Shown here one piece after another: positions 1 through 40,355 of a stretch of 40,355 bases of DNA; positions within the stretch are counted from its first letter, which is position 1, and each line of letters begins with the position of its first letter. Source of the DNA: Sulfurimonas sp. GTDB lineage: Bacteria; Campylobacterota; Campylobacteria; Campylobacterales; Sulfurimonadaceae. Below the pieces are notes generated by a model. That model made no database searches and was not told the DNA's origin. It worked only from the letters and a program-made list of their open reading frames with translations. The stretch covers positions 1 through 40,355 of the forward strand of contig NZ_JABIOQ010000015.1 in NCBI RefSeq assembly GCF_018698455.1, read 5' to 3'. A program made the position numbers and the translations under genes.

Positions 1-1641
1 GAAGTTATGATTCCACTGTTCAAAACGACTGCAGCAGCAAAAAAAGCTCAGCCTCAAGCTGATGTTCTTTTAAACTTTGCATCTTTTAGAACAGCTTACG
101 ATGTAACTATGGAAGCACTTGAAGTTGGTGGTTTTTCATCTATGATGATTACAGCAGAGGGAATTCCAGAGCGTTTAGCTCGTGGTATGAACCAAACTGC
201 TCGTGAAAAAAATGTAACAATTATTGGTCCTGCAACTGTTGGAGCTATCACTCCGGGCGCATTCAAAGTAGCAAACATTGGTGGAACTATTTCTAATATA
301 GTAAACTCTAAACTACACCGTACAGGTTCTTGTGGACTAGTTACACGTTCAGGTGGACTTTTCAATGAGCTTTCTAACATAATCTCTATCAATGCTGATG
401 GTATTGCTGAAGGTGTTGCTATCGGTGGTGACCGTTTTGTTGGTTCTGTTTTTATAGATAACCTTCTTAGAATGGAAAAAAACCCTGATGTAAAATACAT
501 GATTTTATTAGGTGAAGTTGGTGGTACTGAAGAGTATAAAGTAATTGAAGCTATTAAAAATGGTACGATTAAAAAACCAATCATCGCATGGTGTATTGGA
601 ACAATTGCTAAGTATTATGATTCAGGTGTTCAGTTTGGTCATGCAGGTGCATCTGCAAATGGCGAAATGGAAACAGCAGACTTTAAAAACAATGCTATGA
701 GAGAAGCAGGAATCCATGTTCCTAAATCATTTAATGATTTACCAGAAATTATTTCTGCAGTTTATCATGAGTTACATGCTGAGGGTGTTATTCAAGATAT
801 TCCTGAACCACCTATGGATAAAGTTCCATCTGTAAGAAGAAGTAAAGAATTTATCTGTACTATTTCTGATGATCGTGGTGAAGAGTGTACTTATGCAGGA
901 TTCCCAATCTCAAGTGTTGCTACTCCAGCTACTGGTAAAGGCATAGGTGATGTTGTATCACTTCTATGGTTCAAAAAGCAGTATCCAAAATGGGCAACTG
1001 ACTTTATTGAGACTGTTATGAAAACTGTTGCTGATCATGGTCCTGCTGTTTCTGGCGCTCACAATGCAAAAGTAACTGCAAGAGCTGGTAAATCAGTTGT
1101 TGAATCACTTGTAACTGGTCTTTTAACAATTGGGCCACGTTTTGGTGGTGCAATTGATGGTGCAGCTCAACATTTTAAGTATGCTGATGATAATGGATTA
1201 ACTCCAAAAGAGTTTCTTGGTTATATGAAAAAAGAAGGTATCCCAATTCCAGGTATTGGTCACCGTATCAAGTCTCTTAAAAATCCAGACTTACGTGTAA
1301 CTGGCCTTATGAATTTCGCGCACGAACATTTTCCATCAACTCCACTTTTAGACTATGCAAGAACTGTTGAAGCTCTTACTACATCTAAGAAAGAGAATCT
1401 AATTCTTAATGTTGATGGTACTATTGGTATTTTAATGGTAGACATGTGGAGAGCCCTAGGTTACACTGAAGCAGAGATAAATGAATTTATCGCTTCTGGT
1501 ACTCTTAACGCATTCTTTATTGTTGGTCGTTCAATTGGTTTTATTGGTCACATACTTGACGAAAAGCGTCTTGCAATGCCAATGTACAGACACCCAATGG
1601 ATGACATCCTTTACGATGTTCCAGTGGCTAAGAAAATATAA
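1..1641 (+). CDS. aclA: ATP-citrate lyase alpha subunit (AclA), 5' end missing
   Basis: This is the large catalytic subunit of ATP-citrate lyase, which cleaves citrate to acetyl-CoA and oxaloacetate using ATP and CoA in the reductive TCA cycle; it acts in the cytoplasm with AclB. The frame is open through the left edge (Glu-Val before the first Met at 7), so the start lies outside the window. The N-terminal part is succinyl-CoA-synthetase-like, with the Gly-His-Ala-Gly-Ala motif holding the phosphorylated histidine (codon 640-642). The C-terminal part, from about base 850, is citrate-synthase-like, with motifs such as GAIDGAAQHF and GIGHRIKS. The left ~540 residues of the family's roughly 600 are present. 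aclB would be expected just upstream. The call is firm; only the start is unknown. Confidence 0.96.
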   Translation, partial: EVMIPLFKTTAAAKKAQPQADVLLNFASFRTAYDVTMEALEVGGFSSMMITAEGIPERLARGMNQTAREKNVTIIGPATVGAITPGAFKVANIGGTISNIVNSKLHRTGSCGLVTRSGGLFNELSNIISINADGIAEGVAIGGDRFVGSVFIDNLLRMEKNPDVKYMILLGEVGGTEEYKVIEAIKNGTIKKPIIAWCIGTIAKYYDSGVQFGHAGASANGEMETADFKNNAMREAGIHVPKSFNDLPEIISAVYHELHAEGVIQDIPEPPMDKVPSVRRSKEFICTISDDRGEECTYAGFPISSVATPATGKGIGDVVSLLWFKKQYPKWATDFIETVMKTVADHGPAVSGAHNAKVTARAGKSVVESLVTGLLTIGPRFGGAIDGAAQHFKYADDNGLTPKEFLGYMKKEGIPIPGIGHRIKSLKNPDLRVTGLMNFAHEHFPSTPLLDYARTVEALTTSKKENLILNVDGTIGILMVDMWRALGYTEAEINEFIASGTLNAFFIVGRSIGFIGHILDEKRLAMPMYRHPMDDILYDVPVAKKI

Positions 1642-1655
1642 CTATTATTTTTTAT

Positions 1656-1684
1656 AACGAAAGGGAATTTGCTTCTCTTTCGTT
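1656..1684 (+). terminator. Hairpin after aclA, possible terminator
   Basis: An 11-bp stem (AACGAAAGGGA against TCTCTTTCGTT, one G-U pair) with a 7-base loop begins 15 bases after the aclA stop. The run of T after it is poor, so its strength is uncertain. A TTG at 1669 that would extend the next reading frame lies inside this hairpin, which argues against that start. Confidence 0.5.
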
Positions 1685-1749
1685 ACACTCTCTTTAAATA
1701 CATCCTCACTAAACTTTTAAATCACATACTTTTTAGATATAGTTTAATT

Positions 1750-2412
1750 ATGAAAAAAGCATTCACTATGATTGAATTTGTTTTTGTAATAGTAGTTATT
1801 GGAATTATAGCGGCAGTAGTAATTCCAAGTATAAGAACAAACCCTCTTCAAGAAGCAGCTATACAACTTTTGTCACATATTAAGTACACACAGCACTTAG
1901 CTATGGTTGATGACAAATATGATGCTTCTGATGCTGATTGGTATAAAGGTAGGTGGCAATTAGTGTTTAGCAATAGTAAATTTACTGATTATGTTCCGGC
2001 GTATACAATATTTGCTGATAGGGATTGGGGTTCAGGATACGGCGGTGACGCAATTGAAAACGAAATGGCAAAAAATCCAGAGAATAGTAATCAAGTTATG
2101 ACGGGTGGCTATGGTTCGACAGCGGCGATAGATTACACAAATGCTGGGTATAAAGGAATGAAGAAATTAAATCTTGGAAAAAGTTACGGAGTATTAGGTG
2201 TTAACCTTGACGGTGGTTGTAAGAAATCTAGAATTGCTTTTGACCATTTAGGTAGACCATTACAGGGTGACCAAAGTAGTATGACTGGTCCATATAGTGC
2301 TGGAAGCCAAAGATTAATAGTGGCCGATTGCAATGTGACATTAAGTAATGAAAGCGATCAAGTTAGTATAATAATCCGACCTGAGACAGGCTATTCAAGT
2401 ATAACTTTTTAG
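1750..2412 (+). CDS. Type IV pilin-like / pseudopilin protein
   Basis: A 220-residue protein with a type III (prepilin) leader: MKKA followed by FTMIE, so cleavage would fall after Ala4 and leave Phe at +1 and Glu at +5. A hydrophobic helix of about 20 residues (VFVIVVIGIIAAVVIP) follows. This N-terminus fixes the start at ATG 1750 rather than the upstream TTG at 1669. The rest is a globular Gly/Ser/Asp-rich domain with two cysteines late in the protein, as in minor pilins. The SD upstream is weak. By family it would be processed by a prepilin peptidase and assembled in a type IV pilus or type II-like pseudopilus. No assembly genes lie nearby, so it looks like a solitary pilin. Its exact role is unknown. 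Confidence 0.75.
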   Translation: MKKAFTMIEFVFVIVVIGIIAAVVIPSIRTNPLQEAAIQLLSHIKYTQHLAMVDDKYDASDADWYKGRWQLVFSNSKFTDYVPAYTIFADRDWGSGYGGDAIENEMAKNPENSNQVMTGGYGSTAAIDYTNAGYKGMKKLNLGKSYGVLGVNLDGGCKKSRIAFDHLGRPLQGDQSSMTGPYSAGSQRLIVADCNVTLSNESDQVSIIIRPETGYSSITF

Positions 2413-2422
2413 GTAAATCCGA

Positions 2423-2545
2423 TTAGAGTAGCTTTTGTACTAACTCATCATACTGATTACTGAAATGAGGAATGTTAGTCTTTTCCCAAGGCGATAAAAC
2501 TATACAATCCCAGAAAAATCTAACAACATTTTTTAAATTCTTATT
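2423..2545 (-). pseudogene. Decayed 3' fragment of an unidentified gene
   Basis: On the minus strand a 40-codon open stretch without a start codon runs from a TAG at 2546-2548 to a TAA at 2423-2425. It reads as convincing protein (…RFFWDCIVLSPWEKT…, ending DELVQKLL), unlike the low-complexity surroundings. I read it as the C-terminal remnant of a lost gene. Its family is not recognised, and coding by chance cannot be excluded. Confidence 0.3.
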
Positions 2546-2681
2546 CTACAAGAGCTACAATTATAATAGAAAATAAGAGGGCAATTAATAGCATATTTAA
2601 TTTCATAAATGGTTCAAGTAAATTTAACTTAATAAAATATAGTAAAATTAAATTGTATGTAACTATAATATTAGATAATTG

Positions 2682-2687
2682 TATAAT
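2682..2687 (+). promoter_or_regulatory. Probable -10 box for the M20/ATP-grasp/M14 operon
   Basis: TATAAT sits 28 bases before the ATG at 2716, in an A+T-rich stretch with an SD (AAAAGGA, 2698-2704) between. A second TATAAT lies at 2664-2669. No clear -35 is visible, which is usual for sigma-70 promoters of Campylobacterota. Confidence 0.5.
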
Positions 2688-2715
2688 AAAGAAAAATAAA
2701 AGGATTTATAGCTAT

Positions 2716-3834
2716 ATGTCTTATTTAAATGAATTAAAACAACTTGTTGACATCAACTCCTATACTAAAAATAAAGATGGGGTGGACAAAGTTGGTGACT
2801 TATTTGGCTCATGGCTTAAATCTCTTAACATGAAGGAATGCATATATGAGCGTGCGATTATAGGTAATCATAGACTGTATAGTTTTCCTGTTGATCATAA
2901 AGCAAAGAGGCTATTGCTTCTTGGCCATCTTGATACAGTATTTCCTCCTGATACCTTTGAAAACTTTTCCCAAGACGATTTATGGGTCTATGGTCCAGGT
3001 GTTTGCGATATGAAGGGGGGGCTTATTGTAGCTTTGAAGTCATTGCAAAAACTTTATGATGATAATATTGAAGTATGTAATATTGACTTTTTACTGGTTA
3101 GTGATGAAGAGACGGGTAGTGATGATTCAAAATTTCTTTCCCAAGAACTAGCATCTAACTATGACTATTGTCTTGTCTTTGAAGCAGCCGGAGAAGCTAT
3201 GGAAGTAGTTGTGGGACGTAAGGGTGTGGGGACCTTCACTATCGATATAAAAGGTTTAGCAAAACATGCAGGAAATCACTATATAGATGGCGTCGATGCT
3301 AATCTTGAGGCTTCTTACAAACTCCAAAGACTTGCGGCTTTAACAGATTTATCTAAAAACACAACTGTAAATGTCGGAAAAATATCTGGAGGTATAGGTG
3401 CCAATACCATTTCTCCTTATGCCTCTTTACTTTTTGAGCTTCGCTACGATAGAGTCGAAGAAAAAGAGCGTGTGCTCTCTGCAATTGAGGAGATTGTTAA
3501 CACTTCTTACATCCAAGGGACAAGTGCTAAGCTTAGTGGTGGTATTCAGCGCGATGTAATGCAAACAAGTGATAATGTCTTAGAGTTTGTAAAAGCTATT
3601 GAAGTTATTACGGGTCAGGCACTCAAAACAGAAAAACGCGGTGGAGTAAGCGATGCTAATATTCTTTCCGCAAATGGTGTTATCACCCTTGATGGTCTTG
3701 GGCCTTTTGGAGATGGAGATCATACAGAACATGAACGAGCACTAATAAGTAGTTTTGATTTACGTATTGATTTAACAAGTAGCATCTTAAAATATTTTAC
3801 AATTAATAAAGGGGTTTACAATGTCTCAATATAA
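2716..3834 (+). CDS. M20-family metallopeptidase (glutamate carboxypeptidase-like)
   Basis: A 372-residue zinc-dependent exopeptidase/amidohydrolase of the M20 family, of the carboxypeptidase G2/ArgE/DapE type. Visible metal and catalytic positions are His71 and Asp73 (GHLDT), the bridging Asp98 (CDMKGG), Glu131/132 (SDEETGS), Glu156 (FEAAGE) and a late His in GDGDHTEHE. A dimerisation-type lid domain begins near 175 with H184/H188 (AKHAGNH). ATG 2716 is chosen because it follows AAAAGGA at a normal distance and because M20 enzymes begin with such a helix; the open frame starts earlier, at 2653. There is no signal peptide, so it is probably cytoplasmic. It is the first gene of the cassette and overlaps the next by 14 bases. 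Likely role by context: removing a residue, perhaps Glu-like, from a product of the neighbouring ligases. The substrate is unknown. Confidence 0.88.
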   Translation: MSYLNELKQLVDINSYTKNKDGVDKVGDLFGSWLKSLNMKECIYERAIIGNHRLYSFPVDHKAKRLLLLGHLDTVFPPDTFENFSQDDLWVYGPGVCDMKGGLIVALKSLQKLYDDNIEVCNIDFLLVSDEETGSDDSKFLSQELASNYDYCLVFEAAGEAMEVVVGRKGVGTFTIDIKGLAKHAGNHYIDGVDANLEASYKLQRLAALTDLSKNTTVNVGKISGGIGANTISPYASLLFELRYDRVEEKERVLSAIEEIVNTSYIQGTSAKLSGGIQRDVMQTSDNVLEFVKAIEVITGQALKTEKRGGVSDANILSANGVITLDGLGPFGDGDHTEHERALISSFDLRIDLTSSILKYFTINKGVYNVSI

Positions 3835-4738
3835 AAGAAGTATAGGAATGTGGATGTATCAAAACAGCGGTGGTTCAGAGATTGAAAGAAAAATCGTGGC
3901 ACAGCTAAAAGAGCGTGAAATAGAAACTATCACGGGTCTTGATCTTCGCTACAGCGAAGCAAGTAGAGATGGTATGTTTTGTCAGGGAATTAATATGTGT
4001 AGCTTAGACCTCTTTTTCTCTTATAATGCAGGAGAACAGACAGTCTCACAAATTTACTTTTACGAGCAACTCAACAAAACAATTGCTACTCTTAACTCTT
4101 TTGAAGCATTTAAACTTAGCGAAGACAAGTTTCAAACAAATATGGCTTTACGTAAAGCAGACATTAATTGTGCAGAATTTTTTCTTTGTCACCGTGAGAA
4201 TCCTGAACGTATAAGAGAGTTGTTCCATAAATGGGGTAAAATGGTTTTTAAACCAGTCGATGGATGGGGTGGTATGGGTATGGCTCTCATTGAAAATGAA
4301 AATACACTTAATACACTTATGCCATTTCTAAACCAGATGGATATTCGCCATTATTATGTTGAAAAGTATATAGATAATGATTATACTGATTTTCGTATAG
4401 ATATAGTTGGTGGTGAGTTCATCGCATGCTATGGGAGACAGGCAGGTGATAGTGATTGGAGAACAAATATTTCTTCAGGTGGAAAAGTAATTATGCGTGA
4501 GCCGAATGAAAAAGTTATTCAACTCGCTATTGATGCAGCGAAAGCGGCAAATATCGATATAGCAGGTGTTGATATACTCTATGATAGAGAACAAGAAAAA
4601 TACATAGTTTTAGAAGTTAACGGTATCCCCGCATTTGCAACACCAGATCAAGAGGCAATTGGGCTTAATTTCAATGACAAAAAGATTCAAAAAATTGTAG
4701 AACTTATAGATAAAAAAACAGCAGGTATAAAAAGATGA
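3821..4738 (+). CDS. RimK-like ATP-grasp ligase
   Basis: A 305-residue ATP-grasp protein. Such enzymes join a carboxylate to an amine through an acyl-phosphate, using ATP and Mg2+. Signs of the fold are the nucleotide-binding segment MVFKPVDGWGGMGM (about 140-153), the paired YVEKYIDNDYTDFRIDI with GEFIACYGRQ (about 180-205), the SSGGK turn, and the C-terminal metal-binding ILEVNGIPAF (about 269-278; the Glu and Asn bind Mg). This layout is closest to RimK and LysX-type amino acid ligases. The start ATG 3821 follows AAAGGGG. It overlaps the M20 gene by 14 bases and the next gene by 4 (ATGA), which implies translational coupling. The acceptor and the amino acid added cannot be read from sequence. 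Confidence is high for fold and low for substrate. Confidence 0.88.
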   Translation: MSQYKRSIGMWMYQNSGGSEIERKIVAQLKEREIETITGLDLRYSEASRDGMFCQGINMCSLDLFFSYNAGEQTVSQIYFYEQLNKTIATLNSFEAFKLSEDKFQTNMALRKADINCAEFFLCHRENPERIRELFHKWGKMVFKPVDGWGGMGMALIENENTLNTLMPFLNQMDIRHYYVEKYIDNDYTDFRIDIVGGEFIACYGRQAGDSDWRTNISSGGKVIMREPNEKVIQLAIDAAKAANIDIAGVDILYDREQEKYIVLEVNGIPAFATPDQEAIGLNFNDKKIQKIVELIDKKTAGIKR

Positions 4739-6066
4739 GCACAAATAAACTACCAAAGATAGGTTTCGTATATTTAGACTATGTTATGCGTTTCTTTGAC
4801 TACAGTAACTTTAAAGGCTGGCCGGAAAAGATTGAAGAAGTGACTTATCATTGGAAAAATGATAAAGATCGTTTTATAAAAGAAGTTAAACGTAAAAAAA
4901 TTGAAGTTCTAATAGGAAATATTCCGGCAACTGCCTATGAAACCTTTAGAGACATTGCCAAAGCATTACCTGAAGTTAGGTTTATCCCATCAATCGAGAC
5001 ACAGTTTTCAAACAAATCTAAAGAGAATGTGACAATATTTTGCGAAAAGCATGGCATACCTATACCAAAAACAAGAATTTTTTATGACTTAGCAAAGGGT
5101 GATGAATATTTAAAAAGTTGTTTTTATCCTCAGATTGTAAAACGATCTTATGGAGCTTCAAATTACGGCGGTTATTTCGTTCACAAAGTAGATAACTACA
5201 AGGAAGCACGAGCACTTTTTGACAAAAAAAAGTACAATCCTATATATACTCAGGACGCAATTCCTCTTAAAGATAGTGGTGATATTCGTGTTATGCTCAT
5301 TGGTCATAAACCTATTTGTGCATTTTGGCGCTACTCGGGAGATGGTGAGTGGATTACCAACACTTCACAGGGTGGAGACATGAATTATAATAATGTACCT
5401 ATGTCTGCATTAGAAGTTGCCGTGCAAGCCTCAAAAGCTGCTAAGGCTGAATTTTGGGCTTGTGACATAGGTATCGATGAAAATACGGGAAAAGCTTATA
5501 TCATTGAGTGTGCTACAGCTTTTGCTGCCTTTCCTTATGTTCGTGACTGGATATGTCAGTATCTTATGTGGGATCTTTCCAATGGAAAATTTAGATTGCC
5601 TCATGTCCCACTTTTTTCTTGGGAAGAACTAGGGAAAATGGATCCAGCTATATTAAGAACACTTCGTCATCTTTATTTTTCTAAGTATACTCCATCAGCC
5701 GATGGAGAAATATATATGAGCGACACTGGGACATTTGACATGGAGCGTACTAAAGAGGGTGACGATTCTATTCTACCAGATGCAAGAAAAGTTATAACAA
5801 ATGAAGAAAAGTTACCTCAAAGTATAAAAGATGCTTCTTCTGCGGGTGAAGAATCAACAGTATTTAAAGATAAAAAGCTTGATTTAACTACAGCAACATT
5901 GACTGATCTGCTCTCCTTGTACGGAATGGATGAAAATGTTGCAATAAAGATTAAATCACTCGTGGACGAGCAAAAAGTTAGTTGCTTTGAAGAGTTATCT
6001 CGCTATAATATAATTTCAGAACAGTATTTGATAAAATGGAGTAAATTCTTTGAGAGAACAGTATAA
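4735..6066 (+). CDS. ATP-grasp protein with C-terminal helix-hairpin-helix tail
   Basis: A 443-residue protein. The N-terminal ~300 residues are a second, divergent ATP-grasp module: an adenine-binding region with YPQIVKRSYGASNYGGY (about 132-148), DSGDIRVMLIG (about 180-190), a TNTSQGGD turn, and IIECATAFAAF where a canonical enzyme has E-x-N; here the second metal ligand is Cys-Ala rather than Asn. About 70 poorly conserved residues follow. Residues ~383-443 resemble a ComEA-type helix-hairpin-helix (LTTATLTDLLSLYGM… then CFEELSRYNI). It pairs with the preceding ligase by a 4-base overlap. The altered metal site suggests changed or regulatory activity. The HhH may bind nucleic acid or a partner protein. 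The substrate is unknown. Confidence 0.8.
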   Translation: MSTNKLPKIGFVYLDYVMRFFDYSNFKGWPEKIEEVTYHWKNDKDRFIKEVKRKKIEVLIGNIPATAYETFRDIAKALPEVRFIPSIETQFSNKSKENVTIFCEKHGIPIPKTRIFYDLAKGDEYLKSCFYPQIVKRSYGASNYGGYFVHKVDNYKEARALFDKKKYNPIYTQDAIPLKDSGDIRVMLIGHKPICAFWRYSGDGEWITNTSQGGDMNYNNVPMSALEVAVQASKAAKAEFWACDIGIDENTGKAYIIECATAFAAFPYVRDWICQYLMWDLSNGKFRLPHVPLFSWEELGKMDPAILRTLRHLYFSKYTPSADGEIYMSDTGTFDMERTKEGDDSILPDARKVITNEEKLPQSIKDASSAGEESTVFKDKKLDLTTATLTDLLSLYGMDENVAIKIKSLVDEQKVSCFEELSRYNIISEQYLIKWSKFFERTV

Positions 6067-8632
6067 ATCATATAAACAAACTCAAGATTTTTTTTATAAT
6101 GCTCAAAAAAAGTTTCCGAATATATTCCGTGTTGAAGTTATAGGCAAAACATGGGAAGACAGAGATATTATTATCGTGACAATCTCTAGGGATCTAAAAA
6201 AAGCTGACGATAAACCGGCTCTTCTATATACTGGAAGTATTCATGCAAGAGAGTGGATTGGAATTGAACTTGCCTATGCATTTGGGGAGTACATTCTAGA
6301 GCATATTGAATATGATCCCGCCCTAAATACTGCTCTATCAAATGCTACACTATATATGGTACCTTGTGCAAACCCTGATGGATTTGAGTTCTCACGCACA
6401 CATTTCTCTTTTTGGCGAAAAAATCGTCGTCATAATGCAGATGGAAGCTATGGTGTTGACTTAAACAGAAACTTTTCTATTGGTTATGCAGCTAGTAGAG
6501 ATACATATTCTAATGTCTATTCTGGACCTCAACCTTTCTCAGAACCTGAAACCTTAGCCTTAAAAAACTTTGCACTAAGTCATCCAAATATTTCAATAGC
6601 TTTAGATTACCATTCTCAAGGTAATGTTATTTTCCCTGCTCATAATTTTAAGCATGAAGATGCAGTTGATGCAGTTGACTTAAATACACTTGCTGCAAAC
6701 ATGTCGGAAGAGATACGTAAAGTATCAGGGCGTGAGTATGGTGTTCATATGGGGAAACCACCTGTTCGCCTTATTAGTGGTAGTGGTCGTGAGTTTTACT
6801 ATTCATTGGGCGCATTAGCTCTTACTGTGGAAGTGGGTACACGAAATATTTCCGACTATATAGGAAATATGACTGAACATATTAATGAGCATGTCCCCGC
6901 TTTGATATATGCTCTGGTTGAAACTGTTAACTATGATAAACAAAAGGCTTTTAATCGTGTAGAAAATTTTTCTGCTCACAAAATTTCTATATCAAGAGTT
7001 GAGCTTTCGTGGGAATATCCAAATGACCCAGATTTCTATTTTGAAATATATAGAAGCAGCAAAGAGATTAGCCACTGTCAGGCATCAAATTGTGTTGGAA
7101 CTACTAAGGCTAAAACATATATAGACAATCATTTAAGCCCAAGCACAAGCTACACCTATTTTATTCGTGCAGTTTGCAAAACAAATCATGTAAAGTCACC
7201 TTTTGCCCAGAAAATAACTGTTAGAACACTTAGTGATATAGATTCTTTTTCTAAAATCCTTTTTCCTTCACAAGAAAAGATTGGTTATGTTGGTGAAAAA
7301 AGTAGTATTAATGCTGAACATTTTGGATACAACTCTCTTTTTGTTGGTATTTCAAAAAATCGTGGAGTATGTTATGGACTCATAGGCTTCTCGCTTGATT
7401 CAGTTCCCGATAATGCTATAATAACTGACGCAAAAGTGTCTCTTTTCCCTATAGACAGAGTCAATGTGCAAGTCGAAAAATTTGGTGAGTGGAGAATAGG
7501 TATTTTAGATGAAATAAACGGAAGTTTATCTTCATTTAATGCTATTAAAAATACACGCATATTATCATATATTGATAGACCCACTAAATCACATCAGCTT
7601 ACTCAAGGTATCTGGAGGACATGGGCCTTTGCAAAAAATGAACGTGATCTTCTTCAAGATGCTCTTAAGCGCAGAGAAGTAATCTTTAGAATGGATGGAC
7701 CAACAAGTCTACCTTTAGATAGATCTTCTCAACTGATGCAGTGGGATATAGGGTTTGCTAAATTTAGTGGTGGCTTGGACTACAGACCAAAGTTAGAAGT
7801 TACCTACACTGTTCCTGGGGGTAAACTAGAAGTTGTCAGTTCTGTAATCACAACTATTTCAGAGGAAAAAGTTGAAACAAATAAGTTAGAAGTAGGCTTT
7901 GATAAAAATGGCTCAGCACAATATGGCTGTATTGAATTTAACTTGGATGTTTTACCTGATATAGAGAGTACCGTGATATCAAATATTTATATAGAAATGG
8001 ATGCTAGCAAGATAGCATCAACACAAAATTTACGCTATCATGTAGAAATGATTAGTCCCACATGTACAGAGAAGAGTATCGCAAATATCCAAATACGCGA
8101 TACTATTGAACGTATTGGATACGATGTAAGTATTGAAGATATTAAAAAAGAGCCAACACAGCGTTTTGTATTTGACACTTATGCTATTTCTCAACTCATA
8201 GAAAATATAAGAGCTCAGAAAAAGTTACTCTTTTTATTGTTACCTACTAGTGAGAGGAGCTTTTCTGGCTCTCAAATAACTAGTTGGAGTGATGATAAAA
8301 ACCAAATGCAGCCACGCCTTAAGATTGAATATATAAAAAAACGTCGTAATGGTGTTCAAGCTGTAAGCAATTTAAAATATGAAATTGAAAATGCTATGAT
8401 TAAACTCTCGTGGACTAATCCTAAGGATAAGGACTTCGAGGGTGTTATCGTAGTTAAAAATTCCTTTCATATGCCTTGCTCACCTTATGATGGGCAAAAA
8501 CTTTTTGGTGGGAAAGATACTTATACATTTGATAATTTTGGGGCTCTAGATGAAGATAAATATTATGCAGTATATACATACGATAATGTACCAAATTTTT
8601 CTGAAGTAGCTTCTATTTTCTACAAAAAATAA
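6050..8632 (+). CDS. M14 zinc carboxypeptidase with FN3 and DNRLRE-like domains
   Basis: An 860-residue multidomain protein. Residues 1-290 form an M14 carboxypeptidase domain: zinc ligands His65/Glu68 (GSIHAREW) and His188 (DYHSQGN), substrate-anchoring Asn139-Arg140 (LNRNF, matching Asn144/Arg145 of carboxypeptidase A), and catalytic Glu261 (TVEVGTRN). About 303-393 is a fibronectin type III-like domain. Two similar beta-rich domains of DNRLRE type follow (about 402-585 and 595-765). A second FN3-like domain ends the protein. TTG 6050 is taken as start: it sits after GGAG, overlaps the previous gene by 17 bases, and the M14 fold needs these first residues. No signal peptide or anchor is seen, although such accessory domains are usually found on exported proteins. 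Probable role: trimming C-terminal residues from the product of the two ATP-grasp ligases. Confidence 0.85.
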   Translation: MREQYKSYKQTQDFFYNAQKKFPNIFRVEVIGKTWEDRDIIIVTISRDLKKADDKPALLYTGSIHAREWIGIELAYAFGEYILEHIEYDPALNTALSNATLYMVPCANPDGFEFSRTHFSFWRKNRRHNADGSYGVDLNRNFSIGYAASRDTYSNVYSGPQPFSEPETLALKNFALSHPNISIALDYHSQGNVIFPAHNFKHEDAVDAVDLNTLAANMSEEIRKVSGREYGVHMGKPPVRLISGSGREFYYSLGALALTVEVGTRNISDYIGNMTEHINEHVPALIYALVETVNYDKQKAFNRVENFSAHKISISRVELSWEYPNDPDFYFEIYRSSKEISHCQASNCVGTTKAKTYIDNHLSPSTSYTYFIRAVCKTNHVKSPFAQKITVRTLSDIDSFSKILFPSQEKIGYVGEKSSINAEHFGYNSLFVGISKNRGVCYGLIGFSLDSVPDNAIITDAKVSLFPIDRVNVQVEKFGEWRIGILDEINGSLSSFNAIKNTRILSYIDRPTKSHQLTQGIWRTWAFAKNERDLLQDALKRREVIFRMDGPTSLPLDRSSQLMQWDIGFAKFSGGLDYRPKLEVTYTVPGGKLEVVSSVITTISEEKVETNKLEVGFDKNGSAQYGCIEFNLDVLPDIESTVISNIYIEMDASKIASTQNLRYHVEMISPTCTEKSIANIQIRDTIERIGYDVSIEDIKKEPTQRFVFDTYAISQLIENIRAQKKLLFLLLPTSERSFSGSQITSWSDDKNQMQPRLKIEYIKKRRNGVQAVSNLKYEIENAMIKLSWTNPKDKDFEGVIVVKNSFHMPCSPYDGQKLFGGKDTYTFDNFGALDEDKYYAVYTYDNVPNFSEVASIFYKK

Positions 8633-8656
8633 TTTTTAAGCTATCTAGTTGAAAAT

Positions 8657-8682
8657 CATGAGAGCCTTGAATAGGCTACATG
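8657..8682. terminator. Hairpin between convergent genes
   Basis: AGCCT/AGGCT (5 bp) enclosed by CATG/CATG lies 25 bases after the M14 stop and before the 3' end of the minus-strand sqr-like gene. There is no T-run, so this is only a possible bidirectional terminator. Confidence 0.3.
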
Positions 8683-8757
8683 AGCTCTATTATAATTAGA
8701 TAGAACATACTGTAGATCTCACAGGACTCTAAATATTTTGAGAGTGTAATTCCCTTT

Positions 8758-10119
8758 CTAAGCATGGCCCTTCAGAAGAGTTGCCCAATACTCTTTTTTT
8801 GTCTCATAAAGGTCATATTTCCATAAACTCTCACTTGAAAGTTGAGACATTTTTGTGTTCTCTACTAAACCTTGATAGTCAAACTCTACTAGAATTATTT
8901 TTCCAAATGCAACTTTAATTGGACAGACTGAATAGCCTGTGAATTTTTCGATAAGTTTAGTTTTAGTAATTACAGAGAGTAGGTTTTTCTCAATAATAAG
9001 AGCTTGTGCCGCAACAGTAGCGACCGTTTTACCAAGAGGAGTTCCACAGATGTCTCCTATGCCAAATATATTTGGATACTTAGAGTGCTGAAGGGTCTCA
9101 AGATCAACATCTAACCATCCTTTAAAATGTCCATCTTCTACTGCAAGTTCTGATTCTCTAATATCTTTTGTCGCTGACATAGGGGGAACTATATGGATAT
9201 AATCATAGTGCATTTTTACAATTTCTGTTTTTTTAGTAATACTTTCCCACTCTTGAAAATCTGGATCCCAACCAGTTTTAATTTCATACTTATGTTGATA
9301 GGTTGCAATCTTCTTTTTAGTATCTATCTCTATTAGGTTATGGCGAAATTTAGTTTGAAGAGAAAGGTACTCTTTTTGAACTAAATGAAGTCTTTTATCT
9401 ACATCTTTTAATCCAAAAAGTCGTTTTGAATTTGTAGTGTAAGTTAGCTTAGCACTTAAAGAGTGCTTTTGTAGATAGTCTGCAGTAAGGTAGGCCATTT
9501 TTTGTGCAACTGCTCCACATTTTACAGGAGTATTTGGCATGGTATAAAGGATATGAATATCTTTATTTTTCGCTTCTTCTTGGATAGACTCAAACCATTT
9601 TAGAGTTGAACTGCCACCTTTAGCCGTTCCTTTATCTGTATCATTGAGATAAACACTTGCAATATTTTTGGTACCTATGTCTTCTTTATGTAATCCCTTT
9701 ATCCATTCATAGTGATACTCAAGTCCTGTTGCAACTATGAGATAGTCATATTCTACTGTTTGTCCATCTTGTGTAGTAATAGAGTTCATCTGGGGTGCAT
9801 AAGATTTGACTTTATCTTTTATCCAGATTACATCTTTTGGTATATAGTTACTGTTATTTTTGATGATTTCATCTGTTTCATAGACTCCAGCCGCAACATA
9901 TACTTGACCAGGTTGGTAAATATGCTTTTCATTAGGGGCAATAATAGTAATTTTTGGATTATGGAATATTTTTGAGAGTTTAGTGAGGATAGTAATAGCA
10001 CCAGTTCCTCCACCTATAATGAGAATCCGTGGAGAAGGAGAAGACTTTGAAGCATACAGAAGTGATGCGACTAAAGGTGAAAGACTAAGAAGCCTTATTG
10101 CCTTACGCCTAGTAATCAT
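8758..10119 (-). CDS. sqr: Sulfide:quinone oxidoreductase-like flavoprotein with Tat-type leader
   Basis: A 453-residue FAD-dependent oxidoreductase of the SQR/flavocytochrome c sulfide dehydrogenase family. SQR oxidises sulfide to sulfane sulfur and passes electrons to quinone at the membrane. The start is set at ATG 10119, giving ITRRKAIRLLSLSPLVASLL: twin arginines at 4-5 and a hydrophobic stretch, hence a likely Tat leader. Other signs are the FAD Rossmann motif GGGTGA (36-41), Cys201 in PVKCGAVAQK, Cys358 in FGIGDICGTP (at or near the two redox cysteines of human-type SQR), and YSVCPIK…EFDY near the end. The two-cysteine pattern resembles type II (eukaryote-like) SQR more than the classical type I. 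It overlaps the preceding gamma-carbonic anhydrase gene by 11 bases. An FCSD flavoprotein subunit without its cytochrome is the main alternative. Confidence 0.8.
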   Translation of the reverse strand: MITRRKAIRLLSLSPLVASLLYASKSSPSPRILIIGGGTGAITILTKLSKIFHNPKITIIAPNEKHIYQPGQVYVAAGVYETDEIIKNNSNYIPKDVIWIKDKVKSYAPQMNSITTQDGQTVEYDYLIVATGLEYHYEWIKGLHKEDIGTKNIASVYLNDTDKGTAKGGSSTLKWFESIQEEAKNKDIHILYTMPNTPVKCGAVAQKMAYLTADYLQKHSLSAKLTYTTNSKRLFGLKDVDKRLHLVQKEYLSLQTKFRHNLIEIDTKKKIATYQHKYEIKTGWDPDFQEWESITKKTEIVKMHYDYIHIVPPMSATKDIRESELAVEDGHFKGWLDVDLETLQHSKYPNIFGIGDICGTPLGKTVATVAAQALIIEKNLLSVITKTKLIEKFTGYSVCPIKVAFGKIILVEFDYQGLVENTKMSQLSSESLWKYDLYETKKEYWATLLKGHA

Positions 10120-10630
10120 TTTTAAAGTCCACATATCGCAGTGCACCTGCATAAAGTTCTGCGACTTCTGCATCTGTTAACTCTCTTACAAATTTAGCGG
10201 GACTTCCCATAATAAGTGAACGCGGAGGAAAAACTTTTCCTTTAGTAACAAGTGAACCAGCACCAACTATGCTTTCTGTACCTATGACAGCATTATCTAG
10301 TATAGTTGCACTCATACCAATGAGACAGGCATTTTCAATTGTACAACCATGAAGCATAACTCTGTGACCAATTGTTACATCATCACCTATTATAGTGGGA
10401 CTTCCATCACTTCTATCTGCTTTTTTATGATGAGTAATGTGTACCATACTTAAATCTTGAATACTTGTTCTTGAACCAATAGTAATATAATGAACATCGC
10501 CTCGAACAACTGTTCCAAACCAGATAGATGAGTCTTCACCTATTGTAACATCTCCAATGACATCACAAGATGGTGCTAACCAAGTATTCTTACCTATAGT
10601 TGGTGTCGTACCCTTAAAAGTATGTATCAT
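10109..10630 (-). CDS. Gamma-carbonic anhydrase family protein
   Basis: A 173-residue left-handed beta-helix protein with repeated hexapeptides (for example IGEDSSIW, IGSRTSI, IGDDVTI, IGTESIV). Zinc-binding histidines fit MVHITHH and GHRVMLHGC, as in YrdA/PaaY/gamma-CA proteins, which are trimeric with metal sites at subunit interfaces. A carbonic anhydrase role would suit an autotroph, but many members have no proven activity. Its ATG is one base after the ppk stop, and its 3' end overlaps the sqr-like gene by 11 bases, so the three genes form one operon. Confidence 0.88.
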   Translation of the reverse strand: MIHTFKGTTPTIGKNTWLAPSCDVIGDVTIGEDSSIWFGTVVRGDVHYITIGSRTSIQDLSMVHITHHKKADRSDGSPTIIGDDVTIGHRVMLHGCTIENACLIGMSATILDNAVIGTESIVGAGSLVTKGKVFPPRSLIMGSPAKFVRELTDAEVAELYAGALRYVDFKNDY

Positions 10631-10631
10631 A

Positions 10632-12734
10632 TTAACCCTCGTCTGCTTTATAAATTTTTGAACTTAACATTGCTATATGTGTTGAAGACTCTTTTTTAGA
10701 AGCCTTGGAAATACGGTTTACATAGTCTTCCATGTGTTTATGGTTGTCGAGAGCTTTATCTGAAGTGTTTTTCACTTTAATGTAAGAACCATCACTTTGA
10801 AGTTCATGCGAACGAGCACTATCAGAACATTGAAGGCTTAGTATTTGTTTGATTTTATCCCCAGAAGCTTCATCTTTTATAGCTGTTAAAAGTTCTATTC
10901 GTCTCACAAGATTTCTTGGCATCCAATCAGCACTTGATATATAAACTTGTGATGCATCATTTTTAAAGTAAAAAGTACGAGGATGCTCTAAATATTTTCC
11001 TAAAATAGAAAAAACACGGATATTTTCACTGATACCCTCAAGTCCTGGTTTTAAACAACAGATACCACGAACGATAAGACTGACTTTCACACCAGCTTGA
11101 CTTGCTTTATAAAGGGCACGGATAACATCTTCATCAACAAGAGAGTTTATCTTAGCAATAATTTCTCCATTTTCTCCTTGTCGCGTTTCATTATGGATAA
11201 GAGATAAAATTTTTGGTTTTATCTGTGAGGGTGCCATATAAAGCTCATTAAGTTTCCCTTTTTTACTAAATCCCGTGAGAAAATGGAAGAAACGAGTAAG
11301 GTCATTGGTAATCTCATCTTTACTTGTCATATAGGACATATCAGTATATATCTTAGCTGTTGCAGGATTATAGTTACCTGTCCCTAAGTGTGCATACTGT
11401 TTGAGCTTTCCATTTTTACGTCGTGTAATAAGAGTGGCTTTAGCATGAACTTTAAAACCTTTTATTCCATAGATCACATGTGCTCCTGACTTTTCAAGTG
11501 CCTTAGCCCAAAGAAGATTGTTCTCTTCATCAAATCTAGCTTTAAGTTCAACCATTACTGTTACTTGTTTACCCCTTTCACTCGCGTTCATAAGGGCTTG
11601 AACAATCGGCGAGTTAGTACCTGAACGATAAAGAGTCATCTTAATTGAAACTACATCAGGGTCTTTACTAGCGTTTTGTATTAACCTTACAACGGGTTCA
11701 AAACTTTCATAAGGATGATATAAAAGAATGTCTTGCTTTTCCAAAGTAGTGAAAATATTTTCAGTATTATCTAACGGTGGAAGATTTTTTGGTTTAAAAG
11801 GTGGTGCTAAAAGATGTGCAAAGTTTTTATTACCTACTATTTCCCATAGGCTAGAGATATTTAAAAAAGTATGAAACTTATATATATCATCTTTATAAAC
11901 ATTAGTATGACGGTTAAAAAAGTTAATAATTTCATCATCCGCGTTTGAACCAACTTCAAGTCTTACCATTTCACCTTTACGGCGAAGTTTGAGACCTTCT
12001 TCTAAAATCTCCATAAAATCATCAGCTTCTTCTTCTTCTATGGCAATATCTGCATTTCTTGTAACTCTAAACGCAGCATTTTTTAGAAGTGTAAATCCTG
12101 GAAATAATTCTTCAACATGTTGTGCAACAACAGATTCAACTGGGATATAAACGCCATCACTAAGTTCTACAAATCTTTTTAATACACGTGGTATTCGAAT
12201 GAGACCAAAATGTTCAATTGAAGCATCATCACAATCTTGGAGTTTAACTATTAGCCCAAAACTTAAATTGTTTAGATGAGGAAAAGGATGTGTAGCATCA
12301 ATCGCAATAGGAATGATAACCGGGTAAATGTTTTCATTAAAAAATTTATTAAGAAAATTCTTTTCATTTTGATTTACATCATCATAGCTTTTCACACTAA
12401 TTCCCTCAGGAATAAGTTTTTTTAGAATCTCACTACGACAATGTTCAACAACTTGTTGTTCTTGATGAAGATAAGATCGAATCTCTAGGAGTTGCTGAAG
12501 GGGAGTGAGTTTGTCAGCTCCTGAGACGATAATACCTGCAGCAAAAAGTTTTTTTAGACCAGCAACACGAATCATATAAAATTCGTCAAGATTAGTTCCA
12601 TAGATTGCTAGAAACTTTAAACGCTCAAGAAGTGGTAGTGACTCATCTTGTGCTTGTTTAAGAACCCGAGTGTTAAATTGGAGCCAAGAAAGCTCACGAT
12701 TATTATAAAGATTTGGGTTTTTAAGATTATGCAT
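10632..12734 (-). CDS. ppk: Polyphosphate kinase 1
   Basis: A 700-residue PPK1, which reversibly makes polyphosphate from ATP at the inner membrane face. The N domain begins NRELSWLQFNTRVL, a family hallmark. The catalytic C-terminal domains carry the two histidines: FKVHAKATLI (matching the E. coli His435 segment, the phosphorylated residue) and AHLGTGNYNPATAKIYTD (the His454 segment). ARFDEENNLLWAK and the VSLIVRGICCLKPG segment complete the phospholipase D-like fold. Its length is normal. A TTTAGGTCC segment upstream of ATG 12734 gives only a weak SD. It is the first gene of the ppk / gamma-CA / sqr-like run, with gaps of 1 and overlaps of 11 bases. Confidence 0.96.
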   Translation of the reverse strand: MHNLKNPNLYNNRELSWLQFNTRVLKQAQDESLPLLERLKFLAIYGTNLDEFYMIRVAGLKKLFAAGIIVSGADKLTPLQQLLEIRSYLHQEQQVVEHCRSEILKKLIPEGISVKSYDDVNQNEKNFLNKFFNENIYPVIIPIAIDATHPFPHLNNLSFGLIVKLQDCDDASIEHFGLIRIPRVLKRFVELSDGVYIPVESVVAQHVEELFPGFTLLKNAAFRVTRNADIAIEEEEADDFMEILEEGLKLRRKGEMVRLEVGSNADDEIINFFNRHTNVYKDDIYKFHTFLNISSLWEIVGNKNFAHLLAPPFKPKNLPPLDNTENIFTTLEKQDILLYHPYESFEPVVRLIQNASKDPDVVSIKMTLYRSGTNSPIVQALMNASERGKQVTVMVELKARFDEENNLLWAKALEKSGAHVIYGIKGFKVHAKATLITRRKNGKLKQYAHLGTGNYNPATAKIYTDMSYMTSKDEITNDLTRFFHFLTGFSKKGKLNELYMAPSQIKPKILSLIHNETRQGENGEIIAKINSLVDEDVIRALYKASQAGVKVSLIVRGICCLKPGLEGISENIRVFSILGKYLEHPRTFYFKNDASQVYISSADWMPRNLVRRIELLTAIKDEASGDKIKQILSLQCSDSARSHELQSDGSYIKVKNTSDKALDNHKHMEDYVNRISKASKKESSTHIAMLSSKIYKADEG

Positions 12735-12815
12735 TATAAGGACCTAAAGAGTAGTTTTAATAAATTATAGCGAATTTTAGAGAATTGATTTAAAAGGAAG
12801 TCTCTTAAGTACCGC

Positions 12816-14021
12816 TTATCGGACTATTCGAGTACCTTTATCGTTAGTAGAGTGGTAAATTGTAACACCATGTTTACGAGCATAGTACTTCATTAATAAT
12901 TTTTGTAAGGTAGGCTCTATTGAAGGTGTAAACCAAGCATTATTACTACTTGCAAGAACAAAGTTGACATCATCACTATATATCTCAGAGGATGTGGCTT
13001 CATAACAGATGGCATTTCTAAACTTTATACCCTGAATTATAAAATCGGTAGGCTTGTCTGCATGCACAAAGTCGCTTGCACCATGAAAAAAAGTATCATT
13101 TATGATTTTTTGAGCAAATTTCGGTAGTGGAATATACTCTCCAAAAGGGAGTAAAACTACTTTTTTTGCTATTTGATACTCACCATTAGTAAACATATAT
13201 GTAACATTATAAGATTTATCATCTTCGCGAAGAAGTGAACCAACAACAATAGTGATTTTATCTGACTTTTGTAGAAGTTCATTTATAAGTACAGGATTTT
13301 TATTCATGTATAAAGGAAAAACAGACTCAGGAAAGAGAACAATATCCACTTTCTCTTGAATTGCTTTATCAATATCTTTAAATATCATACTCGTAGTTGG
13401 AAGAAGACTTTCTCTTTTCCATTTTGCTTCTTGCTTTATATGTGTTTGTACAAGTTTTATTTTTAATGGAGCATCATTTTGAGGTGGGTAGCCATAATTA
13501 AATGCGACTAAGAGAAGTAGTAAAGGTGTGTATTTTAGTTTATCTTTTAGAAACGATGGCAATGATAGAGCAAGTAAAATAGCAATAAATTGATACTTAT
13601 AAACTCCAAAATAGCTATCGACAAAGAGAAGTTCAATTTGCATCCAGTTGTTTCCTAAAGGTTCAAAGAAACTAAGTAAAAAAAGTAAAAATGCTCGAAT
13701 ATAGACTTGTTTACTAAAAGCTAATGGAGCAAAAAAGAGCATATAAAAAAGTCCAAAAATAACAGTTACAATTGATTCCATGTAACCAACACCCTGATAC
13801 TTAAAACTATAACCAACCCAGTAGAACCAAAAAAGACCTATGAAAAAACCAGCAATAAGTACAGATTTCTTGGGTATATAGAGAAAAAGAGCAATGGCAA
13901 TAAGCCCAAATAAAGAGTTTATAAGCTTGTTTGTTAGCTCATACTCTTCAAAATAAATAAAGGCACTGAAAAAGAGAGCTGTCAAAAGACCTAGTAAAAT
14001 TGTTTGTAAAAGTTTATTCAT
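12816..14021 (-). CDS. lnt: Apolipoprotein N-acyltransferase (Lnt)
   Basis: A 401-residue inner-membrane enzyme that adds the third acyl chain to the N-terminal cysteine of lipoproteins. The first ~185 residues form about six membrane helices; the rest is the periplasmic nitrilase-like domain. Catalytic positions are visible: Glu in FPESVF, Lys following the GSLLRED segment, and Cys in NAICYEA. It is shorter than E. coli Lnt (512), as in other Campylobacterota. It is divergent from yajC, the same arrangement as in C. jejuni as I recall it. Its substrates include lipoproteins such as the LptE-like protein encoded in this window. Confidence 0.92.
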   Translation of the reverse strand: MNKLLQTILLGLLTALFFSAFIYFEEYELTNKLINSLFGLIAIALFLYIPKKSVLIAGFFIGLFWFYWVGYSFKYQGVGYMESIVTVIFGLFYMLFFAPLAFSKQVYIRAFLLFLLSFFEPLGNNWMQIELLFVDSYFGVYKYQFIAILLALSLPSFLKDKLKYTPLLLLLVAFNYGYPPQNDAPLKIKLVQTHIKQEAKWKRESLLPTTSMIFKDIDKAIQEKVDIVLFPESVFPLYMNKNPVLINELLQKSDKITIVVGSLLREDDKSYNVTYMFTNGEYQIAKKVVLLPFGEYIPLPKFAQKIINDTFFHGASDFVHADKPTDFIIQGIKFRNAICYEATSSEIYSDDVNFVLASSNNAWFTPSIEPTLQKLLMKYYARKHGVTIYHSTNDKGTRIVR

Positions 14022-14031
14022 AATGAAATTG

Positions 14032-14045
14032 TACTAAATTTAGTA
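14032..14045. promoter_or_regulatory. 14-bp palindrome between divergent lnt and yajC
   Basis: TACTAAATTTAGTA is a perfect palindrome 11 bases before the lnt start and 21 bases before the yajC -10 box. It could be an operator or part of the promoters. A+T-rich palindromes also arise by chance. Confidence 0.3.
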
Positions 14046-14065
14046 GCGTATTAGTATAAGTTTTG

Positions 14066-14071
14066 TATAAT
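14066..14071 (+). promoter_or_regulatory. Probable -10 box of the yajC-secD-secF operon
   Basis: TATAAT preceded by TTTTG lies 36 bases before the yajC ATG, with SD AAAGGAAG (14091-14098) between. No -35 is evident. Confidence 0.55.
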
Positions 14072-14106
14072 TGCCACAAATTTTATTAACAAAGGAAGTT
14101 ATAGAT

Positions 14107-14373
14107 ATGGAAATCATCTCTCAACTATTACCATTCGTATTTTTAATCGCAATTATGTATTTTGTGATTATTCGCCCACAACAAAAAGAGGCAAAAAACA
14201 AAAAAGCAATGATCGAAGCTCTTGCAAAAGGTGACAAAGTTGTTACTGCTGGTGGTTTTATAGTGACTATTCACAAGGTTGAAGAAACATTTTTAAGTGT
14301 TAAACTCAACAATGACGTAGTCAGTAAAATAACAAAAGATTCTGTTCTTAAAAAGTTCGAGGATGAAGCTTAA
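14107..14373 (+). CDS. yajC: Preprotein translocase subunit YajC
   Basis: An 88-residue single-pass membrane protein of the Sec accessory complex SecDF-YajC. Residues ~6-24 are the membrane helix (LLPFVFLIAIMYFVIIRPQ), followed by the family signature RPQQKEAKNKKAM and GDKVVTAGGFIVTIHKV. ATG 14107 is chosen because it follows AAAGGAAG and matches the family length; the open frame begins 12 codons earlier. Its 3' end overlaps secD by 11 bases. Confidence 0.95.
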   Translation: MEIISQLLPFVFLIAIMYFVIIRPQQKEAKNKKAMIEALAKGDKVVTAGGFIVTIHKVEETFLSVKLNNDVVSKITKDSVLKKFEDEA

Positions 14374-15928
14374 TTATCGCATAGTTATTTTCGCACTTGC
14401 GATAGCTTTTGGTGTATTTTTTTCAATTCCTTCTCTGTTACAAACAGAAGAAGGAAAAAAAGTAACTCTAGGTTTAGATCTACAAGGTGGACTTCATATG
14501 CTTCTTGGTGTAAAAACTGAAGAAGCTGTATCCTCTCGTATGAAATCTATGGCAGCAAGTGTGAAACACTTTGCTGGTCGAAATGACATCCTTATAGATG
14601 GACTTGCTTTCAATGAAAAAAATGTGCAATTCGAAGTCTTAGATAGCGATGATATACTTACAATAGATGAGTTTTTAAAAGATTTTGAAGGGATTAATAT
14701 CTCTAAGGATTCTTTAGTTATTTCTATCTCCTTAACACCAGCAGAAATATTAAAAACTCAAAAAGAATCAGTATCTCAAGCGATTGAAACTATTAGAAAT
14801 AGACTTGATCAGTTTGGTCTTTCTGAACCAGTTGTCGCTCGTCAGGGTGATGAAAAAATCTTAGTAGAGTTAGCCGGTATAAAAACACAAGAAGAAGAAC
14901 AGCGTGCTCGTGAGCTGATAAGTCGTGCTGCAAAGCTTGAGCTTATGGCAGTTGATGAAGACAGAAATGCTCGTGTTTATAACATGAGTGAAGCAGATGC
15001 AGCTGAGTATGGTGACATTATTTTAAATGATGTTAAAAATCCTTCTATAAAGTATCTTGTACATGAGATTCCAGTTTTAGATGGCGGTATGCTTACTGAT
15101 GCTTCTATGGGATTTGATGAAAATAACCGTCCACTTATTAACTTCAAGTTAAATGCAGAGGGTGCCGAAATATTTGGTGACTTTACTGGTCGTAGTGTTG
15201 GTAAGCGCTTAGCCGTTGTTTTAGATGGTAAAGTGTATTCAGCACCTAACATCAATGAACGTATTGGTGGTGGTTCAGGTCAAATAAGTGGAAACTATAC
15301 TGTCATGGAAGCAAAAGATTTATCGATTGCTCTTCGTTCTGGTGCACTTTTAGCTCCTATTTATCTTATGGAAAAACGTTCAGTTGGTCCAAGTTTAGGT
15401 GCAGATAGTATTAAAGCTTCACTAGTAGCACTTATAGGTGGTTTTATACTTGTTATCATTTTTATGGTTTTTTATTATCGTTTAGCCGGTGTAATTGCAA
15501 ATATCGCACTTATCGCAAACTTACTTATTCTTTTAGCTGTTATGAGCCTTTTTGGGGCAACATTAACACTTCCTGGTATGGCCGGAATTGTACTTACTGT
15601 TGGTATGGCAGTTGATGCGAATGTTATCATCTCAGAGAGAATTAGAGAACTGATTTATGAGGGTAAAAGTATGCATAAAGCTATAGAAGAGGGTTATGCA
15701 AACGCAATGAGAGCAATACTCGATGCAAACATTACTACTCTTATCGCTTCTGTTGTCCTGTATGCTTATGGAACAGGTGCAATTAAAGGTTTCGCAATAA
15801 CTATGAGTATTGGTATCTTAGCTTCTATGCTTACTGCTATTTTAGGTACACATGGAATTTACGAGATGTTAGAAAATAGAATTGTAAAAAGTAAAAACAA
15901 CCGTTTATGGTTTGGGATTAAAGGGTAA
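14363..15928 (+). CDS. secD: Protein translocase subunit SecD
   Basis: A 521-residue RND-type membrane protein that uses the proton gradient to help pull preproteins through SecYEG. It has an N-terminal helix, the signature LGLDLQGGLHMLLGV (about 37-51), a large periplasmic domain with IRNRLDQFGLSEPVVARQG, and five helices in the C-terminal third, including GMAVDANVIISERIREL. It is translationally coupled to yajC by an 11-base overlap and is followed after two bases by secF. Confidence 0.97.
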   Translation: MKLNYRIVIFALAIAFGVFFSIPSLLQTEEGKKVTLGLDLQGGLHMLLGVKTEEAVSSRMKSMAASVKHFAGRNDILIDGLAFNEKNVQFEVLDSDDILTIDEFLKDFEGINISKDSLVISISLTPAEILKTQKESVSQAIETIRNRLDQFGLSEPVVARQGDEKILVELAGIKTQEEEQRARELISRAAKLELMAVDEDRNARVYNMSEADAAEYGDIILNDVKNPSIKYLVHEIPVLDGGMLTDASMGFDENNRPLINFKLNAEGAEIFGDFTGRSVGKRLAVVLDGKVYSAPNINERIGGGSGQISGNYTVMEAKDLSIALRSGALLAPIYLMEKRSVGPSLGADSIKASLVALIGGFILVIIFMVFYYRLAGVIANIALIANLLILLAVMSLFGATLTLPGMAGIVLTVGMAVDANVIISERIRELIYEGKSMHKAIEEGYANAMRAILDANITTLIASVVLYAYGTGAIKGFAITMSIGILASMLTAILGTHGIYEMLENRIVKSKNNRLWFGIKG

Positions 15929-15930
15929 TT

Positions 15931-16902
15931 ATGGAATTTTTTAAATATACAAGAACCTTTAATTTTATGGGACGTTCTAAGGGTGCTATGGCATTTTCAA
16001 TAGCGATACTTTTAGCTTCATATGTACTTCTTTTTACTAAGGGTTTAAACTATGGTGTTGATTTTGCTGGTGGAACCGTTGTACAAGTAAAGTATGATAC
16101 GGTAGCCCCTATTGATAAAATGAGAGACAGTTTTAAAGGCAATGACATTTTTAATGGTGCTTCAATCAGTGAATTTGGTTCACCAGAGGAAGTTATCATC
16201 CGTATGAAAACAAGTAGTGGTAATGTAACTACTGATGTGGGTGATATAACTCGCGAGGCACTCAAAGGAAGCGGAAATTTTGAGATTCGTCGTGTAGACA
16301 TTGTTGGACCAAAGGTTGGAAATGAACTTAAAGAAAAAGGGATTATGTCCCTTGTTCTAGCAGCTATAGGAATTTTGATTTATGTGGCGTTTAGATTTGA
16401 GTGGCGTTTCGCTGTTGCTTCTATTGTAGCACTTGTTCATGATATCTCTATAGCATTGGGCGCTATAACACTTGTTGGTTTAGATGTCAACTTAGATGTT
16501 CTAGCCGCACTTTTAACTATTTTAGGATACTCACTTAATGATACTATTATTGTATTTGATCGTATCCGTGAAGGTGTTATAAAGGGTAGAAGCAGAGACT
16601 TAGCAGATACTATTAATGAATCTGTAACGAGAACATTAGCTAGAACTACTTTAACATCTTTAACAACTTTCTTTGTTGTTTTTACTCTGTTTATGTTTGG
16701 CGGAGAGATTATTCACGCTTTTGCATTTACTCTTTTAGTGGGTGTAGTCGTTGGAACATATTCTTCAATTTTTGTAGCAAGTCCAATACTTTTATGGTTC
16801 GGATTTAGTGTGAAAAATTATCATAATAAACTGGCACAAAAAGAACAAAGAAACACAGAGAAACAGAGAATGCGTGATCAGTATGACTCTGGAGTAGTTT
16901 AG
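15931..16902 (+). CDS. secF: Protein translocase subunit SecF
   Basis: A 323-residue partner of SecD with six membrane helices. Signatures are GLNYGVDFAGGTVVQVKY near residues 36-53, the periplasmic IRRVDIVGPKVGNELKEKG, and GYSLNDTIIVFDRIREG in the membrane core. The charged tail (about 285-323) is rich in Lys, Gln and Arg. It is the last gene of the yajC-secD-secF unit. Confidence 0.97.
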   Translation: MEFFKYTRTFNFMGRSKGAMAFSIAILLASYVLLFTKGLNYGVDFAGGTVVQVKYDTVAPIDKMRDSFKGNDIFNGASISEFGSPEEVIIRMKTSSGNVTTDVGDITREALKGSGNFEIRRVDIVGPKVGNELKEKGIMSLVLAAIGILIYVAFRFEWRFAVASIVALVHDISIALGAITLVGLDVNLDVLAALLTILGYSLNDTIIVFDRIREGVIKGRSRDLADTINESVTRTLARTTLTSLTTFFVVFTLFMFGGEIIHAFAFTLLVGVVVGTYSSIFVASPILLWFGFSVKNYHNKLAQKEQRNTEKQRMRDQYDSGVV

Positions 16903-16903
16903 A

Positions 16904-16909
16904 TATAAT
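16904..16909 (+). promoter_or_regulatory. -10-like box before the structured leader
   Basis: TATAAT directly after the secF stop, in A+T-rich sequence, would start an RNA near 16916 that includes the folded element at 16947-17030. There is no recognisable -35. Confidence 0.4.
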
Positions 16910-16946
16910 ATAAATTGTAAAATAAGAAAAAGGCATAAATACCGTT

Positions 16947-17030
16947 GAGCTTTTCGCTGAGAAAAACCAAGGGGTAATGTAGATGAAGGGATCAAGTTAC
17001 TCTTGAGGGTATACTCCCGACATCGTGATT
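16947..17030 (+). promoter_or_regulatory. Structured leader RNA upstream of a small membrane protein gene
   Basis: Several helices can be drawn. TTTTC (16951-16955) pairs with GAAAA (16961-16965). A nested set joins GATG (16982-16985) with CATC (17021-17024), GGGA (16988-16991) with TCCC (17015-17018), and TCAAG (16992-16996) with CTTGA (17002-17006). AAT (16976-16978) may pair with ATT (17028-17030). The segment is richer in G and C than its flanks and ends 11 bases before SD AAGGA. CTGAGA, GTAAT and GAAGGGATCAAG recall pieces of a thiamine pyrophosphate riboswitch, but the 5' GGGGTGC strand and the GAACCTGATC segment are missing, so I do not assign it to that class. Confidence 0.45.
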
Positions 17031-17053
17031 AAATAAAATTAAGGAATAAGATA

Positions 17054-17392
17054 ATGGATTGGGGTAAAGTAATATATGTATTTTTTTCGTTAATGAGTTT
17101 AACTTCTATAGCGGGGTTTTTATATGACCATACTGCTATTTCTTTGTTTATAGCAGCGAGTGTTAATCTTATAAGTACAGTTCTCAAAATAGGTGTTAGA
17201 AACCTGCTTTCAGCAGAACTATTAGCATCTTCTCTTGTAGCAGACTTACATCTTATACCTGCATTTATATTTTTTGTAATTGTTGGCAATGTGCAATGGG
17301 CGATAGCTCTTGCAATAGGTGCACTTATTGCAAATGTGTTCTCTATGGGACTTGTCTATGTAGAGAGCTTAAAAACAAAAGAAGAGTACTAA
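17054..17392 (+). CDS. Small integral membrane protein (DUF6394-like)
   Basis: A 112-residue protein with about four hydrophobic segments (roughly 5-23, 28-45, 68-84 and 85-103) and a short charged C-terminus. Function unknown. I believe it belongs to DUF6394, a family seen in Campylobacterota. It sits between secF and leuS, where H. pylori also has a small membrane protein (HP1548, from memory). ATG 17054 follows AAGGA at 17041-17045. The structured leader just upstream suggests post-transcriptional control. Confidence 0.8.
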   Translation: MDWGKVIYVFFSLMSLTSIAGFLYDHTAISLFIAASVNLISTVLKIGVRNLLSAELLASSLVADLHLIPAFIFFVIVGNVQWAIALAIGALIANVFSMGLVYVESLKTKEEY

Positions 17393-17471
17393 CAATTTGT
17401 ACACTAAATAAGTAAAGTCCATTTAGTTACGCTCGCGCCGCTAAGGCGACTTTTTGGCTAAAGCCATTATA

Positions 17472-17498
17472 AAAGAAAACAACTAAATTGTTTTCTTT
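17472..17498 (+). terminator. Terminator-like hairpin before leuS
   Basis: An 11-bp perfect stem (AAAGAAAACAA against TTGTTTTCTTT) with loop CTAAA; the descending arm is T-rich. It lies between the small membrane protein gene and leuS. Upstream, CGCC/GGCG (17436-17439 and 17445-17448) followed by TTTTT is a second, weaker candidate. Confidence 0.5.
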
Positions 17499-17503
17499 AA
17501 AGA

Positions 17504-17523
17504 TTGATTCATATCTGAATCAA
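17504..17523 (+). promoter_or_regulatory. Hairpin next to the leuS ribosome binding site
   Basis: TTGATTCA and TGAATCAA form an 8-bp stem with a 4-base loop, ending 6 bases before SD AGGAA (17530-17534). With the preceding hairpin it could form a leader that tunes leuS expression. No tRNA-box motif was recognised. Confidence 0.3.
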
Positions 17524-17543
17524 GATTACAGGAATAAATAATT

Positions 17544-19997
17544 TTGGAATACCAATCACAAACAATAGAAAAAAAATGGCAGGAGTATTGGAAGCAAAAC
17601 AATAGTTTTGAACCAAGCGAAGATTTTACACAAGAAAAAAAGTACATATTAAGTATGTTCCCCTTTCCTAGTGGACGTTTACATATGGGACATGTTCGTA
17701 ACTACTCTATAAGTGATGCTCTTGCACGTTACCACAGACAAAAGGGAAAAAATGTACTTCATCCTATAGGCTTTGACAGTTTTGGAATGCCTGCTGAAAA
17801 TGCAGCTATTAAAAATGGTTCACATCCAAAGGGCTGGACTTACGATAATATTGACTATATGAAAAATGAGTTTTATTCTTTAGGTTTTTCTTTCTCTCGC
17901 AAACGTGAAATGGCAACATCTGATGAACTTTACACAAAGTTTGAACAATCTTTCATCATAGATATGTATGAAAATGGTCTTCTTTACCGTGAAAAAGGGA
18001 TGTTAAACTGGTGCCCACATGATGAGACTGTCCTTGCAAACGAGCAAGTAGTAGATGGCTGTTGTTGGAGATGTGATACTCCTATTGTTAAAAAAGATAT
18101 GAATCAATACTATTTTAAAATAACTAAGTATTCTGATGAACTTTTAGATGATTTAAAAAAGCTTGAGGGTGGTTGGCCTAAGCAAGTACTTACAATGCAA
18201 GATAACTGGATAGGAAAATCAAATGGACTTGCATTTGACCTATTTTTTGATGATGAGTCAAAAGCTAAATTAAATGGTACCTTTGAGAATTTTGATGTTT
18301 TTACTACTCGTCCAGATACTATATATGGTGTTTCTTACACAGCACTTGCTCCAGAACACAAGATAGTTACTTATATGATTGAAAATAATCTTTTAGACGA
18401 AGCTACTATAGCTCAAATAACAAAGATGAAAAATACATCATCTATTGATAGACAAAAAGAAAAAGCAGGACTTCCTTTAGGACTTAATGTTAAACATCCT
18501 CTTACGGGAAAAATAGTTCCAGTTTGGATTGCTAACTTTGTACTTATGGATTATGGTTCTGGAGCTGTTATGGCTGTTCCTGCCCATGATGACAGAGATT
18601 ATGATTTTGCTAAAAAGTATGATTTAGAAATAAATGCGGTTATTAAACCAAAAGATGCTGATGTAGATGTTTCATCTGCTGCATTTACTGATTCAGGAGT
18701 GCTTTTTAACTCTGAAGAATTTGATGGTTTAAACTCTAAAAAATCTCAATATAACATTATAAAAATGTTTGAAGAAAAAGAGCTTGGTAAAAAGACGACT
18801 AATTACAAACTTAAAGACTGGGGAGTAAGTCGTCAACGTTACTGGGGTGCTCCTATTCCTTTTGTTCATTGTGAGGATTGTGGTTTAGTAATGGAGAAGA
18901 AAGAAAACCTTCCAATAGCACTTCCAGACGATGTAGAAATCAACGGAGAGGGAAGTCCACTAGAAAATCATCCAACTTGGAAGCATTGTGCTTGTCCAGA
19001 ATGTGGTAAACCTGCTATTCGTGAGACAGATACTATGGATACTTTTGTCCAGTCATCTTGGTACTTCTTACGTTTTTGTGCTTCACCAGAAAATTTAGAA
19101 AAGACAGCATTTACTCCAGAAGAAGTAAAGTACTGGATGGGAATTGACCACTATGTTGGTGGAATAGAACATGCAATTTTACATCTTTTATATGCAAGAT
19201 TTTTTACAAAAGTATTTCGTGATTTAGGCTATTTAGACTTTGATGAACCGTTTGACAAACTCCTAACTCAAGGAATGGTTCTCAAAGATGGGGCTAAAAT
19301 GTCCAAGTCTAAAGGAAATACAGTAGACCCTGATGAAATCATTGCTAAATACGGAGCAGATACTGCAAGGCTCTTTATACTTTTTGCAGCTCCTCCAACG
19401 CAAGAGTTAGAATGGAACGATAGTGGTGTTGAGGGCTCTCATAAGTTTATAAAACGCTTTTTTGATAGAAGTCAAAATGTAGTAAAAACTGACACTATTC
19501 CTAAAATAGACCATAGTACTCTTTCTAAAGAAGAAAAATTCGCTCGCAAAAAAGTTTACGAAGCACTTTCGCGTTCAGAAGAAGTGTATGGTGAACGTTA
19601 TACGTTTAACACGATGATAGCAGGAGTGATGGAAGCTGTAAATGCTCTAAACACTCAAACTAATTCTGATGTTTGGAGTGAGGGTTATTGGATTTTAGCT
19701 TCGATTATGGAGCCAGTAATCCCACATACTTGTTGGGAAATAAGTAATACATATTTTTCACTAAATAACCTTTCTAAACAAATAGTATTAGAAGAAGTAT
19801 TTGTTGAAGACACTATTATGATGGGTATATCTATCAATGGTAAACGCAGAGGTGAAATCGAAGTAGCAATTGGTGCCAGTAAAGATGAAATTTTATCTTT
19901 AGCTAAAGAAGTAGTGGCAAAGTGGTTAGAAGGTAAAGAATTAGTTAAAGAGATAGTCGTTCCGAAAAAACTAGTTAACTTAGTTATAAAAGGTTAA
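17544..19997 (+). CDS. leuS: Leucyl-tRNA synthetase
   Basis: An 817-residue class I aminoacyl-tRNA synthetase that charges tRNA-Leu in the cytoplasm. The HIGH-type motif is in [17 protein letters not shown] (about 40-56), the editing domain in the middle third carries [20 protein letters not shown], and the KMSKS motif is in [15 protein letters not shown] (about 582-596). Zinc-type Cys pairs occur at CPHDE…CCWRC and CEDCG…CACPECG. The start is TTG 17544, placed 9 bases after AGGAA and matching the family N-terminus. It is followed after 6 bases by the lptE-like gene. Confidence 0.97.
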
Positions 19998-20003
19998 AAA
20001 ACG

Positions 20004-20519
20004 ATGTCAATGAAATTGTTAAAATTTACCTTCATTTCTTTACTTTTACTTCAATTAAATAGTTGCGGGTATAAACCAAGTGCAAAATTTGCTAGGGATA
20101 TTATTGGTGAAAAAATAAGTACCACAGTTGTTATCTCATCAGAGGATCCTGAAAATACCGTTCTTCTAAAAGATGCAGTGGATAAGGCAATTATTACTGT
20201 TTTTCATGCTTCATTAACTGATAAAGAACATGCAGATACAAATTTAGTTTTGAGTATTGGCACTCCAGCATATTCACCTATTGAATATAATAATAATGGT
20301 TTTATTGTCTCTTATCGTGCTACAATAGTACTCAGTATTATACGAGAGACTAAAGATGTGAAAAAGAAATATACAACTCATGGGACATATGACTTTTCAG
20401 TTGTTCCAAATGCTGTGTTAACTGATCAAGAGAGATTTGATGCTATAAAATTTAGTTCACTTAAGGCGATTACATCTTTTATTGCAGTGGTTTCAACTGA
20501 GGGTGTTCATAGAAAATAA
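20004..20519 (+). CDS. lptE: LptE-like LPS-assembly lipoprotein
   Basis: A 171-residue lipoprotein. The signal peptide (KLLKFTFISLLLLQ) ends in the lipobox LNSC, so Cys21 would be lipidated, and the mature part begins CGYKPS. The position right after leuS and the size match LptE, the outer-membrane plug protein of LptD, as in the leuS-lptE order of many Gram-negatives. Sequence similarity to E. coli LptE is low in this phylum, so the call rests mostly on lipobox, length and synteny. Lipidation would depend on Lnt encoded at 12816-14021. Confidence 0.75.
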   Translation: MSMKLLKFTFISLLLLQLNSCGYKPSAKFARDIIGEKISTTVVISSEDPENTVLLKDAVDKAIITVFHASLTDKEHADTNLVLSIGTPAYSPIEYNNNGFIVSYRATIVLSIIRETKDVKKKYTTHGTYDFSVVPNAVLTDQERFDAIKFSSLKAITSFIAVVSTEGVHRK

Positions 20520-20529
20520 GGGGTTTTAA

Positions 20530-22074
20530 GTGACGGTACAAAATATAATTAATAATGCAGTAAAAAGATTAAAATTAGAGGGTAAAATAATGACCCCTGA
20601 TTTTTATGCAGAAGCTTTTTGCAAAGAAGCATCTCGTGCTAAGGTAAGTGTAGAAGATTGTAACCATGTAAGTAAGTTTACTAAAACACTCAACAAAGAA
20701 TTTCAAAAAGATATAAAAAACTATCATATTAAGACTATTCATGAGTTTATACGATTTATCGTTTCTAAACTTAATCGCACAAATCCTACTCAATGTACCG
20801 ATACACTAGAATCACAAAACTTACTTACAAAAAGAATCCTACAGGTTGTCGAAGTTCTCCATAATAAAGAAGCAAGTGAATTAGCAAAAAATACCATTGA
20901 GATTATTGCCCTTGGCTCACAGCCAGATCAGTTAGATGCCTTTAGACAAAGATGGGTGAATTTCTTAACTACTTATGACGATACATTTTTAAAAAAACTT
21001 GATAGTTATGGTGATATTGATACTAAAAACTTGAAACGTAGTGTTGAAAACCTTCAAGAAAATAGTTCTTTAGTAGATCATCCACATTTAGATTTAGAAA
21101 AAATATCTAAGCTTCTTATTTCATCATTTGTTCCTTCGATTGCGTCAAGTGTGAATGATACTATTGCAAATTTAAGTGAAAAAATACGAAAAAATCCATC
21201 TCTTCTTGAGAGTATAAGTATTGAAAAAGAGATACGCTTTGCCATATCACTTAGAATAGCACTTGATAAAGACAGTGTTAAAGAGATGGTAGAATCTATA
21301 GATGGTGTTTTAGATAAGTTATCTCTTTGTTTGATAGATATTATTGAATATTCAGACAGTTCCACAGTCGCAATTCAAGCTATAAAAAAAGAGCTAGAGT
21401 CGTACTCCAATGGAAGCACTGGAAATTTTAAAGTAGCACATAAAAAACTATATACCATAGCGATAGCTTTAGAAGAAAATACACAACTTTTAAGTAAAGA
21501 TTTAAAGGACCATAGTGGGGATGTTCAAGCACTTTGCGCAAAGATTAAGCGATTAGAAAATGAGCTGAAATCTTCAAGGGAAGAGTTAAAAGAAGATTTC
21601 TTAACAAAACTTTATAACAGGCGTGCACTTGATGAGTTGATGACTGTTAAAGAGGCAGAATATGAACGTTATGGACATGACTTTACTATAGTTATGTTTG
21701 ACCTAGATAAATTTAAAGTTGTCAATGACAACTATGGCCATAATGCAGGTGATGCAGTTCTTTCAGCCTTTGGAAAAATTTTAAAGAAAGAATGTAGAAC
21801 TGTTGATGTAGTTGGACGATTTGGTGGAGAAGAATTTTTAGCGATATTAAGTAAGACTGATATAAATGGTGGAATTGTCTTTGCCGAGAAGGTTCGTAAT
21901 CATATCCTAAAGGCACGTTTTATTTACGCAGGAGAGCGAATAAATGTGACTGTGAGCTGTGGAGTCAGTAATAGAGACTCAAATATCTCACTTGAAACAA
22001 CTATTAAATCAGCAGATAAATCACTGTATAAGGCTAAAGAAGGTGGTAGAAATAGAGTTGAGTCTAAAAAATAG
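20530..22074 (+). CDS. Diguanylate cyclase (GGDEF) with novel N-terminal region
   Basis: A 514-residue protein. The C-terminal ~165 residues form a GGDEF domain that makes cyclic di-GMP from two GTP: DFLTKLYNRRALDEL, FDLDKFKVVNDNYGHNAGD, and the active site GGEEF. An allosteric I-site RTVD lies five residues before GGEEF, so product inhibition is likely. The N-terminal ~320 residues are helical and match no sensor domain I know; a coiled coil (about 325-360) links them to the cyclase. No membrane segment, so cytoplasmic. The start is GTG 20530, after AAGGGG. It lies 10 bases after lptE and overlaps folC by one base (TAGTG), so it is co-transcribed with envelope and cell-shape genes. From memory, H. 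pylori has no such gene here. Confidence 0.9.
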   Translation: MTVQNIINNAVKRLKLEGKIMTPDFYAEAFCKEASRAKVSVEDCNHVSKFTKTLNKEFQKDIKNYHIKTIHEFIRFIVSKLNRTNPTQCTDTLESQNLLTKRILQVVEVLHNKEASELAKNTIEIIALGSQPDQLDAFRQRWVNFLTTYDDTFLKKLDSYGDIDTKNLKRSVENLQENSSLVDHPHLDLEKISKLLISSFVPSIASSVNDTIANLSEKIRKNPSLLESISIEKEIRFAISLRIALDKDSVKEMVESIDGVLDKLSLCLIDIIEYSDSSTVAIQAIKKELESYSNGSTGNFKVAHKKLYTIAIALEENTQLLSKDLKDHSGDVQALCAKIKRLENELKSSREELKEDFLTKLYNRRALDELMTVKEAEYERYGHDFTIVMFDLDKFKVVNDNYGHNAGDAVLSAFGKILKKECRTVDVVGRFGGEEFLAILSKTDINGGIVFAEKVRNHILKARFIYAGERINVTVSCGVSNRDSNISLETTIKSADKSLYKAKEGGRNRVESKK

Positions 22075-23219
22075 TGTTAGAATTTTTTTTAAATAAAAAA
22101 CCTCTCTATTATGATGAAATTGATTATTCTCGTATGCCCAGAGTCTATTCTAAAGTAAAATCAAAGCTAAAAATTCCGAAAATTATCCATCTCATTGGAA
22201 CTAATGGCAAAGGCACAACAGGTCGTTTCTTAGCACAAGCACTTAACTCACTGTCCTTTAATGTTGGACACTATACTTCCCCTCATATTTTAGAATTTAA
22301 CGAAAGGATATGGCAAAATGGTTCAAATGTTAGTACTGGTCTTTTAAATGAGAAACATTTAGAATTATTAAAACTTCTATCTAGTGATGATGCTAATTCT
22401 CTTAGTTATTTTGAATATACGACTCTACTCGCAATCATGCTATTTCAAGGTTGCGATTATGTAGTTTTAGAGGCTGGCTTAGGTGGAGAATATGATGCAA
22501 CAGCTGTTTTTGAGAATATTCTTACCTTAGTTACTCCCATCGATAAAGATCACGAAGCCTTTTTAGGCGATACCATAGAAAAAATAGCTACAACAAAACT
22601 AAATGCCATCCAAAAATATGCGATTATTGCTTCTCAACCAAATAAAGAAGTGTATGATATTGCAAAAATGATAGAGAAAAACAATAGTGTATCTATAAAA
22701 CAAGTTGATAGTTTTATTGACGAAGATGATGAAAAAAAGATACAGAAGATAAGAGAAGACAACAGTCTTGAGACGTACTTAGTTAATAATCTAAGATTGA
22801 GTATTGCCGCTTTAAAATTTTTGAGTCTAGATTATTCGAGTGATGATTTTATAAAGAGTAGACTTTTTGGGAGATTGACACAGTTTAGACCTAACGTAAT
22901 CATCGATGTTGGGCATAATGTACTTGCAGCAAAATCGATATATGAGAGTTTAAAAGAATCTAAATATACTTTAGTCTATAATAGCTATAAAGATAAACAT
23001 TATGAAGAAATTTTGAGAATATTAAAACCAATTATAATAGATGTTGAGCTAATTGAGATAGAGGATTCAAGAATAGAATCCTTAGAAGTTATGCAAAAAG
23101 TACTCAAAGAATTAGATTTAAAATATAGTAGTTTTATAAAGACTAAAGAGGATAAGAATTATCTTGTTTTTGGTTCATTTAGTGTGATAGAGATGTTTTT
23201 AAAGGAATATGTTGGATAA
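22074..23219 (+). CDS. folC: Dihydrofolate/folylpolyglutamate synthase
   Basis: A 381-residue Mur-ligase-like enzyme that adds glutamate to dihydropteroate and folates in the cytoplasm. The P-loop is GTNGKGTTGRF (about 43-53), followed by the omega-loop segment HYTSPHILEFNERI. EAGLGGEYDAT and TPIDKDHEAFLG are family motifs. The C-terminal domain is short (total 381 against about 420 in E. coli). The start is GTG 22074, sharing one base with the previous stop. It overlaps the M23 gene by 11 bases. Confidence 0.93.
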   Translation: MLEFFLNKKPLYYDEIDYSRMPRVYSKVKSKLKIPKIIHLIGTNGKGTTGRFLAQALNSLSFNVGHYTSPHILEFNERIWQNGSNVSTGLLNEKHLELLKLLSSDDANSLSYFEYTTLLAIMLFQGCDYVVLEAGLGGEYDATAVFENILTLVTPIDKDHEAFLGDTIEKIATTKLNAIQKYAIIASQPNKEVYDIAKMIEKNNSVSIKQVDSFIDEDDEKKIQKIREDNSLETYLVNNLRLSIAALKFLSLDYSSDDFIKSRLFGRLTQFRPNVIIDVGHNVLAAKSIYESLKESKYTLVYNSYKDKHYEEILRILKPIIIDVELIEIEDSRIESLEVMQKVLKELDLKYSSFIKTKEDKNYLVFGSFSVIEMFLKEYVG

Positions 23220-24168
23220 TCATTTTACAGTTACTATACATGATGACCATGGTGTAAAACAATTTAATGTACATTCATTCGCAAAAAAAGTATTTCTTTA
23301 CCTTTTTAGTTTTATCATAATTTTTGTTTTTTTAGGCATGGGTACAATTCTTTATCTTAACAGTAGTGTAGATAGTATCAAGTTGAAACGCCATAATGCA
23401 GAAATAGCATATAAAGATATAGAGAGCAAGAATCAACAACTCCAAAAGAGTATGCAACTGACGAATAATACACTTGTCAGCAAGAAAAAAGAGTTAGAGG
23501 AACTTTCCGACTCACTAAGAGAGATAGAAACACTTATAGGTCTAAAACCCGTTGAAGAAACAAGTATCCAAGAAAGAGTAAGTGCAACTAAACTTGATTC
23601 ACAGCATAGAGCTATCTTACTACAGCTCATTCCTAATGGTTCACCAATCGTATATCGGGGTGTGACAAGTATATTTGGTTATCGGATACATCCTACACTA
23701 AACAGAAAAGAGTTTCATCGTGGAATAGATCTGAAAGCGAGTATGAAAACACCAGTATATGCTCCTGCAGATGGTATAGTTGAATATGCCGGATATCATA
23801 AAAAAAGTGGATTTGGACGACTTATAATATTGGAACATTCTTATGGCTTTAAAACTTATTTCGCACATTTAAACAAAGTTGTGATAAAATCTGGTAAATT
23901 TGTGAAAAAAGGGGCACTTATTGCTTATACTGGTAATTCAGGGTTGAGCAATGGTCCTCATTTACATTATGAAGTACGATTTATCCATAGAAATGTAGAT
24001 CCTTTTTCATTTCTAAAATGGACACAAAAAAACTACACAGATATATTTCAAAAGGAGAAAAAAATACCATGGCAATCTTTAATAATGGCGACAGCACATC
24101 TGAGGCTGTCCCAACAAACTCAAACACCACTATTATCACAGCAGGTGCTAAGCTTAAAGGAGAACTAG
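23209..24168 (+). CDS. M23 peptidoglycan endopeptidase, Csd1-like
   Basis: A 319-residue bitopic membrane protein. A cytoplasmic N-terminus precedes one helix (about 28-50), a periplasmic coiled coil (about 55-108) and an M23/LytM domain (about 150-265). Zinc ligands are His170 and Asp174 (FHRGIDL) and His253 of HLHYE; His220 (YFAHL) and His251 are the likely catalytic histidines, so the enzyme appears active. In H. pylori the paired proteins Csd1 and Csd2 lie just before ccmA and trim cross-links to give helical shape; here there is one such gene. Its 3' end runs 100 bases into ccmA in another frame. By place and domain order it is the Csd1 counterpart. The last ~25 residues may be poorly conserved. 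Confidence 0.87.
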   Translation: MLDNHFTVTIHDDHGVKQFNVHSFAKKVFLYLFSFIIIFVFLGMGTILYLNSSVDSIKLKRHNAEIAYKDIESKNQQLQKSMQLTNNTLVSKKKELEELSDSLREIETLIGLKPVEETSIQERVSATKLDSQHRAILLQLIPNGSPIVYRGVTSIFGYRIHPTLNRKEFHRGIDLKASMKTPVYAPADGIVEYAGYHKKSGFGRLIILEHSYGFKTYFAHLNKVVIKSGKFVKKGALIAYTGNSGLSNGPHLHYEVRFIHRNVDPFSFLKWTQKNYTDIFQKEKKIPWQSLIMATAHLRLSQQTQTPLLSQQVLSLKEN

Positions 24169-24494
24169 AGCTTTCTTGTAATCTTTATGTAGATGGAGAA
24201 CTAGAGGGAACAATTAAGTCTACAAAAGAGGTAAATATTGGTAAAAATGGTTCTGTAAAAGGTACTGTAAGCACCGATAAAGTAATAGTCAAAGGCTATA
24301 TGGAAGGGAGTATTAAGGCTAACAGAGTAGAGATAAAAGCGGCCGGACATGTGAGTGGAGAAATATGCTCAACGGAACTTATCATTGAATCTAAAGGTAT
24401 TTTTGAGGGTAACTCAATTGTAAAAGGTTCAACCAAATCATCAAAAAGACCTCTAGAAAATAAAACTACAACTAAAACTAAAACAGAAGTGTAA
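24069..24494 (+). CDS. ccmA: Bactofilin, CcmA-like
   Basis: A 141-residue bactofilin: a central beta-helix domain (about 20-110) of short repeats (GELEGTIKSTKEVNIGKNGSVKGTVST…) flanked by disordered tails rich in Thr, Ser and Lys. Bactofilins polymerise without nucleotide into filaments that position cell-wall enzymes; in H. pylori CcmA works with Csd1/Csd2 for cell curvature. ATG 24069 is chosen because it follows AAAAGGAG at 24050-24057 and gives the usual bactofilin N-terminus; the open frame starts at 24018. It lies largely within the 3' end of the M23 gene for 100 bases and overlaps mfd by one base (TAATG). Confidence 0.93.
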   Translation: MAIFNNGDSTSEAVPTNSNTTIITAGAKLKGELELSCNLYVDGELEGTIKSTKEVNIGKNGSVKGTVSTDKVIVKGYMEGSIKANRVEIKAAGHVSGEICSTELIIESKGIFEGNSIVKGSTKSSKRPLENKTTTKTKTEV

Positions 24495-27484
24495 TGTCTC
24501 AAACTTCTTTATTTAACTACTACAAAACAGCAAACTCTTTTGATTTAGAACTACTAATATGTGAAGATGAGAAAGAAGCACTTGCTTTAGAAAGTGTAGT
24601 TCATTTCTTTAAGCGCGAAGTTATTGTATTTCCAGATTTTCGTCCAAGTTTTGGGGATGATCTGCGTACTTATAAAGAAGAACTTCATGAATTATTTTTC
24701 TCTCTAAGAAAATATTATAATGCAAAGAAAAAACCTCTCATAATATCACCACTTAAAACACTTCTTTTCCCTCTTCCAAAAGTTGAGCTTTTAGATTCTA
24801 TGAAACTTGAATTTGGTGAAACTATTAATCTCACTGACTTTAAAGAAAAAATGCTTTTTTGGGGCTATACTTTTGTTGATATGGTACAAGTAGAAGGAGA
24901 AATATCTCACCGTGGAGACATCCTAGATATTTATATCCCCTCATCGCAAAATCCTTATAGAATCTCACTTTTTGATAATGAAATAGAACAGATTAAAGAG
25001 TTTGAACTAGAATCACAAAGAACATTAGGCGATGAGCTAGACTCTGTTGAAGTAAGAAGTGCATTTTACTCTTTTGATGAAGATACTTTTAATGAAGTCA
25101 ATGCCCAGATTAAAAAAAGTGAGTTTGACACACTCATTAAAGATGTTTCTTCTTTAGGTTTTTGGTTTTTAGGGGATAAGGCCGAAAGCTTTTTAGAAAA
25201 CAAAGAAGTGAGACTCTCTAGAAACTTAGACAACATCTTAAAAGATGCCTACGGTATCAATGAACCTGTTATTTCACGAGAAAAATTTGACATAGAAATA
25301 TTAGAAGAGAATGATGATATAAAAGAATTAGTTGTAGCAAATGCAGAACAACTTCTTAATGTACATAGAAATAAAAAAATAACAATCATAGCAGCAAACA
25401 CAGCGACAATTAAACATGCAGGTATTTATAATACCGAGGGCATTACAAAAATAACAGCTGGGTATATACTCAACATTATTACTCCAGAAGAAATCATTAT
25501 ATCTCTAAATAAGGCCGATAAAAAACGCCGTCGTCGTAAGAGTTCGATACTTTTAGATGATCTTAAAACAGGTGATTATATTGTTCATGAAGATTATGGT
25601 GTTGGAATTTTTGAGAAGATTGAGCAGACTGAAATTCTTGGTGGAATCAAAGACTTTTTAGTGATTAAGTATGTGGGTGATGACAAGATTTTACTTCCTG
25701 TGGAAAACCTAGACTTTATAGACCGTTACATAGCGAGTGGAGGTTCAACTCCAGTACTAGACAGACTAGGTAAAGGAAGTTTTGGAAAACTTAAAGCTAA
25801 GGTACGTAAACGCCTACTTGAAATTGCTGGACAAATAGTCAACACAGCTGCAGCACGTGCTCTTATTAAAGCACCAAAGATAAATTTAACCAAGACTGAC
25901 CTCAAAGAGTTCCAATCCCTCAGTGGCTTTGAATATACTGATGATCAAACACAATCAGTCCAAGAGATACTTTCTCAAATGTCAACGGGAAATATAATGG
26001 ACAGGCTTCTAAGTGGGGATGTTGGATTTGGAAAAACAGAGATAGCTTTAAACACGATTTTTGCCGCGTTTAAGTCTGGATACCAGTCTGCATTTATAGT
26101 ACCTACGACACTTCTTTCAGCACAGCACTGGCGTTCTTTAGATGAGCGCTTTAAAGATCTCAAAATCCGATATGCAAAACTAGATAGGTTTGTGAGTACG
26201 AAAGATAAGTCTGCAGTTATAAAAGGTCTTGCCTCTGGTGAAATAGATGTAGTTGTCGGTACACATGCTCTTTTTGGTTTAGAGTTTAAAAAATTAGGTG
26301 TAGTTATCATTGATGAAGAGCATAAGTTTGGAGTCAAGCAAAAAGAGAAGATAAAAGAGTTGTATCATAATGTACACCTTTTAAGTATGTCTGCAACACC
26401 AATTCCTCGTTCATTAAACCAAGCAATGAGTTCTATAAAAACTATGAGTCAGTTACTTACTCCTCCTGGTGAACGCCAAGGTGTAAGAACTTTTGTAAAA
26501 GAGTATGAAGAGAAACTTATAAAAGAGGTCATACTCCGAGAACTTCGTCGTGGTGGACAGGTGTTTTATGTGCATAATAGCATAGACCATATGCCTATAA
26601 AACTAGGAGAGCTCAAAGCACTCTTACCAAACCTTAGAGTAGTAATGTTGCACTCAAAAATCTCAGCAGTAGAGACAGAGAAAGAGCTTTTAAAGTTTGA
26701 AGCAGGAGAGTATGACTTGATGATAGCAACTTCTATTATTGAGTCAGGTATTCATATGCCTAAGGTAAATACGATTTTAATTGATGGTGCAGATAGGTTT
26801 GGAATAGCAGACTTACATCAACTTCGTGGTCGTGTTGGTCGTGGAAGTGTAGAAGGTTTTGCATACTTTGTAGTTCAAAATAAAGAGACACTTACCGATG
26901 AAGCAAAAAAACGTCTTCTTGCTCTTGAGTCTAACTCATTTTTAGGAAGTGGTTCTGTGTTAGCACAGCATGATTTAGAGATTCGTGGTGGTGGTAACTT
27001 AATTGGTGATGCACAAAGTGGACACATAAAAAACATAGGTTATTCCCTCTACCTTAGAATGTTAGAAGACGCTATTAAAGAGCTTTCTAACACGAAAGAG
27101 GGTGAGCGTGCGAAAGTAGATATTAAACTTACTATCTCTGCGTTTATTAGTGATGAGGTTGTCAAAGAAGATAGACTGCGTTTAGATATATATAGACGAC
27201 TTTCACAGTGTGAAGAGCCTGTAGAAATCTATGAAATAGAAGAAGAAATCATAGACCGTTTTGGAGAGTTAGATGAACCAACAAAACAGTTTTTTGAACT
27301 TATGGTTATTAAACTACTTAGTCTTGAAAAAAAGATAAAGAGTATTATGAATTATGGACAAAACATTACCATCATATATGTTAATGAATCAAAAGAGAGC
27401 ATCAAGTCCGACTCAAGAGATGATGATGACATTATTAAAGTCACTCTTTCATACTTGAGAAACTCTAAACCAAAGGTATTGTAA
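24494..27484 (+). CDS. mfd: Transcription-repair coupling factor Mfd
   Basis: A 996-residue helicase-like translocase that removes RNA polymerase stalled at DNA lesions and recruits UvrA. In order: a UvrB-like N-terminal region, the RNA polymerase interaction domain (TGDYIVHEDYGVGIFEKIEQ, about 358-377), the translocase with Walker A GDVGFGKTE (about residue 510) and Walker B IIDEEH, motif SATPIPR, then ESGIHMPKVNT and the QLRGRVGRG motif. The C-terminal TRCF domain follows. It is slightly short compared with E. coli (1148), mainly in the N-terminal half, as in other Campylobacterota. ATG 24494 shares a base with the ccmA stop. Confidence 0.96.
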   Translation: MSQTSLFNYYKTANSFDLELLICEDEKEALALESVVHFFKREVIVFPDFRPSFGDDLRTYKEELHELFFSLRKYYNAKKKPLIISPLKTLLFPLPKVELLDSMKLEFGETINLTDFKEKMLFWGYTFVDMVQVEGEISHRGDILDIYIPSSQNPYRISLFDNEIEQIKEFELESQRTLGDELDSVEVRSAFYSFDEDTFNEVNAQIKKSEFDTLIKDVSSLGFWFLGDKAESFLENKEVRLSRNLDNILKDAYGINEPVISREKFDIEILEENDDIKELVVANAEQLLNVHRNKKITIIAANTATIKHAGIYNTEGITKITAGYILNIITPEEIIISLNKADKKRRRRKSSILLDDLKTGDYIVHEDYGVGIFEKIEQTEILGGIKDFLVIKYVGDDKILLPVENLDFIDRYIASGGSTPVLDRLGKGSFGKLKAKVRKRLLEIAGQIVNTAAARALIKAPKINLTKTDLKEFQSLSGFEYTDDQTQSVQEILSQMSTGNIMDRLLSGDVGFGKTEIALNTIFAAFKSGYQSAFIVPTTLLSAQHWRSLDERFKDLKIRYAKLDRFVSTKDKSAVIKGLASGEIDVVVGTHALFGLEFKKLGVVIIDEEHKFGVKQKEKIKELYHNVHLLSMSATPIPRSLNQAMSSIKTMSQLLTPPGERQGVRTFVKEYEEKLIKEVILRELRRGGQVFYVHNSIDHMPIKLGELKALLPNLRVVMLHSKISAVETEKELLKFEAGEYDLMIATSIIESGIHMPKVNTILIDGADRFGIADLHQLRGRVGRGSVEGFAYFVVQNKETLTDEAKKRLLALESNSFLGSGSVLAQHDLEIRGGGNLIGDAQSGHIKNIGYSLYLRMLEDAIKELSNTKEGERAKVDIKLTISAFISDEVVKEDRLRLDIYRRLSQCEEPVEIYEIEEEIIDRFGELDEPTKQFFELMVIKLLSLEKKIKSIMNYGQNITIIYVNESKESIKSDSRDDDDIIKVTLSYLRNSKPKVL

Positions 27485-28294
27485 ATGAAGATAGCATTTA
27501 TAGGAGATGTAGTAGGGAAACCTGGGCGTGATATGTTAGAAAAACACCTCAAAACTATTAGAGATGAGCAAAGTCTAGATTTTGTAATAGTCAACTATGA
27601 AAATGCTTCTCATGGTTTTGGACTCACACAGAAGAACTGTAATGAACTTTTCTCTTATGGCATTGATGTTATGACTGGAGGAAATCACTCATGGGATAAA
27701 AAAGACATTATTCCTCTCTTTGATACACATGAAATTCTTCGTCCTCACAACTACCCAGAGGAAGTCTCTGGAACTGGCTGTAAGGTTTATGAAGTTGCAG
27801 GAGAAAAACTTGGGCTACTTAACCTTATGGGACATTTTAGTATGCCCCAATCAGATAATGCTTTTCGTTGCGCGAAGTTAACTGTGAAAGAGCTAAAAGA
27901 GCAGGGTGTCCAAAATATATTTATAGATTTTCATGCTGAGGCTACGAGTGAAAAACGCGGGATGATGATGTTACTTCAAGGCCAAGTCAGTGGTATTATA
28001 GGAACGCATACCCATGTGAGTACAGATGATTTTCAGATTGCTAAAGGTACTGCATATTTAACAGATATTGGACTGACAGGTTGTCGTGATAATGTTATTG
28101 GTATGGATGAAAAGGTACCGCTAAAGATGTTTTTAACTGGAATGAAAGGGCATTTTGACATACCTAAGAAGTGCAAAAAGATACTTCAAATAGCAATAAT
28201 GGATCTCAAAAATGGTAAATGCGAAAGTGCTTATAAGTTAAAGTATTTTTGTAATGGAAATATTTTGAAAAGTGATGCTTGGGTAGAAGACTAA
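27485..28294 (+). CDS. YmdB-family metallophosphoesterase
   Basis: A 269-residue calcineurin-like phosphoesterase of the YmdB type (2',3'-cyclic nucleotide phosphodiesterase in Bacillus). Metal-binding motifs are IGDVVGKPGR (Asp8 region), NYENASHG, GGNHSWD, DFHAEATSEK and GTHTHV. The first ATG directly follows the mfd stop codon. The physiological substrate in this phylum is not known. Its stop overlaps that of the convergent hypothetical gene by four bases. It is the last gene of the conserved core in this window. Confidence 0.92.
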   Translation: MKIAFIGDVVGKPGRDMLEKHLKTIRDEQSLDFVIVNYENASHGFGLTQKNCNELFSYGIDVMTGGNHSWDKKDIIPLFDTHEILRPHNYPEEVSGTGCKVYEVAGEKLGLLNLMGHFSMPQSDNAFRCAKLTVKELKEQGVQNIFIDFHAEATSEKRGMMMLLQGQVSGIIGTHTHVSTDDFQIAKGTAYLTDIGLTGCRDNVIGMDEKVPLKMFLTGMKGHFDIPKKCKKILQIAIMDLKNGKCESAYKLKYFCNGNILKSDAWVED

Positions 28295-28755
28295 GCGGCA
28301 GTTATACGATAGTAGTTGTCGTTTGCTATATATGCATTTACCATAGTGCTTCTTATTACACTTTCTTTTGCATCTTGTGCCTCTATAGGCATTTTTTGAT
28401 CTATTTTTGGAGTCTGATTTATAGTCTGCTTTGGCTTGACTAGAAGTGAAAACATTTTGGAATTGTCACCATAGGCAACCTGTGCATTTTTTAGTAAACT
28501 TACTTTTTTAAACTTCATGCTAGCAGCTTGTTTTGTAATGTCATTGTCTTCTAGTTGTTGCTTATTGTTAAGTGCCTTGTAATTAGAAATATAGTCAATA
28601 GGAAGTTTTTTACCAAGAATAACATGTTGATTGAAAGTAGGAGTTGCTTTTATCTCAAATTTTGAACTTGGTTTATTTACACTCTCATCTTTTTCTTTTT
28701 GGGCTTTATTAGTCGTACTAGTATCGATATATGTGTTATATGATGATACAAACAT
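28291..28755 (-). CDS. Hypothetical protein
   Basis: A 154-residue protein I do not recognise. It begins MFVSSYNTYIDTSTTNK and ends TMVNAYIANDNYYRITAA; the middle is polar and Lys/Gln-rich with few predicted structured cores. No signal peptide, membrane segment or metal motif is seen. It has a good SD (AAGGAAGT, 10 bases before ATG) and A+T-rich promoter-like sequence upstream, with a TATAAT at 28773-28778 on the minus strand. It converges on the YmdB gene. The Asn/Tyr-rich ends recall unstructured regions of secreted or filament-associated proteins, but this is only an impression. Confidence 0.7.
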   Translation of the reverse strand: MFVSSYNTYIDTSTTNKAQKEKDESVNKPSSKFEIKATPTFNQHVILGKKLPIDYISNYKALNNKQQLEDNDITKQAASMKFKKVSLLKNAQVAYGDNSKMFSLLVKPKQTINQTPKIDQKMPIEAQDAKESVIRSTMVNAYIANDNYYRITAA

Positions 28756-28933
28756 AGTACTTCCTTTTATTTATTATAACTATATTATAAATCATTAATA
28801 CTTTAAGGTTTATAAAAAATTAACTAGAGTGTCATAAAGATTAGGTAAATCCGATGAAAAATAAAACGAATCTTAATCATACAAGAATACTTGGATAGAA
28901 ACTTGCTTATGCTCCTTAAACAAGGAGTATATC

Positions 28934-29002
28934 ATGAAACATACCAAAACTACAGAACTTATTAAAAATTACACCCCTGTGAATGAATCTCCATTTTTAT
29001 GA
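28934..29002 (+). CDS. Very short ORF with strong SD, possible gene remnant
   Basis: Twenty-two codons (starting MKHTKTTELIKN, ending NESPFL) after AAGGAG at 28923-28928. It may be the stump of a gene truncated by the rearrangement that left the broken transposase downstream, or a leader peptide. The flanking bases 28756-28933 and 29009-29047 hold no other gene. Confidence 0.25.
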   Translation: MKHTKTTELIKNYTPVNESPFL

Positions 29003-29008
29003 TATAAT
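29003..29008 (+). promoter_or_regulatory. -10-like box before the transposase remnant
   Basis: TATAAT at 45 bases before the former start codon of the Y1 transposase, with AAGG (29037-29040) as SD. Confidence 0.35.
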
Positions 29009-29047
29009 TTTTAACTATCGACATAACAAAAGAAATAAGGATTTTTA

Positions 29048-29408
29048 ATACCTACAAGATTAAAAGTAGATATTGCTGGTTATCAATCGTGGTGTAAATC
29101 GTTGTAATATTTTCAACTCAGATGTTGATAAAGATATGTTCTTACAGATTTTAAATAAAAGTGCTACTTTAAATAAAGTCATTATACATGATTACTGTTT
29201 GATGGATAATCATTATCATCTGCTTATAGAGACTACAAAAGAGAATTTACCTGTACTCATGCGTACTATAAATGCTAACTATGCAAAATATTTTAATAAG
29301 AAATCTAAACGCAGTGGACATCTTTGGCAAGATAGATACAAGTCTAAATATATCACTTCTGAGGATTATCTATATAGACAGTGGCAAAAAATAATCCGCT
29401 TGCATTAG
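29048..29408 (+). pseudogene. Broken REP-associated (Y1) tyrosine transposase
   Basis: The reading frame MLVINRGVNRCNIFNSD…DNHYHLLIET…SGHLWQDRYKSKYITSEDYLY is a Y1/TnpA-REP transposase with its His-x-His metal motif (HYH). The family's first residues are in another frame upstream: codons from 29048 read (I)PTRLKVDIAGY, so the former start codon is now ATA at the right distance from AAGG. Comparison with the usual AGYYHVINRG shows that about 11 bases are missing near 29080, which breaks the frame. Homology stops at about 29374, where only the first ~110 of the usual 150 or more residues are present, and the sequence runs into the next gene. Three lesions make this a pseudogene. Confidence 0.8.
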
Positions 29409-30067
29409 AAGAACTTTTAATCGCTTACTCAAATTATCTTTCTAATCCTAAGTTAGAAAAGCAGTTGTCACAAATAGTTTCACAAATTAAAGACCCAAAG
29501 GTTGAAAACTTTGCACAAGATCTTGCAACCTCAGAAGATAGACAACAAAACATTATAGGATTTGATTTATTAGGTGAATTGCAAATTCCTAATGAGAAGA
29601 CACTTCAGATTTCAACAGAGGCTTTATCACAATTTAGTGGGGATAAAGAACTTACACTTTCAGCACTTCATGCAATGCCACACCTTAATCTTCCTCAATC
29701 CAAAAATAATGAGATTGTTATGCTGTTAAGTGAACTTAGTATTAGCCAGGATGAGGCTGTTCGTTCTGAAAGTATTATCACACTAGGTCAATGGGCTAAA
29801 TCAGAGTTAGAAATTAGTGCAGTTGTGGATGCACTAAGCAGTAGTACTAATGATGATAGAATAAGTGCCGCCATAGCACTTGAACAAAGTCATGTTGTTG
29901 GAAATAGTTTAAAAACTGTACTTTTAGAAAAACTTGAGGATACAGCAGAATTATGGGAAGTTCGAGCAATGAGTGCAAATTCTTTAGAAAGGTTTGATTT
30001 AAATAATAATGAGTTTAGTATATTAGAGAATTTTAGGAAAAATCAAGTTGGTGGTGTGAAAAATTAA
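29381..30067 (+). CDS. HEAT-repeat-like protein, probably truncated at the N-terminus
   Basis: A 228-residue all-helical protein whose repeated units (for example ISTEALSQFSGDKELTLSALHAM, RSESIITLGQWAKSELEISAVVDAL, RISAAIALEQSHV) look like HEAT repeats, generally used for protein binding. The only start is GTG 29381, inside the last codons of the broken transposase and without an SD. A stop codon lies just upstream in frame. This suggests the 5' part was lost when the transposase 3' end was also deleted. It is probably a pseudogene or a poorly expressed fragment. No specific role can be given. Confidence 0.5.
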   Translation: MAKNNPLALEELLIAYSNYLSNPKLEKQLSQIVSQIKDPKVENFAQDLATSEDRQQNIIGFDLLGELQIPNEKTLQISTEALSQFSGDKELTLSALHAMPHLNLPQSKNNEIVMLLSELSISQDEAVRSESIITLGQWAKSELEISAVVDALSSSTNDDRISAAIALEQSHVVGNSLKTVLLEKLEDTAELWEVRAMSANSLERFDLNNNEFSILENFRKNQVGGVKN

Positions 30068-30161
30068 TTGTAAGGTTTTTGAGGTGGTGGCCAATCTCTC
30101 TACCACACTAAATCCACTTTGTGCCTATAAATAGGTGTTTCTTCGTTTCTTGAAAATTCAA

Positions 30162-30183
30162 GGGTAACAAAGAGGGTAACAAA
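30162..30183 (+). repeat. Tandem GGGTAACAAA direct repeats
   Basis: GGGTAACAAA occurs at 30162-30171 and again at 30174-30183, 12 bases apart. Such short spaced repeats are seen at recombinase arm sites, but no integrase gene is present here. Confidence 0.5.
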
Positions 30184-30333
30184 AGAACAAAGTACCCCAA
30201 CCAGTTTTGGATGAAATAACTTGTAGAATTGTACGTCATTTTTCTTAAAATTAAATTATATACTAATTTCCACAACCTTTCATTGAGATTACTTTTTAGG
30301 TAAAAACTACAAAAAACCAGGTATATACTATGT

Positions 30334-30354
30334 AGAGATATATAGCATATCTCT
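30334..30354. repeat. 8-bp inverted repeat
   Basis: AGAGATAT and ATATCTCT flank the loop ATAGC. It lies 12 bases before the larger inverted repeat. Confidence 0.45.
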
Positions 30355-30366
30355 CAAATCCTCTCA

Positions 30367-30415
30367 CTACACACAACAATCATAAAACTTTCTACTTTAC
30401 AATTATTGTGTGTAG
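30367..30415. repeat. Long inverted repeat (14-bp arms, 21-base loop)
   Basis: CTACACACAACAAT (30367-30380) and ATTATTGTGTGTAG (30402-30415) pair over 14 positions with one C-A mismatch. The loop is pyrimidine-rich (ACTTTCTACTTTAC). It is not followed by a T-run, so terminator is unlikely. A binding site, origin-type or transfer-type element of the mobile module is possible. Confidence 0.6.
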
Positions 30416-30526
30416 CATAAAGGTGTACTCTATGTACTACTACCTCTTAAAGTATCTGAAGATACAAGTTCCAAATAAACCAGCAAATAATCCAAATTAC
30501 TATCCATTTCTTACAGGAGCATAATC

Positions 30527-30610
30527 ATGCCATTGAAAGAAATAGCAAAAATATTTGTAGTGCTTATTGTAATAGTTGCCGAGATAATCGGTCAATCATC
30601 TAAAAAATAA
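30527..30610 (+). CDS. 27-residue hydrophobic small protein
   Basis: ATG 30527 follows AGGAG at 30515-30519, encodes KEIAKIFVVLIVIVAEIIG as a single membrane helix and ends in Ser-Ser-Lys-Lys. Its stop overlaps the SD of the DUF932 gene, so it is the first gene of that operon. The function is unknown; a regulator, toxin-like peptide or translational coupler are options. Confidence 0.5.
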   Translation: MPLKEIAKIFVVLIVIVAEIIGQSSKK

Positions 30611-30622
30611 GGAGACAAAACT

Positions 30623-31432
30623 ATGTCTATATTACCATTAAACGAAACTCAACTAAAAACTCAAGCCCCTGCACTCTTCACAGAGGAACCACACTACGAT
30701 GTTAGTGATAAATATCACTTCGTCTCAACTATAGATGTTATTAATGAAATAACGTCTCTTAACTGGTATCCAGTCTCAGTAGAGCAATCATCAGTCAAAG
30801 ATGAAGATAAAGAGGGATACCAAAGACACCTCGTTCGCTTTCGTCACTTTGATGACCTACTTAATCCACAAGAAAATGCAGTTGAATTATTATTGTTCAA
30901 TAGCCATGATAGAAGTACAGCATTTTCCATAAGTGCTGGAATCTACCGCTTTGTCTGTTGTAATGGACTTGTTATTGCAGAAAGTGTATTTGAATCTTAC
31001 AAGATAAAGCATATAGGAGACAGATATAACGACATACAAACTGCGATAGACAAGATAACTTCTTTCAAGCCACAACTTCAGCAGAAAATAAATAGCTTTG
31101 AGTCTATTACACTCTCTCAACAAGAAAAAGAATCGTTTGCTCGTTCTTCAATTCCACTTAGATTTGAAAAGCATCTGCAAATAGACTTCAAAGACTTACT
31201 TGTTCCACACAGAGATGAAGATAATAAAGATGATCTCTACACAACACTCAATGTGATCCAAGAGAATTTACTTCGTGGAAATATATCTGGAGTTAACAAT
31301 ATAACAGGTCGTAGGTTTACCTCTCGTGAGATTACTTCCATCAGTAAAGACATAGACGTGAACCAAGGAATTTGGGATATTTCGGAGCGTATAGCTTTAA
31401 TAAAACAGCCTAGAATGGCATTAGCAGCATAA
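30623..31432 (+). CDS. DUF932-like protein of plasmids and phages
   Basis: A 269-residue protein with the family hallmarks VRFRHFDD, VELLLFNSHDRSTAFSISAGIYRFVCCNGLVIAE (in the central third) and a helical C-terminal half. DUF932/DUF945 proteins are common on plasmids, phages and integrative elements; their biochemical role is not settled. The start ATG 30623 follows AAGGAG. It is followed by the Gp157-like and RAD52-like genes with 11-base gaps, which implies one operon devoted to mobile-element DNA metabolism. Confidence 0.75.
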   Translation: MSILPLNETQLKTQAPALFTEEPHYDVSDKYHFVSTIDVINEITSLNWYPVSVEQSSVKDEDKEGYQRHLVRFRHFDDLLNPQENAVELLLFNSHDRSTAFSISAGIYRFVCCNGLVIAESVFESYKIKHIGDRYNDIQTAIDKITSFKPQLQQKINSFESITLSQQEKESFARSSIPLRFEKHLQIDFKDLLVPHRDEDNKDDLYTTLNVIQENLLRGNISGVNNITGRRFTSREITSISKDIDVNQGIWDISERIALIKQPRMALAA

Positions 31433-31443
31433 GGAAAAATAAA

Positions 31444-32034
31444 ATGAAAATGACAAACTATAGATTACAAACAGAGATAGAACACTTAACACCACTAAGC
31501 CAAAAAGATTGGTTTAAAAACTATGTAAAAGAGGTACTTGAAAGCGATAAACCATACCATGTAAAAGCAGACTACATAGGATTATCGTTCCAGGAACTAC
31601 AAAACAAGATTGATTATCTATCATCAGATATTAAAGAGCTACAGGCTCTTAAAAGGACTCTCACACAATCAAAAACTTTAGCACAAGAAGTTACAGCTGC
31701 TATTCTTCTAGATTATGGAATTGACCGCTTAGATGGAACATCAATATCTAGTATAACAATCCAAGCACATAAAACTAAGCTCAAAGAAACATTCAAAATT
31801 ATAAATGCAGAAGCACTTATTAAACTAGGGTTTTACACAGTAACTGTGGATGAACAAGCAGTCAAAGATGCAATGCTCACAGTTGAAGGTATGGATGAAA
31901 TAGATGAGTTTGTAGAGGTTGGTGTAACAAGTGAAGAAGTCCCAGCAAAAATTAAAGTAAACGCCAGAAGATCTAGCCAAAACAACCAAGCTACAGAACT
32001 ACTGAATTTAGTAGATTCTCAAGAAGCAGCATAA
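31444..32034 (+). CDS. Gp157-like phage protein
   Basis: A 196-residue protein. Residues ~45-85 are a coiled-coil-like helix (LQNKIDYLSSDIKELQALKRTL), followed by a short beta-rich part (LDGTSISSITIQAHK) and VDEQAVKDAM. This order, long helix then SSITI-type strand then a motif with Asp-Glu-Gln-Ala-x-Lys-x-Ala, resembles siphovirus Gp157/host-nuclease-inhibitor-like proteins that accompany single-strand annealing proteins. The match is by pattern, not alignment. It lies directly before the RAD52-like gene, 11 bases away. Confidence 0.55.
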   Translation: MKMTNYRLQTEIEHLTPLSQKDWFKNYVKEVLESDKPYHVKADYIGLSFQELQNKIDYLSSDIKELQALKRTLTQSKTLAQEVTAAILLDYGIDRLDGTSISSITIQAHKTKLKETFKIINAEALIKLGFYTVTVDEQAVKDAMLTVEGMDEIDEFVEVGVTSEEVPAKIKVNARRSSQNNQATELLNLVDSQEAA

Positions 32035-32045
32035 GGAGCAACAGA

Positions 32046-32780
32046 ATGTTCAACGATAAACAAACACAAGTTCTAGCCTATGAGCTAGACAGTAGTAGAA
32101 TAAAGAGTCGCTCAAAAGGTAATATTTCACTCTCTTACTTAGAGGGCTTCGATATTATTGAAACAGCCAATAAAATATTCGGTCATGGTAATTGGGGTTA
32201 TTCTATATCATCATTACAGTCAGTATCTCAAGAGCAGAACCAAAACCAAAATAATGTTATCTGCTACAAAGCAGTTATTAACGTAGTGGTTCATGATCTG
32301 CAACACTCTAAGCATGTAAGCAGAGAGGATGTGGGGTTTGGTACAGGTATTGCAAAAACCCTAGCAGATGCACATGAAGGTGGAGCTAAAGAAGCAGTTA
32401 CGGATGCTATCAAACGCACACTTAGAAGCTTCGGAAATCAGTTTGGTAATTCTCTATATGATAAGAGCCGTCAACATCAAAATCAGCAACAGACATATCA
32501 ACAACCTGTACAGTTACAACAGCAATCACAGCAACAGAAGCATTACCAACAGCCACAAACTCAGCAAGTGGAAAGTAATCAAGGGGCCTATTCATTGCAA
32601 GAATATACATCTATACTAAACCTAGGGTTACAGATTCTTGAGCAAGGAGAGAACATAGTGATTATTGGAGATAAAAATACTATATTCAATTCCAAAGATA
32701 TTATTAAGGCGTGTTCTTTCAGGTGGAGTAATGAAAATCGACAATGGTATAAACAAAAATATCAGCAACAGGCTGCATAA
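32046..32780 (+). CDS. RAD52-like single-strand annealing protein with a C-terminal extra domain
   Basis: A 244-residue protein. Residues ~1-140 match the RAD52/22 annealing core: LSYLEGFDIIETANKIFGHGNWGYSI, EDVGFGTGIA, and HEGGAKEAVTDAIKRTLRSFGNQFG. Such phage proteins anneal complementary single strands in recombination. Residues ~147-185 are a Gln-rich linker. The last ~55 residues (…IFNSKDIIKACSFRWSNENRQWYK) look like a small separate domain with the CSFRW…QWY pattern found in some phage and plasmid proteins. SD AAGGAG precedes ATG 32046. No exonuclease or SSB gene is adjacent. Confidence 0.88.
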   Translation: MFNDKQTQVLAYELDSSRIKSRSKGNISLSYLEGFDIIETANKIFGHGNWGYSISSLQSVSQEQNQNQNNVICYKAVINVVVHDLQHSKHVSREDVGFGTGIAKTLADAHEGGAKEAVTDAIKRTLRSFGNQFGNSLYDKSRQHQNQQQTYQQPVQLQQQSQQQKHYQQPQTQQVESNQGAYSLQEYTSILNLGLQILEQGENIVIIGDKNTIFNSKDIIKACSFRWSNENRQWYKQKYQQQAA

Positions 32781-32781
32781 A

Positions 32782-33099
32782 ATGAGTAAGCTTATCCCAC
32801 AAACATTACTAAGCGATATTCCAGATTTATACGAGACAGAAGGATCATTAAATCCAATGTGTCACATTAAACTATTCACACCTAACAGTAACTGGACTTG
32901 GTACATCATCGAGTTCTCTAAAGCTGATGCTAAAACTTGCTACGGCTATGTACAAGGATTAGATTCTGAACTTGGGTACTTTACACTTGAAGAGCTGGAG
33001 TCTATACATGGTCCACTTGGATTAGCAATAGAACGAGATATGTTATTTGAAGCTACTTCATTTACAAAAATTAAGGAGGACGAATATGCGAATAGATGA
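32782..33099 (+). CDS. DUF2958-like protein
   Basis: A 105-residue protein starting SKLIPQTLLSDIPDLYETEG, with FTPNSNWTWYIIEFSKAD, CYGYVQGLDSELGYFTLEELE and GPLGLAIERD, which is the DUF2958 pattern of conjugative elements and plasmids. ATG 32782 begins one base after the RAD52-like stop; the open frame reaches back to 32665 within that gene, but the family N-terminus fits 32782. The function is unknown. Confidence 0.75.
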   Translation: MSKLIPQTLLSDIPDLYETEGSLNPMCHIKLFTPNSNWTWYIIEFSKADAKTCYGYVQGLDSELGYFTLEELESIHGPLGLAIERDMLFEATSFTKIKEDEYANR

Positions 33100-33178
33100 T
33101 ATGACTAAATCTAAAATAAGTGCATTTACTAAGTTGCTAGAAGGTAGTGCTGAAGATGCTGTTGGATTTGCACTATGA
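33086..33178 (+). CDS. 30-residue ORF with consensus SD
   Basis: ATG 33086 follows AAGGAGGA (33073-33080), the strongest SD in this module, and the peptide MRIDDMTKSKISAFTKLLEG… ends GFAL. It overlaps the DUF2958 gene by 14 bases. It is either a real small protein or the 5' stump of a longer gene cut by a rearrangement near 33178; no in-frame continuation was recognised. Confidence 0.4.
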   Translation: MRIDDMTKSKISAFTKLLEGSAEDAVGFAL

Positions 33179-33268
33179 GTGTTTTAGATCTCATCCTTTT
33201 TCTTATAACTCGATGTCTGCAATTCGTTGTATTTCTTTCCCGTTTCTTCTCTAGTCTTTTATCAAATT

Positions 33269-33289
33269 AGTCACTCTAATAGAGTGGCT
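33269..33289. terminator. Probable bidirectional terminator of the recombination module
   Basis: AGTCACTCT and AGAGTGGCT form a 9-bp stem with one G-U pair around the loop AAT. T-rich sequence follows on the plus strand, although the long T-run is 11 bases away. It separates the plus-strand operon from the minus-strand gene at 33325. Confidence 0.5.
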
Positions 33290-33324
33290 TTAAATACATT
33301 CTTTTTTTTAGCTTACATTTTGAC

Positions 33325-33783
33325 TTAACGAATACCATGCATTAAATTTTCTTGCCTTTGTATTTCATCATTCATTGGCTTTGCTTTAAAATATTCAACA
33401 GCCATCATACCAACAGCAATAGCAACGACAAGAGCTACCCCATACTTAGATTTAAATCCAAAAAAAGTTGGCATTTTATTATCAAAACCTTCTTCTACTT
33501 GCTTCTTAGTAGCACTTAATCTCAACAGTTCAAGCTTCGCAATATCTTCTGCTGATACTTTTGTTTTTTCATTAGGAACAATAGCCTCTCTAGTCTTAGC
33601 AACCTCTCTTAGCAGCTCATCAGCATCTCGAATAAGCTTCATTCTAGGGTTAGCTAACTGTGCGGTTCTCATTGCATCTCGTACTAACTTTTCTTCTTTC
33701 TCACTGAATGTAAATCTATTTAATACAGCATCTGCTGAACCATTCTTATAAAACTCTAGTTCTAATTTTTCTATTTCTGTCAT
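33325..33783 (-). CDS. Hypothetical protein with a C-terminal membrane helix
   Basis: A 152-residue protein: an acidic/basic helical N-terminal part (about 1-100), then one hydrophobic segment (about 115-132, YGVALVVAIAVGMMAVEYF) and a short polar tail. No family recognised. Topology suggests a cytoplasmic domain anchored by the tail helix. It stands alone between the recombination module and the small secreted-protein gene and could belong to the mobile element. Confidence 0.6.
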   Translation of the reverse strand: MTEIEKLELEFYKNGSADAVLNRFTFSEKEEKLVRDAMRTAQLANPRMKLIRDADELLREVAKTREAIVPNEKTKVSAEDIAKLELLRLSATKKQVEEGFDNKMPTFFGFKSKYGVALVVAIAVGMMAVEYFKAKPMNDEIQRQENLMHGIR

Positions 33784-33912
33784 GTTTTCATCTCTTCATT
33801 TTCAAATATTAAAATCATTAAATAATGTCTATGCCACCTTTAGTATGAAAATGGACTTACTGCAATTATATTGTTTTATTATAGCAAGACGACAGATATT
33901 TAAGTGTGTTTT

Positions 33913-34038
33913 TCACTGGTATAGATTTGATAGACATGTAGCCAGCTCTTTATTTAGAGAGGTGTATATTTTTGGATATGCTTGTAATGAAATCGCAAAA
34001 AAACTAATAACAATGAGTATGTAGATACTCTTTTTCAT
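33913..34038 (-). CDS. Small secreted or membrane peptide (41 residues)
   Basis: ATG 34038 follows AGGGGA at 8 bases and encodes MKKSIYILIVISFFAISLQA, a typical Sec signal peptide, then a ~21-residue mature part with one Cys. The open frame extends upstream to 34155, but those 39 residues do not look like part of a signal peptide and SD plus leader favour 34038. The function is unknown. Confidence 0.45.
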   Translation of the reverse strand: MKKSIYILIVISFFAISLQAYPKIYTSLNKELATCLSNLYQ

Positions 34039-34379
34039 GTTTCCCCTAATCTTCACAAGCTTTTTAACAATACTAGCAAGCCTTGTACCCTCTCTAATAA
34101 GCAATCGTTTTTTACTAGATGTTTGCCCACATGAGAGAACAGCACTTGGATGCAAAAGATAGACGGATGAGTGTCAACCACCCCCTAAATCTAAAACACC
34201 TAATCCATCAACTCAAAAGAACATCAGATAAATTCAACGATTCCTCAAAGCTTGTAAAAGTACCCACCTGCCCATATTTCACAACCTATTAGTTACTCTC
34301 AGGTTTCTTGCTTCATCCTTATACGTTATCTTATGTCTACCTTATACTCTTTATACTCTACTTACATAACAATTAGATG

Positions 34380-34447
34380 ATGTCGCAGCATGTACCATTG
34401 ACTTAATTAATCTTTTTTGAATGTCGCAGGGTGTACCATTCGCTTAA
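34380..34447. repeat. Pair of imperfect direct repeats, possible IS21-type end
   Basis: The 27 bases from 34380 recur from 34421 with 4 differences; the shared core is ATGTCGCAG, TGTACCATT, then CTTAA. Repeated TGT-starting motifs at one end followed by a transposase start are typical of IS21-family ends, so this may be a left terminus. No complete transposase remains. Confidence 0.45.
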
Positions 34448-34457
34448 AGGAATCTTT

Positions 34458-34511
34458 ATGAGCACGAACACTTTCAGACTAGTTCTTTGCAGATGTTCCT
34501 TGATCAATGAG
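34458..34511 (+). pseudogene. Possible 5' stump of an IS transposase
   Basis: Seventeen codons (MSTNTFRLVLCRCSFDQ) directly after the repeats and an AAAGGAA SD, closed by TGA. The beginning is in the place where IstA would start in an IS21-like element. It is too short to prove homology. Confidence 0.2.
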
Positions 34512-34537
34512 AAGTTGCACACCATAGCAACTCCATT

Positions 34538-36625
34538 TTATACTTTTATATAAGTAACCTCAAATCCTTTACATCCACGATACTCTTGTAATCTATTACT
34601 TAAACTAAAAGTATTATTCATATCATACTGCTGATAGATATCTAAACCACGATCAAGTGATATCTTCCAACCTGTATCAGTGACTACACTTCTCGCATGT
34701 ATAGTTTCAGTCGTATCAAATTCCCAAGTGAAAGTTACACCTGCTGGCATTGCTGATTGTTGTATTTGAGTGAAGAAATCTACTTGTCCTTCTGGATTTC
34801 TATCATCTGCTATTGTAATTAGATGCACAGTTACAACATCTTCAACAGCTTTATACTTGATAACTGTTTCTATAAACTCCATCATATTACGAACTTGAAA
34901 GAAGATTCTTACATAAGGATCTGTAATCACTATCTCAGAACTGCCTTTTAAATACTCTCCAAACAGATTGTCATAAGTGATTCCCTTTTGGTTTTCACTA
35001 AACTCAAGGTGTTGTTCTTTAAGTTCTAAGCTTTTCTCTTCTTTAGCTACTGGAGTATCTTCGTCCTCCACAAGTTTATCAGCATTAGATTTTACATCCC
35101 CTCTATCTTTAGGAATGTACAACTCCTCGTTATTAGAATCTATAGTTATGCTTCTATGATAGTAGTTAGGATACTCATCTTCTTCAAGAGTTGTAACAGG
35201 ATACTTCTTCCCTTCTTTATCTTCATAGTAAAACTTCGTCTCTTGGTAAGTAGAGTCTATTCTCATGAGTTGGTCTTTAACTCTTTTTCGTCCTTCTATT
35301 GCGAATCTTAAAATCTCTTCTATCTCTTTCACTGTAGCACCATCGTGAGGAAACATGACTTTCATTAAGCCAGAGAATGTTTTGTTAATCCCATCTCTAT
35401 CTCTTGTTGAGATTTCATTAGACAGTGTAAAGTGTTCAGCATATCTATCTGAGTAGTCATCATTTCTAAGTGAGCGAAGTATCTCTGCAATGTAATCAAC
35501 CACAAATCCATAACCATCAGAAAACATCTCCCCACGAACAATATCTATCTCCCAGCCTGGTAAATAGAAGTGAAGACGATCTAAAAATGCTGAGTCATGA
35601 TACTTAGCAGGTACTTCTTCAAAGAGATCCGAATGTTTTAACATATAAGGTACTGGATGAGCGGTATTTCCAACAAAGACCATTGAAGCTTCCGCACCTA
35701 GTGTTTCTATCCCTCTTGAAAATGATTTATTTGCCATGTAGTTTTTCATAATATCTACAAGAGCTTTATCTACCTTTTTAGCTTGACCTGCAAACTCATC
35801 AAATGCTACAACATTCCAGTAACCGACAAGTCCTAACTTTCCATTAGCATTATTTACAAATAGCTTAGGAACCGTTACTTCTCCACCCGATATTAAAATT
35901 CCATGAGGAGAGAACTCTGAATAGATGTGAGATTTACCAGTTCCTTTTGGTCCAAGTTCTATGATGTTATAGTTTCTCTCGCAGTACGGTATCAGTCTTG
36001 AGAGCTGCATCATCTTGTTGCGTTTACCAAACATCTCAGGATTAAATCCCATACTCTGAATAAGTAAGTCTATCCACTCATCGGTACTAAACTTCTTTCT
36101 AGCTTCTATATAGCTATCGTAGTCAAAGTGAGAGAGTTGAATAGGCTTTAAAGACGAAAGAGTCCATGGTGTTACATTACCATCTTCTGAATGATCATAC
36201 TCTACATCAGCGATACACCAAACACCACCAACAAGTAGTTTAGGGTGTGCTTTTACAGTACCAGAATCTACAAGTATTTTCTTGATTCCAAGGTTACTAA
36301 ACTCAGCTTCATAAGTATCATTTTTATCATTAAGTTCTACACTGATTTTGTCAATGACCTTATGCTTACGACCTTTCTCTTTAATGACAGATTTAACAAG
36401 TCCAGCTTCATTACGATGAACATAGTGATCTCTGAGAATATTCTTTACCATCTCTATACCAGCTTGGATAGTCTCTTCATCATTTGTTGCACAGTATTGA
36501 CCTAATAGATACTCTAAAACATAGGTTGGAACAATAGCATTTCCCTTAACAGCTTTAACAAGGTCTTTTCTTACTACTAAGCCTGCAAAGACTTCATTGA
36601 TTTTCTTATCGAGTTCATTCATCAT
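34538..36625 (-). CDS. brxL: BREX protein BrxL (Lon-like AAA+ protein)
   Basis: A 695-residue BrxL, the Lon-protease-like component of type 1 BREX phage defence. The AAA+ core has Walker A GPKGTGKSH (about 230) and Walker B VVAFDEFAG (about 277). The N-terminal region is BrxL-specific (LGQYCATNDEE…), and the C-terminal ~180 residues form the Lon-protease-like domain (EYLKGSSEIVITDPYVRIFFQVRNMMEFIETV). BrxL forms a DNA-bound oligomer and in some systems acts in phage restriction. It starts 11 bases after the pglZ stop and is the last gene of the operon. ATG 36622 is an alternative start. Confidence 0.95.
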   Translation of the reverse strand: MMNELDKKINEVFAGLVVRKDLVKAVKGNAIVPTYVLEYLLGQYCATNDEETIQAGIEMVKNILRDHYVHRNEAGLVKSVIKEKGRKHKVIDKISVELNDKNDTYEAEFSNLGIKKILVDSGTVKAHPKLLVGGVWCIADVEYDHSEDGNVTPWTLSSLKPIQLSHFDYDSYIEARKKFSTDEWIDLLIQSMGFNPEMFGKRNKMMQLSRLIPYCERNYNIIELGPKGTGKSHIYSEFSPHGILISGGEVTVPKLFVNNANGKLGLVGYWNVVAFDEFAGQAKKVDKALVDIMKNYMANKSFSRGIETLGAEASMVFVGNTAHPVPYMLKHSDLFEEVPAKYHDSAFLDRLHFYLPGWEIDIVRGEMFSDGYGFVVDYIAEILRSLRNDDYSDRYAEHFTLSNEISTRDRDGINKTFSGLMKVMFPHDGATVKEIEEILRFAIEGRKRVKDQLMRIDSTYQETKFYYEDKEGKKYPVTTLEEDEYPNYYHRSITIDSNNEELYIPKDRGDVKSNADKLVEDEDTPVAKEEKSLELKEQHLEFSENQKGITYDNLFGEYLKGSSEIVITDPYVRIFFQVRNMMEFIETVIKYKAVEDVVTVHLITIADDRNPEGQVDFFTQIQQSAMPAGVTFTWEFDTTETIHARSVVTDTGWKISLDRGLDIYQQYDMNNTFSLSNRLQEYRGCKGFEVTYIKV

Positions 36626-36636
36626 CTACTTACCTT

Positions 36637-39099
36637 TTAAAATTCATCAAATTCGTTGAAGTGTGAAAGCTTCAATTCTGTATCTACTTCTTTATAGACA
36701 GGTTCTTCACTACTATTTGATAGCACTCTTTTTAGAACTAATGTTACAGTTTCATTGTTGTGATGGTTAGCATTCTCTTTGAAGTAAAAGACTACTGATT
36801 TCTCACGATTTCTACTATCTGTATGTTCACTATCAAATGTGATTGTTTGCGACTGTGTTAAAAGCTCTCCACTTTGAGTAAGAAAAGCTGCTTTTAAAGT
36901 GATAGGCTGTATTTTTTTACTTACTGCTTCTTTTTGATAGAGAGATATTTTAATGCTGTTGGTAGTAATCTTAGGAATACTCATCACTTCAACTTCTACA
37001 AGGCTTATATCATCACTTCTTTTTTTACGGATACTAATAAGAGGAATTACTAACTCTTGAAGAGAAAAGCTTCCATGAACAAATCTATTTCCACCACCTT
37101 GAACTCTCATTTTATTTATAGAGTTTGCGAGTAGTATATCGTTACTACCTTTGATATTTAATTCAGTAGAACTAAACTTTTGAGTACAGTTATCAGCTTC
37201 TAAATCTTTACCTATGATAAATCTACGGTTCATTTTTATAGGCTTTACTATGTCCTTGAATTTACAGAACTCACTCTCATCTGTAGGAGTGTTTTGATAC
37301 AAGAAACCATGATCCGCAGTTACTAAAATATTACTACGGTTAAACTGTGAAGTTTGCTTGATAAGCTTAGTGATAGTCTCAAAGCTACTCTCTACAGCAT
37401 CAAATACTCTCTCTTCACTCGATAGTTTGTCCCCAGTAGAATCTATCTCATCATGATAGATAAATATGACTTTATTCTCTTTAACAAATGCTCGTCCATC
37501 ATCACGATTAAGAGCTAAGAAGTCCTCATCACTTATAGCGATAGAACTTTTATAGTGCGACTGTAAAATCTTTGTACGATTTGCTATACCACTGCTTCTA
37601 AGACCATCTGCATAGACTATATCGTCTTTATCTTTTAACTCTAGCTCTTTATGTGGAAGTAGTGATGCCATACCTAACTGAGTATATGATGGAAGAGAAC
37701 AAACCATACTCTCACACTCTGTACTATATCTATTGATAGAATCAAGCTTAGAGCTTAATTCTGCTCCACACTCATAACGAAGAGCATCAGAGATGATAAC
37801 TACAACATTGTCATCCTTATCTATAAATGGCTGAATCTTTTTTTGGAAGAAATCTCTTTGATGCATAAAACCTGTGTTAGAATACTCAGGTATAAAGTTT
37901 TGAAACTTCTCATTAACTACTCGTAAATATCCATTTTTATAGATATCTTCAACTTTTGAGTCAAGCTCTTTGAGTATGTGTATATGTTCGGCTTTGTTAG
38001 TATGATAGATGTACTTTCTGTAAAAGAAGTCAAGCTTTTGCCACTGGTGCGTGTATCTATTTACTGCATCGTCAAAACTCTCACAACTGAAGCGTTCACT
38101 TTTAATGTTTTGAATAAGTAAAGACCCATAAAGAAGTGATTTATAGATATTTTTATATCCATCATACCAAAACGTATGCTCTCTAGCTTCTACAATATTA
38201 CTTACTTCATCCGAATTTATATCATCAGCAACTATCTTGTTTTTTACATGTAATATAATTGCCTTTTCACAAGAGTTATAGGTATCGCAAAGAAGTAGTT
38301 CATTGTGTTTAAGATCATTAACAACTCCATCTACATGTAAAGCTTCTGCAACTTCTGTTGCTTTATCTCTATAGCACTCTCCATAAGTTTTACTATCCAT
38401 CCAGCTACGGACTAAAAGCATAGCTTCTCTGTTGAGTGCAGTTTTAGTAGAATCTACTCCCCAGAAGAAATGATTTTGCAGTAGCTTGTATGTGAAGTCT
38501 TGAAATGAAGGAGTATCCGCTTTATAAGAATATGCACTAAGTAAAATACCCCACAGTTCTTCTTCTAAGTCCAGCTTCTTGAGTGTTTCTAAATACTTCT
38601 CACTTTCTTGTAGTCTAAGCACTATAATATTAACAGAGGCATCGCAGCCAATACTTACAGCTATCATCTTCATTATAAGTGTTTCTTCATCATCGCTAGG
38701 ATTTAAGAGTGACTTTAAAGACTCAGCTCTCTTTGCTGCATTGAAAAATTTCATATATTTCGAGATGGCATTTTTGTAGCTCATATCAAGACCAAGTTCA
38801 CTTACAGTAAGACTTATCTTATCTGCATAGAAGACATGGCTTGAGAGAAGAAGATCTAAGAGCCAGTTATCATCATCTTGTGGTTGTTTTGATGGGCTAT
38901 ATATAAGAAACTTATCATTAGGGGATTCTTTTAGGAGCTGATACTTAATAGAAAACTCATTACCATCAAGTGTGACTTTTTGCACATCATCTAACTCAAG
39001 GGTGTTAAACTCTTCTTGAAGCTCTGCACCACCATCGTACCAGAAGATGAGTCTGTTATGATTGAAGTGTGATTGTAGTGTTTGTTGTATTTTACTCAT
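36637..39099 (-). CDS. pglZ: BREX-1 protein PglZ (alkaline phosphatase-like)
   Basis: An 820-residue PglZ. The N-terminus (SHFNHNRLIFWYDGGAELQEEF) is typical of BREX-1 PglZ. The central part contains the alkaline-phosphatase-superfamily segments VVVIISDALRYECGAEL (about 430-446) and ILVTADHGFLYQN. Metal-dependent nuclease or phosphatase activity has been proposed for the family. Its ATG overlaps the stop of the HEPN-like gene by four bases (39096-39099). Its length is normal. Confidence 0.95.
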   Translation of the reverse strand: MSKIQQTLQSHFNHNRLIFWYDGGAELQEEFNTLELDDVQKVTLDGNEFSIKYQLLKESPNDKFLIYSPSKQPQDDDNWLLDLLLSSHVFYADKISLTVSELGLDMSYKNAISKYMKFFNAAKRAESLKSLLNPSDDEETLIMKMIAVSIGCDASVNIIVLRLQESEKYLETLKKLDLEEELWGILLSAYSYKADTPSFQDFTYKLLQNHFFWGVDSTKTALNREAMLLVRSWMDSKTYGECYRDKATEVAEALHVDGVVNDLKHNELLLCDTYNSCEKAIILHVKNKIVADDINSDEVSNIVEAREHTFWYDGYKNIYKSLLYGSLLIQNIKSERFSCESFDDAVNRYTHQWQKLDFFYRKYIYHTNKAEHIHILKELDSKVEDIYKNGYLRVVNEKFQNFIPEYSNTGFMHQRDFFQKKIQPFIDKDDNVVVIISDALRYECGAELSSKLDSINRYSTECESMVCSLPSYTQLGMASLLPHKELELKDKDDIVYADGLRSSGIANRTKILQSHYKSSIAISDEDFLALNRDDGRAFVKENKVIFIYHDEIDSTGDKLSSEERVFDAVESSFETITKLIKQTSQFNRSNILVTADHGFLYQNTPTDESEFCKFKDIVKPIKMNRRFIIGKDLEADNCTQKFSSTELNIKGSNDILLANSINKMRVQGGGNRFVHGSFSLQELVIPLISIRKKRSDDISLVEVEVMSIPKITTNSIKISLYQKEAVSKKIQPITLKAAFLTQSGELLTQSQTITFDSEHTDSRNREKSVVFYFKENANHHNNETVTLVLKRVLSNSSEEPVYKEVDTELKLSHFNEFDEF

Positions 39100-39758
39100 C
39101 TTTTTTCTCTTTTTGCATCATCTAATAATAGCTTTATATTTTTATCAAGGTTAATTTCTTGCCATCCCTTAAGGACATAATTTTGTAAACAAATTGGAAT
39201 AACTTCTTTGTTGCCCACATTTCCATGCCAGATAAGATTCACTAAAATAGATATATACTTTTTCAGAATCATATCTACAATTTCCCAAGAAACTTTTATT
39301 ACATCAGGGATACCTGAATAATCTAAATCCTTTAATTCAAGAATTTGCACAATATGATCATGAATACTAAAGGTATCCGCACTATAAAGATCAAAATTAG
39401 TATAACGATTCTCATTTACTAAGTCTGTCAATATCTCCAACATCTTTTGAATATAAATATTCTCAGTATCATTAAAACTAAAGTGAAAATATAGATGTTT
39501 GTTGTGAATATCTAAAATTTTATGCCCCAATTTATTTTTCAATCTATTACTTGTTACTTGAGTTGAATTTTTAGTATTATAATCCAGCATATATACGATT
39601 TTTTGAAGCCTTTCAACACCTGTTGCTTGAAGTAATAGATAAGCGTATAAAGTGGCAAATTCAGGATCCTGTTCTATGAGAGTATTAGCACCCTTAAAGA
39701 ATGAACATAGTCCATCAATGACTTCATCATTCAACTTCATTTTTTGGTTTGTTGTCAT
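39096..39758 (-). CDS. HEPN-like protein inserted in the BREX operon
   Basis: A 220-residue, mostly helical protein lying between pglX and pglZ, which are usually adjacent in BREX-1. The sequence LLLQATGVERLQKIVYML followed by RLKNKLGHKI (Arg-x6-His) fits the HEPN pattern of a helix with the G-x-E-R motif and the Arg/His pair, seen in RNase or accessory domains of defence loci. It starts 3 bases after the pglX stop and overlaps pglZ by four bases, so it is co-transcribed. Codon use is more A+T-rich than in its neighbours. Possible roles: an RNase effector, an AbiV/MNT-HEPN-like partner, or a regulator of the methyltransferase. HEPN is inferred from motif only. Confidence 0.6.
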   Translation of the reverse strand: MTTNQKMKLNDEVIDGLCSFFKGANTLIEQDPEFATLYAYLLLQATGVERLQKIVYMLDYNTKNSTQVTSNRLKNKLGHKILDIHNKHLYFHFSFNDTENIYIQKMLEILTDLVNENRYTNFDLYSADTFSIHDHIVQILELKDLDYSGIPDVIKVSWEIVDMILKKYISILVNLIWHGNVGNKEVIPICLQNYVLKGWQEINLDKNIKLLLDDAKREKR

Positions 39759-39761
39759 TTA

Positions 39762-40355
39762 TTAACATAGCCCACTAATAGGGTAAAGTACATCTTTAAA
39801 CTTACAGTAGTTTACTTTAACACCATCATCTAAGTCTATCTCTATCTTACCCTGTGCAAATGCTGTTAGGTGGTCTCTGTCATATTTTATGATCTCGTCT
39901 ATTTTTTTAGTAATGTTATCTATCTCTTTAGTTGCTTTTCTTCTTTCTGTTGCACTATTACTTTCGTCTTCACTCTCTGTATGTCGAACTTGCTTTGTCG
40001 CTTCTAGTTTTGTGACATACTCTCTTAGGTAGTTGTTTTGAACACGAGCAAATATATCACTCTCATATCTGTGCATATAGATAAGTGCATTGAAGCTTTT
40101 CTTAGGGCTACTTACCATCCAGTAGATTGGTCTTTTTTTGTAGCGTTTAAGATGATCTTCATAGAAACCTTTTACGAAATACTTTCTTATACTTGTTCCT
40201 AGAGAGTCTTCAATGAAGAGTATATTCTCATTTAGATTTTCTTCTCCAAATGTAGCTTTAACAAACTGAACAAATCTTGATGCTATATCATCTGGGAAGT
40301 AATCATCTTCAAGCACTGGGATAACATTGTCATCATCTATCTCAAATGTTGTATC
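39762..40355 (-). CDS. pglX: BREX-1 adenine methyltransferase PglX, C-terminal part
   Basis: The frame is open through the right edge (13 codons before the internal GTG at 40316), so this is the C-terminal ~197 residues of a protein that is usually about 1,200 long. It contains EIDDDNVIPVLEDDYFPDDI, SIRKYFVKGFYEDHLKRYKKRPIYWM and SPKKSFNALIYMHRY, which match the PglX/BrxX C-terminal region. The methylase domain that marks host DNA lies outside the window. Its stop is 3 bases before the HEPN-like gene. brxA, brxB and brxC are expected further right. Confidence 0.92.
   Translation of the reverse strand, partial: DTTFEIDDDNVIPVLEDDYFPDDIASRFVQFVKATFGEENLNENILFIEDSLGTSIRKYFVKGFYEDHLKRYKKRPIYWMVSSPKKSFNALIYMHRYESDIFARVQNNYLREYVTKLEATKQVRHTESEDESNSATERRKATKEIDNITKKIDEIIKYDRDHLTAFAQGKIEIDLDDGVKVNYCKFKDVLYPISGLC

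Follow-up and report, generated by a model that had tools for sequence, protein, structure and literature searches.

The cassette encodes two peptidases and two ATP-grasp ligases

Four plus-strand open reading frames occupy positions 2716-8632 of the window (the whole 40,355-nucleotide stretch of Sulfurimonas sp. DNA that was analysed). They encode, in order, an M20 metallopeptidase, two ATP-grasp ligases (AG1 and AG2) and an M14 carboxypeptidase. A previous inspection without database searches (the sequence-only reading) had named these families and counted overlaps of 14, 4 and 17 bases between successive genes. Pfam matches to all four proteins bear out the families, and the overlaps were correct when the coordinates were re-read. 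The M20 frame starts with ATG at 2716, and the same frame is open upstream from a TTG at 2653. The M14 frame starts with TTG at 6050, a position that agrees with its homologues. Across cassette loci the median intergenic distances are 11, 1 and 9 bases, an operon-like spacing.

We searched the cassette against models of specialized systems. PADLOC models of anti-phage defence gave no match beyond a marginal AbiTi match to AG1 (E 0.006), and PHROGs returned generic relatives and nothing more specific. The cut-offs for the GAK system and the NAGGN osmolyte system were missed (TIGR04356, 76.5 versus 300 bits; TIGR03103, 32.2 versus 569 bits).

The peptidases resemble enzymes that release acidic residues

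The M20 metallopeptidase (2716..3834, + strand) matches Pfam PF01546 Peptidase_M20 with E 2.6e-19, and its nearest solved relative is carboxypeptidase G2 (1cg2, E 9.5e-26). The two enzymes are alike in their catalytic and metal residues, and an alignment of homologues revealed that these residues (H71, D98, E131, E132, E156 and H336) are invariant. The similarity is moderate (94 bits) and the substrate of the cassette enzyme is putative; its score lies under the curated cut-off for glutamate carboxypeptidase (PRK06133, 179.5 versus 349 bits).

The M14 carboxypeptidase (6050..8632, + strand; Pfam Peptidase_M14, E 2.3e-53) has its catalytic domain in residues 1-300. A fn3 domain, two jelly-roll DNRLRE-like domains and a further fn3-like domain follow, with boundaries taken from the predicted model, weak similarity to DNRLRE and the last fn3-like domain read from predicted strands. 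About 560 residues lie in these accessory domains, which the sequence-only reading did not mention. Equivalents of H69, E72, H196, R145 and E270 are present, as in CPA/CPO-type enzymes, and the zinc ligands and the R145 and E270 equivalents are invariant in cassette members. CPA Tyr248 is not retained.

The residue at bovine CPA specificity position 255 is R247 in the window protein (codon at 6788..6790, + strand), and this Arg is invariant in 40 cassette homologues. In the same alignment, five non-cassette M14 relatives, two of which align poorly toward the C-terminal end, have Thr, Ile, Asp, Thr and Asp at this position, and the references CPA4 and insect CPB have Ile and Asp. Arg255 confers an acidic C-terminal preference on carboxypeptidase O; in Xenopus, a paralogue that carries Arg255 hydrolyses FA-Glu-Glu but leaves FA-Phe-Ala and FA-Phe-Phe uncut (PMC9925722). 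The cassette M14 therefore appears to have an acid-type specificity pocket, and release of C-terminal Glu or Asp is predicted from its residues. It has the HxxE motif, the His196, R145 and E270 equivalents and Arg255 in common with carboxypeptidase O, but it is bacterial, apparently cytosolic, and fused to fn3 and jelly-roll domains. By inspection, the M14 homologues begin straight at the catalytic domain with no apparent signal peptide, so all four proteins are likely cytosolic.

The ligases are RimK-like and LysX/ArgX-like

AG1 (3821..4738, + strand; 305 aa) is a RimK-like ligase. Its PF08443 match (E 9.7e-22) scores 77.9 bits, above the domain cut-off of 21, and it matches RimK structures at E 1e-14. 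Alignment with RimK places its E-V-N metal/glutamate motif at E265-N267 (4613..4621, + strand). R192 and N267, the equivalents of the glutamate contacts R189 and N262 of Pseudomonas aeruginosa RimK, are invariant. AG1 scores below the curated rimK_fam cut-off (TIGR00768, 130.0 versus 143.4 bits). Its best NCBIfam match, also under its cut-off, is MptN, the tetrahydromethanopterin:alpha-L-glutamate ligase (E 4.9e-39), and CofF is in the list as well.

AG2 (4735..6066, + strand; 443 aa) is a LysX/ArgX/RimK-like ligase with a C-terminal extension. It belongs to the same Pfam domain family (PF08443, E 6.4e-13; 49.2 bits versus the cut-off of 21) and falls further below the rimK_fam cut-off (TIGR00768, 65.8 versus 143.4 bits). 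LysX and ArgX are its nearest relatives by sequence and by fold. The predicted model is closest to the ArgX-LysW-Glu structure 3vpb (Z 21.7, rmsd 3.2, 265 aligned), and the RimK fold, at Z 21.0, ties with it. AG2 retains the glutamate-contacting Arg (R185). RimK-type ligases have E-V-N where AG2 has E-C-A (E258-A260; 5506..5514, + strand). This replacement of the E-x-N motif is invariant in the AG2 family, and because the Asn is missing in all members, the chemistry of AG2 may differ.

The extension of AG2 (residues ~380-443; 5872..6063, + strand) is helix-hairpin-helix-like, with helices predicted at 389-436 and pLDDT mostly >80. The tail in the window has no Pfam match; homologous tails at three loci (L071, L015 and L002) pass the Pfam HHH_3/HHH_5 cut-offs, with E 4e-27 for HHH_3 in L015 and E 3e-8 for HHH_5 in L002. 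We interpret these tails as modules that could bind rRNA or tRNA. The tail had gone unremarked in the sequence-only reading.

What the cassette makes and recycles could also be a free peptide of acidic residues (short poly-alpha-glutamate, for instance), or glutamate tails carried by a small molecule or cofactor and not by a protein; we consider this possible and on balance unlikely. Carboxypeptidase G2, the nearest relative of M20, hydrolyses glutamate from folates, and MptN and CofF are among the matches of AG1. RimK, too, produces free poly-alpha-glutamate (PMC11957791). However, the MptN and CofF matches are far under their equivalog cut-offs, the M14 accessory domains and the AG2 tail look made for macromolecules, and the neighbourhoods that we compared share no conserved gene for a transporter or cofactor alongside the cassette.

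The kinship of AG2 with LysX and ArgX also raised the possibility that an amino acid is built on a LysW-type carrier protein, in a pathway that pairs a LysX/ArgX ligase with LysK, an M20 hydrolase. The cassette shares the AG2 fold and an M20 hydrolase beside ATP-grasp ligases with this pathway, and its M20 is similar to ArgE/DapE-type deacylases. However, LysW was detected in 0/41 genomes by a search that was positive in 4/14 controls (Thermus, Deinobacterium, Haloferax and Sulfolobus), which takes the lysine/arginine carrier pathway out of consideration. The cassette also lacks other pathway genes (the kinase, reductase and aminotransferase steps), and its M14 would have no role there. LysW-dependent lysine/arginine biosynthesis is thus largely refuted, and we regard any scheme of this type as very improbable. 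The sequence-only reading was to be given up if all four genes fell into a known pathway such as lysine biosynthesis; with LysW absent, they do not.

The gene set recurs in unrelated species

A scan with AG2 yielded 143 related stretches, from which 80 loci were retained, 51 of them with enough flank on both sides. All four cassette genes are present at 41 of these 51 AG2-family loci: 35 have M20-AG1-AG2-M14 on one strand and six have M20 on the opposite strand. Four of the remaining loci are partial and six are solitary AG2 copies. The order M20-ATPgrasp-ATPgrasp-M14, whose recurrence the sequence-only reading had proposed as a check, is thus found in unrelated species with unrelated flanks. 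The cassette is a real conserved unit and not a chance arrangement.

Complete cassettes occur in Campylobacterota and Thiomicrorhabdus (among them Thiomicrorhabdus heinhorstiae), and separately in Photobacterium, where Photobacterium sp. DA100 carries one on a replicon recorded as a plasmid. In a Desulfuromusa MAG, the first three genes lie near a contig end and the contig stops before any M14. The flanks vary by lineage. In Sulfurimonas they are the rplS operon, in which Pfam confirmed the rplS product as L19; in Arcobacteraceae they are genes that we take, from reading the sequences, to be argG and a hexapeptide-repeat gene; and many neighbourhoods are singletons. The AG2 family was found in 32/298 Campylobacterota genomes (counting efp-linked copies) and is rare outside them, with 1/321 genomes of the class of Thiomicrorhabdus. 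The distribution shows signs of horizontal spread.

Such patchiness and spread would also suit a peptidase operon with a scavenging or housekeeping role, its ligases serving unrelated substrates and the genes brought together selfishly or by accident. We find this account improbable. The cassette parts co-occur even from separate loci (below), and the features of M14 and M20 match the likely amino acid of the ligases. M14 Arg255, the carboxypeptidase-G2-like M20 and the RimK residues of AG1 all point to acidic residues, which favours a system that writes and erases a tag over a generic peptidase operon.

Split cassettes lie behind rplS and efp

Many Sulfurimonas genomes carry the cassette in two parts: M20-AG1-M14 lies behind rplS (ribosomal protein L19), and a paralogue of AG2 follows efp (elongation factor P). 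The host genome of the window, in addition to its complete cassette, has a second AG2 (AG2') directly downstream of efp that is 68% identical over residues 4-328. This copy lies elsewhere in the genome and was absent from the sequence-only reading. At 24 loci AG2' follows efp in the same orientation, and in 21 of the 24 it is <=91 bases away. In the tree, AG2' copies fall within the Sulfurovum/Photobacterium-type side, apart from window-type AG2, whereas the M14 and M20 of split cassettes are closer to the window type. Apparently one ligase was swapped for a relative placed elsewhere, and the gene set was nevertheless kept.

We profiled the co-occurrence of AG2 and M14 across 119 genomes. Both were detected in 40 and neither in 71, with 4+4 discordant (Fisher p 2e-22, a value inflated because the genomes are related and shared descent is ignored). 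When genomes with linked AG2 were omitted, the counts were 17/4/4/71 (Fisher p 9e-12, inflated in the same way). Four genomes have M14 and no AG2; efp, too, is missing from the assemblies of three of them, which suggests that one missing contig holds both.

The efp-dnaE junction itself is variable. Among relatives without AG2' at efp, dnaE directly follows efp in several and a longer, variable spacer separates them in others; such spacers also occur in genomes with a full cassette at another locus. We therefore down-weighted the efp link. The efp adjacency may be a single insertion inherited by descent, and so may the rplS adjacency; many other cassettes have neighbours unrelated to translation. 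EpmA was detected above cut-off in 0/119 relatives, and the full-length matches lay in open frames about as long as lysyl-tRNA synthetase (~500 aa).

A candidate cycle of acidic tagging

The catalytic residues are intact in M20, M14 and AG1. The activities of the cassette, the added residue, its target and the docking roles are what we infer from the features above. We favour a cytosolic cycle in which acidic residues, L-glutamate most probably, are attached by amide bonds and later taken off again, a proposal that seems to us evenly poised between right and wrong. Both ligases come from a superfamily whose members attach glutamate or aminoadipate, which fits such a cycle. Asp or another acid in place of glutamate would also fit. 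AG1 and AG2 would act sequentially or on two sites, one initiating the tag and the other extending or branching it. M14 would trim acidic residues from the C-terminal end of the tag, and M20 would complete the removal of short or last residues, giving free glutamate. The AG2 tail and the M14 accessory domains may be docking modules that hold the enzymes to the target. The sequence-only reading had suggested a peptide or amino acid tag that is written and erased; the recurring gene set and the acid-pointing specificity features strengthen this suggestion, and a small-molecule or free-peptide substrate still competes with it.

The target of the cycle would be a protein. Translation machinery is the leading guess because in Sulfurimonas the cassette lies behind rplS and the displaced AG2 behind efp; it is a tentative guess, and we hold such a target to be rather unlikely. 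Also unlikely is the specific form in which AG1 and AG2 write a reversible acidic tag on EF-P or a ribosomal protein and the acid-specific M14, together with M20, erases it, as a bacterial counterpart of tubulin glutamylation and deglutamylation. The C-terminal tails of S6 are similar and mostly acidic-ending in 20 genomes with the cassette and 20 without it, two of the latter having no readable S6.

The cassette chemistry resembles that of two known systems. In tubulin, TTLL ligases glutamylate and M14 cytosolic carboxypeptidases (CCP) deglutamylate. The cassette follows the same logic, with an ATP-grasp writer and an M14 eraser; the tubulin system is eukaryotic, whereas the cassette M14 is of the CPA/CPO type and not the cytosolic CCP type, and its ligases are RimK/LysX-like. 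The RimK-RimB (RimABK) system of Pseudomonas polyglutamylates ribosomal protein S6 and reverses it (PMC11957791, PMC7343187). Like the cassette, RimABK combines a RimK-superfamily ATP-grasp ligase and an eraser peptidase in one operon and handles acidic residues. Its eraser is a retropepsin-like endopeptidase, in contrast to the M14 exopeptidase and M20 enzyme of the cassette, which has two ligases and a putative target. Among the cassette genes there is no RimB retropepsin; M14 and M20 are the peptidases. A literature search of partial coverage returned no description combining ATP-grasp, RimK, M14 and M20, papers on related ATP-grasp systems were silent on such a set, and an earlier mention is possible. 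Within that literature we did not find described the gene set, an acid-type CPA-family eraser with no apparent secretion signal, or the two-ligase arrangement.

To our knowledge, RimK/RimB is the one well-studied write/erase example of bacterial protein polyglutamylation. If the proposed cycle is true, the cassette would be a second system, spread through a phylum, with another eraser chemistry and two dedicated writers, and reversible acidic tagging would be a recurring bacterial strategy. With AG2 linked to efp and the remaining genes to rplS, the idea of a translation target lends itself to direct testing, in a group without EpmA (canonical EF-P lysylation) above cut-off. The cassette travels through many deep-sea and sulfur-cycle bacteria.

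Gene order and neighbours of the cassette

The cassette is rearranged in locus L187 (genome G015, contig C242), where the gene order is AG2-M20-AG1-M14, with the LysX/ArgX/RimK-like ligase gene AG2 upstream. Another locus, L065, carries an extra copy of the RimK-like ligase gene AG1 (L065:14247-15164) 3' of the M14 carboxypeptidase gene. The next gene after this second copy encodes a helix-hairpin-helix protein of 145 aa that stands alone; it looks as though the tail of AG2 had been turned into a gene of its own.

A hexapeptide-repeat (gamma-carbonic-anhydrase-like) gene lies near the cassette in the window (10109-10630). In 15 loci, most of them from Arcobacteraceae, a related gene directly adjoins the cassette. 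In several Sulfurovum-type cassettes (L106, L110, L111, L112 and L201), a gene 3' of M14 (cluster c23/k29) encodes a repeat protein about 466 aa long, which could reflect either lineage synteny or a partner.

Elsewhere in the window, positions 29073-32780 hold an IS200-like transposase piece (29073-29408) followed by DUF932, Gp157-like (weak match) and Rad52/22-family proteins (30623-32780). Such sets are frequent in phages or mobile elements. Part of a BREX anti-phage system occupies the minus strand at 34538-40355: BrxL with an MIT_C phospholipase-D-like C-terminal domain (34538-36625), PglZ (36637-39099), a 220-aa ORF without a match, and the C-terminal end of PglX (39762-40355), which extends past the window edge.

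An AG2 paralogue adjoining efp

At L113:6692-8817 (genome G000, contig C24), an AG2 paralogue lies directly 3' of efp, the elongation factor P (EF-P) gene, an arrangement seen in 24 loci from Sulfurimonas relatives. EpmA, the canonical EF-P lysylation enzyme, scored above the cut-off in none of the 119 genomes. This paralogue is a possible lead on EF-P modification, separate from the question of the cassette.
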